From Magnetospirillum aberrantis SpK (GTDB lineage Bacteria > Pseudomonadota > Alphaproteobacteria > Rhodospirillales > Magnetospirillaceae): a DNA stretch of 64,000 bases. A program made the translations under genes and the position numbers. The stretch covers positions 62,001 to 126,000 of the forward strand of contig NZ_JAAIYP010000007.1 in NCBI RefSeq assembly GCF_011022235.1. Direction: 5' to 3'. The first letter of the stretch is position 1, and each line of letters opens with the position of its first letter. A model generated the notes under the pieces. The model ran no database searches, was not told the origin of the DNA, and saw only the letters and a program-made list of their open reading frames with translations. Positions 1 through 64,000 of this stretch are shown here, piece after piece.

Positions 1-764
1 CATTGCGGATTGGCCATCACCTCGTCCACGTCGGTATGGGAATAGCCCCACACATACAGCAGATCGGGATTCCACGCCAGGATGCGTTCCGGCGACACCT
101 CGCCGGTGCGCCGCTCGACCTCGTCGGCGGCGTTGACGATACCGGCGGTGCGCAACAGGTCGGACAGCACGCCCTCGCGTCCGGCCACCGTGTTCTGGCG
201 TCCCACCATCCACATGCCGCGCCGCCGCTGTTCCGGGGCAAGGCGGGCCGCGCGTCCGGCGACAAAGGCCATCATGGCGCGGGCTTCGTCCTCGGCCTTG
301 GCCGCCGCCTGTTCGGCGCCGAACAACCGCCCCTCAAGCGCCATGGCCGCCATCACCTCGTCGAAGGATTCGGGGCGCAGGGCGATCACCGTCAACCCCT
401 TGTCGGCCATGTAATCCACAAGCTGGCGGTTCAGGTCCCAGGTCACCACCAGATCGGGCTTGAGCGCCATCAACGCCTCGATATTGACGTCGACCGGCGT
501 GCCGACATCGGTGAAACGCCTCGCCGCGTCGGGAACGCTGGCCCGGATCAGGTCGTTGGCGAAGGCGAAGCGCGACACGCCCACCACCCGATCCCATGCC
601 CCCAGCGCGGCGACCAGTTCGTAGGTGTCAAGCAGCACCGCCCGCTTCACCGGCACCTCGACCGTCACCACCCGGCCGAACTTGTCGGTGACGGACAGGC
701 TTTCCGCATGGGCTTCGATTCCCAGGAAAAGCACCAGAAACAAGGCCACCACCCTGGCCGTCAT
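1..764 (-). CDS. Periplasmic substrate-binding protein of a cobalamin/siderophore ABC importer, partial
   Basis: Read on the minus strand from an ATG at 764, this frame stays open to the window edge, so the C-terminus is missing. The first 20 residues form a Sec signal peptide (MTARVVALFLVLFLGIEAHA, then ES). The mature part has the features of the FecB/BtuF periplasmic binding family: SVTDKFGRVVTVEVPVKRAV near the mature N-terminus, DVNIEALMALKPDLVV, then a long connecting helix and ILAWNPDLLYVW. Such proteins capture a vitamin B12 or Fe-siderophore complex for a BtuCD/FecCD permease, probably encoded beyond the left edge. It is divergent from a cobalamin riboswitch, which favours a corrinoid ligand, but the riboswitch faces the other way, so the substrate stays open. 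Confidence 0.8.
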   Translation of the reverse strand, partial: MTARVVALFLVLFLGIEAHAESLSVTDKFGRVVTVEVPVKRAVLLDTYELVAALGAWDRVVGVSRFAFANDLIRASVPDAARRFTDVGTPVDVNIEALMALKPDLVVTWDLNRQLVDYMADKGLTVIALRPESFDEVMAAMALEGRLFGAEQAAAKAEDEARAMMAFVAGRAARLAPEQRRRGMWMVGRQNTVAGREGVLSDLLRTAGIVNAADEVERRTGEVSPERILAWNPDLLYVWGYSHTDVDEVMANPQ

Positions 765-884
765 CGTCACCCACCCGTCAAATTATGCGACTGCGTTGGA
801 TTGGTAGGCGATCGCGACCACCTCAGGCAACCCTAAAGTGATGGTTGACAGGCTGGCGCCGCGGGTGCCAGTTTGCGCCCTGCG

Positions 885-1080
885 TACAGGTTCCCCATTG
901 GGCAAACCCCAGGGGATTAATAGGGAACACGGTAAGGACGACCCGTTTCGGGGCCGAATCCGTGGCTGCCCCCGCAACTGTGAGCGGCGAGCTTGCGTCC
1001 ACGCTTGACCACTGGGACATCCCCGGGAAGGTCGGACGCCAAGCCCTGACCCGCAAGCCAGGAGACCTGCCTGACGCCGT
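885..1080 (+). promoter_or_regulatory. Cobalamin (AdoCbl) riboswitch
   Basis: The run contains the conserved blocks of the class I cobalamin riboswitch in order: an ACAGGTTCCCC-like block at about 886-896, GGGATTAATAGGGAAC at 913-928, CGGT, ATCCGTGGCTGCCCCCGC at about 958-974 followed by AACTGTGA, CCACTG at about 1010, GGGAAGG, and the B12 box AGCCAGGAGACCTGCC at 1056-1071. It lies upstream of the radical SAM/cobN operon and should lower its expression when adenosylcobalamin is abundant. A TTGACA hexamer at 845-850 is a candidate -35 box, but I see no convincing -10. The exact outer ends of the aptamer and the expression platform (about 1080-1215) are not resolved. Confidence 0.93.
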
Positions 1081-1220
1081 CGCCCAACCGTCCGAGCGGG
1101 GTGTCTCGGGGGTGCGGAAGCCTTTCTTCCGATGGTGGTGACGTCGTTTCCGGCGCATGGCGCGGGACGGGTCCGGCCTGTCCGCGTCACGGCCGGATGG
1201 CTTTGTCGCGCGGAGGGCCG

Positions 1221-2210
1221 ATGGCTGGGCTTGATCTTCTTGTGGTGTGGGCGACGACCCGCTGTCAGCTGACGTGCCGCTATTGCTACATGTCGGCCGG
1301 CGACGGACCGGGCCGCGACCTCGATCCCGCCTTGTTCGCCGCCTTGCTGGACGCGGTGCCGCTGGCCCCCGGCGCGACGGTTCAGATCGCCGGCGGCGAA
1401 CCGGGACTGGTGCCCGAGGTGGTGGACACCGTCGCCGACGCCGCCTGGCGGTGCGGCGCCGGCCGCGTCGGCATCCAGACCAACGGACTGGCCATCGACG
1501 ACCGTTTCCTCGAACTGGTGCGGACCCGGCGCCTGGGCGTCGGCGTCAGCCTGGACGGTCCGACAGAGGTCAACGACGCCGTACGCGGCCGCACCGCCGA
1601 AGTCCTGGCCGGTTTGCGGCGCCTTGACGAAGCGTCCATCCCCTTTGGCATCACCACCGTTCTGACCCGGCAATCGCTTGCCGGCTTGCCGCGTATTGCC
1701 ATGTTGCTGGGCGGCTTCGCCCAGGCCCGTTCCATCGGGCTTGACATCCTGCGCCCGACGGGGCGGGGAAGCGACCTTTCCCTGCCCTCCGCGAGCGAGG
1801 TGGCCCACGCCTATGAGCAATTGGCGACCGCTCTGGCCTGGGTCAACCAAAGACGGCGCTGCCCCATCAAACTGCGCGAGGCGGCCAGCGTCGCCTGTGG
1901 CGAGAAACGCGCCTGTTGCCCGGCCGAGGAAGGGCGCGCGGCGGTGTTGACCCCCGACGGCACCTTGTGGCCGTGCGCCAGTCTGGTCGGCCAGACCGAA
2001 TATGCCTGCGGCACCGTGCATGCCCCCGACCACTCCCGGCTGGGCCGCGGCCTGCGCCCCGACGAATCGCAATGCGCGCGTTGCGCCCTGCCCGGCTGTC
2101 GCGGCCGCTGTCCGGCGCGGGCCACCCTTTCACCCCGCGCCGCCGCCCTGGATTGCGTGTTGCGCCGCGCAGCCCTTGCCCCGTCCACAGGAACTCACCA
2201 TGCGTCCTGA
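1221..2210 (+). CDS. SPASM-type radical SAM protein, riboswitch-controlled, unknown substrate
   Basis: This 329-residue protein carries a radical SAM cluster motif near the N-terminus: RCQLTCRYCYM gives C15-x3-C19-x2-C22. Its C-terminal third is cysteine-rich (CGEKRACC, TPDGTLWPCASL, QCARCALPGCRGRC), as in SPASM/Twitch domains that bind auxiliary Fe-S clusters. I chose the ATG at 1221 because GGAGG precedes it at 1212-1216; the frame is open upstream to 1101 but the translation there is unconvincing. It is the first gene after the cobalamin riboswitch, and its stop overlaps the cobN start by 11 nt, so it is probably translationally coupled to cobN. PqqE/NirJ-like peptide or cofactor modification is the family precedent. 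No standard cobalamin pathway step needs such an enzyme, so its job is unknown. Confidence 0.85.
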   Translation: MAGLDLLVVWATTRCQLTCRYCYMSAGDGPGRDLDPALFAALLDAVPLAPGATVQIAGGEPGLVPEVVDTVADAAWRCGAGRVGIQTNGLAIDDRFLELVRTRRLGVGVSLDGPTEVNDAVRGRTAEVLAGLRRLDEASIPFGITTVLTRQSLAGLPRIAMLLGGFAQARSIGLDILRPTGRGSDLSLPSASEVAHAYEQLATALAWVNQRRRCPIKLREAASVACGEKRACCPAEEGRAAVLTPDGTLWPCASLVGQTEYACGTVHAPDHSRLGRGLRPDESQCARCALPGCRGRCPARATLSPRAAALDCVLRRAALAPSTGTHHAS

Positions 2211-5200
2211 TCCCTTCGTCCTGGTGGTCGTGGATTCCACCGGCAGCACCTTGCCCAACCTGATCCGCGCCGTGCGCGCCCTGCCGCCTGAACCCCAGGT
2301 GCGGGTGATCGCGCGAACCCGCGACGACCTTTACGACGACAAGGCCATCGCCCGATGCTGCGCCGACATCGCCGGGGCTGACGCGCTGGTGCTTCTGCCC
2401 CATGGCGGCAGCGAATCCCTGCCCGGTTTCGACAGCCTGGTGGCGGCGGCGGCGGACAGGCTGGTCCATGTCCAGGTGTCGCCATCCTCGCCGGAAAGCC
2501 TGGAACTGGCACGGCGTTTCACCGCCGATTTCGCCAGCCCTGCCTTTGCCCGGCGTCAGGAATATCTGGCCAAGGGCGGCCCGGACAACGTGCGCCATCT
2601 GGTGCGTTTCATGGTCACCGGCGAAGCCCCCGTTCCGGCCGAGGTTGCGGTTCAAGGCATCTACCATCCCGATTACCACGGCGTATCCGACCCCGATTCG
2701 TATCTGGCCTGGGCTCGGGCCCGACTAGGAGACGACGCCCCGGTCATCGGCCTGTGGTTCTATCGCAGCGCCTGGCTGGCCGGCGATCTGGCCGCCTATG
2801 ACCAACTGATCGCCGAAATCGAAATCCAAGGCGGCATCCCGCTGGCGCTGTTCCACGTCCGCACCGCCGAAAGCGACCTGGGCGGCCTGAGGGTGGCGGA
2901 TCTGGCCCGGCGTTTCTTTCAGGGACGTATCGAGGTTCTGTTGTCGCCCATCAGTTTTTCCCTGGCGCGCATGGGCCATGGCTGCGACCGCATCCTGCCC
3001 GAATTGGACGTCCCGGTACTGCAACTGATCATCACCAGCAACCCGCGCGCGGTATGGGAGGAAACGGTACAGGCGGTAACGCCCCTGGACGTGTCCACCA
3101 ACGCCGCCCAACCGGAATTCGACGGCGTGGTGATCGGCACGGTGGTCGCCACCCGCGAACACGACGGCGAGGACCAGGAAACCGGGGCGCGGCTGGTCCG
3201 CCGCCAGCCGGTCGAGGACCGCTGCCGCCACACCATCGCCTGGGCCATGAACTGGGCGCGGCTGCGGCGCACGCCGCCCGAGCGGCGCAAGGTCGCCATC
3301 CTGTTCCACCACTACCCGCCCAAGAACGACCGCCTTGGCTCGGCGGTGGGGCTGGACAGCTTCGCCTCGGTCAAGGCCATCCTGGAACGGCTCAAGGCCG
3401 AAGGCTATCACGTCGCCCACGACTATGCCGACGGCGACCAGTTGGCGGCGGAATTGCTGGGACGGCTGACCAATGACCGCCGCTACCTGCCGCCCGAGGC
3501 CATGGCCGAACGCGCCGTGGCGCGCATCGACACGGACATCGTCCGGCAATGGCACGCCGCGCGAACCCCGACCATGCGCGCCGAGATGGACGACAAATGG
3601 GGGCCGGCGCCCGGCACCACCTTCGTCCATGACGGCAAGGTTCTGGTGGGCGGTGTCGTCAACGGCAACGTCTTCATCGGCATGCAGCCGCCACGCGCCC
3701 GCATGGAGGACGGCGACGAGCCGTCGGCGCAACAGGACGGCACGTCGATCCACGACCCCTACTTGCCGGCCACCCACCATTACCTGGGATATTACCGCTG
3801 GCTGCGCCAGGAATTCGGCGCCCAGGTGGTGTTCCACATCGGCACCCACGGCACGCTGGAATGGATGCCGGGCAAAAGCCTGGGGCTGTCGCGCGGCTGT
3901 TATCCCGACGCCGCCATCGCCGACCTGCCCAACCTTTATCCCTACAACATCAGCATTCCCGGCGAGGGCACCCAGGCCAAGCGCCGTTCCTATGCCTGCA
4001 TCCTGGACCACATGATCCCGGCCCAGACCCATGCCGGCCTGAGCGAGCCCTTGGCCGCCGTCGAGGAATGCCTGGAAAGGCTTTATTTCGTCGAGACCGA
4101 GGACCCGGCCAAGGTTGCGTTGGTGGTCGAACAATTGTGGGAGCGGGTTACCGCCGCCCATCTGGACCGCGACCTGGACCTGACCCGCCCAGAACTGGAC
4201 GCCGATCCTGCGGCAATCGCCAACCGCCTGCATTCCTATCTGTGCGAGGTCGAGGTGACGTCCATCAACGATGGGCTGCACGTCTTTGGCCAGCCGCCCG
4301 CCGGCAACCGTCTCAGCCAGACCCTGGTGCACCTGACCCGTCTGCCCACCGGTCCGCACGGATCGCTGTGGGACGCGCTGGCCGCCGCACGCGGGTTGGA
4401 CGGTCAGGATCTGCGCGACGATCCCGGCGGATTGCTGCCCCATCTCGGCCGCACCAAGGGGCAAGTGCTGGCGGAACTGGTGGACGCCGCCGCCGCCGCG
4501 TTGGACCGGCTGGAAGAAACCGGCTGGGACGAAGACACCCTGGACCGCGAGGCCGGCGGGTCGGCCCGGCTCGGCGCGGTGCTGCGCTTCATCCGCGACG
4601 ACATCCGGCCGCGCGTGCAAGGCGTCGCCGACGAATTGGAATATGCCGCACGCGGCACCGCCGGCCGGTTCGTGCCGCCGGGCGGATCGGGGGCGCCGAC
4701 CCGCGGCACGGTGGACATCCTGCCCACCGGCCGTAACTTCTTTTCCATCGACCCGCTGAAGATTCCAACGCCCGAGGCGTGGCAGGTGGGCTGTGCCATG
4801 GGCGACGCCCTGGTACAGCGTTTCCGCGCCGACGAAGGCCGCTGGCCCGAGCAACTGGGCATGGTGCTGTGGTCCAGCCCGACCATGCGCACGCGTGGCG
4901 ACGACGTGGCGCAAATCCTTTATCTGATGGGCGTGCGTCCGGTGTGGGAAGCGGGAAGCGACCGGGTCAAGGGCGTCGAGCCCATCCCGTTGGCCGAACG
5001 CAGCTTTCCCCGCCTGGACGTCACCGTGCGGGCCAGCGGCCTGTTCCGAGACACCTTCCCCAACATCATGGACCTGATCGACGAGGGCGTGCGCATGGTC
5101 GCCGCCCTGGCCGAGCCGGCCGACATGAACATCCTGGCGCGCAACGTGGCGATCGACGCCGAAACCCTGCGCAAGGCCGGCGTTCCGGCCGAGGAAATCG

Positions 5201-5952
5201 CCCGCCGAGCCGCCTTTCGGGTGTTCAGCGACCAGCCCGGAACCTATGGCGCCGGGGTCAACGCCCTGTTGAACAACGGCGGCTGGAAGGAGGTCGCCGA
5301 TCTGGGCGACATCTACATCCATTGGGGCGGTTTCGCCTATGGCGCCGGCACCTATGGCGAGGACCGGCGCGACGATTTCCGCACCCGCATGGGCCGCCTT
5401 GATCTGACGGTCAAGAATTCCGACACGCGCGAGCACGACATCTTCGCCAGCGACGACTTCAACTCGTATCACGGCGGCATGAATGCGGCGGTGGTGTCGG
5501 CCTCGGGCCGGCGGGCGCGATCCTATACCGGCGATTCCAACGATCCCCGCCGTCCGCGCATACGCTCCACCGCCGAGGAAGGGCGTTTCGTGTTCCGCAC
5601 CCGCGTCCTTAACCCGAAATGGATCGAGGGCATGAAACGCCACGGCTACAAGGGCGCCGGCGACCTGTCCAAGCTGGTGGAATACTGTTTCCAGTGGGAC
5701 GCCACCAGCAAGATCCTGGAAGACTGGCAATACGCCGAACTGGCGCGCACCTACGCCTTCGATCCGGCCATGCGTGACTTCTTCCGCGAACACAATCCCT
5801 ATGCGCTGCACAACATCACCGAACGGCTGTTGGAAGCCATCGAACGTGGGTTGTGGGCGAACCCGGGGGCCGACAGGGACCGGCTGCAAGCGCTGTATCT
5901 CGACGCCGAAGGCGACGTCGAGGACACACTGGCCCCGGCGGCGGCACAATGA
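2200..5952 (+). CDS. cobN: Cobaltochelatase large subunit CobN
   Basis: CobN is the large subunit of the ATP-dependent cobaltochelatase of the late-insertion (aerobic) cobalamin pathway, which inserts Co2+ into hydrogenobyrinate a,c-diamide. The predicted 1250 residues match the usual family length. The conserved CobN/ChlH core is visible: HHYPPKNDRLGSAVGLDSF, THHYLGYYRWLR, and around residue 544 FHIGTHGTLEWMPGK, followed by LPNLYPYNISIPGEG and later GTVDILPTGRNFFSIDP. The ATG at 2200 follows CAGGAACTC and begins MRPDPFVLVVVDSTGS; the open frame upstream of it is shadow coding of the preceding gene. The stop overlaps the next gene as ATGA. The AAA+ partners would be the ChlD/ChlI-like subunits downstream rather than CobS/CobT, an arrangement seen in several bacteria. 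Confidence 0.93.
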   Translation: MRPDPFVLVVVDSTGSTLPNLIRAVRALPPEPQVRVIARTRDDLYDDKAIARCCADIAGADALVLLPHGGSESLPGFDSLVAAAADRLVHVQVSPSSPESLELARRFTADFASPAFARRQEYLAKGGPDNVRHLVRFMVTGEAPVPAEVAVQGIYHPDYHGVSDPDSYLAWARARLGDDAPVIGLWFYRSAWLAGDLAAYDQLIAEIEIQGGIPLALFHVRTAESDLGGLRVADLARRFFQGRIEVLLSPISFSLARMGHGCDRILPELDVPVLQLIITSNPRAVWEETVQAVTPLDVSTNAAQPEFDGVVIGTVVATREHDGEDQETGARLVRRQPVEDRCRHTIAWAMNWARLRRTPPERRKVAILFHHYPPKNDRLGSAVGLDSFASVKAILERLKAEGYHVAHDYADGDQLAAELLGRLTNDRRYLPPEAMAERAVARIDTDIVRQWHAARTPTMRAEMDDKWGPAPGTTFVHDGKVLVGGVVNGNVFIGMQPPRARMEDGDEPSAQQDGTSIHDPYLPATHHYLGYYRWLRQEFGAQVVFHIGTHGTLEWMPGKSLGLSRGCYPDAAIADLPNLYPYNISIPGEGTQAKRRSYACILDHMIPAQTHAGLSEPLAAVEECLERLYFVETEDPAKVALVVEQLWERVTAAHLDRDLDLTRPELDADPAAIANRLHSYLCEVEVTSINDGLHVFGQPPAGNRLSQTLVHLTRLPTGPHGSLWDALAAARGLDGQDLRDDPGGLLPHLGRTKGQVLAELVDAAAAALDRLEETGWDEDTLDREAGGSARLGAVLRFIRDDIRPRVQGVADELEYAARGTAGRFVPPGGSGAPTRGTVDILPTGRNFFSIDPLKIPTPEAWQVGCAMGDALVQRFRADEGRWPEQLGMVLWSSPTMRTRGDDVAQILYLMGVRPVWEAGSDRVKGVEPIPLAERSFPRLDVTVRASGLFRDTFPNIMDLIDEGVRMVAALAEPADMNILARNVAIDAETLRKAGVPAEEIARRAAFRVFSDQPGTYGAGVNALLNNGGWKEVADLGDIYIHWGGFAYGAGTYGEDRRDDFRTRMGRLDLTVKNSDTREHDIFASDDFNSYHGGMNAAVVSASGRRARSYTGDSNDPRRPRIRSTAEEGRFVFRTRVLNPKWIEGMKRHGYKGAGDLSKLVEYCFQWDATSKILEDWQYAELARTYAFDPAMRDFFREHNPYALHNITERLLEAIERGLWANPGADRDRLQALYLDAEGDVEDTLAPAAAQ

Positions 5953-8900
5953 ACACCGAGGCGGACATGAGCAAGGTCACCTTCCTTTTCACCCACGCCA
6001 CCCTGGGCCGGGTGTGGAAACAGGCGCGGGCCTTGTTGCCCGCCGGCGTCGAATTGCGCGTGTCCAACCAAGGCGCGCCGTTCGATCCGGCCTTGCTGGA
6101 AGGATGCGACGCCGCCTATCTGGACGTCACCCGCCATGCCGGGTGTTTCGATCAGGTGGTGGAACTGGCCGCCGCCCTGCCGCTCGCCGTGCCCGGCGGT
6201 CCCGACACCATGGCGGCGATGCGACGCGACGATCCCGGCACGCGCGCCACCATCCAGGCCTATCTGACGGCGGGAACGGCCGAGGATCTGGCCCATGCCG
6301 CGCTTTACCTTCTGCATCGCGCCGGCAGGCGGGCCGAGCCGCCGCCGCCGCCCAACCCGCCAAGTCTGGCCGGAATCCACCACGACGGCCCGGCTATCGG
6401 CCCGGTAGTGGCCATCCTGTTCGACCGCAATTCGTGGCTGGACGGCGACACCGACACGGTGGACCACTGCGTCCGCGCGCTCCAGGACCAAGGCCTGGGC
6501 GCCCTGGCGCTTTATTGCGAGGCGGAACTGGCGCGGCGCCTGGGCGAGGACGGCCATCCCCTGGAACACCTGTTGCGTCCCGCCCTTCCCCGCCTTGCCG
6601 CCATCTGGAACCTGAGCGCCATGCATGGCCGGCTGGACCTGGACGGCGGCGGACCGTTCGCCCGTTTCGGTGTCCCGGTGTTCCAACTGCTGCGTCATTG
6701 GACCGGTCCCGAGAGCGGTTGGCGCGCCGCCCCCGAGGGGGTTTCCCCCATGGCGGTGGCGTTCAGCGTGACGCGGCCCGAACTGGTGGGGTGTGTGGAC
6801 CCCACCTTGGTCGCCGCCACCACCCGCGACGCCGACGACTTGCGCCGTTCGGCCCCCATCGCCGACCAGATCGCCCGGCTGGCTGGCCGCACCCGTGCCT
6901 GGGCGGATTTGCGCGGCAAACCCAACGCCGAGAAACGTGTCGCCATCATGGTGCACAACCCGCCATGCAAGGCGCTGGAAGCCACCATCGGATCGGCCGC
7001 CGCCTTGGACGGGCTGGCCAGCACGGTGCGCGTGCTGCACCGCCTGAAGGCCGAAGGCTACACCGTCGAGGCTCCGCCCGCCGACGGCGCCGAATTGCTG
7101 GACCTGTTCCTGTCGCGCAAGGCGATCAGCGAATTCCGTTGGACCAATGTCGAGGAAATCGTTGCCAAGGGCGGCGCCCTGACCTTTGTCGATGAAGACA
7201 CCTACCGCGCCGATTTCGACACCTTGTCCGCCGAAATACGCGAAAACGTGGACCGCGCCTGGGGGGCATTTCCGGCCAAGTCCATGGTGCACCGGCCGAA
7301 GGACGGCCCGCCCCGGCTGGTGGTCACCGGTCTGCGCTTCGGCAACGTCATGGTCATGACCGACCCCAAGCGCGGCTGTTACGGCCCGCGCTGCGACGGC
7401 GAGGTCTGCCGCATCCTGCACGAGCCCGACATTCCACCGCCGCACCATTGGCTGGCGACCTATTGGTTCCTCCAGCGCGAGGCCGACGCGCTGATCCACA
7501 TGGGGGCCGAAAGCGCGCTTGAATACCTGCCGGGCAAGCGGGTGGGACTGAGCGAGGATTGCTATTCCACCATTTCCCTGGGCAATTTGCCGTCGCTTTA
7601 TCCGTTCCTGGTCAACTCTCCCGGCGAGGGGCTGATCGCCAAGCGGCGTGGCCGCGCGGTCATGGTCGATCACCTGAGCGCGCCGGTGGCCCGCGCCGAC
7701 CGATTGGGCCGGCACTGGGACCGGATCGAGGACACACACCGCCAATATCTGGCGGCAGACGGCGGCCGCAGGCTGACCCTGGCGCACACCCTGCGGACAG
7801 AATTGGTGGGGCTGGGGCTGTTGGCCGACGACGCCGACGACGCGGCGCAAGCCCTGGCCATCGACCAGTTGCCGCGACGCCTGCAAGCCTTGCGCGGGCG
7901 CAAGCTGGCGGTGGGCCGCCACACCCTGGGCGTGGTGCCGGGCGAGGAATGGCGGGATTTGTACGTGGCCGAGGCCGGACGCGACCCCGACGCGGTTCGC
8001 GCCGGCCTGGCCCAGGTCGGGGCCGAACTGGACACGCTGGTCCGGGCGTTGGCCGGCGGCTTCGTCGAGCCGGGACCGGGCGGCCATCTGTCGCGCGGAC
8101 GCGTCGACATCCTGCCCACCGGCCGTAATTTCTATGGCGTCGATCTGGCGTTGTTGCCGACCGAGGCCGCCTGTACGGTGGGTGCCGCCTTGGGCGAGAA
8201 GCTGCTGAACGCCTATCTTGCCGACGAAGGCGAGTGGCCGCGCACCATCTCGCTGACCCTGTGGTCGAGCGACGCCTTCCAGGCCGATGGTGAACTGAGC
8301 GCCCAGGCGTTGTGGCTTTTGGGATGCCGCCCGACGCGCGACAGCAACGGTCGCGTCAGCGGTGTCGAGGCCATCCCCGCCGAAGAGATGGTCCTGTCCA
8401 CCCCGGACGGCCCCCGCAATCGCCCGCGCATCGACGTGATGATGCAGATGAGCGGCGTGGTGCGCGACACCTTGCCCGAGCTTTACGCCCTGTTCGACCG
8501 CGCCGTCGCCCTGGTGGCGGCGCTGGACGAGCCGGACACCGACAATTTCGTCCGCGCCCATGTCCGAGACCGCGAAGCGGAATTGGCCGCCACCCTGGGC
8601 GACCTGCCGGCCGCCGCGCTACGACGGCTGGCCCGTGCCCGGCTGTTTTCCGCCACGTCCGGCGCCTATGGCAGCGGCATCTCGCTGGCGCTCGACGCGG
8701 CGGCATGGCGAGACGACACCGATCTGGCCGAGGTCCTGGTCAATTGGAGCGGCCACGCCTATGACGGCGACGGCCGGGCCATGCCTGACGGCGCGGTGGT
8801 GTTGACGGAATACGCCCATCTGTTGAGGCGAACCGACATCGCCTTCCAGAAACAGGCGACACCCGACCACGACCTGTTGTCCATTTCCAGCTATCTCGAC

Positions 8901-9458
8901 ATCCAGGGCGGCACCGCCGCCGCCAAGCGCGGCCTGGGCGGCGGAACCATGCGGCTTTATTGGGGCGACACCCATTCCCCCGACGGCGCCCAGGTGCGCA
9001 CCGTCAAGGAGGAATTGAGCCAAAGCCTGGCCGCCACGCTGCTCAATCCCGACTGGCTGGAGATGAGCAAGGGCCGCGGCTATGCCGGCGCCCGCGACGT
9101 GGCCGAACGCACCAACCGGCTGTTCGGGTGGTCGGCCACCACCCATCAGGTGGACAAGGCGCAGTTCGACGCGGTGCACGACCGTTATGTCGCCGACCGC
9201 GCCAACCGTGAATGGCTGCGCGCCACCAACCCCTATGCCTTGGAAGAGGTCACCCGCCGCCTGTTGGAGGCCCAGGCACGCGGCCTGTGGGATGCCGGCG
9301 ACGAACGGCTGGCGGCGCTGCATGCCGCCGTGCTGGAGACCGAGGGCGACATGGAAGACCGCATGGGCTCGGCCGGCGGCGAGTTCCAGGGATCGTCGGT
9401 GGACGTGCTGACCCGCGACCGGGTCGAGGAGTGGTCCTATGACTTCCGCCTGCGCTGA
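5949..9458 (+). CDS. CobN/ChlH-like second large chelatase subunit, divergent core motif
   Basis: This 1169-residue paralog is collinear with CobN: KPNAEKRVAIMVHNPP, PPPHHWLATYWFLQ, LPSLYPFLVNSPGEG, GRVDILPTGRNFYGVD and a C-terminal EGDMEDR. At the core position (about residues 515-530) CobN's HIGTHGTLEWMPGK is replaced by HMGAESALEYLPGK. The second His and the HGT signature, widely conserved in CobN/ChlH/BchH, are therefore lost, while the distal Glu and PGK remain. The start is the ATG of an ATGA overlap with cobN; an internal ATG at 5967 behind GAGGCGG is an alternative. It sits between cobN and the AAA+ subunit genes and overlaps the ChlD-like gene by 20 nt. It could be a chelatase for another metal or tetrapyrrole, a regulatory subunit, or a duplicated CobN that lost catalysis. 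Confidence 0.82.
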   Translation: MNTEADMSKVTFLFTHATLGRVWKQARALLPAGVELRVSNQGAPFDPALLEGCDAAYLDVTRHAGCFDQVVELAAALPLAVPGGPDTMAAMRRDDPGTRATIQAYLTAGTAEDLAHAALYLLHRAGRRAEPPPPPNPPSLAGIHHDGPAIGPVVAILFDRNSWLDGDTDTVDHCVRALQDQGLGALALYCEAELARRLGEDGHPLEHLLRPALPRLAAIWNLSAMHGRLDLDGGGPFARFGVPVFQLLRHWTGPESGWRAAPEGVSPMAVAFSVTRPELVGCVDPTLVAATTRDADDLRRSAPIADQIARLAGRTRAWADLRGKPNAEKRVAIMVHNPPCKALEATIGSAAALDGLASTVRVLHRLKAEGYTVEAPPADGAELLDLFLSRKAISEFRWTNVEEIVAKGGALTFVDEDTYRADFDTLSAEIRENVDRAWGAFPAKSMVHRPKDGPPRLVVTGLRFGNVMVMTDPKRGCYGPRCDGEVCRILHEPDIPPPHHWLATYWFLQREADALIHMGAESALEYLPGKRVGLSEDCYSTISLGNLPSLYPFLVNSPGEGLIAKRRGRAVMVDHLSAPVARADRLGRHWDRIEDTHRQYLAADGGRRLTLAHTLRTELVGLGLLADDADDAAQALAIDQLPRRLQALRGRKLAVGRHTLGVVPGEEWRDLYVAEAGRDPDAVRAGLAQVGAELDTLVRALAGGFVEPGPGGHLSRGRVDILPTGRNFYGVDLALLPTEAACTVGAALGEKLLNAYLADEGEWPRTISLTLWSSDAFQADGELSAQALWLLGCRPTRDSNGRVSGVEAIPAEEMVLSTPDGPRNRPRIDVMMQMSGVVRDTLPELYALFDRAVALVAALDEPDTDNFVRAHVRDREAELAATLGDLPAAALRRLARARLFSATSGAYGSGISLALDAAAWRDDTDLAEVLVNWSGHAYDGDGRAMPDGAVVLTEYAHLLRRTDIAFQKQATPDHDLLSISSYLDIQGGTAAAKRGLGGGTMRLYWGDTHSPDGAQVRTVKEELSQSLAATLLNPDWLEMSKGRGYAGARDVAERTNRLFGWSATTHQVDKAQFDAVHDRYVADRANREWLRATNPYALEEVTRRLLEAQARGLWDAGDERLAALHAAVLETEGDMEDRMGSAGGEFQGSSVDVLTRDRVEEWSYDFRLR

Positions 9459-11352
9459 CTATCCCTTCGCCGCCATCCTGGGTCAGGAACAGATGGTGCT
9501 GGCCCTGCTGCTGACGGCGGTGAACCCGGCCATCGGCGGCGTGGTGGTGCGCGGCCAGAAAGGCACCGCCAAATCCACCGCCGCCCGTGCCCTGGGGGCG
9601 TTGCTGCCACCCGGCGAAGATGGCGGCAAGGCGCCGTTCGTCACCCTGCCGCTTGGCGCCACCGAGGACATGGTGATCGGTTCCTTGGACCTGGAAGCCG
9701 CCATCGCCAACGGCGAAGTGCGGTTCCAGCCCGGTCTTCTGGCCCGCGCCCATGGCGGCGTGCTGTATATCGACGAGGTCAACCTGTTGGACGACCATCT
9801 GGTGGACGGCATCCTGGGAGCCGCAGAAAGCGGCGTCAACCGGGTGGAACGCGAAGGCCAGAGCCGCGCCCATGCCGCCCGCTTCGTGCTGGTCGGCACC
9901 ATGAACCCGGAAGAAGGCGAGTTGCGGCCGCAATTCCTTGACCGGTTCGGACTGGCGGTGGCGGTCGAAGGCGCCGCCGATCCCGAAACCCGCGTCGCCC
10001 TGATGCGCCTGCGCGAGGAATTCGACCGCGACGGCCACGCCTTCGCCCAACGTTTCGCCGCCCAACAGCAAGTCCTTCGCCAACGTCTGGCCCAGGCACG
10101 GCGGCAATTGCCGGAAGTGAGCGTCCCCCGCCGTCTGTTGGCCTTCATCGCCGAAATCTGTCAGCGCAACCATGTGGCCGGCCACCGCGCCGACATCGTC
10201 ATCGAACGTGCGGCCCGCGCCCATGCCGCCTGGAACGGCCGGGCCGAGGTCACCGCCGACGACATCCTGGCGGTGGCCCCCATGGCCTTGCTGCACCGCA
10301 TGCGCGACGCCAACCCCGACATGCCGCCCCCTCCTCCGCCCCCACCGCCATCGGACGAGGACGAACCGGAAGAGGACGAAGAGGACGGCCAGGGCGACCA
10401 TAAAGGCCAAGACGACCATACGGGCCAAGACGAACCGCCACCGCCCGCCGAGGACGAATCCCCCCAGCCACCGCCGGCATCCCCGCCCGAGGACGAGGTC
10501 CAGGCGGTGGGGGCGCCGTTCCCGGTGCGCCGTCTTCAGAACGAAGGGACCGACCGCATGCTGCGCACCGGCTCGGGCCGACGCAGCAGCACCCGCTCGG
10601 CCACCCGCCAGGGACGCTATGTCAAAAGCACGCCGCGCCGCGCCCGCGACGATCTGGCGCTGGACGCCACCATCCGCGCCGCCGCCCCCCACCAGCGTCA
10701 ACGCCGGCAGGAAAGTCCGTCACCGCTGGCCATCCACATCCGCCCCGGCGACATCCGGGAAAAGGTGCGTGAGCGCCGGGTCGGCAATTTGCTGCTGTTC
10801 GCCGTCGATGGTTCCGGTTCCATGGGCGCGCAAAAGCGCATGAGCGAGACCAAGGCGGCGATCATGAGCCTGTTGATGGACGCCTATCAAAAGCGCGACC
10901 GCGTCGCCATGGTGGTGTTCCGGGGACAGTCCGCCCAGGTGGTGCTGCCGCCCACCGGTTCGGTGGAACGTGCCGCCCGGCTGTTGGCCGACCTGCCGGT
11001 GGGGGGGCGCACGCCGCTGTCCTCGGGCCTTGAGGAAACCTCGAAACTGTTGGATCAGGCACGGCGGCGCGACCCGCACGTCCTGCCCCTGGTGCTGGTG
11101 CTGACCGACGGCCGGGCCAATGCCGGCCTGGGCGACGGCCCGCCGCACGAAGAAGCCTTGCGCGTGGCCGCCGCCTTGGGCCAACGCCATCCCCAGGCCC
11201 GTTTCGTGGTGGTGGACACCGAGGCGCCGGGCATGATCCGCCTGGAACTCGCCCGCAAGCTGGCCCTGGCGCTGGGCGCCGACTATCTCGGCACCGGCGA
11301 CCTGAGGGCCGAGGACCTGATTTCCCTGGCAAAGGAGCATCAATCGTGGTGA
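9439..11352 (+). CDS. Magnesium/cobalt chelatase D-like subunit (AAA+ plus VWA domain)
   Basis: The protein is 637 residues. The N-terminal AAA+ module keeps Walker A (GQKGTAKST, residues 39-47), Walker B ([12 protein letters not shown]) and [19 protein letters not shown] linker of about residues 295-350 is proline- and acid-rich ([20 protein letters not shown]), as in BchD/ChlD. The C-terminal VWA domain has an intact MIDAS motif (DGSGS, near residue 457) with VLTDGRAN downstream. With the ChlI-like subunit it would form the two-tier ATPase ring that drives the CobN-type subunit. Unlike many ChlD proteins its Walker A looks functional. ATG at 9439 follows GAGGA and overlaps the preceding gene. 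Whether it serves CobN, the CobN paralog or both cannot be told from sequence. Confidence 0.88.
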
Positions 11353-12350
11353 ACCCGTCCGGCGCCCGCGCCGTCTATCCTTTCGTCGCCATCGTCGGAC
11401 AGGAGGCCCTGAAGAAAAGCCTGATCCTCAACGTCATCGACCCCAGCCTGTCGGGCGTGCTGATCCGTGGCGAGAAAGGCACCGCCAAGTCAACCGCCGT
11501 GCGTGCGCTGGCCGCTCTTTTGCCCGAGATCGATGTGGTCGAGGGATGCCCGTTCCAAAGCGATCCCCACGACCGCCGCGCCATGGCCCCCGACGCCCGT
11601 GCCCGTTTCGACGCCGGCGAGCGGTTGCCGGTACAACGTCGCAAGGCGCGGGTCGTCGAATTGCCCATCAGCGCCACCGAGGACCGGGTGATCGGCACGC
11701 TGGACCTGGAACACGCATTGAAGGAAGGCGCCAAGCGCATCGAACCGGGCCTGTTGGCCACCGCCAACCGCGGCATCCTTTATGTGGACGAAGTCAACCT
11801 GTTGGACGACCACGTGGTCGACGTCCTGCTGGATTCGGCGGCCATGGGCGTCAACACCATCGAGCGCGAAGGCATCAGCTTCACCCATCCCGCCCGCTTC
11901 ACCCTGGTCGGCACCATGAACCCGGAAGAGGGCGAGTTGCGGCCGCAATTGCTGGACCGTTTCGGTCTTTGCGTGCACGTCGAAGGTCTCTCTTCGCCCG
12001 AGGACCGGGTCGAGGTGGTCAAGCGCCGTGCCGCCTTCGAACGCGACGCCGACGCCTTCGCCGCCCAATGGCGGGAGCAGACCGAAACATTGGGGGCCGA
12101 CATCGCCGCCGCCATGGCCCGTCATCCCATGGTGGAAGCGGAGGATTCCATCCTGCTCGACATCGCCAAACGCTCGTTGGCCATGGGAGTGGACGGCCAC
12201 CGCGCCGACATCGTCATGCTGAAGACCGCCAAGGCGCTGGCCGCCTGGCACGGTCGCGACACGGTGGTTGCCGCCGACGTGGACGAAGCCGCCACCCTGG
12301 CCCTGCCGCATCGCATGCGCCGCCGCCCGTTCGAGGACGTCGTGCGCTGA
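11346..12350 (+). CDS. Magnesium/cobalt chelatase I-like AAA+ ATPase subunit
   Basis: This 334-residue AAA+ protein matches BchI/ChlI in length and motif order: [10 protein letters not shown] at the N-terminus, Walker [10 protein letters not shown] (residues 42-50), the ChlI-specific insertion with CPF and [23 protein letters not shown], Walker [12 protein letters not shown] (about 139-149), and [24 protein letters not shown]. It hydrolyses ATP to power metal insertion with the D and large subunits. The start is a GTG at 11346, or the next GTG at 11349, behind AAAGGAG and overlapping the upstream stop, so the operon is translationally coupled to its end. The gene converges on the 12364-12666 gene with only 13 nt between them. 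Confidence 0.9.
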
Positions 12351-12363
12351 AATCACGAAGTGG

Positions 12364-12666
12364 TCACCGCCCGCGCGAGGCCCCGTCGATTTCCAGATCC
12401 AGACGGGTCAACGCAGCGTCCAGCTGGGCACGCAGCAGCGCACGCTTGGCCGGGGGAGCCTGGCGCAGTTGGCGCAACAGGTCGTCCGCTTCAAGCAACG
12501 AAGCGTTGACCGACGCCGACGAGACGACCATGGCACGGGCGCGCAGCAATTCGACCTGAGCGGTCTTGCTGGCAAGGTCGGCCTCGTCGGTGGCGGCCTG
12601 ATCGGCGGCCCAGGTCGGGGACACGGCCAACAGGCCGAGGATCAAGGCAAGGCGGAACATGGACAT
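12364..12666 (-). CDS. Small exported alpha-helical protein of the adhesin-export operon
   Basis: I do not recognise a family. The ATG at 12666 (MSMFRLALILGLLAVSPTWA) follows GGAAGGA at a good distance and gives a 100-residue protein with a Sec signal peptide cleaved near residue 20. The mature part is Ala/Leu/Glu/Arg-rich and should be largely helical (ASLLEADDLLRQLRQAPPAKRALLRAQLDAAL). It starts 22 nt after the stop of the M50-HlyD fusion and is the last gene of the minus-strand operon, so a periplasmic accessory role in that module is the simplest guess. Confidence 0.65.
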   Translation of the reverse strand: MSMFRLALILGLLAVSPTWAADQAATDEADLASKTAQVELLRARAMVVSSASVNASLLEADDLLRQLRQAPPAKRALLRAQLDAALTRLDLEIDGASRGR

Positions 12667-12688
12667 GACGGTTCCTTCCAAGAAAGAA

Positions 12689-14779
12689 TCAAACACCCCA
12701 TTCGCGAATCAACACGATCAGCACTGAACGGGCCAAACGGCCCACCAGACTGGAACGTTCGGCGGCGACGGTCAGCGTCCCCATGGTTTCATGGGCGGGG
12801 GGCGAACCGTCCAACGTCACTGTAACCCGAGTGACGGCGCCATCGGGAACAACTTGGCGGCCGACGACACGGCTGGGAATCGGACCGTGGTGAATCGACG
12901 CCAGGGATTCGTCGGCCAGAACCTTGGTCGGGGCCGGATCGACACGCGACACACGTCCCGAACGCCTTCCCTGTTCCGGGATGACCGGAACGAAACGGGC
13001 CTCGGCGTCGGGAGCGATACGCGAAAGATCGCTTTCCGCCACATAGGCGACGGCGACTGGCGGCGCGTCGGCGACCACGATTCCCAGGGCCTGACGCGGC
13101 GACAGCCAGTCACCGGGGGCGATCCCCGGCAACAGGTCGTACACGAAACCGTTTTCCGGGGCGACCAGCACCAAACGGGCGCTTTCCGCCACCAACGCCG
13201 CCAACTCGGCCTCGGCCTTGCGCAGGTCCTCTTGCGCGACCCCGGCCTGCCCCCGCAGAAGCGGATCAAGGGTGGCGGCATCCAGCACGGCGCGCCGTCC
13301 GGCGATCCGGGCGGCGGTCGCCGCCTTGCGCAGTTCGAGATCCGGCGACGAGAACCGCATCAGTTCGGCTCCGGCCTCGACCCGCTGGCCTTGGACAACG
13401 GCGACGGCGTCAAGCCGGGCGGGAAACGGCAAATACAGATCCTTCGTCCGCGCCGGCTTGAGCACCGCCGGCGCCTCCACCGTGCTTTGCCACGGAATCA
13501 GGGCGACCAACAGCGCTCCCCCGACCGCCCCCAGGGTCCAGCGAACCCGCCGGCCCGCCAGGATGGCGGCTTTCATCTGTCCCCACCGCCGCATCTCGTT
13601 CCAGATCGGCAGAATAACGAACCAACCGATCTCGACCACGAACAGCACAACGCCGACGGCCTTGATGAAAAAGTGATAGACAAGCACGGCGATGCCGAGG
13701 AACAGCACCAGCCGATAGACCCACACGGCAACGGCGAAGGCGACCAGGGCGTGACGCCGGGCGGCGGACAAGGGTTCGGGCGGCTGCACCCCCAGACCGA
13801 ACAGCATCTCACGCAACCACCACGTGGCCATGGCGAAGGCACGCGGATGAAGGTTGGGCATCTCCAGCGCGTCCATGGCGATGAAATAACCGTCGAACCG
13901 CATGAAGGGAGACAGGTTGATGACCAGGGAACTGACCCAGGTCAGCGTCGCCAGAACGAAAGCTCCCTGTTTCCACGGTCCCTCGGGCAGGAAGGTCCAG
14001 GCCAGCGTCGCCCAGGCAGCCACCGTCAGCTCGGCGACGATTCCCGCCGATCCCACCTGTAGGCGCTTGCGCCGTTCGGGCATCAGCCAGGTGTCGTTGA
14101 CGTCGGTATAGAGCACCGGCCACATCACCAGGAACGCCACCCCCATGCTGGGAACCCGTCCCCCATGGGTCTTGGCGGTATAGGCATGGGCCAGTTCGTG
14201 AATCACCTTGACCACCGACAGGGCGATCCCATAGCTGACCAGCCCCGACAGCGACAGCGTGTCCACCAGCGAGACGGCGAACAGATCCCATTGCCGCCCG
14301 GCCAGGATCACCCCCAGACCCAGCGCGGCCACGGTGGCGGCGCGGAACCACCCCGAGCCCAGCCACCGCACCAGCGGCAAGGAAGCCCCCAGCCACCGGT
14401 CGGGACGGACCAGCGGAATACGAAAGAACAGATAATGGTGCAAAAGCCAGTGGAACCAGGACTGGCGTTCGGCCTCGGCCCGGGCGATCAGGCGCCGGGT
14501 GTCCTGTGTTCCCTGCGGCTGGGTCAACTGATTGGCGACCAGGAAACGGGCGATGTCGGCGACATCGTCTTCATCGGGATCAAGCGTGGTTTCGTCGCGG
14601 ACCTGGGCGGCGACCGCCGCCGGATCGCCCGCGCCCCAACGCGACAGGATTTCGAAAGCCGGCCAGGACAGGCGGAAGAAGCGGTTGCGAACCGGATCAC
14701 GGATGGTCCAGGTGGGGGCGCCGTCGGGCTCGGCCGGGCCGGGATGCAACGACAATTCGCCGCGCAACGCCGGCAGCAT
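12689..14779 (-). CDS. PqqD-like / M50 site-2-protease-like / HlyD-like fusion membrane protein
   Basis: The predicted 696 residues hold three parts. Residues about 20-90 (WTIRDPVRNRFFRLSWPAF...) resemble the PqqD-type winged-helix peptide-recognition fold. A polytopic membrane region follows, with the zinc protease signature HELAH at 194-198 and a second motif SPFMRFDG with D296, as in site-2 protease (M50) enzymes. After a hydrophobic segment near residue 430 comes a periplasmic HlyD-like part with a lipoyl-type hairpin. Starts are ambiguous: the ATG at 14779 (MLPALRG, after GGGGCGG and just past the upstream stop) or an ATG at 14797. It follows the HlyD-like gene directly. I infer a substrate-recognising membrane platform, perhaps a processing protease, of the adhesin export module; no ATPase is fused or adjacent. 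Confidence 0.82.
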   Translation of the reverse strand: MLPALRGELSLHPGPAEPDGAPTWTIRDPVRNRFFRLSWPAFEILSRWGAGDPAAVAAQVRDETTLDPDEDDVADIARFLVANQLTQPQGTQDTRRLIARAEAERQSWFHWLLHHYLFFRIPLVRPDRWLGASLPLVRWLGSGWFRAATVAALGLGVILAGRQWDLFAVSLVDTLSLSGLVSYGIALSVVKVIHELAHAYTAKTHGGRVPSMGVAFLVMWPVLYTDVNDTWLMPERRKRLQVGSAGIVAELTVAAWATLAWTFLPEGPWKQGAFVLATLTWVSSLVINLSPFMRFDGYFIAMDALEMPNLHPRAFAMATWWLREMLFGLGVQPPEPLSAARRHALVAFAVAVWVYRLVLFLGIAVLVYHFFIKAVGVVLFVVEIGWFVILPIWNEMRRWGQMKAAILAGRRVRWTLGAVGGALLVALIPWQSTVEAPAVLKPARTKDLYLPFPARLDAVAVVQGQRVEAGAELMRFSSPDLELRKAATAARIAGRRAVLDAATLDPLLRGQAGVAQEDLRKAEAELAALVAESARLVLVAPENGFVYDLLPGIAPGDWLSPRQALGIVVADAPPVAVAYVAESDLSRIAPDAEARFVPVIPEQGRRSGRVSRVDPAPTKVLADESLASIHHGPIPSRVVGRQVVPDGAVTRVTVTLDGSPPAHETMGTLTVAAERSSLVGRLARSVLIVLIREWGV

Positions 14780-14781
14780 GT

Positions 14782-16071
14782 TCACCGCCCCAGCCATTGC
14801 CGAACCACCGCAAGCGGGCGCCGAACCAGCCAATAGACCAACGGCACACGGTTTCCGTCCAACCGGGCGGTTCCCTTCAACCCGATCCGGGGATCGGCAC
14901 CGCCGGCGATCGCCGCCCGAACCCGGTGCGCCAACAACCCATCGGGCTGTAGCGTCGCCTCGAAGGCGACATAGCCCAGGGACGCGGCGACCGGAGCCAA
15001 TGGATCGGTATTGAGGAACACGGTCACCGCTCCCCCCGGTGACAGGTCGATCAGGTCGGCGGGGGCCAGCCAGGCCTCGACCTCGACCTGGGCCGGATCG
15101 GCCACCGCCAGAACCCTCTCGCCGACGTTGACCGGTCGGCCGATCCATTCGCTGGGGTCATCCATCACCGCCACCCCGTCGCGCGGCGCCTTGACCTCGG
15201 CCCGGCCCATCACCTCCTGCAACTGGGCCAATTCGGCCTGACGCTCCTCGACCCTGGCCTTGATCACCGCCCAATCGGCCTTGGCCTTGGGGTCGAAAAA
15301 GGCTTGCTGGGTCGCCTGATCCAACTCGGCCATGGCGGTGTCCAGCGCCTTGGCCGCCACCTCCTGCTTGCCGGAAATGGTGGTACGGTCGAAGGTGAAC
15401 AGCAATTGTCCGGCGACAACGGCTTGGTTGGGACGGACCAGCACGGTATCGATGACACCATCCAACGGCGCACGGATCACCGCCGGGTCCTTAGGCACGA
15501 TCTCGGCCGGAGCCAGCACCGAGAGGTGCACAGGAAACAGCAAGACCAACAATCCGGCGGCAACCGCCCCCCATTTCCAGCGCGGCCAGTTGTTCAGGCG
15601 GTCGCGCCATTGCCGCCACGGCGGCGGGCGGTGCAGGGCGGACCAGGCATAGGCGTAGGTCTGGACCAGACGGGACAGCAAGGCGGTGATCGCCTCGTCC
15701 CATGGGTCATCCCGGACCAGCAGCAAGGTGGCGATCCGGGCGCCGTCGGCATCGGCCAAGGCCAGGAACAGCGGCTGTTGCGGCAACCAGTCGGCCCATT
15801 CCGCATGGTCGCTTGGACTGACGCGACGCCCGGCGAGCTCGGCCCGGAACACCCGCTCCAGGAACAGGGCGAAGGGGGCGTTGGTCTCGACGGTGGAAAC
15901 GCCGGACACCGCCACGACCCCGCTTCCGGGAACGAACAAAGCCGCCTGACGGTAACCGACCAGGGCGCGGGTATCGTTGACCATGACGAAGGCCAGTTGC
16001 AGGGCCGTGCGCGCCTTCAGCGCGTGTTCTTCCAGCCCCAACAGAGTGACGAGCGGGGCGACGTCGCTCAT
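14782..16071 (-). CDS. Membrane-anchored HlyD-family adaptor with N-terminal GAF-like cytoplasmic region
   Basis: The 429-residue protein has a cytoplasmic N-terminal region of about 150 residues. It contains LQLAFVMVNDTRALVGYRQAALF, which looks GAF-like. A single transmembrane segment lies at about 168-186. The periplasmic remainder has the HlyD order: a lipoyl half (IRAPLDGVIDTVLVRPNQAVVAGQLLFTFD), a helical hairpin, then VKAPRDGVAVMDDPSEWIGRPVNVGERVL and a beta-barrel part. It would bridge the inner membrane to the TolC-like protein. Its ATG overlaps the upstream stop as ATGA. Together with the adjacent soluble adaptor and the M50 fusion it gives the operon three HlyD-like proteins, more than a classical type I system uses. 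Confidence 0.82.
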   Translation of the reverse strand: MSDVAPLVTLLGLEEHALKARTALQLAFVMVNDTRALVGYRQAALFVPGSGVVAVSGVSTVETNAPFALFLERVFRAELAGRRVSPSDHAEWADWLPQQPLFLALADADGARIATLLLVRDDPWDEAITALLSRLVQTYAYAWSALHRPPPWRQWRDRLNNWPRWKWGAVAAGLLVLLFPVHLSVLAPAEIVPKDPAVIRAPLDGVIDTVLVRPNQAVVAGQLLFTFDRTTISGKQEVAAKALDTAMAELDQATQQAFFDPKAKADWAVIKARVEERQAELAQLQEVMGRAEVKAPRDGVAVMDDPSEWIGRPVNVGERVLAVADPAQVEVEAWLAPADLIDLSPGGAVTVFLNTDPLAPVAASLGYVAFEATLQPDGLLAHRVRAAIAGGADPRIGLKGTARLDGNRVPLVYWLVRRPLAVVRQWLGR

Positions 16072-16784
16072 GGTCCGGTCATTCGTACTTTTCCGGTCAT
16101 GCCGGCCATCAATTCCGGGAAATGACCATTGATCTCGGCGACGATCTTCACGGAATGGCTGACCGAGTCCACACGGGCGCCGAACCGGGCGATCTTGGCC
16201 GGATAGGCTTTGCGGGTTTCATCGACCACGATCTCCACCGTCGTTCCGGCCTTCAGGTTCGGAGCCCAGCCCGAGGGAACGATGAACTCGGCCTCAAGGC
16301 TTGAATCGTCCAGGATATCGAGCAGCGGTTGGCCGGCCTGAACATATTGATGAGCCTGGGCCTTGCGTTCGATCACCCGTCCGGGATAGGGCGCGGTAAC
16401 CGTGCATTTGCTGACCACCGCCTGGGCGGAATTAAGCTTGGCCTGGGCGACGGCTGCGTCGGCGACCGCCTTTTCCACCTCCAGCGCACCGGCCGAATTC
16501 AGTTCCAACAGACGCTTGTGGGCGGCCTTGGACTTGTCGGCGGCAATCAGGATGGCACGGGCCTCGTCCAGTTGGGCACGCTGCAAGGTGCAGTCGAACG
16601 CCACCAGAAGCTGGCCGCCCTGGAACCGTTCACCATCCTTGACGGTGATCTTGTCGATCTTGGCCGGAACCTCGGCCGACAAGGTGGTGGTGCGGGTCGC
16701 CACCAATTGGGCGGGAATGGCGGTTTCCTGGGCCAAGGAAACCGCCGGAAACGTCAGCGCGACGGCAAGAACGACACCGCGCAT
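16068..16784 (-). CDS. Periplasmic adaptor (membrane fusion) protein, HlyD/RND type
   Basis: This short adaptor (238 residues) begins at an ATG at 16784 that overlaps the upstream stop as TGATG; the TTG one codon earlier is less likely. Residues 1-18 are a Sec signal peptide (MRGVVLAVALTFPAVSLA, then QE). The mature protein has the lipoyl half AEVPAKIDKITVKDGERFQGGQLLVAFD, an alpha-hairpin, then CTVTAPYPGRVIERKAQAHQYVQAGQPLLDI and a barrel region. It should dock on the TolC-like protein encoded just upstream. There is no lipobox and no membrane anchor, so it is probably a free periplasmic component. Confidence 0.82.
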   Translation of the reverse strand: MRGVVLAVALTFPAVSLAQETAIPAQLVATRTTTLSAEVPAKIDKITVKDGERFQGGQLLVAFDCTLQRAQLDEARAILIAADKSKAAHKRLLELNSAGALEVEKAVADAAVAQAKLNSAQAVVSKCTVTAPYPGRVIERKAQAHQYVQAGQPLLDILDDSSLEAEFIVPSGWAPNLKAGTTVEIVVDETRKAYPAKIARFGARVDSVSHSVKIVAEINGHFPELMAGMTGKVRMTGP

Positions 16785-17503
16785 CAATGGCCGACCAACA
16801 GGCCACTGGTCAGCCCCGCCTGTTCGGCCAATTCTTCCGCCGACAAACCGGCCAGTTCTTCCGTCACGGCCGGCGCAGCGGCCTCTTGGGGAACGGCCGG
16901 CGCAGCGGCCTCTTGCGGAACAGCCGGCGCAGCGGCCTCTTGCGGAACAGCCGGCACAGCTTCTTGCGGAACGGAAGCCGTTGGCGCGGGACTTGACTCA
17001 GCCGGCTGCGAAGAAGCGGGCGGAACGGCGGAGGAAACCGCCGCATCCATGGCCCGGATACCGTCCGAGATCGCCTCGACGTCGTGGGCGGCCACGGTCT
17101 GCGGGACCGGATCGATGCCCAGCGTCGCCTGTAGCTTGCCGAACGAGGACTGAAGCTGGGCATAGCTTTGGTAACGACGCAATTCGGCGGCGATGGCCGA
17201 GGTCTGGGTGGTGATCTTCTCGATCTCGCTTTGGACGCCGCCCCGGCTCTGATCCCTGGAGGCGGCGGCAAGGCGGGATTCGATCGACCACAGCCGGTCG
17301 GCGCGGTTGTATTGTTTGACCGCGCTGGCGAACTGATGCGACACCACATGCACCTGGGCCAGCACCGCCATGCGCAATGCCACCCGTTTGGCGTTGGCCA
17401 CCTGTTCCGAGGTCTCGGCGTGGTCGATCCGGTCGGGACCGGACAGGATGTTCATCAGGTTCCAAGATATCTTGGCACCAGCCTCGTTCCAGTGGTTGTC
17501 CAT
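16784..17503 (-). CDS. TolC-like outer membrane protein, C-terminal half (separated by apparent frameshift)
   Basis: This frame continues the TolC-like protein whose first part is encoded at 17503-18534. Reading past the apparent start (MDNHWNEAGAKISWNL) into upstream codons gives YDGNSFL, which joins smoothly to the end of the other frame (INFSLSHH). The 'start' Met is therefore probably internal, and a one-nucleotide loss near 17524-17532 splits the gene. The first 130 residues are TolC-type helices and the GKLQATLGIDPVP end. Residues about 155-239 form an unusual tail with near-exact nine-residue repeats VPQEAAAPA and a final helix (EELAGLSAEELAEQAGLTSG). The stop overlaps the adaptor start. 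Confidence 0.7.
   Translation of the reverse strand: MDNHWNEAGAKISWNLMNILSGPDRIDHAETSEQVANAKRVALRMAVLAQVHVVSHQFASAVKQYNRADRLWSIESRLAAASRDQSRGGVQSEIEKITTQTSAIAAELRRYQSYAQLQSSFGKLQATLGIDPVPQTVAAHDVEAISDGIRAMDAAVSSAVPPASSQPAESSPAPTASVPQEAVPAVPQEAAAPAVPQEAAAPAVPQEAAAPAVTEELAGLSAEELAEQAGLTSGLLVGH
16868..16960 (-). repeat. 27-bp tandem repeat in the TolC-like tail
   Basis: A 27-bp unit (on the plus strand GCCGGCGCAGCGGCCTCTTG plus 7 nt) is repeated three times with few changes, followed by a degenerate fourth copy. It encodes VPQEAAAPA repeats. A short in-frame tandem repeat like this can vary in copy number by slippage and would change the length of the periplasmic tail. Confidence 0.8.
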
Positions 17504-18534
17504 CAGAAACGAGTTGCCATCGTATGATGTGACAGCGAGAAATTGATCCCCGGCAGCAATCTCAGGATTTCCTTGCGGGTCTCGTCGATGGCGATGCGGC
17601 TTTGATAATCCTGTTCGCGCAGGTCCGGATTGTTGGTCAGCGCCAGTTCTTCCATCCGCGCGACATCAAGATCGACGGTCGGAACCCCCATCGGACCCGA
17701 GGTGTCCAGGCGGAAATCGGAGCCCGGCGGCAGGTTGACCAACGCCGCCAGCTCGGCCTTGGCACTGGTCAGTTCCTGGTCGATCGCCTCCAGTTGGCGG
17801 ATGCTTTCCAGCAAGGTCTTTTGCACCCGAAGCGAATCGACCGGATCGCGCAGCCGCTCGGCCTCGACCCGTTCGGCATCCTTCAGCGCCGCTTCGGCGG
17901 CCTTGACCGTGCCCTTGACCTTGTCGCGCAATTCCTGGGCGGCGGCGGCACGCCAGAAGGTGAAGCGCACCTCTTGCGCCAGGTTCTGCACCGTGCGGCG
18001 GCGGCGCTCGCTGGCGATCAGCGCCCGGTCGGCGTTCTGGTGGGCGGTGTAATAGGAAACGCCGAAATCCAGGATGTTCCAGGTCAGGCCCAGATCGGCG
18101 GTGATGGCGTCGCGATCCGCCGAATAGGTCGGATTCGCGTTTGACGTGGTCTGGGTGTAGTAATCGCGCGAGCGGGTGGCGTCGGGCTCGGAGCGGCCGG
18201 AATAGCCGGCGTTGGCGGTGATCTTGGGCAGAAGGTCGAAGCGGTCGAGACTGGTCTGCCCCAGGGCCAGCGCCTCCTCCATCATCTTGGCGCGGCGGTC
18301 GAGGTTGTATTTCAACACGCGCGCCAACGCCTGTTCGAGCGTCAGGGGACCGGACAGCGTTTCCTGCCCTTCGAACATGGTGGTGCGGTCGGCCGTCGCC
18401 TTGGTCGCGAACTCGGCCTGGGTGAAAGGCTCGGGTGTCACGGCACAGGCCGCCAACAACGCCAGGGTAGAAACGGTGACGGCCAGACGGGCAACCCGCC
18501 ATCCAGTATGTGAGAAGCGGCTCATGTTAAACAT
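17503..18534 (-). CDS. TolC-like outer membrane lipoprotein, N-terminal part
   Basis: The frame encodes a lipoprotein signal with lipobox LAAC (Cys30), then an OEP/TolC-type body: GPLTLEQALARVLKYNLDRRAKMMEEALALGQTSLD and LLPKITANAGYSGRSEP typical of the first TolC repeat, then WNILDFGVSYYTAHQNADRALIA. It should form the outer membrane exit duct of the export module. The frame ends early at residue 343, within the start of the second half (ILRLLPGINFSLSHH), and the expected continuation lies in the next frame (16784-17503). Start is the ATG at 18534, or at 18525, where AGGGGG is better spaced. The gene begins 15 nt after the giant surface protein gene ends. Confidence 0.75.
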   Translation of the reverse strand: MFNMSRFSHTGWRVARLAVTVSTLALLAACAVTPEPFTQAEFATKATADRTTMFEGQETLSGPLTLEQALARVLKYNLDRRAKMMEEALALGQTSLDRFDLLPKITANAGYSGRSEPDATRSRDYYTQTTSNANPTYSADRDAITADLGLTWNILDFGVSYYTAHQNADRALIASERRRRTVQNLAQEVRFTFWRAAAAQELRDKVKGTVKAAEAALKDAERVEAERLRDPVDSLRVQKTLLESIRQLEAIDQELTSAKAELAALVNLPPGSDFRLDTSGPMGVPTVDLDVARMEELALTNNPDLREQDYQSRIAIDETRKEILRLLPGINFSLSHHTMATRF

Positions 18535-18549
18535 ATCCCCCTGAAGTCA

Positions 18550-21500
18550 TCATCCGTGACGAGCGACCGCGCGGGCGGCCGCCAACAATTGGGCCTGACG
18601 GACACCGGACAGTCGGCCCGCCATGCTCAATTCGCTTTGGAAACTCGGCTTGCCGGCTGGGGTTCCCATTTCCCCATCCGAAAACTTGATGGTCGTGTCT
18701 CCCAAACCCGGCGCCGCGTCGCCGCTTTGGCCGGAACCGCCTTCGCCCTGGGGCTGGGGTTGCCCCTCGCCCTGGGGTTGGCCCTCGCCCTCGCCCTGGC
18801 CCGGCTGTCCCTGCCCTTGCGGCACGCCGCCGCCGACATTGATGCGGATGGTGGCGATGGCCTCGCGGCCGGCCTGGTCGCGGGCGATGACGCGGATCAC
18901 GACCTCGCCGGTGACACCGGGGGGAGGTTGCCCCACGAAGGTCCCTGTCTGGGGATTGAAGGCCAGCCATCCGGGCAGCGCGGCACCGTCAAGCTGGCTG
19001 GCGCTCAATTGCACACGGGCGTCGGCCTGGGTCGAGGCGAAGGTGTCGCTCGGCAAGGTGAAGTTGACCTGTGGACCGGTGCTGTCCACCACCACCACCG
19101 GCTTGACCACCACCAAGGCGTCCCCCTGCCCGGCACCGGCCGAGACCGTCGGAACCTTGTAGCTGGTGTCGCCAGTGCCGGTCGTCGTCGAGGTCGTCGG
19201 AGCAATGGTGCCACCCTGGGTGCCGCCAGAGCTTTGTGTGGACGACGAGAAAGTCGTCCCCGAAGTCCCGGTGTCACCTGTCGTGCCGGTGGTATCCGTC
19301 GAGGTCTCGGTGTTGCGCAACACGGTGACCAGCGGCGCCACCGGGTCACTGGACACAGGCGGCGTGGGCGGCGGAGCGGTCGTGCCGGTATCCCCGCCCT
19401 GGGCCGGCGCGGTGCTGCCGTTGTTGCCCGAGCTTTCGGTGGTCGGCGTGGCGATGGACACCGTCACCGTCATGGCGGTCGAGGTCGCCGGACTGCCGGC
19501 GCCGTCAACGATCTGCACCGCGTAGCTGCCGCTGGCGTCGCCGGTCGATGTCAGCTTGAGGCTGCGTAACAGCGCCTCGATCCGGGCCGGAGTCGGGTTG
19601 GCGTCGTTGGCGAAGTCGATGCGCAGCGCGTTGCCGCCCTGGCCATCGCTGACGGCGTGAACCGTGCCGATGACCACCCCGTTCACCGTCACCGTCTCGC
19701 CGGCGGCGATGGTCGAATCGCCGCCCGACGCCGCCGTGGTGCCGTCAAGCGAGAAGCTGACCCCGCTCAGCGAACCGGTGCCGGTGATGGTGATGTACCC
19801 TTGGCGAAAATCGGTCGAATCGGCGTCGGTCACCGTGGCGTTGCCGCCACTGTCGAAATCCAGCGTCGTTCCGGGGGCGCCGCTGACCGTGTCGCCGCCA
19901 AGTCCGCCGACCACCGGCGCCGCGTTGGCCACCGCGACGGTGATCGAACCGCTGGCTGTCTTGGCCCCGCCCGTGCCCTGGCTGACCGTGGTGCCGTCCG
20001 AGAACGTCCAGTTGATCTGCACGTTGCCCGCCGTCTGGCCAGTGTCCGCGCGATAGGCGATCTGTTGGATCGCACTGTCGACCAAGGCGGCGGTCGCGTT
20101 GGCGTTGAAGGTCAGCACCAAGGTCCCGGCGGAATTGGTGGTCACCGTGCCGATGGTGGTGGTGCCGATCTTCAGTGCGCCACCTTCGGTCAAGGTCGCG
20201 GAATCCGCCGCCCCCAGCAAGGTTCCAGAGCCCGAGAACAGGTCGTTGGCGCTGGCGCCGCCGTTGCGGACCAGCGTCAAGGTGGCGCCGTTGTAGTTGT
20301 TGCCAGCGTCCAGTTCCACGTCGGCGACGGTGGCGTTGGCATCCAGCACCACCGCCGAACCGCCCTTGGTGAAGCTGGGCGTGGCGTCCAGCCCCGAGAA
20401 GCTGGGCGTGTCGTTGACCGCCGCCACGGTGACGGTGATCGAGCCGGTGGCGGTCTTGGCCCCGCCCGAGCCCTGGCTGACCGTGGTGCCGTCCGAGAAG
20501 GTGAAGTTGACGGTGATGGCCCCCGATTCGGTGTCGCTGGCGTTGGTGTAGGTGATCTGTTGCAGCACGCTGTCGACCAGCGCCGCCGTGGCGTTGGCGT
20601 TGAAGGTCAGCACCAGGGTCCCGGCGGAATTGGTGGTCACCGTGCCGATGGTGGTGGCGCCGACCGTCAGCGAGGCCCCCTCGGTCAACGCCCCCAGGGT
20701 GCCGGTATTGCCGAACGTGTCGTTGGCGTTGGCGCCGCCGTTGCGGGCCAGCGTCAGGGTGGCGCCGTTGTAATTGTCGGCGGCGTCCAGTTCCGCGTCG
20801 GACAAGGTGGCGTTGGCATCCAGGACGGTGGCGACGTTTTCGTTGGGATTGGGGGTGGCGTCCAGCCCGGCAAAGGCCGGCGCGTCGTTGACGGCGGCGA
20901 CGCTGACCGTCGCCGTCGCCGCCGAACCGGTGTGGCCGTCGGTGTCGCGCCCGGTGAAGGTGATGGTGCGATCCGTGGTGTTGGGCGCGTCGGAGGTATT
21001 GTTGAAAGTCACCTCTTTCATCAACGCCAGATACTCGGCCTTGGTGGCCAAACCCGACAGGGTGATCTGGGACGCCGAATCGTAGGTGATGGTGATGTTG
21101 GTGACGATGTCGCCACTGGTCCGCGAGCCAACCTTGATGACGTCGCCGCTCTGGGCGTTGGTGATCTGGATCACCAACTGGTTCAGATTGGCGCTGTCAC
21201 CATCGGCCACGGTGGCGTCGGCGGCGACGATGGACACCGCGCCGCCATCCTCGGTGAAGCTTGCGGTCTTGCCGGTTCCGGCGGCGGTGCCGTCCAGGTC
21301 GATGATCGGCGCGGCAACCACCGAAATGGTCGCGGTCGGCGGCGTGGCGTCGGCGGCGGTGCCGTCGTTGACCGTCACCGTCACCGTGCGGCCGCCGGCG
21401 GTGGTCGCCCCCGCCGCGTTGGTGTTCTGGTAAAGGATCGTTTTGATCACCGTTTCATAGGCCGCCTTGGTGGCCGAGCCCGACAAGGTGATCTGGGTCG

Positions 21501-24498
21501 CCGAATCATAGGTGATGGTGATGCCGTTGCTGGTGGCCGGGGTGCCGCTGATGGTCAGCGACTCGCCGGCGTCGGTGTTGCCGGTCAGGGTGATCACCGC
21601 GCTCGCCATGTTGGCGTTGTCCACGTCGGTGATGGTGAAGTCGCTGTCCACCACCGCGACCGCGCTGCCGCCGGCCGAGAACGCGGTGGTGAAGTTGCCC
21701 GACCCGGCACCCGAACTGTCATTGGCGTCGGCGACCGCGCTGGGGGCGTCGTTGACCGCGCTCACGCTCAGCGAGCCGCTGGCGGTGGTGTTGGAATAGG
21801 CGGTGGCGTTGCCGTTGGTTTGGGTGTCGGCATAGCGGGCGGTGGCCCCCGACGACGCCGTTCCCGAGCTCTGGTCCCAGGCGCGGACGGTGATGGTGGC
21901 GGTCTCGCCGTTCTGGCTGTCTGGCACATAGCGCACATAGGCGGTGGGCGACAGCAGCAGCGAATTGGCCGCCGACGGGGTCTGGCTGGCGGCGAAGCTG
22001 GTCCAGGTGCCGTCGCTGCCGTTGGTCGAATCGGTCGAGAACTGCCAGGTGCCGTTGCCGGTGGTGCCGCTGACGGCGATGCCCAGCGTGTCGCCGTCAA
22101 CGTCCGCCGAGGTCAGCCCGGCCAGGATAGTCGCCACCGTGACGCCGGTGGTGGTGGTGTCCTCGTTGGTGGTGGTGAAAGCATAGGTGCCCGAGGCCGT
22201 GGGCGCGTCGTTGACGGCGGTGATGTCAACGCTGACCGTGCCCAGGGTCACGGTGCCGCCGGCTCCACCGTCGTTGGCGGTGATGGTCAGGGAGGTGGCG
22301 GCGTTGCCGCTGGCGTTGCTGGCGCCCGTGTACTGGATGTTGCTGGCGGTGTTCAGGAAGGTGTCGATGTTGGCGGCCGTCCCGGTCAGCGTCAGCGTGC
22401 CGGTACCAGAACCGCCCACGGTGACGCTGCCACCCGAGGTGGCGGCCAGGCTGCCCGCCCCGGCCGCGATGGTCACGGTGATGTTGCCCGCGGTATCGAC
22501 GTCGGCCAAGGTGATGGCCGACAGATCGACGTTGCTGGCGGTATCCTCGGTCACCGTCACGCTGGCCGGCACGCCCGAGGCGGTGGGCACGTCGTCACCA
22601 CCGCTGAAGTTGACGGTATAGGTCTTACTGTCCGTCAGCGTCCCGTCGGACACCGTCACCGTGAAGGTGTCGGTGGGCGAGGTGCCCGAGGCGATGGCGT
22701 TGATGTCCGCGGCTTTCGGCACATAGGCGTAGGCGCCGCTGGTGCTGTTGACGTACAGCGTGCCGTAGGTTCCCTCCAAAGAGCGGTCGTACGCGGCAGC
22801 GAGATAGCTGCCGCTGAAGCCACCCGAAATGCCGTAGGTCTTGGTCGCCCCGGTGTCGGCGTCGGTGGCCGACAACGTGCCGGTGGTGTTGCTGAACGTG
22901 TCGGCGGCAGTGGTGTCGGTGTACGACCCGGCGCTGGGCGTGCTCAGTACCGGGGCGTCGTTGGTGCCGGTGATGGTGACATTCAAGACGCCGTGATCGC
23001 TGTTGGTGCCGTCGGTGGTGGTGTAGTTGAAGTAATCGTGCAGCGTGGCGCCCGCCGCCAGCGCCGCGACGGCGGGATTGGAATTGTCCACCGTGTAGGT
23101 GTAGGTGCCGTCGCTGTTGAGCGTCAGCGACCCATAGGTGCCTGCTAACGCCTGCCCCACGACTCCCGCCGGCCCCGCGCCTTCGGTGTTGCCGGTCCTG
23201 AACGACGACACCGAGGTCGCCAGGAAATCGTTGGTGAGAACGTTGCCGGTCGGGTTGGTGCTGGCCGTTCCGTCGCTGACCCCGCCCGCCTCGGTCGCGG
23301 CGGCGGTGTCGTTGCTGGCGGTGGTGGTGGTCGGAATATAGAAGTTGATCAGCGCGAGGTCGGTATAGGTCACCCCGGAAATGAAGATGTTGAAGATGTT
23401 GAAGCCGTCCTTGTCGTACACGACGGCCATCGTTCCATCCGTGCCGGTCGTCGCCGTGACGGACGCCAACCCTCCGCTTTCCTTGGCCGGCGTCACGATG
23501 ACCAGATTCACGCCACCGGGATCGGCACGAGCGCTATTGTCGTAGGAATAGAACTGGGCCTGAGCCTCGAACGTGAACGTCGAGACGTCGATGCCGTAAT
23601 CCGCGAACGAGAACCTGTCGGTCGCCGCCTGAAAATTCGTCACGATATTCGCGACGTCGGACAAACCGTCTTCCGCCGGCAGGGTATTGTTGCTGGCAGT
23701 CCCCGTGTCGAACCCACCGCCGGTGGCCACGACAAAGATGTCGGCACCGGCCGTACCGGCCGTCGTTCCCGGGTTCATGGTGACATTACCGAGCACGCTG
23801 CCGTAAGTGTCGATCGCCAGCGTCACGCCATCGACATCGCCGACCGTCGCCTCGAAGGACCAGTCGCCGCCCAGGATGGCCGCGCCCGTGGCGTCGTCCG
23901 ACGCCGCCACGTCGGCACCGGTGATGTCCGCCAGTCGGGCGACAAGGGCTTGGCCATTTTCGCCGGCGCCAACCGAACAACCGTAAAGCAACAGGTCGCC
24001 ATCGGCGGAAAGCGCGGCCCCCAAAGCCGTCAGATCGGCCTGGACCCCGGAATCGGCCAGGGTGGCGGCGGTGACAGTGTCGGTGCCGATGGTCAAACTG
24101 CCCTCGGTCCCGTGGGACAGGATATGGATGGCGTCGTAGCCGGAATGGGTTTCCGCCCATTGCGCCATCTGGTCCAAACCGCTTTCGCCGCCGTCGATCA
24201 GCACCACCTCGACGCCCGCGCGCACGCCGTCCACCAATGTCTGGTAACCGGCGAGGCTGGTATCGACGAAGGCGACTTCCTTCTTGCCGTCGTTCAACGC
24301 CGGATCGGCCTCGCGCACCGTGACCGGAGCGGGCGTGTCATGACCGGAATCCGAAGCAGAATCCGAGATGGAATCGCCGCTGTCGGCGGTCTGGTGAACC
24401 GCGTCGGCGACGGCCGCGCCGTCGAACATGAAGCGCGGCTCCAGGGCCAGGATGGTTGGCCGGATCATCGTCCGGGCCTTTTGCCGCTGGGCATTCAT
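18550..24498 (-). CDS. Giant LEPR/DUF4347 cadherin-like surface protein
   Basis: The 1982-residue protein starts at an ATG (24498) behind GGAGGAACG. The N-terminus is not a Sec signal but carries TILALEPRFMFDGAA (LEPR at residues 19-22), the N-terminal motif of a family of very long bacterial surface proteins. Residues about 72-230 match DUF4347 (VAFVDTSLAGYQTLVDGV, IHILSHGTEG, LLLYGCSVGAGENG). A long series of Thr/Gly/Asn-rich cadherin/Ig-like modules ending in AVNDAP or similar follows, then a CADG-type domain (LPGWLAFNPQTGTFVGQPP), a Gly/Gln/Glu/Pro linker and a conserved-looking C-terminal helix (FQSELSMAGRLSGVRQAQLL). I see no RTX nonapeptides. It heads the minus-strand operon with TolC, adaptors and the M50 fusion, its likely exporter. 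Adhesion or biofilm function is inferred. Confidence 0.85.
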   Translation of the reverse strand: MNAQRQKARTMIRPTILALEPRFMFDGAAVADAVHQTADSGDSISDSASDSGHDTPAPVTVREADPALNDGKKEVAFVDTSLAGYQTLVDGVRAGVEVVLIDGGESGLDQMAQWAETHSGYDAIHILSHGTEGSLTIGTDTVTAATLADSGVQADLTALGAALSADGDLLLYGCSVGAGENGQALVARLADITGADVAASDDATGAAILGGDWSFEATVGDVDGVTLAIDTYGSVLGNVTMNPGTTAGTAGADIFVVATGGGFDTGTASNNTLPAEDGLSDVANIVTNFQAATDRFSFADYGIDVSTFTFEAQAQFYSYDNSARADPGGVNLVIVTPAKESGGLASVTATTGTDGTMAVVYDKDGFNIFNIFISGVTYTDLALINFYIPTTTTASNDTAAATEAGGVSDGTASTNPTGNVLTNDFLATSVSSFRTGNTEGAGPAGVVGQALAGTYGSLTLNSDGTYTYTVDNSNPAVAALAAGATLHDYFNYTTTDGTNSDHGVLNVTITGTNDAPVLSTPSAGSYTDTTAADTFSNTTGTLSATDADTGATKTYGISGGFSGSYLAAAYDRSLEGTYGTLYVNSTSGAYAYVPKAADINAIASGTSPTDTFTVTVSDGTLTDSKTYTVNFSGGDDVPTASGVPASVTVTEDTASNVDLSAITLADVDTAGNITVTIAAGAGSLAATSGGSVTVGGSGTGTLTLTGTAANIDTFLNTASNIQYTGASNASGNAATSLTITANDGGAGGTVTLGTVSVDITAVNDAPTASGTYAFTTTNEDTTTTGVTVATILAGLTSADVDGDTLGIAVSGTTGNGTWQFSTDSTNGSDGTWTSFAASQTPSAANSLLLSPTAYVRYVPDSQNGETATITVRAWDQSSGTASSGATARYADTQTNGNATAYSNTTASGSLSVSAVNDAPSAVADANDSSGAGSGNFTTAFSAGGSAVAVVDSDFTITDVDNANMASAVITLTGNTDAGESLTISGTPATSNGITITYDSATQITLSGSATKAAYETVIKTILYQNTNAAGATTAGGRTVTVTVNDGTAADATPPTATISVVAAPIIDLDGTAAGTGKTASFTEDGGAVSIVAADATVADGDSANLNQLVIQITNAQSGDVIKVGSRTSGDIVTNITITYDSASQITLSGLATKAEYLALMKEVTFNNTSDAPNTTDRTITFTGRDTDGHTGSAATATVSVAAVNDAPAFAGLDATPNPNENVATVLDANATLSDAELDAADNYNGATLTLARNGGANANDTFGNTGTLGALTEGASLTVGATTIGTVTTNSAGTLVLTFNANATAALVDSVLQQITYTNASDTESGAITVNFTFSDGTTVSQGSGGAKTATGSITVTVAAVNDTPSFSGLDATPSFTKGGSAVVLDANATVADVELDAGNNYNGATLTLVRNGGASANDLFSGSGTLLGAADSATLTEGGALKIGTTTIGTVTTNSAGTLVLTFNANATAALVDSAIQQIAYRADTGQTAGNVQINWTFSDGTTVSQGTGGAKTASGSITVAVANAAPVVGGLGGDTVSGAPGTTLDFDSGGNATVTDADSTDFRQGYITITGTGSLSGVSFSLDGTTAASGGDSTIAAGETVTVNGVVIGTVHAVSDGQGGNALRIDFANDANPTPARIEALLRSLKLTSTGDASGSYAVQIVDGAGSPATSTAMTVTVSIATPTTESSGNNGSTAPAQGGDTGTTAPPPTPPVSSDPVAPLVTVLRNTETSTDTTGTTGDTGTSGTTFSSSTQSSGGTQGGTIAPTTSTTTGTGDTSYKVPTVSAGAGQGDALVVVKPVVVVDSTGPQVNFTLPSDTFASTQADARVQLSASQLDGAALPGWLAFNPQTGTFVGQPPPGVTGEVVIRVIARDQAGREAIATIRINVGGGVPQGQGQPGQGEGEGQPQGEGQPQPQGEGGSGQSGDAAPGLGDTTIKFSDGEMGTPAGKPSFQSELSMAGRLSGVRQAQLLAAARAVARHG
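19912..20880 (-). repeat. Two long direct repeats inside the giant surface protein gene
   Basis: Two adjacent segments of roughly 480 bp (about 19912-20400 and 20401-20880) encode near-duplicate modules: GLDATP, LDANATxxDxELDAxxNYNGATL, LTEG, TIGTVTTNSAGTLVLTFNAN, then TFSDGTTVSQGxGGAKTAxG. Long stretches of DNA are also nearly identical (for example 20108-20163 against 20605-20660), so the modules arose by recent duplication or conversion and could recombine. Confidence 0.75.
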
Positions 24499-24890
24499 GG
24501 GCGTTCCTCCGGCAACATCTCTCAACCTCAAAGAGGTACACTACACCGAAAACTCGTAATAGGTGATGATTTTGGAATCAAGGAACAATTTGAAACATTT
24601 ATGCACAGGTCGTCAGTGCCATTAGACTCATATCTAGCGCAATGCACATCTATTGGTAAACGGCAAACCGAGTTCACATAGACGCCATAAGGTTGCCCAG
24701 GAACCAGCATGATGGGCGGTAAACAGATCATTTTTCCTGTTTTGCGAGCATACACTTTTCATTTTAACAAATTTTGATACAGTAACTTCGCCTGATTGGC
24801 CACCATAGCGACTCAAGCAAGTAGCTTATCGCCATTTGGATGCCACGGATTGGAGTCGTTTGCATCGATAATTGTAAGGGGAGAGCAAGG
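24499..24890. promoter_or_regulatory. AT-rich divergent intergenic region
   Basis: This 392-bp spacer separates the giant surface protein gene (leftward) from the collar-protein cluster (rightward). It is visibly more AT-rich than its surroundings, with runs such as AACAAATTTTGATACAG. It should hold both promoters. I could not assign a clear -35/-10 pair or an operator. The local base composition shift may mark transferred DNA or a silencer-bound promoter region. Confidence 0.5.
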
Positions 24891-25625
24891 ATGAAAACCA
24901 AACGAGCTCTGTTTTCGACCACCGTGCTGGCGGCCACGGCCGCAGCCGCGACCCTGAGCCTGAGCGCACGCCCTGCCGCCGCCTGCGGAACCGAGGCCTA
25001 TATCGGGCAGATTTGCATCATGGCCGGGTCATATTGCCCCTACAACACCGCCGAGCCGACGGGCCAGCTTCTTCAGATCAGAGAGTATCAGGCCCTGTAT
25101 TCACTGATCGGTTGTACCTATGGCGGCGATTGCCGCGACACCATGGGGGTCCCCGACATGCGTGGCCGTGCCCCGATCGGCTATGGCACCGGACCGGGAT
25201 TGACCCCGCGCGCCTGGAGCGGGAAATACGGTCAGGAATATGTCACCCAGACCATCGCCATGATGGCGCCCCACACCCATACGGCCACCTTCAAGCCCAG
25301 CGGAAACGGTGGCGGCGGCACGGCGGCCGAGGTCAAGGTCTCGACCGATCCCGGCGACACCAACAGTCCGGCCGGGGGCAAGTACCTGTCCGCCGCGTCC
25401 TCGTCGGGGGTCAAGATCTACAACAGCGGAACCAACGCCAGCGCCTTGACGCCCCTGAGCGGAGTGTCCGGCGGCGGCGGCGGCGGTAGCAGCGGCGGGA
25501 CCGTCACCGTCAATCCCACCGGCGGCCTCCCCAATGGCACGGCGGCCCCCATACCAACCGTACCGCCGTCGATCGCCATGCGTTACTGCATCGTCCTCGA
25601 TGGCCTCTATCCGCCCCGCCCATAG
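24891..25625 (+). CDS. Exported tail-collar-domain protein, copy 1
   Basis: The 244-residue protein has a Sec signal peptide (MKTKRALFSTTVLAATAAAATLSLSARPAAA) and then the phage tail-collar fold common in MdpB/tail-fibre-like proteins: YIGQICIMAGSYCPYNTAEPTGQLL, ALYSLIGCTYGGDCRDTMGVPDMRGRAPIGYGTGPGL, QTIAMMAPHTHTATF. A Gly/Ser-rich spacer and SIAMRYCIV at the C-terminus follow. Non-exported relatives lack the extra cysteines seen here (AACG, ICI, YCP, GCTYGGDC, RYC), which could form disulfides in the periplasm or outside the cell. It is the first of four tandem paralogs and begins behind AAGGGGAGAGCAAGG. Function unknown; a surface or matrix protein is a guess. Confidence 0.82.
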   Translation: MKTKRALFSTTVLAATAAAATLSLSARPAAACGTEAYIGQICIMAGSYCPYNTAEPTGQLLQIREYQALYSLIGCTYGGDCRDTMGVPDMRGRAPIGYGTGPGLTPRAWSGKYGQEYVTQTIAMMAPHTHTATFKPSGNGGGGTAAEVKVSTDPGDTNSPAGGKYLSAASSSGVKIYNSGTNASALTPLSGVSGGGGGGSSGGTVTVNPTGGLPNGTAAPIPTVPPSIAMRYCIVLDGLYPPRP

Positions 25626-25663
25626 GCGTCGGGTCCAGTGACAGCAAAAAGGGGAATTCAGAC

Positions 25664-26374
25664 ATGAAAACAAAGCATGCCCTGTTCTCGACCTCCATGC
25701 TGGCCGCCGTCGCGGCCTTGACCCTGGGGGCGCGGCCCGCCGCCGCCTGCGGCGACGACGCCTATATCGGGCAAATCTGTATCGTCGCCGGGAATTTCTG
25801 CCCCCGCAACACCGTCGAAGCGAACGGTCAGCTTCTTCCCTTCAACGCCAACCAAGCATTGTATTCCCTGATCGGCACGACCTATGGCGGCGATGGCCGC
25901 ACCACCGTTGGGGTCCCCGACCTGCGCGGCCGGGTCCCGACCGGCTATGGCACCGGGCCGGGGCTGACCACGCGCGCATGGGGACAAAAATATGGTCAGG
26001 AAGGCGTCACCCAGACCATCGCCATGATGGCGCCCCACACCCATGCGGCGACCTTCGTGCCCAGCGGAAGCGGTGGCGGCGGCACGGCGGCCGAGGTCAA
26101 GGTCTCGACCGATCCCGGCGACACCAACACTCCGGCCGGGGGCAAGTACCTGTCCGCCGCGTCCTCGTCGGGGGTCAAGATCTACAACAGCGGAACCAAC
26201 GCCAGCGCCTTGACGCCCCTGAACGGAGTGTCCGGCGGCGGCGGCGGCGGTAGCAGCGGCGGGACCGTCACCGTCAATGCCACCGGCGGCGGACAACCCA
26301 TCCCGACCCTGCCGCCGTCCATCGCCATGCGTTATTGCATCGTCACCAGCGGCCTCTATCCACCCCGCCCATAA
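25664..26374 (+). CDS. Exported tail-collar-domain protein, copy 2
   Basis: Second tandem copy, 236 residues: signal peptide MKTKHALFSTSMLAAVAALT..., then YIGQICIVAGNFCPRNTVEANGQLL and the collar core TTYGGDGRTTVGVPDLRGRVPTGYGTGPGL. This copy has GTTYGGDG where the other three have GCTYGGDC, so it lacks one cysteine pair and is closer to the ancestral collar sequence. The middle of the gene (26141-26223) is identical over 83 bp to the same part of copies 1, 3 and 4. The start follows AAAGGGG; it lies 38 nt after copy 1 and is probably co-transcribed. Confidence 0.8.
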   Translation: MKTKHALFSTSMLAAVAALTLGARPAAACGDDAYIGQICIVAGNFCPRNTVEANGQLLPFNANQALYSLIGTTYGGDGRTTVGVPDLRGRVPTGYGTGPGLTTRAWGQKYGQEGVTQTIAMMAPHTHAATFVPSGSGGGGTAAEVKVSTDPGDTNTPAGGKYLSAASSSGVKIYNSGTNASALTPLNGVSGGGGGGSSGGTVTVNATGGGQPIPTLPPSIAMRYCIVTSGLYPPRP

Positions 26375-26418
26375 GCGCCAACGTCGTGAACAACAGAGCA
26401 AACAAGGAGAGTTCAAGC

Positions 26419-27147
26419 ATGAAAACGAAACATGCCCTGTTCTCAGCCTCGGTGCTGGCCGCTGTCGCGACCTTGACCCTGGGGGGCCGGCCCGCCGCCG
26501 CCTGCGGCACCGAGGCTTATATCGGACAAATCTGTATCGTCGCCGGGAGTTTCTGCCCCCGCGGCACCGTCGAAACCAACGGCCAGCTTCTTCCCCTCAG
26601 CGACAACGAAGCATTGTTTGCCTTGATCGGCTGCACCTATGGCGGTGACTGCCGTACCACCATGGGGGTCCCCGACCTGCGCGGCCGGGCGCCGACCGGC
26701 TATGGTCAAGGGCCGGGGCTGACAGAATACTCTGTGGGCGAGAGATATGGTCTGGAAAGCGTCACCCAGACCATCGCCATGATGGCGCCCCATAACCACA
26801 CGGCCACCTTCACGCCCGACGGCAGCGGTGGCGGCAGCAGCGGCACGGCGGCCCAAGTCCTGGTCTCGACCGACCCCGGCGACACCAACAGTCCGACCGG
26901 GGGCAAGTACCTGTCCGCCGCGTCCTCGTCGGGGGTCAAGATCTACAACAGCGGAACCAACGCCAGCGCCTTGACGCCCCTGAGCGGAGTATCCGGCGGC
27001 GGCGGTAGCGGCGGCGGCGGGACCGTCACCGTCGATCCCACCGGCGGCACCCCCAATGGCACGGTGACCCCCATCCCGACCGTGCCGCCATCGATCGCCA
27101 TGCGCTATTGCATGGTCACGGTAGGCCTTTATCCATCCCGCCCATAA
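26419..27147 (+). CDS. Exported tail-collar-domain protein, copy 3
   Basis: Third tandem copy, 242 residues, starting at an ATG behind AAGGAGAG. Signal peptide MKTKHALFSASVLAAVATLTLGGRPAAA is shared almost exactly with copy 4. The collar core is CTYGGDCRTTMGVPDLRGRAPTGYGQGPGL. It diverges most just after that core (TEYSVGERYGLES, against TxAWGQKYGQEG in copies 2 and 4), which is the face expected to vary between paralogs. The conserved 83-bp block occurs at 26902-26984. Confidence 0.8.
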   Translation: MKTKHALFSASVLAAVATLTLGGRPAAACGTEAYIGQICIVAGSFCPRGTVETNGQLLPLSDNEALFALIGCTYGGDCRTTMGVPDLRGRAPTGYGQGPGLTEYSVGERYGLESVTQTIAMMAPHNHTATFTPDGSGGGSSGTAAQVLVSTDPGDTNSPTGGKYLSAASSSGVKIYNSGTNASALTPLSGVSGGGGSGGGGTVTVDPTGGTPNGTVTPIPTVPPSIAMRYCMVTVGLYPSRP

Positions 27148-27177
27148 ACGTCTGGTCCAATAAGGGGGAGTTCAAAC

Positions 27178-27891
27178 ATGAAACCGAAACATGCCCTGTT
27201 CTCAGCCTCGGTGCTGGCCGCTGTCGCGACCTTGACCCTGGGGGGCCGGCCCGCCGCCGCATGCGGCACCGAGGCTTATACCGGACAAATCTGCGTCGTA
27301 GCCGGGAATTTCTGCCCTCGCAACACCGTAGAAGCCAATGGCCAGATCATCGCCATCAGCACAAACACCGCATTGTTTTCCTTGATCGGCTGCACCTATG
27401 GCGGTGACTGCTCTACCACCATGGGGGTGCCCGATCTGCGCGGTCGGGCGCCGACCGGCTATGGTCAAGGGCCGGGGCTGACCACGCACGCATGGGGACA
27501 AAAATATGGTCAGGAAGGCGTCACCCAAACCATCGCCATGATGGCGCCCCACACCCATGCGGCGACCTTCACCCCCAGCGGCAGTGGTAACAGCAGCAGC
27601 GGCACGGCGGCCCAAGTCCTGGTCTCGACCGATCCCGGCGACACCAACAGTCCGACTGGGGGCAAGTACCTGTCCGCCGCGTCCTCGTCGGGGGTCAAGA
27701 TCTACAACAGCGGAACCAACGCCAGCGCCTTGACGCCCCTGAACGGGGTGTCCGGCGGTGGCGGTGGCGGTGGCGGGACCGTCACCGTCGATCCCACCGG
27801 CGCGGGGCAATCCATCCCCACCGTGCCGCCATCGATCGCCATGCGCTATTGCATGGTCACGCAAGGCCTTTTCCCAGAGCGCCAAAATTAA
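27178..27891 (+). CDS. Exported tail-collar-domain protein, copy 4
   Basis: Fourth tandem copy, 237 residues, starting behind AAGGGGGAG, 30 nt after copy 3. It shares the signal peptide of copy 3 and the WGQKYGQEGVTQT segment of copy 2, so it looks mosaic. The conserved 83-bp block lies at 27661-27743. It ends SIAMRYCMVTQGLF followed by PERQN, unlike the YP..RP ends of the others. A GC-rich hairpin at 27908-27930 follows the stop and probably ends the cluster. Confidence 0.8.
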   Translation: MKPKHALFSASVLAAVATLTLGGRPAAACGTEAYTGQICVVAGNFCPRNTVEANGQIIAISTNTALFSLIGCTYGGDCSTTMGVPDLRGRAPTGYGQGPGLTTHAWGQKYGQEGVTQTIAMMAPHTHAATFTPSGSGNSSSGTAAQVLVSTDPGDTNSPTGGKYLSAASSSGVKIYNSGTNASALTPLNGVSGGGGGGGGTVTVDPTGAGQSIPTVPPSIAMRYCMVTQGLFPERQN

Positions 27892-27907
27892 CCACGTTCC
27901 GATCCGA

Positions 27908-27930
27908 GGCCGCCGCCATGCGCGGCGGCC
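27908..27930. terminator. GC-rich hairpin between convergent genes
   Basis: A perfect 9-bp stem (GGCCGCCGC / GCGGCGGCC) with a 5-nt loop lies between the end of the collar cluster and the end of the convergent esterase gene. No T-run follows on either side, so termination is likely but not certain. Confidence 0.5.
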
Positions 27931-27950
27931 CCCTCTCCATTACATCGTGT

Positions 27951-28811
27951 TCAACGCGAGGCGAAACGCACCGCCCGACTGATGGCGGCGGGCAGGACGC
28001 TGCCGTGGTTCTCGCCAGGAAAACGCACGAACGCCGCATCAATCCCCATCGCCGACAAACCTGCCGCCATTTCGGCGGCATTGTCCACCTGACGGCGGCT
28101 GGCCAGCTTGGCGACACTCGCCACGTCGGCATCGGGGGTGAATTGTTCTCTCTCGCCCACGGTGACCATCACCGCGGGAGGAACGGCCGGCCATGCCGCC
28201 GCCTTCATCTCGGCCAGGATGGCCCGGTCGTTCCACCAGATGGACGGACTGGCGGCCACATAGGTCTGAAAGGCATCCGGCCGGGTGAACAGAACGTGCA
28301 AGGCGAACAACCCGCCAAGGGAATGGCCGAACAGCGTCTGACGGCGCCGGTCGATGGGCAGATCGCGTTCGACCGCCGGCTTGACCACCTTTTCCAGGAA
28401 ATCCAGGAACCGATCGGCACCGCCGCTGGCGGCCACGGGCTGTCCCGGAACGGGCGGCGTCAGGTCGCGTTGCCGCCGTGCCGGGTTCACCCCACCGGGA
28501 TCGGGATAGGCGATGGCAACCACCACCGCCGGGCGTGCTCCGGTCGCTTCCGGCCGACCGGCCTGGACACGCAAGCTGTCGCGGAAGGTGGCGAAGGTGG
28601 TGGCGCCGTCCAGGGCATAGATCACCGGCCATCCCTGGGCCGGGGCCTGCCCCGCCGGGACGGCGACCAGGATGCGATAGGCGTCGCCATCGGCGGACGA
28701 AAGGGTGCGGACCTGCGTCCCCTCCAGCACGACCGGAGGAAACGCCGCCTGGGTGCAGGCCGCCGCCGTCACAAGCAGGACGGCGGCGACAAGACGGGAC
28801 AAGAACACCAC
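27951..28811 (-). CDS. Exported alpha/beta hydrolase, IroE/Fes-like siderophore esterase candidate
   Basis: The protein (about 286 residues) begins with a hydrophobic signal (FLSRLVAAVLLVTAAAC) that may be lipidated, and has a putative-esterase fold: WPVIYALDGATTF, the nucleophile elbow GHSLGG, PSIWWND and a final FPGENHGSVLP that supplies the catalytic His. IroE-type enzymes hydrolyse ferric siderophore esters in the periplasm. It follows the TonB-dependent receptor gene directly in the same direction, which supports that role. The start is uncertain: the frame runs to a TTG at 28841 inside the receptor gene, but the GTG at 28811, three nt after that gene's stop, gives a cleaner signal peptide. 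Confidence 0.75.
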   Translation of the reverse strand: MVFLSRLVAAVLLVTAAACTQAAFPPVVLEGTQVRTLSSADGDAYRILVAVPAGQAPAQGWPVIYALDGATTFATFRDSLRVQAGRPEATGARPAVVVAIAYPDPGGVNPARRQRDLTPPVPGQPVAASGGADRFLDFLEKVVKPAVERDLPIDRRRQTLFGHSLGGLFALHVLFTRPDAFQTYVAASPSIWWNDRAILAEMKAAAWPAVPPAVMVTVGEREQFTPDADVASVAKLASRRQVDNAAEMAAGLSAMGIDAAFVRFPGENHGSVLPAAISRAVRFASR

Positions 28812-28813
28812 GG

Positions 28814-31240
28814 TCAGAACTTGGCGCCGAGCTTCAGCCAATAGCTGCGCGGCTCGCCGTAGAAGTTGAAGACCGAACTGCTTCCGACGCGGGAGTAATA
28901 TTCCTCGTCGAAGACGTTATTGACCGTCAACGTCAGATCCAGGTTGTCGGTCAACTGGTATCCCACCTGGCCGTCCACCACGGTATAGCCATCCTGATAC
29001 CAGCGCACGGCGCCGACCTGATTGTAGAAGGCGCTGAGCATGCGGGCGCCGCCGCCGACGTTGAAGCCTTCCAGCGGCGATCCCTCGCCGAAGGTGTACT
29101 TGGTCCACAAGGTCACGGTGTGCTTGGGCGTCAGCGTGCTGACCGGCTGTCCCTCGACGGCGGTGGCCCCGTCGCCCTTGAGGAACTTGGTCAACACATA
29201 GGAATAGCCGGCGAACACCTGCCATTCCGGGGTCAACGCCCCGCTGATCTCGGCTTCCAGTCCCTTGGATTCCGCCTCGCCGGCGGCGACCTTGTAGGTG
29301 GCGTTGGCGGGATCGTTGATCAGGCGGTTTTCGTCGCGGATGCGGAACACGCCGAGATGGGTGTTCAGGCGACCTTCCAGGAACTCGCCCTTGACGCCGG
29401 TTTCGTATTGGTTGCCCACGCGCGGCTTTGGCATGGCGCCGCTGGACAGGGTACCGGTCTGCGGCTGGAAGATTTCGGTGTAGCTGGCATAAAGCGACAC
29501 TTGTTTGGTGACGTCGAAGACGACCGCCGCATAGGGCGTGGTCTCGGCGTTCACGTCCAGCGAAGTCGTGGTGTTGTTGACCAGATTGGTGACGTCCTGG
29601 TGGTAATAGCTGAGCCGCCCACCGCCGATCAGGGTCAGCGGTTCGGCCACCTTGAGACGCAACTGGCCGTAGACCGAATATTGTTCCGGCACCGTGCGGG
29701 TGCCGGAGGTCTGCGCCGGATAGGTTTCCGCGAAACCGGTGGTGTTGGGCGAATTGACGTTGCTGGTCCAGGCGTAGGAGCTGTTGCCGGTGGACCACAA
29801 GGTCTGTTCGTAGCGCCGGTAATCGGCGCCGACCAGGGCGTTGTGGGTCAGGCCGAAAGCGGTAAACGGCTTGCTGAGGTGACCATCCAGCGACAGGGTC
29901 TGTTCGTCGTAATTGCGTGCCAGCACCGCCATGGTGGAGGTGGTGTCGGCGGCGCTCACCGCGCTGCCGGAATAGGCGTATTTCATGTCGGCCCAACGAT
30001 CCACGTACCGGGCCGAGACCTGGGCGAAACCTCCGTCGTCGAAGGTATGCTTCAACTCGGCCAACGCCTCGTTGGAAGCGCTTTCGAAGCGGTTCCAGTC
30101 GGCGCCGTAATAGGTCGAGCGGTCCACGTTCAGCAAACGGCCGTCGGCATAGGCCGGCAAGCCGTTGGTGGGGGTGATGTCGCGCTCCTGGCGGTTCAGC
30201 GCCAGGGACAGGGTGGTGGCCGGCGTCAGGTCGAATTCCAGCGTGCCGTATCCCAGCTTGCCGGTGTTGTGGTTGACGTCGATGAAGCTGTCCTTGTCCA
30301 GATATGACGCCACCACGCGGCCACGAACGCGCCCCGACGACACCAGCGGGCCGGTGGCGTCGGCCATCGCCTCGTAGGCGTTCCACGAGCCATAGGTGAA
30401 CGAACCGCTGGCCGCCGCGTGGTCCAAGGCCCGCTTGCGCGCCAGGTTGACGGTGCCGCCCGGTTCGCCGGTACCGCCGAACAGACCGGACGGGCCACGC
30501 AGCACCTCGACCCGGTCGAACATGGCCAGATCGGGCTGGGTGCCATAGATGCTCGACAACGAGGTGGGCAGGCCGTCCACCAGATAATTGTCCAGTTCAT
30601 AGCCGCGCACGAAGATCGAGGAACGGCCGTTGTCGTTGGTGGCGATGGTCATGCCGGTGGTCGCGCGCATGGCGTCCTCGAGCCGTTGCATGTTCTGGTC
30701 GTCCATGCGCTGGCGGGTGACCACGGTCACCGATTGCGGAATCTCGCGCAAGGTCGCCGGCATCTTCGACCCCACGGTGGCGACCCGGCTGGTGTACGAG
30801 CCGCTTCCTTCGGTGGTGGCGGACAGCGCCCGCGCCTGTCCTTCCACGGTGACCGGCCCCAGTTCCATGGCTCCGTCCTGGGCGGGCACCGCTTCCAACG
30901 TCACCACGCCGGAATCGGTGTAGCGCCAGGTCAGGCCCGTCCCGCCCAGCAATTGAACCAGCGCCCGTTCCGGGGACAGCGTCCCCGACACCCCCGCAGT
31001 GTTCCGGTTCTGAAGCAAGGCGCTGGGAACCAGCACCTTCAACCCGCTGGCCTCGCCGAAAGCGGTCAACGCACGCCCCAGCGGGCCGGCGGGAATATCG
31101 AAGGAACGCACATCCCCGGCCTGCGCCACCTGCGTCGCCTCGGCCGCCATGGCGGCGGGAACGACGACCAGTGTCGCCAACGCCGTGCCACCCAGCAAGG
31201 CGGCGGCAAGACCGCGCCAGCATGCCAATCCACTTACCAT
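28814..31240 (-). CDS. TonB-dependent ferric-siderophore receptor with STN signalling domain
   Basis: The 808-residue precursor starts at an ATG (31240) behind AAAGGGGTG and has a signal peptide ending near AAMAAEA. Residues about 45-115 form an STN domain (FDIPAGPLGRALTAFGEASGLKV), the periplasmic part that talks to FecR. A plug follows (IPQSVTVVTRQRM, IFVRGYELDNYLVDGLP, VEVLRGPSGLFGGTGEPGGTVNLARK), then a 22-strand barrel ending in YWLKLGAKF. This is the FpvA/FoxA/FecA architecture. Its own fecI-fecR pair lies immediately upstream on the same strand, and a Fur-like box sits at 31287-31305. The ligand cannot be named; a hydroxamate or catecholate siderophore is expected. Confidence 0.93.
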   Translation of the reverse strand: MVSGLACWRGLAAALLGGTALATLVVVPAAMAAEATQVAQAGDVRSFDIPAGPLGRALTAFGEASGLKVLVPSALLQNRNTAGVSGTLSPERALVQLLGGTGLTWRYTDSGVVTLEAVPAQDGAMELGPVTVEGQARALSATTEGSGSYTSRVATVGSKMPATLREIPQSVTVVTRQRMDDQNMQRLEDAMRATTGMTIATNDNGRSSIFVRGYELDNYLVDGLPTSLSSIYGTQPDLAMFDRVEVLRGPSGLFGGTGEPGGTVNLARKRALDHAAASGSFTYGSWNAYEAMADATGPLVSSGRVRGRVVASYLDKDSFIDVNHNTGKLGYGTLEFDLTPATTLSLALNRQERDITPTNGLPAYADGRLLNVDRSTYYGADWNRFESASNEALAELKHTFDDGGFAQVSARYVDRWADMKYAYSGSAVSAADTTSTMAVLARNYDEQTLSLDGHLSKPFTAFGLTHNALVGADYRRYEQTLWSTGNSSYAWTSNVNSPNTTGFAETYPAQTSGTRTVPEQYSVYGQLRLKVAEPLTLIGGGRLSYYHQDVTNLVNNTTTSLDVNAETTPYAAVVFDVTKQVSLYASYTEIFQPQTGTLSSGAMPKPRVGNQYETGVKGEFLEGRLNTHLGVFRIRDENRLINDPANATYKVAAGEAESKGLEAEISGALTPEWQVFAGYSYVLTKFLKGDGATAVEGQPVSTLTPKHTVTLWTKYTFGEGSPLEGFNVGGGARMLSAFYNQVGAVRWYQDGYTVVDGQVGYQLTDNLDLTLTVNNVFDEEYYSRVGSSSVFNFYGEPRSYWLKLGAKF

Positions 31241-31286
31241 GGTCACCCCTTTGTTCAAACGGCAGATCATCTTCGATTTATGTGAT

Positions 31287-31305
31287 GCAAATCATTCTCA
31301 TTATC
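31287..31305 (-). promoter_or_regulatory. Fur box upstream of the TonB receptor
   Basis: On the minus strand the site reads GATAATGAGAATGATTTGC, close to the classical Fur consensus GATAATGATAATCATTATC. It lies about 47 nt upstream of the receptor start and should give iron repression in addition to FecI control. Confidence 0.65.
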
Positions 31306-31361
31306 GAAGACGCCACCAGGGGCGCGAGCCGACAGCACTTTTTTCGAAGAAGTGATTTTTC

Positions 31362-32324
31362 TCAGGACGTGCTACGGACAATGGCCAGGCCGGGCAGACG
31401 GTACACCCGCACCGGCAGCACGGCGGCAACGGCATCCAACAGGCCGTCAAGGTCGCCGCTGTCGAACATGCCGGTGACCGGCAGCGCGCGTAAGCCGTCG
31501 TCGGCGAACACCACCATGCCCCGGTGATAGCGCCCCATCTCGGCGACCACCTCACCCAGCGGCAAGCCGTCGAAGACCAGGCGGCCACGTTGCCACGCGG
31601 TAGCCCCGGCCGTGGCGGCCACCGCCCGGCCAAGGCCGGCCGACGGTCCATAGGCGATCTGGCGGCCGGCCGGCACGTCGGCGACGGCCTCGGCTCCTGC
31701 GGGATAGCTGACCCGGACCACATGTTCGGTGACCACCACCCGGACCAGATCGTCCATGCGGCGCACGTCGAAGGCGGTGCCCAGGGCCCGCACGGTGCCG
31801 CCGGCCGCCTCGACCTCGAACGGACGGTCGGGATCGGGACTGACCTGAATGTGGATGGCGCCGCCGCGCAGGATCACCCGCCGCCGCTCGGGGGAAAAGA
31901 CCAGGTCGACCCCCGAAGCGGTGTCGAGAACGATCCGGCTGCCATCCTCCAGAACGAAAGAACCGCGTTCACCCACATCGGTCCGCAAATCGGCCAGCCA
32001 TGTCTGTGGCGGCCCCGCCCCCCGCAATTCCAAACCACCAACAGCCATCAGCACGGCCAGCGACAAAGCGGCAGCAACCTTGACCACGGGACGGCGGCGC
32101 GGCAACGCCGTGCCCAGACCGGCCCACAGGCTTTCAGCCGCGTCGGCGGCTTGCCGGTGGGCCGGGGCGGCCTCTTTCCAGGCGTCGTAACGCGCCCAAT
32201 CGGTCTCGGTCGCTTCGCCGGAATGCAGGGTCACCAGCCATTCCAGCGCCGTCTCGGTCAGCGGCGAAAGCGGCGCGTCGTCCTCGCCGGACGGGAAAGC
32301 CGACAACGGTGTTTGCACTCTCAT
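31362..32324 (-). CDS. fecR: FecR-family anti-sigma/sensor protein
   Basis: The 320-residue protein starts at an ATG overlapping the fecI stop (ATGA at 32321-32324). The N-terminus has the FecR anti-sigma part (LTETALEWLVTLHSGEATETDWARYDAWKEAAPAHRQA), then a membrane segment at about residues 85-105 (VVKVAAALSLAVLMAVGG). The periplasmic FecR domain follows (TDVGERGSFVLEDGSRIVLDTASGVDLVFSPERRRVILRGGAI, VRALGTAFDVR), then a secretin/TonB short N-terminal-like end. It relays the ligand-bound state of the receptor to the sigma factor. The long upstream extension of the open frame overlaps fecI and is not coding. Confidence 0.9.
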   Translation of the reverse strand: MRVQTPLSAFPSGEDDAPLSPLTETALEWLVTLHSGEATETDWARYDAWKEAAPAHRQAADAAESLWAGLGTALPRRRPVVKVAAALSLAVLMAVGGLELRGAGPPQTWLADLRTDVGERGSFVLEDGSRIVLDTASGVDLVFSPERRRVILRGGAIHIQVSPDPDRPFEVEAAGGTVRALGTAFDVRRMDDLVRVVVTEHVVRVSYPAGAEAVADVPAGRQIAYGPSAGLGRAVAATAGATAWQRGRLVFDGLPLGEVVAEMGRYHRGMVVFADDGLRALPVTGMFDSGDLDGLLDAVAAVLPVRVYRLPGLAIVRSTS

Positions 32325-32830
32325 GTCCACCCCAGACGGCGGGCACAATGGCGCACCGCCCGCATGATGTGCTTGGACACCATGCTGGACGAGATGCCAA
32401 GACGCCGCCCCACCTCGGCATGGGTCAGCCCCTCCAGCCGATTGAGCAGCAGCGCCGCCCGGCATTGTGGCGGCAATTCCTCGAGGGCTTGCCGCAGCCT
32501 TGCCAGACGCTGGCGCGATTCCGCCACCTGTTCCGGTGTCGGGCGGCCATCGGCCAAGGTGTCGGCCATGGCGTCGATGCTGTCGTGAATTCCCCGGCGT
32601 ACCTTGCCGCGCCCGAAATCGGCGACCAGGTTGACGACGATCCGCCACAGGAAGAAACGGGGGTTCTCTATCGCCTGAACCGGACGCTCGCCACAGGCCA
32701 TGCCGGCATAGCGCAGAAAGGCGTCCTGCACCACGTCGGCGGCGACATCATGGTCACCGACGCGGCGAAAGGCCAGACGTTGCAATTCCGCGTGATACTG
32801 GCGGAACAGGGAATCCAGATCATCCGCCAT
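32321..32830 (-). CDS. fecI: ECF sigma factor, FecI type
   Basis: The 169-residue protein starts at an ATG (32830) behind AGGAACC. Region 2 is visible as LFRQYHAELQRLAFRRVGDHDVAADVVQDAFLRY and region 4 as LEELPPQCRAALLLNRLEGLTHAEVGRRLGISSSMVSKHIMRAVRHC. This spacing and the DVVQDAFLR motif are typical of FecI-like iron-starvation sigma factors. It should direct transcription of the receptor-esterase genes. A 15-bp palindrome matching the 7-1-7 Fur arrangement lies 65 nt upstream, so iron repression of the sigma factor itself is likely. Confidence 0.92.
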   Translation of the reverse strand: MADDLDSLFRQYHAELQRLAFRRVGDHDVAADVVQDAFLRYAGMACGERPVQAIENPRFFLWRIVVNLVADFGRGKVRRGIHDSIDAMADTLADGRPTPEQVAESRQRLARLRQALEELPPQCRAALLLNRLEGLTHAEVGRRLGISSSMVSKHIMRAVRHCARRLGWT

Positions 32831-32894
32831 GGGCCGCTTTGGTTCCTGTGACACAAAATGGTGTTTTCCCGACGGGAATGGACTATAGGAATAG

Positions 32895-32909
32895 TGCGAA
32901 TGATTCGCA
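32895..32909 (-). promoter_or_regulatory. Fur-like 7-1-7 palindrome upstream of fecI
   Basis: TGCGAATGATTCGCA is a perfect 7-1-7 inverted repeat with the same core (AATGATT) and geometry as the Fur 7-1-7 model TGATAATnATTATCA. It lies upstream of the sigma factor gene and could also serve the divergent exbB promoter about 200 nt away. Iron regulation is an inference. Confidence 0.5.
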
Positions 32910-33107
32910 AGCGCATCAGGCAAGCATCCGGGCGATGAAATTATTTTCCATTCCAGGTGTGGGTTTCGGCCCGCCAACCGTCTTAGGAAAAGGGGACGTG
33001 CGTGGAAATCTCATTTCCTGGCCCATCGCCAGCCCTCATCGCCCGCATGTCCATGGGTGCGTCATGACGCCATTCCACGCCGACAATCCGAAAGGCCCGT
33101 AAGAACG

Positions 33108-33857
33108 ATGACCGTACAAACTTCGGACACCCTGGGCTCCGCCGCTCCCCATGAACTGGCGGCCAGCCTTCTGCCTCACGACCTGTCGCCGTGGAACATG
33201 TTCCTGTCCGCCGACATCGTGGTTCAGGTGGTGATGGTGGGGCTGGCCCTGGCCTCGGTCGCCACCTGGAGCGTCTGGCTGGCCAAGACGGTGGAACTGC
33301 GTCAGGCCCGCCGCCGCGTGCACCAGACCATCGCGTCCCTGGCCGAGGCGCGAACGCTGGCTGACGCGGTCAGGCGCCTGGACGGGATCGACGGCCCCGA
33401 AGGACAACTGGCCCGCGCCGCCATGGCCGAAGCCCGGCTGTCGGCCGGCATCCCCGGCGAAGGATTGAAGGAACGGGTGGAAAGCCGCCTGGCCCGCATC
33501 GAAGCGGCGGCCGGCCGTCGCATGGCGGTGGGCACCGGCATCCTTGCCACCATCGGTTCGGTCGGTCCGTTCGTCGGCCTGTTCGGCACCGTGTGGGGCA
33601 TCATGAACAGCTTCGTCGGCATCTCGAAAGCGCAGACCACCAACCTTGCCGTGGTGGCACCGGGCATCGCCGAGGCCTTGCTCGCCACCGCCATCGGTCT
33701 GGTCGCCGCCATTCCGGCGGTGGTGATCTACAACGCCTTCACCCGGTCCATTTCCGGCTACAAGGCCCTGATGGGCGATGCCGCCGCCGACGTGCTGCGC
33801 ATCGTCAGCCGCGACCTCGACCGCCGCGCCCTGCCGCTTCACGAAGCGGCGGAGTAA
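33108..33857 (+). CDS. exbB: ExbB/TolQ-family proton channel subunit
   Basis: The 249-residue inner membrane protein has the three-helix ExbB plan: TM1 at about 33-59 (ADIVVQVVMVGLALASVATWSVWLA), a long cytoplasmic helix region, TM2 in GTGILATIGSVGPFVGLFGTVWGIMNSF and TM3 in APGIAEALLATAIGLVAAIPAVVIYN. The GLFGTVWG and AEALLATAIGL motifs are diagnostic. It pentamerises around ExbD to energise TonB for the neighbouring siderophore receptor. The ATG at 33108 is followed by a run of genes spaced 5 nt or overlapping, forming exbB-exbD-tonB. The 277-bp gap upstream carries the fecI promoter and presumably this one. Confidence 0.93.
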   Translation: MTVQTSDTLGSAAPHELAASLLPHDLSPWNMFLSADIVVQVVMVGLALASVATWSVWLAKTVELRQARRRVHQTIASLAEARTLADAVRRLDGIDGPEGQLARAAMAEARLSAGIPGEGLKERVESRLARIEAAAGRRMAVGTGILATIGSVGPFVGLFGTVWGIMNSFVGISKAQTTNLAVVAPGIAEALLATAIGLVAAIPAVVIYNAFTRSISGYKALMGDAAADVLRIVSRDLDRRALPLHEAAE

Positions 33858-33862
33858 AGACC

Positions 33863-34279
33863 ATGGCCGCACGCCTCAGGGACGACGACGATCTGGTCGA
33901 AAGCCACGAAATCAACGTCACCCCGTTCATCGACGTCATGCTGGTGCTGTTGATCATCTTCATGGTGGCGGCGCCTTTGGCCACCGTGGACGTCAAGGTC
34001 GATCTGCCCAGTTCCACCGCCGAGCCGGCACCCAAGCCGGACAAGCCGCTGTACCTGACGATCCGCGCCGACAAGAGTCTGGCGGTGGGCAACGACAGCG
34101 TGCCGGCCGAGGGGCTGGCCGCCGCGTTGGATGCCACCACCAAGGGCAACAAGGAAACGCGGGTATTCCTGCGCGCCGACAAGAGCATCGAATACGGTGC
34201 GCTGATGGAGGTGATGGATGGCTTGCGCGCCGCCGGCTACCTCAAGGTCGCCCTGGTCGGATTGGAAGGCCAGTCATGA
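33863..34279 (+). CDS. exbD: ExbD/TolR-family subunit
   Basis: The 138-residue protein has a cytoplasmic N-terminus (MAARLRDDDDLVESHEINVT), then the single transmembrane segment PFIDVMLVLLIIFMVAAPL with the essential proton-relay Asp at residue 24. The periplasmic domain has the ExbD fold (KPLYLTIRADKSLAVGNDSV, KETRVFLRADKSIEYGALMEVMDGLRAAGYLKVALVG). It starts 5 nt after exbB ends and its stop overlaps the tonB start as ATGA. Confidence 0.93.
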   Translation: MAARLRDDDDLVESHEINVTPFIDVMLVLLIIFMVAAPLATVDVKVDLPSSTAEPAPKPDKPLYLTIRADKSLAVGNDSVPAEGLAAALDATTKGNKETRVFLRADKSIEYGALMEVMDGLRAAGYLKVALVGLEGQS

Positions 34280-35031
34280 GGGGCAAAAGCGACGTTCACC
34301 CCGGCGCGCCGTGGCGCTCGGCGACGGCGGTGGCGACCATGCTGCATGGCGGCGCCCTGGCGGCGGCGGTGCTGTGGCATGCCTCCGCACCTCCACCGCC
34401 GCCCGCGCCGCCCGCCGCCATGATGATCGAGTTGGCCCCCATGGCCGCACCGGCGGCCCCCACGGATAAAGCGCCCGGCATCGAACAAGAGGCGGCCCGC
34501 CCCATTGAGAAGGCGGTCCAAGAACCACCCAAGCCGGAACCGGTGAAGAAGGCAGAGGTTCCCCTGCCCCGGCCTAAACCCCGACCGAAACCTCGGCCCG
34601 CCCCGCCGGTGGAAGCGCCGCCGGCCGAGAAGGTGGTTGAACAGACCACCGCCCCCGCAGCCGCCGAAGCCCCCACGGCCCAGAAAACCGCCGCCCCCAC
34701 CCTTGGCTCGCTATCTGCGGCTCCCAGCAACGCCGTCCCCACCTGGCAAGGTGCTTTGCGTGCCCATCTGGAACGCCACAAGCGTTATCCATCGGCCGCA
34801 CAGTTCCGCCGTCAAGAGGGCGTGGCCTATGTCCGGTTTTCCATGAAACGCGACGGTTCGGTCCTGTCGGCGCGGCTGGAGCGCGCCTCGGGGTTCAGCC
34901 GCCTGGACGACGAGGCGCTGGCCCTTCTCGACCGCGCCCAACCCCTGCCGTTGCCGCCGCCTGAAGTGATGGGAGAAGTCATCGACATCGTCGTGCCCAT
35001 TCAATTCTTCCTGAGATCCACCGGGTCCTGA
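34276..35031 (+). CDS. tonB: TonB energy transducer
   Basis: The 251-residue protein has an N-terminal membrane anchor (SATAVATMLHGGALAAAVLWHAS), a long Pro/Lys/Glu/Ala-rich periplasm-spanning region (residues about 40-135, including PRPKPRPKPRPAPP) and the C-terminal TonB domain. That domain includes AHLERHKRYPSAAQFRRQEGVAYVRFSMKRDGSVLSARLERASGFSRLDDEALALL, with the YP motif that contacts receptor TonB boxes. It completes the exbB-exbD-tonB operon and would serve the siderophore receptor encoded at 28814-31240. Confidence 0.93.
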   Translation: MRGKSDVHPGAPWRSATAVATMLHGGALAAAVLWHASAPPPPPAPPAAMMIELAPMAAPAAPTDKAPGIEQEAARPIEKAVQEPPKPEPVKKAEVPLPRPKPRPKPRPAPPVEAPPAEKVVEQTTAPAAAEAPTAQKTAAPTLGSLSAAPSNAVPTWQGALRAHLERHKRYPSAAQFRRQEGVAYVRFSMKRDGSVLSARLERASGFSRLDDEALALLDRAQPLPLPPPEVMGEVIDIVVPIQFFLRSTGS

Positions 35032-35576
35032 ACCCGTCGAAAATCAATGACAATCCCGATCGCCACGAGCGTTGACGGATTGCACCACCAGCGTCTTGCG
35101 GGTTCGGCACACGCTTTTCAGAGGCAATAGAATACTTAGACCATCGGGCGTCAAACATGACGCCCGATGGTCTAGCTTTACGTTTAGCCCTCGCCGGGTA
35201 CGGGCGCGACATCGAAAGTGGGTAATTCCGTGGAAAGCAGCCCGGCCGTTAAAGGGTGCTTCGGCGCCCCGACCGGCCGCAATGAAAGCCGCCGAACCGA
35301 GGCGCCGCCCCCTTCCCCCCCCCGGAGAAACGGTGAGCGGGGAACGGAGCCGCCAAAGGCAGCTCCGCTCGGCGGTGTCGTAGAAAACGACGACACCACG
35401 TGGCGGCAGAGCCGAAGCCCCCCTTCGCGTCCGCCGCCAAGCGTACCCGCTGGAAAGCCATATTATCCGAGGGTGTATACGAAAGCATCAGGTATTAACC
35501 CGACCACTAGGTAATCAGGTAAGAACGTCTCCAGGAATCTGGTCCGTTCGAGGGATGCGGGCGGGAGCTCTCCAAC
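35032..35576. other. Non-coding stretch with several strong hairpins; possible structured RNA
   Basis: No convincing gene lies in these 545 bp between tonB and the LOG gene. It holds a perfect 16-bp inverted repeat at 35138-35173, GGTGTCGT/ACGACACC at 35374-35397, CGGAGC/GCTCCG at about 35345-35367, a C9 run near 35318 and a moderately AT-rich end (35460-35530). The conserved tags of tmRNA, RNase P RNA, 4.5S RNA or tRNA are not visible to me. It may encode a structured small RNA or be a decayed element. Confidence 0.4.
35138..35173. terminator. Perfect 16-bp inverted repeat after tonB
   Basis: AGACCATCGGGCGTCA and its exact complement are separated by only 4 nt (AACA). The hairpin lies about 107 nt after the tonB stop. 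There is no T-run after the right arm (AGCTTTACG), so it may be a terminator of the exb-tonB operon, an RNA stabiliser or a protein-binding palindrome. Confidence 0.5.
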
Positions 35577-36473
35577 CTATTTGGGTAGGCTGTAGTATTC
35601 CGCGACGATATTCCAGGCTTCCTCGGCGGTTTCCACGAAGGTCAGAAGGTCCTTGTCCTCGGGACTGACCATGCCCTCCATGATCATGGCGTCGATGTTA
35701 AGAACGCGTTCCCAATATTCCCGGCCGAACATCAACACCGGAATCGGTTCGATCTTGCCGGTCTGGATCAAGGTCAACGCCTCGAACAACTCGTCCATGG
35801 TGCCGAAGCCACCGGGGAACACCACCAGCGCCTTGACCCGGATCATGAAATGCATCTTGCGGATGGCGAAATAATGGAAACGGAAACACAGTTCCGGGGT
35901 GATGTAGCGGTTGGGGGCCTGTTCCATGGGCAGGACGATGTTAAGCCCGATGGACTTTCCCCCCACCTCGTCGGCGCCGCGATTGGCCGCCTCCATGATG
36001 CCCGGTCCACCGCCGGTCTTGACCACGAAGTCGCAAACATGCTCGCCGACGCAGGTGTTGGTGACGATCTGAGCCAGCCGCCGCGCCTCTTCGTAATAGC
36101 GGGAATTGGCCAGCATGCGCCGGGCCACCATCACCTTGCGCGCCAGGATCTTGTCGTGCGGCGCGGAACGGGCGGCGGCTTCGGCCTCGGCCAGATGCTT
36201 CGCCGCCGTCTCGGGGTCGGGAATGCGGGCGGAACCGAACATGGCGATGGTCGAGCGGATACCCTGTTCCTGTTGCAACAGCTCGGGCTTCAACAATTCA
36301 AGCTGCAACCGCACCGGACGCAGGTCGGGGCGAAACAGGAAATCGTCGTCCTCGTAGGCCAGCCGATACGCCGGAGACGCGGTTTGCGGCGTTTCCGGGA
36401 TGGCGACCTGGACGGCGGCGCTGTCTTCGCGGGCGGAACGGAAGGGATGGTTGGGAGGAGTGTTCTTTGGCAT
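35577..36473 (-). CDS. LOG-family (TIGR00730) nucleotide-binding protein
   Basis: The 298-residue protein starts at an ATG (36473) behind AAAGGTGCG. It carries the LOG/lysine-decarboxylase-like Rossmann fold: STIAMFGSARIPD, TGGGPGIMEAANRGA and the signature PGGFGTMDE. LOG enzymes hydrolyse cytokinin riboside monophosphates to free base and ribose 5-phosphate. In bacteria many relatives act as general nucleotide 5'-monophosphate hydrolases. The N-terminal 80 residues (YRLAYEDDDFLFRPDLRPVRLQLELLKPELL) are an extension seen in the longer proteobacterial subgroup. It is divergent from the MBL hydrolase gene. Confidence 0.85.
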   Translation of the reverse strand: MPKNTPPNHPFRSAREDSAAVQVAIPETPQTASPAYRLAYEDDDFLFRPDLRPVRLQLELLKPELLQQEQGIRSTIAMFGSARIPDPETAAKHLAEAEAAARSAPHDKILARKVMVARRMLANSRYYEEARRLAQIVTNTCVGEHVCDFVVKTGGGPGIMEAANRGADEVGGKSIGLNIVLPMEQAPNRYITPELCFRFHYFAIRKMHFMIRVKALVVFPGGFGTMDELFEALTLIQTGKIEPIPVLMFGREYWERVLNIDAMIMEGMVSPEDKDLLTFVETAEEAWNIVAEYYSLPK

Positions 36474-36613
36474 CGCACCTTTCCGCGGCAAGGGATTTCC
36501 AGGATGCCCCTTCAAGCTTACCTCACGGTAAACGCCCTGTTTCCTGGAAACGTTCTCGGGCTTGGGCTATATGGGGACACGCCCATCCGATCCCCCGAAG
36601 CGAGCTCCCGGCC

Positions 36614-37270
36614 ATGTCCGTCCATCACCTTGGCGAATTCGGCGACTTCTCCCTGACCGTGGTGGTCACCAGCCCGCCGTGGTACGAAAACGCCTACATC
36701 GTCCGGCACCGCGCCAGCGGCCAGTTGGTGGTGGTGGACCCCGGCGGCGACGCGGAACGGATCCTGGCCGCCGTCTCCGCCGAGAACGGCACGCCGGTCG
36801 CCATCTGGCTGACCCACGGCCACCCAGACCATCTGGGAGCCGCCGGTGCGATCGAGGACGCGCTGGACATCGACACCATCGCCCACCAGGACGAATTGCC
36901 GGTGATCGCCGCCGCCGGCGACCTGGCCCGATCCTTCACCGGCGAAAGCATGAGCGGGCCACGCCGGGTCCGCACTTTCGCCGACGAAAGCCCCTTGACC
37001 CTGGGCGGCGCGGAAGTTGCGGTCACCCACACGCCGGGCCACACGCCGGGCGGGGTGTGCTTTGATTTCGGCGGCTTCGCGTTGACTGGGGACACCTTGT
37101 TCCGCCAGGGCGTCGGCCGCACCGACCTGCCCGGCGGCAGCGAGGAGAAATTGTGGCAATCCATCCCGCGTTTCCTGGGACGGGTGAGCGACGACACGGT
37201 GCTGTTTTCCGGCCATGGCCCGGAATGGCGGGCGGCGGATGCCCGACGCTGGTGGAAATTCATGGTCTAA
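36614..37270 (+). CDS. Metallo-beta-lactamase-fold hydrolase (glyoxalase II-like)
   Basis: The 218-residue protein keeps the full MBL metal-binding set: THGHPDH (H68, H70, D72, H73), a downstream His in THTPGHTPGG, the bridging Asp in FALTGDTLF and a last His in LFSGHG. The N-terminus ENAYIVRHRASGQLVVVDPGG is typical of the glyoxalase II-like branch that hydrolyses thioesters such as S-lactoylglutathione. The exact substrate is unknown. Start at ATG 36614; upstream open frame overlaps the divergent gene's promoter. Two consecutive hairpins and a T-run follow the stop. Confidence 0.85.
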   Translation: MSVHHLGEFGDFSLTVVVTSPPWYENAYIVRHRASGQLVVVDPGGDAERILAAVSAENGTPVAIWLTHGHPDHLGAAGAIEDALDIDTIAHQDELPVIAAAGDLARSFTGESMSGPRRVRTFADESPLTLGGAEVAVTHTPGHTPGGVCFDFGGFALTGDTLFRQGVGRTDLPGGSEEKLWQSIPRFLGRVSDDTVLFSGHGPEWRAADARRWWKFMV

Positions 37271-37278
37271 TCCAAATC

Positions 37279-37331
37279 GCGTTGATCTGAACCGATCAAC
37301 GCCGCCGCCCTCAAGCGCCGGGCGGGTTTTT
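37279..37331 (+). terminator. Tandem hairpins with T-run after the MBL gene
   Basis: A first hairpin GCGTTGATC/GATCAACGC (37279-37302, 6-nt loop) is followed at once by CCGCCC/GGGCGG (37305-37325) and GTTTTT. The second has the form of a rho-independent terminator for the plus-strand gene. Confidence 0.7.
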
Positions 37332-37381
37332 CCAAAACCCTTGGCTCCCGCCGCATTGGCGGCGCGGGCGCCTTGCGCCCG

Positions 37382-37408
37382 ACCAAGTCTCGCCCATCGA
37401 GACTTGGT
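37382..37408. terminator. 11-bp inverted repeat downstream of the membrane-anchored hypothetical
   Basis: ACCAAGTCTCG and CGAGACTTGGT flank a 5-nt loop. It lies just after the proposed stop of the minus-strand gene, so it may end that transcript, although no T-run is present. Confidence 0.45.
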
Positions 37409-37437
37409 GTAAGCTTGGAGGGAAACGGGAGCGGACA

Positions 37438-38299
37438 CTATTTTTTTCGCGCCTTGCCCCCAGCTCTTGAGCTCCACCACCCCCAGCCCCTGCGGTACCT
37501 GGGCGGCAGCGATGTCCAGGTCGTCGCCGGTCACCGGAATACGCATTGTGCCGGCCGGCAACGACAAGTCGATGGTGCGCCGCGTGGAATCGTCCATGCG
37601 CGGCACCGGCCGGATCATGCCGATGGTCGAGCGCAACAACCGGGCCCGCGTCGGGTCGGCGGCGACGATCATCACCCGCTTCAACACCGTCTGGGCCGTT
37701 GCCAGCGTCAAGACGGCAATGGCACGCGGCGGCATGTCCTCTTCGACCGAGGCCAAGGCGACCACGCGACGGCGTTCCCCCTCGGCGGTGAAGGTGGCGG
37801 GCGGCGCCTCCCAATCGTAAAGCCATTGCCCGCTGGACAGGGCATAGACGCCGCGGCGGTTGGAATGTTCGACCACCAAGGTACCGTCCTCGCCAAACGC
37901 CGCCGAACGGCCCGGCGCGATGATTGTGTAAAGCGAGGGCCCCCGCACGTCCTCGATCCCGTCCAGGGGCCACACGTCCAGACGCACCCGCCCCTCGCCG
38001 GGACGCGAAGCGAAGACGTCGGCGTTGGTCACCTCGAGGCGCAGCAGCAGACGGCGCGGGCGCGGGTCGCCCGGCATGACCACATGCATGGTCTGAAAGG
38101 AAACGTTGATCATGCGGCCGTCAAGCCGCCCGTCCCGTTCGCGCACCCCAAACACCGACTCGCCCGACAAGGCGCTGAAGGCGTTGTTCTTGGCAATCCA
38201 GGCAACGGTGCCGATTCCGGCCATCAGCAAAGGCGAACTGACCGCCATGACGAAGGCGGCGAAGGCGATGCCGATCAGGAACGTCCAAACGAAACGCAT
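37438..38299 (-). CDS. Membrane-anchored hypothetical protein, C-terminus disputed at an A7 run
   Basis: I do not recognise a family. The N-terminus is a signal anchor (MRFVWTFLIGIAFAAFVMAVSSPLLMAG). The rest is a beta-rich extracytoplasmic domain (ISLIKE segments such as MRIPVTGDDLDIAAAQVPQGLGVVELKSWGQGAKK). In the printed frame there is no stop until 36518, but the extra 300 residues only mirror the MBL gene on the other strand and are implausible. At the A7 run (plus-strand T7 at 37441-37447) a six-A reading would give GCG-AAA-AAA-TAG, ending the protein at KK with the stop at 37438-37440. I take that as the true end, by frameshift, slippage or sequence error. Confidence 0.6.
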
Positions 38300-38405
38300 G
38301 CTGGTCCATCGATTTGCGCAAAGGCTACGGCCATCGCGCAGGCCCCCAATCCCTGCGGACGAACCTTACGCGCAACACGGGGGCGGAGCAACCGCCGAAC
38401 CTTTC

Positions 38406-39578
38406 CTACATTTCCATACCCGTCTTGAAGAACTGGTCGGCCAACCGGCCCTGAATGTATTTGACCCCCAGGGTTCTGGCGAATGGGAAAGCCTTTGGCG
38501 AATCGCACCGCGACAAGATCAACTCGCAGTTTTCGGCCAGGCCGGACTTGCCGCGCACCAGAATGGCGATCTCGTCGTGGCTGGCCGCCAAAAGGTCGTT
38601 GTGCCAGATCACCTTGACGAAGTCCGGCGCCAGCCGCTTGAGATGCAGAACCTCGAAATCCCGCCATTCCAGGCCATCGATACACAGCCGCAGACCCTTT
38701 TTACGCACAAGCTCCTTCACGTCTTTGACCAGCGAGAAGTTCTGCACCAGGTCCGTTTTGTGAATCTCCAGCACGATCTTGCCCGCCAGCTTGGTCGGCA
38801 AGGCGTCGTAGAACTCGGCGAAATCCTTGGACAGGATGGTCGACAGGCTGACGTTGACGCTGAACGCCTTGTGGCGGTATTCGCCGATTTCCTTGGCCAG
38901 GGTGCGCAAGGTGGCGCGGTCGTAATCGCCGGCCAAGGCGTGGAACAGCCACGGGTTGCCGCCCAAGGAGACGTCGGGCAGGAACTGCGCCTCGATCTGG
39001 CGGCTGGCCATGTAGAATTCCAGGAATTCGATGGACGGCACCTTGGCGCCGATGAAATAGACCGGCTGGTTGAAGATGCAGTGGCGCAAGTCGGTGGTGC
39101 GCAGCTTGTCCGACAGGAAGGTCAGATGCTCGGGCGCCATGGGACGCTTGAGCGCGCCAGCCTCGTTGTCGTTCTGACCGCCAGACAAGATGCCCTTGAA
39201 GGCGGCGAACACCAGGTCCAGTTCCTTGACCGCGTCGGCCACCTTGTAGAAGGCATATTCGTTATAGGGGTTACGGGCACTCACCGGTTCATCGCAAAAC
39301 AGCTTCTCGACCCGCGAACACACCCCCAGGACCTCGGACACCGGTATGTGGGAATAGGCGACGAACAGGTCGGAATTGCTGGCTTGGTACACCTGGCAAT
39401 AGGGGCTGCGTTCGAAGCTTTTCTTGATGAAATGCTTGGCCCGCTCGACCCGGTGCGAAACGTCGCGGTGAGGCGGCGCCATGGACACGCAGAAATGAAT
39501 CAGCCGCTTGCCCAACGGATTTTTCTTGACCACATGAAGTTCGTGCAGGAACGCACGTTCGGCTTCCGTCACGCGCAT
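38406..39578 (-). CDS. Degenerate EAL-domain protein
   Basis: The 390-residue protein starts at an ATG behind AAGGAA. From about residue 150 it follows the EAL-domain layout (CIFNQPVYFIGAKVPSIEFLEFYMASR, HKAFSVNVSLSTILSKDFAEF, KIVLEIHKTD, LRLCIDGLEWRDFEVLHLKRLAPDFVKV). The catalytic features of c-di-GMP phosphodiesterases are absent: no EAL/EVL triplet, EITE is EIHK, and DDFGTG is replaced by DGLEWRD. It is probably a non-catalytic signalling or scaffold protein. The first 150 residues match nothing I know. It is the second gene after the bacteriohemerythrin, 60 nt apart on the same strand, so both probably act in one O2- or redox-linked circuit. Confidence 0.75.
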   Translation of the reverse strand: MRVTEAERAFLHELHVVKKNPLGKRLIHFCVSMAPPHRDVSHRVERAKHFIKKSFERSPYCQVYQASNSDLFVAYSHIPVSEVLGVCSRVEKLFCDEPVSARNPYNEYAFYKVADAVKELDLVFAAFKGILSGGQNDNEAGALKRPMAPEHLTFLSDKLRTTDLRHCIFNQPVYFIGAKVPSIEFLEFYMASRQIEAQFLPDVSLGGNPWLFHALAGDYDRATLRTLAKEIGEYRHKAFSVNVSLSTILSKDFAEFYDALPTKLAGKIVLEIHKTDLVQNFSLVKDVKELVRKKGLRLCIDGLEWRDFEVLHLKRLAPDFVKVIWHNDLLAASHDEIAILVRGKSGLAENCELILSRCDSPKAFPFARTLGVKYIQGRLADQFFKTGMEM

Positions 39579-39638
39579 GGTGAAGGTTCCTTGTAAAATC
39601 GCTATGTCGGGACGGCCGCCGCCGCCGAAAAAAAGGGA

Positions 39639-40040
39639 TCAGGCAGCCTTGCTGGCGATGAAGGCCGCATATTCCCGATCCGAGCCCAGGATGTGCCCCA
39701 ACAGCCAATCAAGGACAAAAGCGCGGACCCTGATCGCCACCTTGTGCACGTCGCCGCTGTGGGCCTGGGCCTGAAGGTGTTTGACCTCGGCGGCGAACTG
39801 CACATGCTTGGCCGAATGCGCGTCGATGTCGGGATAGTCCCAGGCCCGCATCAACGCTTCTTCATGGGCGAAGTGGTAATCGATATAGCCCCCCAGCGCG
39901 GTGATGACGTCGGCCAGACAGTCGCCCGCCCGGTCGTTGTCGATGTTCACCGTCAACTGGTTCAACAAGGCGAACAGGATCAGATGCTGGGCATCCATTT
40001 CCTCGTTGCCGATCTTGTACTCGTCTTCCCACACCAGCAT
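39639..40040 (-). CDS. Bacteriohemerythrin
   Basis: The small protein (133 residues from the ATG at 40040, which has a G-run at a suitable distance; the ATG at 40046 is an alternative) has the complete hemerythrin di-iron ligand set: MDAQH, HFAHEE, HSAKH and HILGSD. It binds O2 reversibly at a non-haem di-iron site, for oxygen sensing, storage or delivery in microaerobic bacteria. The next gene downstream encodes the degenerate EAL protein. About 255 bp upstream separate it from the divergent protease-like gene. Confidence 0.88.
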   Translation of the reverse strand: MLVWEDEYKIGNEEMDAQHLILFALLNQLTVNIDNDRAGDCLADVITALGGYIDYHFAHEEALMRAWDYPDIDAHSAKHVQFAAEVKHLQAQAHSGDVHKVAIRVRAFVLDWLLGHILGSDREYAAFIASKAA

Positions 40041-40301
40041 GTCCATCCCCCCCAGGAGCACATAAGGCCACCGCGCCCAAAAAATGGCGGATGGCCTGTG
40101 CGCAAAACACTACCGAATGGTTAATGACCGAATCAAGCGCAGAATGCACTCCTTCCCCGGTCCATGCCTTTGACATAGCCGCCCGATGGTGCCATCCGCA
40201 GCCCGCCGCCGCAACGTATTCTTATGGTTGTTGTGGCACTCGCCCCAGTTGTAGTATATCCTTCCCTGAAAGCGCGACACCGCGAAAAGGAACGGGTTTC
40301 G

Positions 40302-40775
40302 TTGATTCATCTGATCTGCCTTGGCAACCCCCTGCATGCAGACGACGGCTTCGGTGCCGCCATGGTTCACCGTCTGGCAGCCATGACTTGGCCCGAGACT
40401 GTTCGCGTCCTGGACGGCACGGCCAGGATCAGCCCGGTCACCTTGTTCGAAAATTGCCACCACGCCGTGGTGATCGAGTCCTTGCCGCGCCGGCTTGGCA
40501 CACCGGGAGAGATTCTGCGCCTGGATGGCGCCGGCTATCGTGGACACCCGCCCGACCAGTTCAACGGCGGCACCGCCGCCGTGCTGGCCGCGGTGCGTCG
40601 CCAACCATCCGGTGGTCCGTCGATCGAAGTGATGGGACCGGTGGTGGCCAGCCGCCTGCCGTTCGCGCCAGGGCTGACGCCACTGGTCATGGCCGCCGCC
40701 CACAGCCTGACCGTCCGTCTGGCCCAGGAATTCGGTGGCGTCCGTCCACCGATGCGCAAGCGGCTTCGGGCCTGA
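40302..40775 (+). CDS. Hydrogenase-maturation-protease-like protein
   Basis: The protein of about 157 residues opens with LIHLICLGNPLHADDGFGAAMVHRL, matching GNxLxxDDGxG of the HyaD/HupD/HycI endopeptidases that trim [NiFe]-hydrogenase large subunits. The first metal-binding acidic residue is in DDGFG. The expected second Asp region is less clear (VLDGTARISPVTLFENCHHAVVIESL), which may mean a relaxed or non-hydrogenase substrate. No ATG fits well; the TTG at 40302 behind AAAAGGA is my choice, and an ATG at 40224 gives an unlikely leader. No hydrogenase genes are adjacent. Confidence 0.65.
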   Translation: MIHLICLGNPLHADDGFGAAMVHRLAAMTWPETVRVLDGTARISPVTLFENCHHAVVIESLPRRLGTPGEILRLDGAGYRGHPPDQFNGGTAAVLAAVRRQPSGGPSIEVMGPVVASRLPFAPGLTPLVMAAAHSLTVRLAQEFGGVRPPMRKRLRA

Positions 40776-40780
40776 GGCCC

Positions 40781-40830
40781 CCTGCACTGATCCATTCAGA
40801 TCGTACACGGACCATCTGAATGGATCAGTG
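40781..40830. terminator. Perfect 19-bp inverted repeat
   Basis: TGCACTGATCCATTCAGAT and its exact complement flank a 12-nt spacer just after the protease-like gene. No T-run follows. It lies between convergent genes and could act as a bidirectional terminator. The length and perfection also fit a small mobile repeat (REP/MITE-like) or an operator. Confidence 0.55.
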
Positions 40831-40907
40831 CACAATTCGTTGATTGCGTGGGCCGATTCGCCAAACTGAAGGTTCAGGCCCCAGAACCTTCCGTCAGGAT
40901 CGGACCA

Positions 40908-41375
40908 CTAGCCCTGACGGGCCATGGCGTCCAAGGCCCCTTGCAGGATGTAGGCGGCGGCCATCTTGTCCACCACCTCGGCCCGACGCGCCCGACTGGC
41001 GTCGGCCTCCAGCAAGGTGCGGGTCACCGCCGCCGTGGACAGCCTTTCGTCCCACAGCGCCAGGGGAAGGTCGCGCAATCCCAGCAAATTGCGGGCGAAA
41101 GCTCGGGTGGACTGGCACCGCGATCCCTCGGTTCCGTCCATCTCGACCGGCAGGCCAAGCACCAAGCCACCGACCTCGTGCTTGTCCATGATGGCGAACA
41201 GCGCCTCGACATCCTTGGTGAACTTGGTGCGGCGGATGGTATCGAACGGCGTGGCGATGGAGCGCAGCACGTCGGACAGCGCCAGACCGATGGTCTTGGT
41301 GCCCAGGTCGAGCCCCATGACGCGGGCATGGCGCGGCAACGCGGTGGGCAGTTCGGCAATGGAAAAAATCGGCAT
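40908..41375 (-). CDS. ruvX: RuvX/YqgF-family pre-16S rRNA nuclease
   Basis: The 155-residue protein has the RNase H-like YqgF fold: RVMGLDLGTKTIGLALSD with the first catalytic Asp, GLVLGLPVEMDG, LALWDERLSTA and DKMAAAYILQGALD. The family processes the 5' end of 16S rRNA, and some members have been called Holliday junction resolvases. Start chosen at ATG 41375 (MPIFSIAELP); an ATG at 41393 is possible. A hairpin CCGTCAGG/CCTGACGG overlaps the stop and probably ends the transcript. Confidence 0.88.
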   Translation of the reverse strand: MPIFSIAELPTALPRHARVMGLDLGTKTIGLALSDVLRSIATPFDTIRRTKFTKDVEALFAIMDKHEVGGLVLGLPVEMDGTEGSRCQSTRAFARNLLGLRDLPLALWDERLSTAAVTRTLLEADASRARRAEVVDKMAAAYILQGALDAMARQG

Positions 41376-41426
41376 GGCGGCAAGGTGCGGCATGACGCCG
41401 ACGCGCGCAAGCGTTACCTTGATGCC

Positions 41427-41549
41427 ATGCCGTTCCGACTGTTTCTGGCCCTGATGCTTGCCGTCCCCCTTGCCGCCTGCGGCGCCTGCGAAGGCCACGG
41501 CAGCAATTGGGGCAGTTCGGCACGCTGTTCGCTCAGCGTGCCGTGGTAG
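41427..41549 (+). CDS. Small lipoprotein, 40 residues
   Basis: An ATG at 41427 opens MPFRLFLALMLAVPLAACGACEGHGSNW..., a textbook lipoprotein signal (lipobox LAAC, Cys18) followed by only about 23 residues, including a second Cys. The reading frame ends one base before the stop of the convergent cowN gene. The ribosome-binding site is weak. It is divergent from ruvX. A real but tiny lipoprotein seems more likely than chance because the signal is complete, but I know of no family. Confidence 0.5.
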   Translation: MPFRLFLALMLAVPLAACGACEGHGSNWGSSARCSLSVPW

Positions 41550-41550
41550 C

Positions 41551-41847
41551 TCAGCAGCACTCGTCTTCCAGGCGGCGCAGGGCTTCCAGCCCCTCTTCGT
41601 CGCCGTGTTCCTCGAACAATTCCTCGATGTAATAGGTATGGCTGCACGCCAGGCACAGTTCGTCGGCCTTGCGCGCTCCCACCTTTCCGGCTTCGGACAG
41701 CCGCACCTTGAAGCGTTCCCACAGCGCGTTGCTCTTGGCCGGGTCGGCGATCAGCGCCAGCACGTGCTCCACCACGATCTTGGCGTTCCCTTCGCAGTCG
41801 ATGCCGCTATAGGTGATGTAACGATCGGTCTTCACGTCGATAGTCAT
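41551..41847 (-). CDS. cowN: N2-fixation sustaining protein CowN
   Basis: The 98-residue protein matches CowN over its length: DRYITYSGIDCEGNAKIVVEHVLALI, DPAKSNALWERFKVRL, ADELCLACSHTYYIEELFEEHGDEEGLEALRRLEDECC. In Rhodospirillum rubrum CowN allows nitrogenase-dependent growth when carbon monoxide is present, by protecting nitrogenase from CO inhibition. Its presence implies a diazotroph. It starts behind GGAAAAG and lies 128 nt downstream of an RcoM-like CO-sensing regulator gene on the same strand. Confidence 0.9.
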   Translation of the reverse strand: MTIDVKTDRYITYSGIDCEGNAKIVVEHVLALIADPAKSNALWERFKVRLSEAGKVGARKADELCLACSHTYYIEELFEEHGDEEGLEALRRLEDECC

Positions 41848-41975
41848 CTTTTCCAGGTTCCCTTGGTGGCGTCACCAAAGTCGCCGGAACCTGCACGAAC
41901 GGCAACATGGGATGCACCAACGGTCACCTGCGCACACAAACCCACAAAGAAAGTACGTGAATGGCAAAAGCCCGC

Positions 41976-42662
41976 CTAAAGCGCCAGCCGGCGGCGCACC
42001 AGTTCCACCCGTGCGCGGCTGACCGGCACCCGCGCCCGGCCGGTCATGATGATCGCCCAGTGGCCGTCGCCACGCTCGATGGCCTCGGCGTGACGCAGGT
42101 TGACGATGTAGGAACGGTGCACGCGCAAGAACCCGGCGGGATCAAGGCGCCGCACCAGTTCGGCGAACGACAATTGGCAAAACCGCTGGCCGTCGGCGGT
42201 ATGGACACGGGTGTAATGCCCTTCCGCTTCGAGGTACATCACCGAGGCCACGTCGATCAGGGTGACCCCTGCCCGGCTGCCCACCGGCAGCTTGACCAGC
42301 ACGTCGTCGGAAGCGGGGGCACCGCTTTGACCGAAATTCTCGGGCAAATGGAACACCAGGCACCAGCCGGGACCGTTCACGGTCTCAAGAGTGGTCACGC
42401 GCGAAATCAGCGCCCCCATGGGCAGGGTCATGGCCATGCCCACCGGCTCGTCCGGGCGGGCGCTGGCGGCGTCCAGCATCCATTGCACCTTGGCCCGCGC
42501 CGCCTCGGGGTGGATGGACAGCAGCTCGCGGCCCAGGATGGGACCGGCCACCGGTTCCAGCAGGCGGCGGGCCAGCGGGTTGGCCGCCACCACCGTTCGA
42601 TCGGAATCGACCTGCAACACCCCCACCGGCGAGCGTTGCAGCCGGTACTCGAAGCTGCTCAT
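41976..42662 (-). CDS. RcoM-like CO-responsive transcription regulator (PAS-LytTR)
   Basis: The 228-residue protein has an N-terminal PAS domain (residues about 1-105: FEYRLQRSPVGVLQVDSDRTVVAANPLARRLL) and a C-terminal LytTR DNA-binding domain (about 118-226: VTLIDVASVMYLEAEGHYTRVHTADGQ, FLRVHRSYIVNL). This is the architecture of RcoM haem CO sensors. SIHPEAARAKVQWML aligns with the segment of Burkholderia RcoM holding the haem His, giving His51, and PVGMAM supplies the Met ligand candidate (Met76 or Met78). No cysteine occurs between them, where RcoM has its ferric-state thiolate ligand. Start at ATG 42662 behind GGGGAAGG. Adjacent cowN is the likely target. Confidence 0.8.
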   Translation of the reverse strand: MSSFEYRLQRSPVGVLQVDSDRTVVAANPLARRLLEPVAGPILGRELLSIHPEAARAKVQWMLDAASARPDEPVGMAMTLPMGALISRVTTLETVNGPGWCLVFHLPENFGQSGAPASDDVLVKLPVGSRAGVTLIDVASVMYLEAEGHYTRVHTADGQRFCQLSFAELVRRLDPAGFLRVHRSYIVNLRHAEAIERGDGHWAIIMTGRARVPVSRARVELVRRRLAL

Positions 42663-42761
42663 GGCCTTCCCCGGTTGCGGATGGATTAGACGGATGCTAA
42701 CGTCCGCCCACGCTGAAAATAGCAAGTTTTCTTGCAGATTGTCCCAGAGGAACCACACCGC

Positions 42762-43061
42762 ATGTCGCTGGACAGAACCACCGTGCGCAACATCGCCGAA
42801 CTGGCCCGTATCGAGGTTCGCGATGACGAACTCGACCATCTGGCCGGTGAACTTTCCGGCATCCTGACCTTCGTCGAGCAATTGGCCGAGGTGAACACCG
42901 ACGGCATCGCCCCCATGGCCAGCGTCGCCGACATCACCTTGCCCATGCGCCAAGACGTGATCAACGACGGCGGCTACGCCGAAGCGGTGCTGGCCAACGC
43001 CCCCGACGCCGTGCGCGAGGACGAAGGCGGCTTCTTCACCGTGCCGAAGGTGGTGGAATAA
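42762..43061 (+). CDS. gatC: Aspartyl/glutamyl-tRNA amidotransferase subunit C
   Basis: GatC (99 residues) is the small scaffold subunit of the GatCAB amidotransferase, which converts Glu-tRNA(Gln) and/or Asp-tRNA(Asn) to the amide forms. The sequence is typical: [49 protein letters not shown] and a final [13 protein letters not shown]. The ATG at 42762 follows AGAGGA. Its stop shares one base with the gatA start, so gatC-gatA-gatB form one operon. A short hairpin (GCAAG/CTTGC) lies about 30 nt upstream of the start. Confidence 0.96.
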
Positions 43062-44575
43062 TGACAAAGCTGACCAACCTTACCATCGCCGACGCCCTGA
43101 CCGGGCTGTCCAAGGGCGACTTCTCCGCCGTCGAGCTGACCAGCGCCCATCTGGACGCCATGGCGGCCAAGCGGAGCCTGAACGCCTACATCACCGAGAC
43201 GCCCGAGCTGGCGCTGGAACAGGCCAAGGAATCCGACGCCCGCCGCGCCGCCGGCCGTGCCGGCGCGCTGGACGGCATCCCGCTGGGCATCAAGGATTTG
43301 TTCGCCACCAAGGACGTGCTGACCACCGCCGCCAGCCACATTCTGGACGGCTTCAAGCCACAGTACGAATCCACCGTCAGCCAGAAGCTGAAGGATGCCG
43401 GCTCGGTCATGCTGGGCAAGCTGAACCTGGACGAATTCGCCATGGGGTCGTCCAACACCACCAGCTATCACGGCAACGTCGTCAACCCGTGGAAAAGCAA
43501 GAGCGACCCGGCCAAGCAACTGGTTCCCGGCGGCTCGTCGGGCGGGTCGGGCGCGGCCGTCGCCGCACGCATCGCCATGGGCGCCACCGGCACCGACACC
43601 GGCGGTTCGATCCGCCAGCCCGCCGCCTTTTGCGGCGTCACCGGCATCAAGCCGACCTATGGCCGTTGCTCGCGCTGGGGCATCGTCGCCTTCGCCAGTT
43701 CGCTGGATCAGGCCGGTCCCATGGCCCGCACGGTCAAGGATTGCGCGTTGATGCTGAACGTCATGGCCGGGCACGACCCCAAGGACAGCACCTCGGCCCC
43801 CATCGCCGTGCCCGATTTCGCCGCCGCGCTGACCGGCGACATCCGCGGGCTCAAGGTGGGCATTCCCAAGGAATACCGCCCCGACGGCCTGTCGGACGAG
43901 GTCAACAAGGTGTGGGAACAGGGCATCGAATGGCTGAAGGCCGCCGGCGCCACCCCGGTCGAGATCACCCTGCCGCACACCAAGTACGCGCTGCCGACCT
44001 ATTACATCGTCGCCCCGGCCGAGGCGTCGTCGAACCTTGCCCGCTATGACGGCGTGCGCTTCGGCCTTCGGGTCAAGGGCGATTCGCTTGACGACATGTA
44101 CAAGAAGACCCGCGCCGCCGGTTTCGGCGCCGAGGTTCGCCGCCGCATCATGATCGGCACCTACGTCCTGTCGGCCGGCTATTACGACGCCTATTACACC
44201 AAGGCGCAGAAGGTCCGCCGCCTGATCGCCGAGGATTTCAAGAAGGCGTTCGAGACCGTCGACGTCATCCTGACGCCCACCGCGCCGTCGGCGGCGTTCG
44301 GCATCGGCGACAACACCGACGATCCGGTCACCATGTGGCTGAACGACGTGTTCACCATCCCGACCTCGCTGGCCGGCCTGCCCGGCCTCAGCCTGCCCGC
44401 CGGCCTTTCCGCCGACGGCTTGCCGATGGGCCTGCAACTGATCGGCCGTCCGTTCGACGAGGAAACCGTGTTCAAGGTGGCCGGCGTGATGGAATCCGCC
44501 GCCGGCTTCACCGCCACTCCGGCCGGCGTGGCCGGCAACGAAACTAATGCGGGCTCCGCCCGCGGGGGTGTGTGA
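43061..44575 (+). CDS. gatA: Glutamyl-tRNA(Gln) amidotransferase subunit A
   Basis: GatA (504 residues, a little longer than usual because of a C-terminal extension) is the amidase subunit that releases ammonia from glutamine. The amidase signature is complete: [14 protein letters not shown] holds the catalytic Lys, and [45 protein letters not shown] holds the cis-Ser and nucleophile Ser. It overlaps gatC by one base and gatB by one to four bases. Confidence 0.96.
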
Positions 44576-46029
44576 TGATCATTCAGGGCGAAACCTGCGA
44601 TTGGGAAATCGTTATCGGCCTTGAGGTCCATGCCCAGGTCATTTCCAATTCCAAGCTGTTCTCGGGCGCGCCGACCGAATTCGGTGGTGCCCCCAACAAC
44701 CAGGTCAGCTTCGTCGACGCCGGCTTTCCCGGCATGCTGCCGGTGATCAACGAGAAGTGCGTCGAACAGGCGGTGCGCACCGGCCTTGGCCTCAAGGCCA
44801 AGGTCAACCTGACCAGCGTTTTCGCGCGTAAGAACTATTTCTACGCCGACCTGCCACAGGGCTATCAGATCAGCCAGTACGACCAGCCGATCATCGGCGA
44901 GGGCACCCTGCTGATCGACCTGGATGACGGTTCCACCCGCCCCATCGGCATCGAACGCCTGCACCTGGAACAGGACGCCGGCAAATCGATCCACGACCAG
45001 CACCCCAGCAAGTCGTTCATCGACCTGAACCGTTCGGGCGTGGCGCTGATGGAAATCGTGTCCAAGCCGGACATGCGCAGCCCTGAAGAGGCCGGCGCGT
45101 ATCTCACCAAGCTGCGCACCATCCTGCGTTACCTCGGCACCTGCGACGGCAACATGCAGGAAGGCTCCATGCGTTGCGACGCCAACGTGTCGGTGCGGCC
45201 GGTCGGCAGCACCGAATTGCGGACCCGTTGCGAGATCAAAAACGTCAACTCGATCCGCTTCGTGCAGCAGGCCATCGAATACGAGGCCCGGCGTCACATC
45301 GACGTCTACGAATCGGGCGGCGACATCAAGCAGGAAACCCGCCTGTTCGATTCGGTCAAGGGCGAGACCCGTTCCATGCGCAGCAAGGAACACGCCCACG
45401 ACTACCGCTATTTCCCCGATCCCGACCTGCTGCCGCTGGTGATTTCGCAGGAATTGGTGGACGGCATCAAGGCCACCCTGCCCGAACTGCCGGACGAGAA
45501 GAAGGCCCGCTTCATGAGCGAGTACGGCCTGAACTCCTATGACGCGGGCGTCATGGTCGCCGAAAAGGACTCGGCCGAGTTCTTCGAGATCGTCGCCAAG
45601 GGCCGCGACGGCAAGACCGCCGCCAACTGGGTCATGGGCGATTTCTTCGCCACCATGAATTCCAAGCCGGAATACACCTGGGCCAATCCCCCGGTGTCGG
45701 CAGAGAACCTGGGGCGGATGATCGACCTGATCAAGGACGGCACCATCTCCACCCGTCTGGCCAAGGACGTGTTCATCTTCATGGTGGAAAGCGGCAAGGA
45801 CCCCGCGACCATCGTCGAGGAAAAGGGCCTGAAGCAGGTCACCGACACCGGCGCCATCGAAGCGGCCATCGACGCCGTCTTCGCCGCCAACCCGGACAAG
45901 GTGGCCGAGGTCAAGGCCGGCAAGGACAAGCTGATGGGCTGGTTCGTCGGCCAGGTGATGAAGGCGACCCAGGGCAAGGCCAATCCCGGCATGCTGAACG
46001 AACTGATCGCCAAGAAGTTCAAGGAATAA
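44575..46029 (+). CDS. gatB: Aspartyl/glutamyl-tRNA amidotransferase subunit B
   Basis: GatB (484 residues) binds the misacylated tRNA, activates it with ATP and receives ammonia from GatA. Conserved blocks include [46 protein letters not shown]-equivalent [28 protein letters not shown] and [13 protein letters not shown]. The C-terminal GatB/YqeY domain ends MNELIAKKF-like. The ATG at 44575 overlaps the gatA stop as TGATG; a GTG one codon earlier is possible. Confidence 0.96.
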
Positions 46030-46093
46030 CCGGTCTCCCCACCCGCCCCCTTTTTTTTCCGAAGGGGCGGCGGACCGGATGACAAAGGTCAAG

Positions 46094-46118
46094 GATGGCG
46101 CCGGCCAATGGCGCCATC
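46094..46118. terminator. Hairpin downstream of gatB
   Basis: GATGGCGCC and GGCGCCATC flank a 7-nt loop; a weaker CCGCCCC/GGGGCGG pairing with T8 in its loop lies at about 46043-46076. Together they probably end the gat operon, though neither is followed by a T-run. Confidence 0.45.
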
Positions 46119-46155
46119 ATTCCAGACGGATCGTTCCTTTCCGTCGGAGACCATT

Positions 46156-46287
46156 ATGCGCCCCACCGCCGTCGCGGCCACGATGCCCGAAACCACCGCC
46201 ATCATCATCGCCCTGGCCACGCTGAGCGCCGCCACCGTGGCCGCCATCGGCGCTACCGGGTTGCTGATGTGGGTTACCGGCTTCTGA
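46156..46287 (+). CDS. Small single-span membrane protein, 43 residues
   Basis: An ATG at 46156 with CGGAGA eight nt upstream opens a 43-residue frame (MRPTAVAATMPETTAIIIAL..., ending LLMWVTGF). Residues about 14-41 form one continuous hydrophobic Ala/Ile/Leu segment, so it should be a small membrane protein. It sits alone between gatB and the convergent GT41 gene. No family is recognised. The good ribosome-binding site is the main support. Confidence 0.5.
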   Translation: MRPTAVAATMPETTAIIIALATLSAATVAAIGATGLLMWVTGF

Positions 46288-46329
46288 TCCTCACCTGAAA
46301 GCGGCGAAGGGTCGAAGACCCTTCTCCCC

Positions 46330-48342
46330 CTATTCCTCCGTGCCACCGTTCCACAAGCGCGCATCCGCCGGGATGGGGCGCAATTGGTGGCGGATGGCCA
46401 GACGATCCCGCCACCACGCGACGGGGTCGTGCCCGTTCAACGGATCGATGGCGTCGAAATCCAGTTCGGTGCCGATTTCCATGTAGGTTTCAAGGTTGCG
46501 CAGGTCGGGCCGCGGCAGGGTGCCGGCCTGGAACTCGTCCCACATCTGGCGATAAAGCTGTTCCAGGCGGCGAACCAACGTGTCCATGTCGAACAGCGCC
46601 CCGTGCTCGCTCAGGCGCTGGCGATAGGCCGCCAGGCGGCTGGGCTCGCGTCCCAACGCCACCGCGCGGTCCACGTATTCCTGGGCCGAGGTGCATACCA
46701 GATCGGGCAAACCGGCGGCACGCACCAGACTGCCGCACACCCGCGACGCGAACGACCGCCCGGACAGGGTCAGCATCGGCACCCCCATCCACAAAGCGTC
46801 CGAGGCGGTGGTGTGGGCACCATAGGGGCTGGTGTCGAGGAACAGGTCGGCCAACGGATAGCGGGCGAGATGGTGGGGATTGGCCAGCTTGCCGGCGAAG
46901 ACCAGGCGCTGGGGATCGATTCCACCTTGAACCGCCGCCTCCCGCAGACGGGTCTGCGCCCCCTCGGTGCCGCTCATCAGCCACAGAACGCTGCCCGGCA
47001 CCCGCCTCAGGATGTCCAGCCAGCGCTGGAAGGTGAAGCGGTTCACCTTGTGCAGACCGTTGAAGCAGCAATAGACCATGGCGTCGTCGGGCAACCCCAT
47101 CTCCGCCCGCGTCGGCGCGATGGCGGCCACCGCCCGCTTGCGGTCGTTGGGCTGATAGCACGGCAGCCGCAACACCTTTTCCGAATAGAACACCTCGTCG
47201 CCTTCGGGAATGATCCAGTCGTCGGCGATGATGTAATGGTGATAGGGGCTGCCGGTGGTGCCGGGATAGCCCAGCCAGTTGACGATCACCGGTGCCGGAC
47301 GCAACGCCACCAGCTTGGTCCGGCCATCGCGGGTATAGCCGTTGAGGTCGACCAGGATGTGGATGCCGTCGTCGGCGATACGCCGCGCCGCCTCGGCGTC
47401 GCTCAGGCCGGTGACGTCGATCCAATGGTCCACCGCGTTCTGGAAACGCTCCTTGAGCGGATCGCTTCCCGGAATACCGGTGTAATAGGCGAAAACCTCG
47501 ACCGCCGCCTTGTCGTGCAGTTCGAACAGTTCGGCGCACAAATAGCCCACCGCGTGTTCGCGCAGATCCGAGGACAGGTAGCCGATGCGCAGCCGCCCGC
47601 CGGGAGCACCCTCGCGCGCCGCCCAATAGGAGCGGATCAGTCCGTCACCGGGAAGCCCGACGTCGCGGCGGTTGTAGTTCCACGCCGCCGCCAGATGCAG
47701 CACCGGATCGTCGGCATAGGCCCCCATGGACAAGGGCGACATACCCGACACCAACGTCTTGTGGCTGACACGGTCCCACGGGGTCAGCACCGGCCATTCG
47801 CACTGGCGCTGGCGCAGGGCGATGAAGTGCTGCAACGCCTCGGGCTGATCGGGAGTAAGGTCCAGGCTTTGCCGCAGCATGTTCTCGGCCGCGTCGTCCT
47901 GGCCGGCGTCCTCCATCACCCGCGCGATCTGGTTGAGCGCGGTAATCTTGTGGCTGATGGCGGTTCCCGTCACCGCCGCCAGACGGTCCACCGCCGCCGC
48001 CCATTGCCGCACCGCCGCCTCGGCACCGCCCTTGCGTTCGAGCAGACGGCCCAGATTGATGCTGGCCGGGGTGAAATCGGGGTTGATCTCAAGCGCACGT
48101 TCCAGGCATTGCACCGCCCGCTCGATCTCGCCGCAATCGCTCAGCGTGACCGACAGGTTGAACAGAACCGCGTACAGCAGCGGGTCGTCGCCGTTGTGTT
48201 CGACCCAGCAATCGTACAGCGCCACCACCGCGCCCGCCCCGTGCGAGCCCCGGACCTGGTCCACGGCCCGGATCAGGTCAAGCACCCCAAGCGTGCGCTG
48301 ACGCGCCTGGGCCATGCTCGAGGCGAGGAAATCCTGGTTCAT
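46330..48342 (-). CDS. TPR-containing GT41 (O-GlcNAc-transferase-like) glycosyltransferase
   Basis: The 670-residue protein has TPR-like helices in the N-terminal part (about 54-122: AVLFNLSVTLSDCGEIERAVQCLERALEINPDFTPASINLGRLLE). A GT41 catalytic region, collinear with eukaryotic OGT, follows: RIGYLSSDLREHAVGYL (H263), VDLNGYTRDGR, PVIVNWLGYPGTTG, YCCFNGLHKVNRFTFQRW (K432, the UDP-binding Lys position), LADLFLDTSPYGAHTTASDALWMGVPMLTLSG (H510). GT41 enzymes transfer GlcNAc or hexose to Ser/Thr or Asn of proteins. The ATG follows GGAG and lies 13 nt after the giant octad-repeat gene, so the two are surely co-expressed and that protein is the obvious acceptor candidate. Confidence 0.9.
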   Translation of the reverse strand: MNQDFLASSMAQARQRTLGVLDLIRAVDQVRGSHGAGAVVALYDCWVEHNGDDPLLYAVLFNLSVTLSDCGEIERAVQCLERALEINPDFTPASINLGRLLERKGGAEAAVRQWAAAVDRLAAVTGTAISHKITALNQIARVMEDAGQDDAAENMLRQSLDLTPDQPEALQHFIALRQRQCEWPVLTPWDRVSHKTLVSGMSPLSMGAYADDPVLHLAAAWNYNRRDVGLPGDGLIRSYWAAREGAPGGRLRIGYLSSDLREHAVGYLCAELFELHDKAAVEVFAYYTGIPGSDPLKERFQNAVDHWIDVTGLSDAEAARRIADDGIHILVDLNGYTRDGRTKLVALRPAPVIVNWLGYPGTTGSPYHHYIIADDWIIPEGDEVFYSEKVLRLPCYQPNDRKRAVAAIAPTRAEMGLPDDAMVYCCFNGLHKVNRFTFQRWLDILRRVPGSVLWLMSGTEGAQTRLREAAVQGGIDPQRLVFAGKLANPHHLARYPLADLFLDTSPYGAHTTASDALWMGVPMLTLSGRSFASRVCGSLVRAAGLPDLVCTSAQEYVDRAVALGREPSRLAAYRQRLSEHGALFDMDTLVRRLEQLYRQMWDEFQAGTLPRPDLRNLETYMEIGTELDFDAIDPLNGHDPVAWWRDRLAIRHQLRPIPADARLWNGGTEE

Positions 48343-48355
48343 CCATCAAACTCCA

Positions 48356-51300
48356 TCAAGCCAGCGCCGAATCGATCGCCGCCAATTGGGCCGGGCTGAG
48401 CGCGGCCAGCTGGGTTTCGGTCAAGGCGTCGATCTGCGCCGCGGTCAGTGCCTCGAACTGGGTGGTCGCCAAGGCGGCGACCACGTCGGGGGACAAGGCC
48501 GCAATGGTGGTGGTGGTCAACCCGGACAATTGGGTGGCCGACAACGCGCCGATCCCGGCGTTGGTGAGCGAGCCGATCTGGGTCGGGGTCAACGCCCCCA
48601 CCTGGCTGGAGCTCAAGGCCGCCAACTGGGTCAGGGTCAATGCCTGCAACTGGGTGCCGCTCAGGTTGGACACCTGGGTCGTGGTCAAGGTGCCAAGCTG
48701 ACCGTTGTCCAACACGGCGATCTGTTCCGAGGTCAGGGCGCGGATCTGCACGCGCCCCAACGCCGTCAGTTGGGTGTCGGTCAAGGCGCGGATCTGAGTG
48801 GTGCCCAGGCCGGAAATCTGGGTGGTGGTCAGCGCCAGCATCTGGGTGGCGGAAAGTGCTTCGAACTGGCTTTCGCTGAGCGACGCCAATTGCGTCGCCG
48901 TCAGGCCATTGACCGAGGTGGTGGACAAGGACGCCACCTGGACCGGCGACAGCGCCGCCAACTGAGTGCTGTTGAGCGATTGCAACGCGGTCGAGGTCAA
49001 CCCGGCGATGCCGCCGGCCGAAAGCGAGCTGATCTGGGTGGTGGTCAGACCCGCGACCTGGGTGGTGGTCAGCGCCGCCAGACCGGTGCTGGACAATCCG
49101 CCCAACTGGGTGGCGGTCAAGGTGCCGATCAGGGTCTGGGTCAGACCGGCCACCTGATCGGCGGTCAACGAGCCGATCTGGGTGGTGGTCAGCGCCTGCA
49201 ACTGGGTCGCGGTCAACGCCGCGATCTGGGTGTCGCTGAGCCCGCTGATGCCGGTGGTGGACAAGGACGCCATCTGGGTGGCGGTCAGCGCCCGCAACTG
49301 GGTGGTGCTGAGCGCCGCCATGCCGGTGCTGGACATGCCGCCCAACTGGGTGGCGGTCAACGCCGCCAGCGCGGTGTTGGCCAAGGCCGAAATCTGCGTG
49401 GTCGCCAAGCTGCCCATCTGGGTCGCGGTCAGGCCGCGAAGCTGGGTGGTGACCAGGGCGGAAATCTGGCTTTCCGACAGCGCCGCCAGCGCGTCCGTGG
49501 ACAACGCCCCCATCTGGGTGGATTGCAGACCGCGCAATTGCGTGGTGGTCAACGCCGCGATCTGGGCCTCGGTCAGGCCGCTCAGGCCGGTGGTGGACAA
49601 GCCGGCCAGTTGCAGGGTGCTCAGGCGCCCGATCTGGGTGGTGGTCAGCGCCTCGACGTCGTCGGCGCCCAACCCGGACAATTGGGTCGAGGTCAGCACC
49701 GCCAAATCGGTGGTGCTCATGCTTTGCAACTGCGTCGCGGTCAGTTCGGCCATCTGGGTGGCGGACAGGCCGCGCAACTGCGTGGTGGTCAGGGCGTCGA
49801 ACTGAGTGGCGGTCAGGCTGGAAATGGCGGTGGTGCTGAGCGAGCCGACCTGGGTCGAGTTGAACGCCCGAAGCTGGGTGGTGCTGAGCGCCGCCACCTG
49901 ATCCTCGCCCATGCCCGCCAATTGGGTGGTGGACAGCGCGGAGATCTGGGCGTTGGTCAGACCCGCGATCTGGGTCGGGGTCAGGGCGTTGAGACCGGTG
50001 GACGACAAGGCCCCCAACTGGGTCGAGGTCAACGCCCCCAACTCGGTCGCGGTCAGGCCACTGACCTGGGTGGTGGTCAGCGCCGCCAGTTGGGTGACGC
50101 TCAGCCCGCGAATCTGGGTGGTGGTCAGCGCCGCCAACTGCGTCTCGTTCAGGCCGGTGACGCCGTCGGCGGAAAGCGCCGCGATCTGCGACGACGACAT
50201 CCGCCCCAACTGGGTGGTGCTGAGCGCCGCCACATGCTCGGCACTCAGGCCGGACAATTGCTCGGTGGTCAACGCGCCGATCTGGGTGGTGGTCAAGCCG
50301 GCGATGGCCGAGGTGCTCAGCGCCTGCATCAGATAGGCATCCAGCCCCCGCAACTGGGTCGAGGTCAGCGAGGCGATCTGGCCGGCGGTCAGCGCCCCCA
50401 CTTCCTCGAAGCCGAGGTTGTAGATCTGAGTGCTGGTCAGGCCGTCCAACTGAGTGGCGGAAAGCGCCGCCATCTGGGTTTCGTTCAGGCCCAGGATGGC
50501 GGTGGCGGTCAAGGCGCCGATCTGGCTGGAGGTCAGGGCCGCAAGCTGGCTCGTCCCCATTTCTTCCAATTGGGTGGCCTGAAGGCCGGACGCCTGGGTA
50601 ATGGACAGGCTGGCGATCTGGCTGGGATCGAAGGCGTTCAACGCCTCGGCGGTCAACGCGCCGATCTGGGCCGATCCCAGGCCGCGGACCTGGGTGGTGG
50701 AAAGCGCCTGCACCTGGGTCGCGGAAAGACCGCCGATGCCGGTGGCCGACAACGCGCCGACCTGGGTCGAACTGAGCGCGGCGATCTGGTCCGTGGTCAG
50801 CGCCCCGGTCTGGGTGGTGTCCAGACCCGTCAACTGGGTGGTGGTCAGCGCCGATATCTGGGTGGTGCTGAGCGCCGCCATGTGGGTTTCGTTCAGCAGC
50901 CCCAACTGGCTGGGAGTCAACGCCCGGATCTGGCTGGTGGAAAGGTCCGCCATCTGGGTGACGGTCAGCCCGTTCAGCACCGTCTCGACCAGCCCGGCCA
51001 TCTGGGTCGAGGTCAGCGCCGCCAATTGCGTATCGTCCAGCACCCGCACCTGTTCGGTGCGCAGACCGCTGAGCGCGGTGGTCGACAACGCCTTGATCTG
51101 GGTGGTGGTCAACGCCGCGATCTGGCTGGTGGACAACGCGTCGATCTGTTCGGCGGTCAGGCCGGCCAATTGGCTGCTGGACAGGGCCGAGAACGCGGTG
51201 CTGGTCATGCCGCTGATCTGGGTCGGCGTCAAGGCGCCGATCAGCGCCGGCGTCAACGCCTTGAGCTGGGTCGAGGTCAGTTCGGCGATCTGGGTTTCGG

Positions 51301-54300
51301 TCAGGCCGCTGATGGCGTCACCCGACAGGGCGGCCATCTGGGACGAGGTCAGGACGCCCAGTTGCAGCGCGGTCAACGCCTCGACCTGGGTGGTGGCCAG
51401 ACCGGACAATTGGGTGGTCGACAACACCGAGATGGCGGTGGTGGTCAGGCCGGCCAGTTGCTTGGCCTCGAACGCCGCCAGTTGGGTCGGGGTCAGGGCG
51501 CGAATTTGGCTGGTGGTCATGGCCTCGACCTGGGTCGAGCTGAGACCGGTGATCTGTTCGCCGTCCAGGCTGGCGACCTGGACATTGGTCAGCGCCCGCA
51601 ACTGGGTGGTGGCCAAGGCGGCGATCTGGGCGTTGCTGAGACCGTCCAGGGCGTCGGTGGTCAATGCCTGCATCTGGCTGGACGACAGCACCGCCAATTG
51701 GCTGGTCTCAAGGGAATGCAGCCCGGTGGCGGTCAGACCGCGCAACTGGGTCGAGGTCAGCAACGCGATCTGGTCAGTGCCCAACCCGTCCAACCCGGCG
51801 TCGGACAACGCCGCCAGTTGGGTGCTGCTCAAGGCCCGGATCTGGGCGTCGGACAATGCCGCCACCTGTTCGCTGTTCAGACCATCGACACTGTCGGAGG
51901 ACAGCGCGGCGATCTGGGCGGTGGACAGCGCCGCCACCTGGGTCACGCTCAGCCATTCCACCTGTTCCTGGGTCAGACCGGCAACCTGGGTGGTGGTCAG
52001 CGCCGCCAGTTGGGTGCCCGACAGCATCCCGAACTGGTTCTCGCTCAGACCGGAAATGGCGGTTTGCGACAGGGCGCGAAGCTGGGTGGCGGTCAAGCCG
52101 CCGATGGCGGTGGTGGTCAACGCCCGCAACTGGGTCTCGGTCAGTCCGCCCAGTTGGGTAACGGTCAACGCCCCCAGGCCGCTGGCGGTGAGCCCGCCGA
52201 TCTGTTCGGCGCTGAGCGCCGCCACCTGGGTCTGGCTCCAGGCGTGCAACTGGGTGGTGGAAAGCGCACCGATCTGGCTGGCGGTCAGGCCGGCCACGGC
52301 GGACGAGTTCAACGCCGCGACCTGGCTGGCCGACAGCGTCGCGACCTGGGTGGTGTCCAGACGCGAGACGGTCTCGGCGCTCAGGGTGCCGATCTGGGTG
52401 GTGGTCAGCGCCGACACCTGGCTTTCCGACAACCCGCGCAATTGTTCGGTGCTCATGGCCGCGAACTGGGTGGACGACAACGCCCGCAACTGGTTGACCG
52501 AAAGCGAGGCGATGGCCGAAGCGTCAAGACCGCCGATCTGGTCCGCGGTCAAGGCCGCCATTTGGGTCGAAGTCAGCGCCGCCAACTGGGTCGCCGCCAG
52601 CGAATCGATCTGTTCCTCGGAAAGGGCGGCGATGGCCGCGTTGGACAGCGCGGCGACCTGGCTGGACGACAGCGCCGCCAATTGGGTGGTGGTCATCTCG
52701 CCGACCCGCTCGGGAGACAAGGCCGCGATCTGCGAATTGCTCAGCCGCGCCAGCGCGGTTTCGTCCAGGCCGGAAACCGCGTCGAGCGCGCCGATCTGGG
52801 CGGTGCTGAGGGCGCGAATCTGGGGCGCGGTCAAAGCCGCCACCTGGGTAGTGTCGAGACCGGCGATGGCGCTGGTGGACAAAGACGCCACCTGAGTAAC
52901 CGCCAGGGACTGCACCTGGGTCGCCGACAGCCCGGAAACCTGTTCCTCGCTCAGAAGCGCCATCTGGGTCGTGGTCAACGCCCCCAACTGGGTGTCGGTC
53001 AACATGCCGAGCTGGGTGCTGGACAACCCCCGGATCTGGACGCCGCTCAATGCCCGGATCTGGGTGGCGCTGAAGCTGGTCAGGTCTTCCGCGCCCAGGC
53101 TGCCCAATTGCTCGGCGCTCAGGCCCGCCAACTGGGTCAGGGTGATGGCGGCAAGCTGGGTGGCGTCGAAAGCGGCGATCTGTTCGGCGCTCAGGCCTTT
53201 GAGGGCGGTCGACGACAAGGCGCGGATCTGGCTGGTGTTCAGGCTGGCGATCTGGGTTTCGCTCAGCGCCGACAATTGGGTCGAATTCAGGCCGCCGATC
53301 TGGGTCTGACTGAACTGAGCCAGACTTTCGGGCGTCAGCGTTTCCACCACCTCGACCGGCAAGGCGGCCATTTGGGTGCTGGTCAACGCCCGCAACTGGG
53401 TCGAGCCCAAAGCCGCCATCTGTTCAATGCTGATCCCCGCCAGGGACGCGCTTGACAACGCCGCGACCTGACTGGCCGACAGCGCCGCCAATTGGGCCGT
53501 TCCCAATTGCGACAATGTGGTCGAGCTCAGACCGCGCAATTGGGTGGTGGTCAACATGGCCATGTCGCCGACGTCCAGCATGGCCAATTGTTCTTCGTTC
53601 AACGCCGACAACTGACCGGCGGACAAGGCCCGCAACTGGCTGCTGGTCAGGGCGTCAAGCTGGCTGGTCTCGAGCCCGCTCATCTGGTCGGCCGACAGCG
53701 CCGACAACTGGCTGGAATTCAGCGCGGCGACCTGGGTGGCGCTCAGCGCGTCCATCTGTTCGTCCGACAGCGCGGCCACGGCGGCGGTGTTCAAGGCCGC
53801 GATCTGGGACGTGGTGAAGGCGGCGATCTGGCTTTGGCTCAGCCCCTGGATGTTGGTCGCGCTCAGTCCCTTGACCTGGATGGCGCTCAGCGACGACAGT
53901 TGGGTCGGCGACAGCGCGGCCACGGCGCTGGCGGACAACGCCCCCAGCTTGGTCATGGTGAAGGCCTGAAGCAGGGTCTGGGAAATTCCCGCCATCTGCG
54001 TGTCGGTCAGACCAGCCAATTGCACGATGTTGAGCGCGCTCAGATGCGACAGCGACAGGGAGTTGAACTGGGCGGTGCTCAGGGTGCCAAGCTGGGTCGA
54101 GGTCAAATGGGCGATCTGGGTGACCGACAACCCCGCCACGGCGGTCTCGGTCAGGCCGCCCAGGCCGAATTCCGACAACGCCCCGATCTGGGTGGCGGTC
54201 AGACCGCGCAATTGGGTCGAGGTCAGGGCCGACGTCTGTTCGGCCGACAACGCGGCGATGACCGTCCGCGACAGCCCGCCCACCTGCTGCGAGCTCAGCG

Positions 54301-56563
54301 CCTGCATCTGGGTGGAAGAGAGCGCCGCCAACTGGTACTCGCTCAACCCGCCCATGGCGGTGACCGACAACGCCTGCAACTGGGTCGAATTCAACGACCG
54401 CAATTGCTCGTCGCCAAGATAGCCGGCCTGGGTGCTGGTCAAGGCCGCCAACTGGGTGGTGCCCAGCCGGCCAAGCAAGGTGGCGGACAGGGCCGAGACC
54501 TGCATCTCGCTCAGCGCCGCCATCTGGGTGGTGGTCAGGGCGCGAAGCTGGGTGTCGGAAAGCGATTCCAGTTGTTCGACGCTCAGCCCTTGAATCTGCC
54601 CGATGTTGAAACCGGCGATCTGGGTCTGGGTCAGGGCCGCCAGTTGATCGGAGGTCAAGGCCCCCATCTGGTTGGCCGCCAGCCCCTTGAGTTGGGTCGA
54701 GGTCAGACCGGCCAGTTGCTCGCTGGTCAGTTCGTCGATCCCCAGGGCGCGAACCTGAAGGGCGGAAAGACCGGCCAGTTGCGTCCGGCTCAGCGCCGCG
54801 ACCTGGGTGGCTGTCAGCCCTTCCAGTTGGGTGGTGGTCAACCCGCCCACTTGTGTCGAGGTCAGCGCCGTCATCTGGGTCGAGGACAGGTCGGACAACT
54901 GGACCGCATCCAACGCCGCCAGCGCCGTGGTGGAAAGCGACCGCAACTGCTCGCTGCTCAGCGCGCCCAGTTGTTCGGCGGTCAGGCCCGCCGCCATGGT
55001 CGAGGTCACACCCTTGATCTGGGCGGCACTCAGGCCGGCCACCTGTTCGGCGGTCAGGGCGTAGACCTGATCGGCGGTCAGGGCGCCAACCTGAAGCGAG
55101 GTCAAGGCCGCCAGTTGCGACGTGGCAAGCGACCGCACCTGTTCCTGGGTCAAGCCGGGAATGGCCACCAGCGACAAGGACGCCATCTGCGCGGCACTGA
55201 ACGCCCCCAGTTGGGTGTCGGACAGCGCCGCCATCTGGGTCGAGCGCAAGCCCTTGATCTGGGTCGCCGACAGAACCGAAATCTGGGTTTCCGACAGCAC
55301 CGCCAACTGTTCCTGGGTCAGGCTGGCTATGGCGGTGGCCGACAACCCCTTGATCTGGGTCAGGGTCAGCCCCGCCACTTCCTCGACCGTGAAGGTGCGG
55401 ATCTGATAGATGCCCAACGCCCCCATCTGGGTCGCCGACAGGCCGTCGATCTGGGTGGCGTCCAGGGATTCGACCGCCTCGGTCGCCAGGGTGCGGACCT
55501 GAGTGGTGCTGAGAGCGGCGATCTGGGTGGTGGTCAGGCCATCCGCCTGGGTCTCGTCGATCGAACCGATGGCCGACGTGGTCAGATAGGGCACCTGTTC
55601 GGCGGTAAAAGCCGAAATCTGGGTGCTGGAAAGCGAATCCACCATGGTCTGCGTCAGCATGGCCACCTGGGTCGTGGTCAGCGCCGCAATCTGAGCGGAG
55701 GTGAAGGCGCCGATCGCCGTTCCCGACAACAGCTTCATCTGGCTGGTGGTCAGACCGGCAAGCTGACTGGCGGCCAGACTGGCGACCTGGGTGGATTGCA
55801 GCGCATAGATGCCGGCGTTGCTGATGGCACCGATCTGGGTGGCGCTCAGCGCCGCCAATTGCTCTTGCGTCAGCGCACGTACGCCGGTGGTGGTCAATCC
55901 CTTGATCTGGGCCGGGGTCATGGCCCGGACCTGGGTCACGGTCAGGGCCGCCACGCGGTCGCCGTCCAGGGCGGCGAAATCGGCCGCGACCAGACCGGCC
56001 ATCTGGGTGGTGGTCAAGGACGCCAGGGTTTCGGGCTGCAAGCTGCCGACCTGCGCCGAGGTCAGGGCCGACAATTGGGTCGAGGCCAACCCCGCCACCT
56101 GGGTCGAGACCAACGCAGCCATCTGATCGTTGCCCAGCGCCGCCAATTGAGTGGAACTGAGCGCCGCCAACTGGGTCGAGGTCAAGACCTGGATCTGCGA
56201 CACGCTGAAGCCGGCCAACTCGGTTTCGGTCAGTCCCTTCATCTGAAGGGTGCTGAAAACGGCGATGTCTTCGACCCCGAAGGCGTCGATCTGGGCGTCC
56301 AGCAGCACCGACAATTGCAGGGGACTGAACGAAACGATCTGGGCGGCGCTCAGCGCGTCGATCTGCGCCGGTGTCAGCGCGGTCATCTGGCTGGTGGTCA
56401 GCGCCCCGATCTGGGTCGCATCCAGCACCTCGATTTGCGCGACCGAAAACGCGCTGACCTGCGTAGTATCAAGAGAGGCGATATCCGACGCGCTGAGCGA
56501 CTGGATGCTGGTCAGGCTCAATTGAGCGATCTGCGCGGCGCTCAGAGAGGAGATTGACGACAT
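48356..56563 (-). CDS. Giant Ser/Thr-rich octad-repeat protein
   Basis: The protein has 2735 residues, nearly all in one 8-residue repeat: L-[ST]-x-[TSA]-Q-[ILVM]-x-[AGS], as in LTTTQIAA, LSATQIGA, LDATQIDG, about 340 copies. It starts MSSISSLSAAQIAQLS (ATG 56563 after AAAGG) with no signal peptide and ends LSPAQLAAIDSALA with no recognisable sorting motif. Only two phase breaks were noticed (LGIDE, near 54730, and LDAVSG, near 52780). No cysteine and almost no aromatic residues occur. The hydrophobic positions 1 and 6 and a helix-capping [ST]-x-x-[QE] pattern suggest a regular solenoid or filament. The function is unknown. The gene is directly followed by a GT41 glycosyltransferase gene, and most octads offer two or three Ser/Thr. 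Confidence 0.88.
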   Translation of the reverse strand: MSSISSLSAAQIAQLSLTSIQSLSASDIASLDTTQVSAFSVAQIEVLDATQIGALTTSQMTALTPAQIDALSAAQIVSFSPLQLSVLLDAQIDAFGVEDIAVFSTLQMKGLTETELAGFSVSQIQVLTSTQLAALSSTQLAALGNDQMAALVSTQVAGLASTQLSALTSAQVGSLQPETLASLTTTQMAGLVAADFAALDGDRVAALTVTQVRAMTPAQIKGLTTTGVRALTQEQLAALSATQIGAISNAGIYALQSTQVASLAASQLAGLTTSQMKLLSGTAIGAFTSAQIAALTTTQVAMLTQTMVDSLSSTQISAFTAEQVPYLTTSAIGSIDETQADGLTTTQIAALSTTQVRTLATEAVESLDATQIDGLSATQMGALGIYQIRTFTVEEVAGLTLTQIKGLSATAIASLTQEQLAVLSETQISVLSATQIKGLRSTQMAALSDTQLGAFSAAQMASLSLVAIPGLTQEQVRSLATSQLAALTSLQVGALTADQVYALTAEQVAGLSAAQIKGVTSTMAAGLTAEQLGALSSEQLRSLSTTALAALDAVQLSDLSSTQMTALTSTQVGGLTTTQLEGLTATQVAALSRTQLAGLSALQVRALGIDELTSEQLAGLTSTQLKGLAANQMGALTSDQLAALTQTQIAGFNIGQIQGLSVEQLESLSDTQLRALTTTQMAALSEMQVSALSATLLGRLGTTQLAALTSTQAGYLGDEQLRSLNSTQLQALSVTAMGGLSEYQLAALSSTQMQALSSQQVGGLSRTVIAALSAEQTSALTSTQLRGLTATQIGALSEFGLGGLTETAVAGLSVTQIAHLTSTQLGTLSTAQFNSLSLSHLSALNIVQLAGLTDTQMAGISQTLLQAFTMTKLGALSASAVAALSPTQLSSLSAIQVKGLSATNIQGLSQSQIAAFTTSQIAALNTAAVAALSDEQMDALSATQVAALNSSQLSALSADQMSGLETSQLDALTSSQLRALSAGQLSALNEEQLAMLDVGDMAMLTTTQLRGLSSTTLSQLGTAQLAALSASQVAALSSASLAGISIEQMAALGSTQLRALTSTQMAALPVEVVETLTPESLAQFSQTQIGGLNSTQLSALSETQIASLNTSQIRALSSTALKGLSAEQIAAFDATQLAAITLTQLAGLSAEQLGSLGAEDLTSFSATQIRALSGVQIRGLSSTQLGMLTDTQLGALTTTQMALLSEEQVSGLSATQVQSLAVTQVASLSTSAIAGLDTTQVAALTAPQIRALSTAQIGALDAVSGLDETALARLSNSQIAALSPERVGEMTTTQLAALSSSQVAALSNAAIAALSEEQIDSLAATQLAALTSTQMAALTADQIGGLDASAIASLSVNQLRALSSTQFAAMSTEQLRGLSESQVSALTTTQIGTLSAETVSRLDTTQVATLSASQVAALNSSAVAGLTASQIGALSTTQLHAWSQTQVAALSAEQIGGLTASGLGALTVTQLGGLTETQLRALTTTAIGGLTATQLRALSQTAISGLSENQFGMLSGTQLAALTTTQVAGLTQEQVEWLSVTQVAALSTAQIAALSSDSVDGLNSEQVAALSDAQIRALSSTQLAALSDAGLDGLGTDQIALLTSTQLRGLTATGLHSLETSQLAVLSSSQMQALTTDALDGLSNAQIAALATTQLRALTNVQVASLDGEQITGLSSTQVEAMTTSQIRALTPTQLAAFEAKQLAGLTTTAISVLSTTQLSGLATTQVEALTALQLGVLTSSQMAALSGDAISGLTETQIAELTSTQLKALTPALIGALTPTQISGMTSTAFSALSSSQLAGLTAEQIDALSTSQIAALTTTQIKALSTTALSGLRTEQVRVLDDTQLAALTSTQMAGLVETVLNGLTVTQMADLSTSQIRALTPSQLGLLNETHMAALSTTQISALTTTQLTGLDTTQTGALTTDQIAALSSTQVGALSATGIGGLSATQVQALSTTQVRGLGSAQIGALTAEALNAFDPSQIASLSITQASGLQATQLEEMGTSQLAALTSSQIGALTATAILGLNETQMAALSATQLDGLTSTQIYNLGFEEVGALTAGQIASLTSTQLRGLDAYLMQALSTSAIAGLTTTQIGALTTEQLSGLSAEHVAALSTTQLGRMSSSQIAALSADGVTGLNETQLAALTTTQIRGLSVTQLAALTTTQVSGLTATELGALTSTQLGALSSTGLNALTPTQIAGLTNAQISALSTTQLAGMGEDQVAALSTTQLRAFNSTQVGSLSTTAISSLTATQFDALTTTQLRGLSATQMAELTATQLQSMSTTDLAVLTSTQLSGLGADDVEALTTTQIGRLSTLQLAGLSTTGLSGLTEAQIAALTTTQLRGLQSTQMGALSTDALAALSESQISALVTTQLRGLTATQMGSLATTQISALANTALAALTATQLGGMSSTGMAALSTTQLRALTATQMASLSTTGISGLSDTQIAALTATQLQALTTTQIGSLTADQVAGLTQTLIGTLTATQLGGLSSTGLAALTTTQVAGLTTTQISSLSAGGIAGLTSTALQSLNSTQLAALSPVQVASLSTTSVNGLTATQLASLSESQFEALSATQMLALTTTQISGLGTTQIRALTDTQLTALGRVQIRALTSEQIAVLDNGQLGTLTTTQVSNLSGTQLQALTLTQLAALSSSQVGALTPTQIGSLTNAGIGALSATQLSGLTTTTIAALSPDVVAALATTQFEALTAAQIDALTETQLAALSPAQLAAIDSALA
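48400..56550 (-). repeat. 24-bp coding repeat array (about 340 units)
   Basis: At the DNA level the octads appear as degenerate 24-bp units; on the plus strand the recurring words are CTGGGTGGTGGTCAGCGCCG-like blocks. Units are diverged at synonymous and variable positions, so this is an old, selected array rather than a recent expansion, although local near-identical pairs occur. Confidence 0.85.
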
Positions 56564-56929
56564 CGCCGGACCTTTCGACCTTGGAACGCGCCCTCCAGGA
56601 AGGGCACGTACACTGGCGCGTGGGTTAAACACGCGCCCCCCAACAAAACCTGCGTCTTCCGAACGACTTCCCCGAAAAGTGCCCGCCAGGCGGACGCAAT
56701 CAGAACGCGCAGGTGCGTCACCGCCCATGCATGCTCCGTGCCGTCAGTTAAGGTCACGTTAAGTATGTTGGTTTTCCGCCATTTTCGACGGTTTCAGAAC
56801 GGTTGCGCCACCGGCTGACGGCAAGAAATGCCGCGTCCTTCCGACCCGGTCGGAAAAAATTTCCCAGTTCGCCCCACCGGACAGAGGTGCCGCGCCCCTA
56901 CTCACTGACCGTGCGGCCCGACAGGAACC
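56564..56929 (-). promoter_or_regulatory. Upstream region of the octad-repeat gene
   Basis: These 366 bp hold no gene. A hairpin GGCGCGTG/CACGCGCC lies at 56615-56637, probably in the 5' untranslated leader. Near 56741-56763 the words GTTAAGGTCACGTTAAG form a short direct repeat (GTTAAG, 11-nt period) that could bind a regulator. The promoter should lie here but I cannot fix its -35/-10 boxes. Confidence 0.4.
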
Positions 56930-57118
56930 TCAGCCTTCGGGCAAGGGCGGCAAGACACCGGCGACGATCTGGTCGGGGCGCTTACGTTGGCGTTCCAGCA
57001 CACACAGCGCATAGCGGGCGGCGCGCACTTCGTCGGGATGGGCGCGAGGGTTGCGGATCACCTTGCGGGCCATCGACTCAACCTCGGCATCACCGCCACC
57101 GGCCGCGAAATCCGCCAT
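56930..57118 (-). CDS. Small conserved-looking hypothetical protein, 62 residues
   Basis: An ATG at 57118 with an ideal GGAGG seven nt upstream opens MADFAAGGGDAEVESMARKVIRNPRAHPDEVRAARYALCVLERQRKRPDQIVAGVLPPLPEG. The sequence should be a small soluble helical protein with basic patches. I do not recognise it. It stands alone between the octad-repeat gene and the sensor gene. Confidence 0.65.
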   Translation of the reverse strand: MADFAAGGGDAEVESMARKVIRNPRAHPDEVRAARYALCVLERQRKRPDQIVAGVLPPLPEG

Positions 57119-57222
57119 GTTCGCCTCCGCTCAAACGATACCTTGGAACTATGCGCAATGGCATGGCGCAAGACCATCGGGTGAAGACCCTATATTTCGC
57201 CATTGCAACATGCCGGAAACGC

Positions 57223-59481
57223 TCAGGTCTTGCCCTTGAACGGAATGACGGTGGCCGAAGCCTCACGCGGGCCGTCCCGGTCGTCGGCCAAGGCCGGGAC
57301 CGTCAGCTCGGAAACCAAGCGTTCCAGCCGACGGACGTCGGCCAGGATGGCCTGGATGTCCTCGAAACCCGGCGTGTCGGGCGGCAGGTTGCGCAACGCC
57401 TGCTCGGCATGTTGGGATAACGGCCGCAACCCCAGCGACACCTGGATGGCGACGCCACGGGCGGTCGGCACCGGTTGAGAGGGGGCAGCGCCCAGACGCC
57501 CCGCCTCTCCGGCGATACGGTTACGTTCGCGTTCCGCCGCCTTGAGGCCGCTGACGTCCAGCGCCACCCCGTCCCACAGCCAGCCGCCTTCGGTCGGCGT
57601 GGGCGACACCACCACACGCAGCCAACGGGGCGCACCCGGCCGGTCGTGGCGGATCTGGAACTCGAAGCTCATGGATGACGGTTCCTGCCGTCGCATCATG
57701 TGCAAAAGACCGCCCCAATCGCTGGGGGCGACCATCCGACGCAACAATCGCCGGACCGGGATATCGACGATGTCGGCCGGCGACAGTCCCAGGATGTCGC
57801 GCGCCTTGCGGCTGGCGCAAACCACCACCGAGGACCCGGTTTCCGCCTGGAACACCCGAAAGACGATGCCGGGCGTGTTGTCGGCGACCACGCGCAGACG
57901 TTCGGCGTTGGCGGTCAGGCGGCGGGCGTCCAAAAGGTCGCTGTGCACCAGCCGTTCCTTGAGCTGTTCGACGAAACGGGCCACCCCGCCCAACTCGTCG
58001 CGCGAGGCCAGGCCGGGAATGGAGACGGCGCGTTCGCCGTTGGCCAGCCGCCGCACCGCCGCAGCCAGCCGCGCCAGGGGAGGCAGGATGCTCCACCCCA
58101 GGCTCAGCACCATGACCAGCGACATCAGCATCAGCACGGCCATGCCGGAAACCATGACCAGATAGCGCTGGTTGGTGGTGCGGTCCAGATTGTCGGCCTC
58201 GGCGTCCAGGCGCTCGGTCAGCATGCTTTCGACGTCGCGCATGGCGTCGATGCGATGGCTGGTCACCTCGAACCATTCCTGGGCCGAAAGATAGGTCAGC
58301 TCGCCGGTTTCAAGAGCGTTGCGCATCCACGTCATGGGACCTTCGTTCAACCGTTCGGCGGCGCGATACGCGGCCGCCAGATCGGTCGGGGCCAGGGCCA
58401 TGAAACCGGTGGCCAGGGCGCGCTGTTCGGCGGCGAGGTCGCGCACCGACACGATCGGCCGCCCCGGCGCCCCCGACGACAGGATAGCCACGCCCGCGGC
58501 GCGCTCGTGCCCGGCGCGTTCCTTGACCTGTTGCAGGAAAACCTGGGCGAAGGTCAGCTTGGCGAAATCCGACGGCAGGAAGGTCCGCACCACTTCGGGA
58601 ACCAGAAGCGCCAGATCCTCGATGGCGGTGGTATAGAAATCCATGTTCTCGACGGCGTCGAAGCTGCCGGTATCGACGTCGTCGCGCACCTCCTTGATCA
58701 AATCCAGCGAATGCAGGGCACCATCCAGCTTGCGGGCCGCCGCCCCGGCCGGCAGGTCGGTCTCCAACTCCGTGGCCAGGTCACGGAAGCTTTGCATGGC
58801 CGCGTCGGTGGCACGATACTGGTCCTGCAACTTGTCGCGTCCCAGGCGGCGGTCGTAATAGACCAAGGTGGCAAGGCCGCGCTCGTGCTGCAATTCGTGC
58901 ATCAGGTCGCTGATGTGGGCGTTCAGGTGGTTCATGCGCGACATCAGCCGCATGGCGGCGGCGTTGCGTTCCAGTTCCATGCCGGACACCACCACCAGCC
59001 CGGTCAACGCCACCAACGGCACCAGCGCCAGGGCGGCGATGCGCCAGCGCAGCTTGATCACGTCGAACCGGAACCGCCGTCGCTCCATCGCCGCCGGCGG
59101 CGCCAACAATCCCCGCACGGGGCTGTCCTGGCGGACGATGTGGTCCAGCAACCAGGCGTTGGCGTAATTCAGCAATTGGCCGATGACCTCGACGTCGTCG
59201 GCCTCGAGCGGATGGGCGGCGAAGATGAAATGCGACGTGCTGTATTCACGCTCACGCTCGGTCACCGTGTCGCAACCGAGTTCCGTCAGCCGGCGCTGTT
59301 CGTCGGCGAAATGAGCGGCGAACTCGGCCAGGAACCGGCGCAACAGCAAAACCGCGCCCCGCACGTCACCGGTTTGGAAGGTCGCGTTGGCGTCGGACAG
59401 GACATCGACCAGCACACGGTGCTGCACGTCCACCTCGGCCGCTCCGAGTGCGAGGTCGTCGCTCCACACTATGCCCGTCAT
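57223..59481 (-). CDS. Hemerythrin-NIT-HAMP-PAS sensor protein without an output domain
   Basis: The 752-residue protein starts at an ATG (59481) behind GGGAGCAGG. Residues about 1-115 are hemerythrin-like (AEVDVQHRVLVDVL, FAAHFADEQRRL, LLDHIVRQD). A membrane segment (WRIAALALVPLVALTGLVVVSG) leads into a periplasmic NIT nitrate/nitrite-sensing domain (HISDLMHELQHERGLATLVYYDRR). A second membrane segment near 400-420, a HAMP region (ILPPLARLAAAVRRLANGERAVSIPG) and a PAS domain (VADNTPGIVFRVFQAETG) follow. The C-terminal 100 residues hold no kinase, GGDEF, EAL or MCP signature. It is divergent from two Crp/Fnr genes, suggesting a shared O2/nitrogen-oxide response. Confidence 0.85.
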   Translation of the reverse strand: MTGIVWSDDLALGAAEVDVQHRVLVDVLSDANATFQTGDVRGAVLLLRRFLAEFAAHFADEQRRLTELGCDTVTEREREYSTSHFIFAAHPLEADDVEVIGQLLNYANAWLLDHIVRQDSPVRGLLAPPAAMERRRFRFDVIKLRWRIAALALVPLVALTGLVVVSGMELERNAAAMRLMSRMNHLNAHISDLMHELQHERGLATLVYYDRRLGRDKLQDQYRATDAAMQSFRDLATELETDLPAGAAARKLDGALHSLDLIKEVRDDVDTGSFDAVENMDFYTTAIEDLALLVPEVVRTFLPSDFAKLTFAQVFLQQVKERAGHERAAGVAILSSGAPGRPIVSVRDLAAEQRALATGFMALAPTDLAAAYRAAERLNEGPMTWMRNALETGELTYLSAQEWFEVTSHRIDAMRDVESMLTERLDAEADNLDRTTNQRYLVMVSGMAVLMLMSLVMVLSLGWSILPPLARLAAAVRRLANGERAVSIPGLASRDELGGVARFVEQLKERLVHSDLLDARRLTANAERLRVVADNTPGIVFRVFQAETGSSVVVCASRKARDILGLSPADIVDIPVRRLLRRMVAPSDWGGLLHMMRRQEPSSMSFEFQIRHDRPGAPRWLRVVVSPTPTEGGWLWDGVALDVSGLKAAERERNRIAGEAGRLGAAPSQPVPTARGVAIQVSLGLRPLSQHAEQALRNLPPDTPGFEDIQAILADVRRLERLVSELTVPALADDRDGPREASATVIPFKGKT

Positions 59482-59581
59482 GCGCCTGCTCCCACGAGAC
59501 GACAGCACAGTATAATCGGCGCCACGTCCCGGTAGTAAAGCCGAATGCGCGCGCGCGTCATGTCCTGGGGCCGGAACTGAC

Positions 59582-59595
59582 TTGACGCACGTCAT
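59582..59595. promoter_or_regulatory. FNR/DNR-like box between the sensor and Crp/Fnr genes
   Basis: TTGACGCACGTCAT resembles the TTGAT-N4-ATCAA family of FNR/DNR operators, with TTGAC and GTCAT half-sites. It is 58 nt upstream of the first Crp/Fnr start and about 100 nt upstream of the divergent sensor start, so autoregulation or co-regulation is plausible. Confidence 0.5.
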
Positions 59596-59652
59596 GTTCC
59601 GCCCGCTCCAGAGATGGCACACTCGGGGTCGGACGTTCAGGGGGTTCCACGC

Positions 59653-60405
59653 ATGGCCACACATCCCGAAGACGACGGCTACGCCGCACTTCCCGCCCTT
59701 ACCGCGCGCTTCGTCGCGGCGGCCGAGCTTCTGTGCTCGGCACCGGGACAGCCTGTGGTGTCCTGGGTGCGCAAGGGCAACTGGCTGTTCCAGGCCGGCC
59801 AGGACGTGGGGGCCGTCTACGCCATCCTGGACGGGTCCGTGGTCCGCCGCAAAGCCAACCTGGGCGGCGATCCGCTGGCGCTCGACCTCTTGTCGCGTGG
59901 GACGTTCGCCGGCTTCCGCGCCTATCTCAGCCGCGAGCGCCGCCATCGCATGAGCGCGCAATGCGTCACCGACTGTCTGGTGTGCCGGGTCGAGCTGGGC
60001 AACCTGGACACGCTTTTGGAGGCCGACCGCGTGCTTGAGCACGAATTGCTGGCCGCCGTCGCCCAAGACCTGGGCAACGCCCAGGAACGCATGCTTCAGG
60101 TCGCCACCTTGTCGGTGCGCGACCGGCTTCTGGTCCTGTTGGCCCAGTTCAGCCGCGATTTCACCACCATGAACGACGAACGGACCGTGGTCCTGGCCCC
60201 TCCGGTCAGCCGTACCGACATGGCGGCGCTGGCCGGCATGACCCCGGAAACCCTGTCACGATGCATCCGCACGCTCGAAGGGGAAAAACTGGCGCATTTC
60301 TCGCGCCATCACGTGGTCATCCCCTCGTTGCCGGCCTTCCGCGCCGCGTTGGTCGACATCGGCGTCGAGAACGAGGAATATCGCCAAATCCCGCTCGCCA
60401 GCTGA
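59653..60405 (+). CDS. Crp/Fnr-family transcription regulator without N-terminal Fe-S cysteines
   Basis: The 250-residue protein has a cyclic-nucleotide-binding-like beta-roll (VRKGNWLFQAGQDVGAVYAILDGSVVRRK, LSRGTFAGFRAYLSRERRH) and a C-terminal HTH of the FNR group (SRTDMAALAGMTPETLSRCIRTLEGEKL). E-x-x-S-R in the recognition helix predicts TTGAT-like half-sites. It lacks the N-terminal Cys cluster, so it may sense NO or another signal as DNR/NnrR-type proteins do. It starts at ATG 59653 behind a G-rich sequence and is followed after 7 nt by a second family member. Confidence 0.88.
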   Translation: MATHPEDDGYAALPALTARFVAAAELLCSAPGQPVVSWVRKGNWLFQAGQDVGAVYAILDGSVVRRKANLGGDPLALDLLSRGTFAGFRAYLSRERRHRMSAQCVTDCLVCRVELGNLDTLLEADRVLEHELLAAVAQDLGNAQERMLQVATLSVRDRLLVLLAQFSRDFTTMNDERTVVLAPPVSRTDMAALAGMTPETLSRCIRTLEGEKLAHFSRHHVVIPSLPAFRAALVDIGVENEEYRQIPLAS

Positions 60406-60412
60406 AAGTCAG

Positions 60413-61195
60413 ATGCCCAACCAGAACCAGTGCCCCCATGGTGGGGACCACAGCGAAAGCTGCGACGCCTGCGACTTCGCCCCCGCCTCTGTCTGGAGCG
60501 ACATGCCGGCTGATTTCATGACGTCGTTGGCCGAACGCAAGACAGTGCGCAAACTCAAACGCGGAAACTACCTGTTCCATCAGGGCGACCCCTGCGACGC
60601 GGTGTTCCGACTGCTGTCGGGGGTGTTGCTGCTGCGCAAGGGCGACCACGACGGAAACTCCCTGGTGGTTCGCATGGTGCGGCCGGGATCGACCCTGGGC
60701 TATCGCGCCCTGGTGCGGGGCGAAGTCCATTCGGTGTCGGCCCATTGCGCGACCGAGGTGGTGGTGTGCCACATCCCCGCCCGCGCCGCGCGCTGGGCGT
60801 TCGAACAGAACCGGGCGCTCGAACGCGACTTCGTCGCCAATCTGGTCCGCGACATCGACCAGATCGAGGATCAGGCGCTCAACATGCTGACTCTGTGCGT
60901 GCGGGATCGGGTGCTGGTCCTGTTGTACCAGATGGCCGAACATTTCGGCCGCGACGAGGGCGAGGCGCTGTGCATCGACACGCCGGTGTCAAAATCCGAC
61001 ATGGCGGCCATGCTGGGCATCGCCCGCGAATCCATGTCGCGCTGCATTCGCCTGATCGAGGAACAGGGGTTGTTGCGGTTCCACCATGATGGCGTGGTCG
61101 CACCGTGCCGTAAACGCTTCCAGGCGGCGGTCGACGCCATCCTGGGCGAAGTGGCCCCCAAGTCAGAGGATGACCGGCCGGCATCGAACGGATAG
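60413..61195 (+). CDS. Crp/Fnr-family regulator with FNR-like cysteine cluster
   Basis: The 260-residue protein has three N-terminal cysteines (C7, C17, C20: CPHGGDHSESCDAC) and an internal Cys112 (AHCATEV). This set could hold an O2-labile [4Fe-4S] cluster as in FNR, although the C-x9-C-x2-C spacing differs from E. coli FNR. The beta-roll (RGNYLFHQGDPCDAVFRLLSGVLLLRK) and HTH (SKSDMAAMLGIARESMSRCIRLIEEQGLL) are standard. It lies 7 nt after the other Crp/Fnr gene and should be co-transcribed. It probably governs the switch to microaerobic or anaerobic metabolism. A strong terminator follows. Confidence 0.87.
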   Translation: MPNQNQCPHGGDHSESCDACDFAPASVWSDMPADFMTSLAERKTVRKLKRGNYLFHQGDPCDAVFRLLSGVLLLRKGDHDGNSLVVRMVRPGSTLGYRALVRGEVHSVSAHCATEVVVCHIPARAARWAFEQNRALERDFVANLVRDIDQIEDQALNMLTLCVRDRVLVLLYQMAEHFGRDEGEALCIDTPVSKSDMAAMLGIARESMSRCIRLIEEQGLLRFHHDGVVAPCRKRFQAAVDAILGEVAPKSEDDRPASNG

Positions 61196-61231
61196 CTGAC
61201 GCGACAATCGTCGGCTGACTGATGAACGAAA

Positions 61232-61270
61232 ACGGGGGCCGTCCGATGGACAGCCCCCGTCTGTTTCTTA
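61232..61270 (+). terminator. Terminator after the Crp/Fnr pair
   Basis: ACGGGGGC and GCCCCCGT enclose a second short stem (GTCC/GGAC) and are followed by CTGTTTCTTA. The strong GC stem with a T-rich tail fits a rho-independent terminator. Confidence 0.7.
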
Positions 61271-61301
61271 TCCTGCCGTCAGCGCGCAGGCCGCAAGCGG
61301 C

Positions 61302-61880
61302 TCACCCCTTGGGGGCGGCCTTGTCCTTCTTGTCCATCTCGGCCTTTTTTTCGGCCTTGGGCTTTTCCAGCTTGGCCGAAGCCTTGGGCTTGATCTGTGC
61401 GCTGGCCTGCCGGACCGGGGCGGACGCGCAGACCGGACGGTCGGGCTTGTCCACGGTGGCGGCGGCGAAATGCTCCAACTCGGCCGGCTTCAGGCCGGAC
61501 AGCTTCTCGAACAGCGGCACATGGCTTTCGCAATAGCCTTCGACCAGATGGGCACGCTGGGATTCGTCATTGGCCAACACCGTCTGATAGCGGTCGATGC
61601 TGCCGCCGCTGCGGGCGAAATGCCCCCGCAGGACTTTGGCGTTCTCGCTCAGTTGGCCGCCGAAACGCTGAATGTAGGAGGCATACTTCCCCGGCAGGCT
61701 GGGGTCGTCGGTACGGCAGTTCAGGGACGCGACCTGAAGCTGGATGTGCAATTGCCGCACCTGAAGCGCGCGCGCCTCGGTGGGGTTGATGCATCCGGCA
61801 GCGCCGGCAGGCAACGAGGCGGTCAGCGCCAGCAAGGCGACGGCGGCGGCACAGGAGAAACGGGTCAACGGCAACCTCAT
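61302..61880 (-). CDS. Exported hypothetical protein with Lys/Ala-rich tail
   Basis: The 192-residue protein has a clear Sec signal (MRLPLTRFSCAAAVALLALTASLPAGAA). The mature helical domain contains four spaced cysteines (GCINPTEARALQVRQLHIQL, SLNCRTDD, GYCESHVPLFEKL, RPVCASAP), probably two disulfides. The last 35 residues are a Lys/Ala/Pro/Glu tail (KPKASAKLEKPKAEKKAEMDKKDKAAPKG) like those that contact peptidoglycan or nucleic acid. I do not recognise the domain. It is 85 nt downstream of the glycosyltransferase gene on the same strand. Confidence 0.75.
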   Translation of the reverse strand: MRLPLTRFSCAAAVALLALTASLPAGAAGCINPTEARALQVRQLHIQLQVASLNCRTDDPSLPGKYASYIQRFGGQLSENAKVLRGHFARSGGSIDRYQTVLANDESQRAHLVEGYCESHVPLFEKLSGLKPAELEHFAAATVDKPDRPVCASAPVRQASAQIKPKASAKLEKPKAEKKAEMDKKDKAAPKG

Positions 61881-61965
61881 GCATCGTTCGAAGAGGCGAG
61901 CGGGCGCCAGTTTGGAGAAGCGGGCCGGAAATAGCAACACTTGCGGTAGGGAACATCGACCAACG

Positions 61966-62985
61966 TCAGGCGCAGCGCCGCCTTTCCCCTGCCAACGGCC
62001 GCAACAGCGACAGGAACTGGCCGGCGACCCGCTCCCAGGAAAAGCCCGCGGCATAGTCGCGACAGGCATCCGGGTCCACGTCAAGCGCCGCCAGCGCGGC
62101 AGCCTTGAGATCAGGCCCCAGCACCCCCACCGGCGCGTCGCCGACCACGTCCAGCGGACCGGGCACGGCGAAGGCGGCCACCGGCACGCCCGAGGCCAGG
62201 GCCTCCAGCATCACCAGCCCGAACGTGTCGGTCAGCGACGGAAACACGAAGCAATCGGCGGCGGCGAAATAGCGCGACAATTCGGCGTCGCCATTGGCGA
62301 TGCGCCAGTCCACGTCCGGGTAACGCTTCATCAGCGCCGCCCGTGCCGGACCGTCGCCCACCACCATCTTGGTCCCCGGCAGATCCAGCGCCAAAAAGGC
62401 CGGCAGATTCTTTTCCACCGCCACCCGCCCCACATACAGGAACAACGGACGGGGGACGTTCAGGAAATCCTTGGGCTGCGGCCGGAACGTGCGGATGTCG
62501 ACGCCATGCGACCATTCCACCGCGTTGGCGAAGCCCCATTGCCCCAATTCCTCGAACACGCTGGGCGACGGGCACATCACCGCCGAGGACGGCGCGTGGA
62601 AGCGCCGGATCAAGGCATAGGGCCACGCCAGCGGCACCCCGGTCCGGGCCCGCACGTAATGGGGAAACTTGGTGTGATAGGCGGTGGTGAAGGGATGGCC
62701 GTTCTTCAGGCACCATCCCCGCGCCGCCCAACCCAGCGGGCCTTCGGTGGCGACGTGCACCGCGTCGGGGGCGAAGTCCTCGATCATCGTCGCCAGCCGC
62801 CGGCCGGGAAACAGCGCCAAGGGAATTTCAGGGTAGCTGGGGCACGGCATGACCCGGAACTGGCCGGGTTCGAACACCGCCACCTGATGGCCCATGCCCC
62901 CAAGGGTCGCGGCCAGGGTGTCGAGCACGCGCACCACGCCGTTGCGTTGCGGATGCCAGGCGTCGGTCACGATGGCGATACGCAT
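61966..62985 (-). CDS. GT4 glycosyltransferase (MgtA/mannosyltransferase-like)
   Basis: The 339-residue protein starts at an ATG behind GGAGTGG and has the GT-B layout: N-terminal acceptor domain (MRIAIVTDAWHPQRNGVVRVL, HVATEGPLGWAARGWCLKNGHPFTTAYHTKFP) and C-terminal donor domain (LFLYVGRVAVEKNLPAFLAL, VVGDGPAR, DCFVFPSLTDTFGLVMLEALASGVPVAAF). The E-x7-E-like motif is present in TDTFGLVMLEA. Relatives transfer mannose or glucose(uronic acid) from nucleotide sugars onto diacylglycerol or phosphatidylinositol, so glycolipid synthesis is likely. The sugar and acceptor are not determined. Confidence 0.87.
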   Translation of the reverse strand: MRIAIVTDAWHPQRNGVVRVLDTLAATLGGMGHQVAVFEPGQFRVMPCPSYPEIPLALFPGRRLATMIEDFAPDAVHVATEGPLGWAARGWCLKNGHPFTTAYHTKFPHYVRARTGVPLAWPYALIRRFHAPSSAVMCPSPSVFEELGQWGFANAVEWSHGVDIRTFRPQPKDFLNVPRPLFLYVGRVAVEKNLPAFLALDLPGTKMVVGDGPARAALMKRYPDVDWRIANGDAELSRYFAAADCFVFPSLTDTFGLVMLEALASGVPVAAFAVPGPLDVVGDAPVGVLGPDLKAAALAALDVDPDACRDYAAGFSWERVAGQFLSLLRPLAGERRRCA

Positions 62986-63068
62986 GAAACCACTCCGTCA
63001 CGGAACCTTCCGCATGCCTAGGACCGGGCGCCGGCCGGAGCAAGTGACAGGATGGTGAATTCAACACG

Positions 63069-63924
63069 CTACAGGTTGGCCAGTTCCACCGCCGGCACCG
63101 CCCCCAGGGCGGGAAACAACCGGCTGGCGATACGGGCGAAGCGGTCGGGAGCGTCGGTGGCGATCAGCGACAGCCCCCCTGCCCCCTCCGGCGGTGCCGC
63201 CAGACCGGCGGCAGCCAGCACCGTTTCGGCCTCGGCCGCCACCGCCTCGGCACAATCGACCAGCGCCGGGCCGCCCCCCAGGACACGCCGCAGGGTCCCG
63301 GCCAGCAACGGGAAATGGGTGCAGCCCAGAACCAGACAATCGGCCGCCGCCCCCCCCCCGGAAGTAATCGCCCAGATAATGGCGTACCATGGCCTCGGCG
63401 ATGGGGCCTTCGGTCAGCCCTTCCTCGGCCAGGGCCACGAACATGGGGCACGGCACCTGGATTACCTCGGCGTCGGGACGGTGGGCACGGATGGCCCGGA
63501 CAAAGGCGGCCGACCGGCACGTTCCCTCGGTCGCCGCCACCACGATACGGCCGGAACGCGATTGCCGCGCCGCCGCCGCCGCGCCGGCTTCCACCACCCC
63601 CAGCACGGCCAGCCCGGAATGCACCGAGGCCAACGTGTCCAGAGCATGGGCCGAGGCGGTGTTGCAGGCCACCACCAGCATCTTGATGCCGCGCGCCGCC
63701 AGGAAGTCCGTCGCCTTGCCGGCATAGCGCACCACCGTCTCGGGCGATTTGGTGCCATAGGGCAACCGCGCCACGTCCCCCAGATAGAGCAATTGTTCGG
63801 ATGGCAATCGGCGGCGCAGGGCAGCGGCCACCGTCAACCCACCGACGCCCGAATCGAAGACGCCGACAGGTTGCAGAGAATGCGGGCACGCTACGGTATT
63901 CACCGGAGACGGCACTGGACTACC
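63069..63924 (-). pseudogene. murI: Glutamate racemase, frame broken at a G10 run
   Basis: MurI makes D-glutamate for peptidoglycan. The N-terminal part is canonical (PVGVFDSGVGGLTVAAALRRRLP, LYLGDVARLPYGTKS, MLVVACNTASAHALDTL with the first catalytic Cys, VPCPMFVALAEEGL). After GDYF the printed frame enters a Gly run and then nonsense. The true C-terminal part, including the second catalytic Cys segment (ADCLVLGCTHFPLLAGTLRRVLGGGP...), lies in another frame and ends at 63069. The break is a G10 run (plus-strand C10 at 63350-63359); nine G would restore the frame. Because murI is normally essential, sequence error or slippage is more likely than loss. Start is a GTG at 63924 behind AGGGGGC; a GTG at 63981 is an alternative. 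Confidence 0.8.
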
Positions 63925-64000
63925 CACGTCGCCCCCTGGCCATTTGGCATAATCTAGCGATGATTTACACGAGTCTGACACGATATTACAACCTGCCCCC

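Follow-up and report, generated by a model that had tools for sequence, protein, structure and literature searches.

The window, a stretch of 64,000 nucleotides from Magnetospirillum aberrantis SpK, carries two adjacent genes on its minus strand. The first (48356..56563) encodes a giant octad-repeat protein of 2735 aa, which was assigned to the ALTTAQ family (PF20080) and characterized by Pfam comparison, segmentation and fold prediction. The second (46330..48342) encodes a 670-aa GT41 glycosyltransferase composed of an N-terminal TPR region and a GT-B catalytic region. The intergenic spacer between them is 13 nt (48343..48355, minus strand), consistent with a single operon for the array and the GT41 gene. 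A preliminary description of this DNA had given the coordinates, the strand, the protein length and the gap correctly; its observation of an octad array followed by a GT41 enzyme was confirmed as a whole, and its interpretation was partly supported. A promoter scan found no promoter, and shuffled sequences gave more terminator-like sites than the DNA itself. Two long plus-strand frames lie opposite the array, one of 1713 aa (48314-53455) and one of 1021 aa (53492-56557). Since the minus-strand frame is conserved and matches a known family, we did not accept the plus-strand frames as real genes and took them as mirrors of the repetitive coding strand; they are probably products of the codon usage of the repeat.

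Segmentation resolved the array protein into 339 octads, close to the roughly 340 given previously, and 23 residues outside octads, namely 6 at each terminus and two linkers of 5 (residues 607-611) and 6 (1260-1265) residues. The octad consensus is L-[ST]-x-[TSA]-Q-[LIVM]-x-[AG], with Leu at position 1 in 304/339 octads, Ser/Thr at position 2 in 263/339 and at position 4 in 223/339, Gln at position 5 in 256/339, and Leu/Ile/Val/Met at position 6 in 325/339. Ser/Thr made up 0.43 of the residues at position 3 and 0.66 of those at position 4, and 250 of the 339 octads had at least one Ser/Thr at these two positions (370 such residues altogether). As many as 328 octads are distinct, indicating that the array was not recently amplified. 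Chance periodicity was rejected: the L/hydrophobic pattern, scored by the best fixed-frame count, was observed 187 times, compared with at most 63 times in 200 shuffles that kept the composition. The array was recognized as ALTTAQ_rpt (PF20080) by Pfam with 1118 bits over 99 stretches (cut-off, 26.4 bits), and no mention of ALTTAQ or PF20080 was found in the open-access literature searched. Its top match in the PDB sequence search was 9zem 'HeliScrew4' (120 residues, E 2.9e-15), an entry known here by its name and aligned sequence, on which the literature searched yielded no paper. The Pfam matches to CAAP1, LRR_EndoS and Sigma70_r4_2, although they reached the cut-offs, and the LRR matches in the PDB sequence search were put down to repeat composition.

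The conservation of the array was assessed with its closest relatives. The array of the same genus (L147) aligned with that of the window over 2735 residues free of gaps, with 70.6% identity, and the substitutions at the three codon positions numbered 743, 426 and 965, respectively. Judged from this alignment, the array behaves as a constrained protein of fixed length. The two arrays of 339 octads differ at 29% of their residues but show no indel, an uncommon situation among tandem repeats and one that suggests selection for length. For L148 and L151 (52% identity to the window), each gap spanned 1-3 residues, the two linkers accounting for two of these gaps, and octads were neither gained nor lost; in arrays further off, the gaps were mostly multiples of 8. 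The Ser/Thr class was kept at 89%, 71%, 87%, 34% and 40% for positions 2, 3, 4, 7 and 8, respectively, values to be read as suggestive because the base Ser/Thr frequencies at these positions are unequal (0.77, 0.39, 0.65, 0.14 and 0.13).

A 25-octad segment of the array (49769..50368, minus strand; residues 2066-2265) was modelled by AlphaFold2. The model had a pLDDT of 94.9 and a pTM of 0.85, with an alignment made of 13 segments of the same protein, that is, of internal repeats and no independent homologues, and it showed 25 helices for 25 octads. Each octad is predicted to form one short helix from approximately position 3 to position 7, and the array is thus predicted to be an alpha-solenoid "screw". 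Position 2 precedes the helix, so that Ser/Thr there fits an N-cap and would, on this prediction, have a structural role in capping the helix. Positions 3 and 4 form the first helix turn in the model, and they are probably exposed, given that charged residues are tolerated there. The earlier statement that most octads expose two or three Ser/Thr residues held for the count (224/339), but not for the exposure of position 2, the usual helix N-cap. On the model, positions 3 and 4 are likelier acceptors than the cap residue. Foldseek matches of the segment model to mesothelin (E 2e-4, TM 0.3) and to viral proteins were weak, and no conclusion was drawn from them; uncultured phage proteins were also among the weak matches (best E 3e-6).

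The partner enzyme was recognized as a GT41 member (PF13844) with 281 bits (Pfam cut-off, 25). Several TPR models exceeded their cut-offs at residues ~59-172, and this N-terminal region was helical in the predicted structure. The model of the enzyme (pLDDT 76.8, pTM 0.77) matched the OGT structures of fly, human and Xanthomonas (E ~1e-30); the TM-scores with XcOGT (2xgo) were 0.68/0.83, and TtOGT (5djs) was also matched. K432 and H510-T511-T512 aligned with Lys 852 and His-Thr-Thr 930-932 of 7yeh_B, which were taken as K842 and residues 920-922 of hOGT with a numbering offset of 10. In the published TtOGT study, K842 of hOGT is described as the catalytic Lys and His-Thr-Thr 920-922 as the oxyanion hole (PMC4683255). 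By alignment, the catalytic Lys and oxyanion-hole residues of OGT-type GT41 enzymes are present in the window enzyme, and the H263, K432 and H510 motifs noted beforehand were all found. Among array-linked GT41s, H263 and K432 were conserved in 54/54 and H510 in 49/54. Since unlinked GT41s also kept H263 (52/58) and K432 (56/58), these residues mark competence, not specificity.

HMW1C, which is also a GT41 enzyme and has an adjacent surface-protein substrate as described for Haemophilus (PMC3983070), raises the question of whether the window enzyme is an N-glycosyltransferase of that kind acting on the few Asn residues of the array. We regard this as highly improbable. The HMW1C-like model (NCBIfam NGTferase) gave 32.8 bits against a cut-off of 1000, the N-terminal region is TPR rather than AAD, and Asn, as the preliminary description had remarked, is rare in the array (36 of 2735 residues). 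The preference for O- over N-linkage stated there is thus favoured by the TPR/OGT-type enzyme, with glycosylation itself being a proposal. As to the sugar, the donors of related enzymes are described as varied, with fucose for SPINDLY and hexose for HMW1C.

Does the GT41 accompany the array elsewhere? The genomes surveyed are samples that include several close relatives. In the order to which the window belongs, PF20080 arrays were found in 18/199 genomes, and a window-type GT41, defined by at least 48% identity, near full length and at least 670 bits, was found in 17 of these 18, the exception being G858 (Fisher p ~2e-22 for co-occurrence in the 199 genomes). One fragment aside, the next match below the window-type enzymes dropped to 406 bits and 41% identity. 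More distant GT41s were commoner, with a match at E<=1e-70 in 65/199 genomes. In all 17 genomes with both, the GT41 directly follows an array and shares its strand; the gap measures 13 nt for the window pair and, taken between stop-bounded frames, 0-192 nt for the 16 remaining genomes. In G697, a 444-residue GT41 frame lies at a contig edge, and an array was absent from the 6 kb examined. Among 46 GT41 loci of named genomes, an octad frame was found directly upstream in 19/19 with at least 50% identity and in one of the other 27 (L036, 8 kb off); these 27 include a relative cut by the contig end (L039) and some short contigs. The prediction that a GT41 gene would lie beside octad arrays beyond chance was therefore borne out.

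The linkage was also followed on plasmids. Of 55 plasmid records matching the GT41, 16 were examined: the top 14 minus H2, an apparent duplicate of G175 contig C3 (L084), together with the controls H15, H23 and H26. For enzymes of at least 40% identity, an array was present within 5.2 kb in 13/13 examined and within 0.9 kb in 12, cases that are not all independent since plasmids H9 and H10 share proteins; near the controls with less than 40% identity, an array was found in 0/3. In L177, the array and the GT41 are separated by a type I secretion pair. The plasmid hosts with the pair were Rhizobium, Pseudorhizobium, Shinella, Pseudoroseomonas and Pseudomonas. On plasmids the two genes are arranged in tandem in either order or divergently, and the linkage persists. 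That the pair is kept across many distantly related bacteria suggests that the job of the enzyme is sugar-coating the repeat protein.

Several features of individual pairs were observed along the way. On Pseudomonas plasmids (L188, L189), one array piece is annotated as 'heme utilization protein', and given these plasmids, the pair may have been transferred from one class to another. In L179 (1520-5530), from a plasmid of Pseudorhizobium flavum, the array and GT41 are closely preceded by hook and flagellin genes. A tandem pair of GT41 genes was present beside the array in L031, L084, L153, L155, L158, L171 and L177, perhaps reflecting two sugars or two site preferences. Family f175 has giant frames of 2462-3781 aa with GT41 matches (L117 4251-15596, L126 5380-13800, L122 and L124); L117 and L126 contain more than one GT41 region each, making them GT41 concatemers, and L117 adjoins an array. 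At G537:C1:2816852-2832184 (L097, L098), a 5446-aa frame contains an array whose Ser/Thr stand at position 3 and seldom at position 4, and a GT41 follows directly. The genome of the laboratory species Caulobacter vibrioides, which served as a control, has matches to both PF20080 and PF13844, as a genome-wide presence.

A FastTree tree of 113 GT41 segments, 55 of them labelled as linked, was midpoint rooted. The linked enzymes fell into one large subtree and a sister subtree from f175, with L138_116 elsewhere. The unlinked tips within or at the base of the large subtree were L028_76 and L039, the latter at a contig end. The unlinked label of L117 and L118 in the tree arises only because the array sits in the neighbouring stretches L100 and L109; for L126, an array was absent from its 20 kb. 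The second GT41 of the window genome (L086) was placed outside the linked subtrees. The claim that the GT41 is dedicated to the octad array was thus strongly supported by linkage and phylogeny and, to a lesser degree, by the position-specific Ser/Thr enrichment described below.

Starting from the arrays, the picture was more varied. The array was linked in 17/18 array genomes of the order of the window; arrays without a GT41 exist nonetheless. In family f150, arrays occurred in 17/121 genomes, and a GT41 was found within 6 kb of the array in 11/17; no linked array was seen among those examined from G557, G592, G596, G621, G659 and G661. In the class sample, PF20080 was detected in 4/190 genomes, linked in G000 and G175 and unlinked in G040 and G141. 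The phylum sample had PF20080 in 20/398 genomes, GT41 in 129/398, and GT41 in 18 of the 20 array genomes, a co-occurrence that carries little weight because 15 of the 20 came from one family (f175). For several f175 arrays, a GT41 was absent from the stretch examined. Among 38 array genomes (17 from f150, 17 from the order and 4 others), 31 contained a GT41 and 7 contained none, the arrays of three of these 7 (G141, G367 and G596) being below the octad criterion. The ten genes neighbouring three unlinked f150 arrays and the G858 array were housekeeping or unassigned. Octad arrays do not need a GT41, and GT41s of the linked clade are nearly always found with an array.

Ser/Thr content by octad position was then compared between arrays with a GT41 within 6 kb (linked) and unlinked arrays. 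Of 85 arrays or pieces scored, L083, L110 and L145 were dropped for Q at position 5 below 0.4, and 20 of the remaining 82 were omitted as ambiguous (contig or region edges, or a GT41 at 6-15 kb); 19 named loci and the plasmid arrays were left out. The comparison comprised 43 linked (41 genomes) and 19 unlinked (16 genomes) arrays, numbers that give no rate since some stretches were chosen for an already known GT41. The median Ser/Thr fraction of linked and unlinked arrays was 0.78 and 0.78 at position 2 (p 0.88), 0.73 and 0.32 at position 3 (p 2.9e-5), and 0.69 and 0.32 at position 4 (p 0.0099), with related samples and p-values that ignore kinship. No difference was found at positions 7 and 8, and Pro at position 3 showed the opposite trend to Ser/Thr. 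Nine genomes, three of them from one genus, had both kinds of array; Ser/Thr was higher in the linked array in 9/9 at position 3 (p 0.004), 6/9 at position 4 (p 0.07) and 6/9 at position 2 (p 0.36). Four unlinked arrays from the order of the window (L159, L163, L173 and L174), whose genomes do contain a window-type GT41, had Ser/Thr fractions of 0.31-0.41 (position 3) and 0.54-0.77 (position 4). They resemble the window array, so the enrichment does not single it out, and our confidence in the pair as a glycosylation unit was slightly lowered because four, rather than two, unlinked relatives are this similar. The position 3 fraction reached 0.52 (G621) and 0.65 (G661) in arrays from genomes free of GT41 (no match at E<=1e-5). 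Linked arrays of f150 are poor in Ser/Thr at position 4 and often have an acid there. As a group, then, linked arrays tend to carry more Ser/Thr, clearly so at position 3, which is no proof for the window array.

The difference between linked and unlinked arrays may reflect ancestry. If the enrichment were structural or phylogenetic, with the linked arrays being no more than subfamilies whose first turns are polar, the GT41 could modify cell-surface glycans or an unrelated protein, a reading that we consider unlikely. It would accommodate the high position 3 values in two arrays of GT41-free genomes, the high position 4 values in unlinked arrays of the order, and the fit of position 2 to a helix cap; what it leaves aside is that position 3 was higher in the linked array of every one of the nine genomes, with positions 2, 7 and 8 inconsistent, and that the linkage was kept over Alpha- and Gammaproteobacteria despite varied gene orders.

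Known systems provide precedents for a GT41 with its own protein. In Haemophilus influenzae, a GT41-family enzyme gene adjoins that of a large secreted protein modified at many sites, as reported for HMW1A/HMW1C (PMC3983070, PMC3012730, PMC2877744). The window pair is alike in that a GT41-family enzyme is encoded next to a large protein, whose modification is here proposed. By the published descriptions, HMW1C has an AAD domain, modifies Asn and acts on a TpsA adhesin, whereas the window enzyme has a TPR domain and an octad helical array as its partner; no TpsB gene was found among the neighbours scanned near the window pair, and some relatives of the pair have type I secretion, unlike the two-partner secretion of HMW1A. 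A likeness in architecture is seen with FlmG of Caulobacter, described as a soluble TPR plus GT-B enzyme that O-glycosylates an export substrate in the cytoplasm with specificity residing in the TPR (PMC7591256). The window GT41 shares the TPR and GT-B domains; the substrate and donor reported for FlmG are flagellin and pseudaminic acid, whereas the partner in the window is a giant repeat array. HMW1C/HMW1 and FlmG/flagellin, as described, are precedents for soluble GT-B enzymes that act on proteins destined for export (PMC3983070, PMC7591256). XcOGT and TtOGT resemble the window enzyme in having the GT41 fold with TPRs, and the authors of the TtOGT study reported that this enzyme showed no detectable activity towards proteins in their in vitro assays (PMC4683255). 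Unlike TtOGT, the window enzyme has an obvious partner gene. To our knowledge, bacterial OGT-like enzymes have few known natural substrates, and the flagellin modified by FlmG is one exception. The serine-rich repeat glycoprotein (SRRP) system combines accessory Sec export with the GtfA/GtfB enzymes, whereas the window enzyme is a GT41.

The FlmG precedent also bears on a different role for the array, namely that of a scaffold or partner which would hold the GT41 or bring it to other targets, for instance flagellin, without itself being the substrate; the two genes would then be linked because their products form a complex. The TPR domain of FlmG is described as binding flagellins (PMC7591256), flagellin genes lie near the pair in Pseudorhizobium, some arrays have no GT41, and unlinked arrays from the order of the window are nearly equal in Ser/Thr. 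Binding alone would not explain why, over the whole set, linked and unlinked arrays differ in first-turn Ser/Thr but agree at positions 2, 7 and 8, and a flagellin gene was not found among the neighbours scanned beside the window pair; we hold this role to be rather unlikely.

As modification of the array followed by export is proposed, the surroundings of the pair were inspected for secretion and sugar-related genes; the neighbour survey is partial, consisting of Pfam scans of selected neighbours. No signal peptide was evident by eye at the array start, and the genes scanned beside the window pair included neither an ABC transporter nor an HlyD gene, so that the test for type I secretion was negative at this locus. 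The window genome has two HlyB-type genes above the cut-off, away from the pair. In relatives, an array, an ABC transporter, HlyD and a GT41 were found together by HMM in L084, L109/L118, L114, L115, L119, L120, L121, L162 and L177, and a tenth locus with type I secretion genes, array and GT41 was recognized by annotation (L189). Beside the 19 unlinked arrays, no transporter match of like strength was found in the stretches examined; an HlyD/CusB-like gene adjoins one of them (L082). Sugar-related genes beside the L033 pair encode an epimerase/dehydratase and an FkbM methyltransferase with TPRs, and those beside other relatives include an annotated UDP-glucuronic acid decarboxylase, a UDP-galactopyranose mutase and a GT61. 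These genes suggest that some species may add further sugars to the first one; no such genes were found among the neighbours scanned near the window pair.

Taken together, the array and the GT41 probably form a dedicated protein-glycosylation unit in which Ser/Thr at positions 3 and/or 4 are modified before export. The array would fold into a long helical screw of 339 mini-helices, as predicted by the model, and the soluble GT41 would recognize it, probably through its TPR region. In the cytoplasm, Ser/Thr at position 3, at position 4 or at both positions of an octad would receive a sugar; these residues would occupy the first turn of each mini-helix beside the N-cap. By analogy, the glycosylated array would then be exported, most likely via a type I secretion system acting in trans, to yield a cell-surface or released rod that bears a regular glycan spiral and may serve as a coat or an adhesin. 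From the preliminary description, the pairing of array and enzyme is retained, the filament or coat with periodic sugars envisaged there would be a possible product, and the candidate acceptor sites are moved to positions 3/4.

Neither the pairing of array and GT41 nor a helical octad acceptor was found in the open-access literature, among the matches listed. The families and the principle of a surface protein with a dedicated GT41 are known; the pairing and the helical octad acceptor would appear to be new. The clade of GT41s that have a likely substrate next door extends over Alphaproteobacteria and other families and includes enzymes encoded on Rhizobiaceae and Pseudomonas plasmids. As the repeat is short and modular, the acceptor site, the donor and the recognition can be tested with small constructs, and the octad array offers a scaffold for regularly spaced sugars. 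A broader reading, which we put forward tentatively as possible, is that widespread secreted rods of near-fixed length, built from hundreds of mini-helices, are glycosylated at the N-terminal turn of each mini-helix by a dedicated OGT-like enzyme. Evenly spaced sugars would then spiral about the protein screw to form a protein-templated glycan lattice, and a large clade of bacterial OGT homologues would have its natural substrate in these rods.

Elsewhere in the window, a frame at 18550-24531 (minus strand) encodes a 1993-aa DUF4347/cadherin protein. At 12689-18534 (minus strand) lie three HlyD-matching frames, one of which also matches an M50 peptidase, and an OEP (TolC-like) gene; the 1993-aa protein is likely a secreted adhesin with its own export cluster. 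Two tandem CobN/Mg-chelatase-like genes are located at 2002-9458 (plus strand), followed by a chelatase AAA/VWA gene at 9439-11352.
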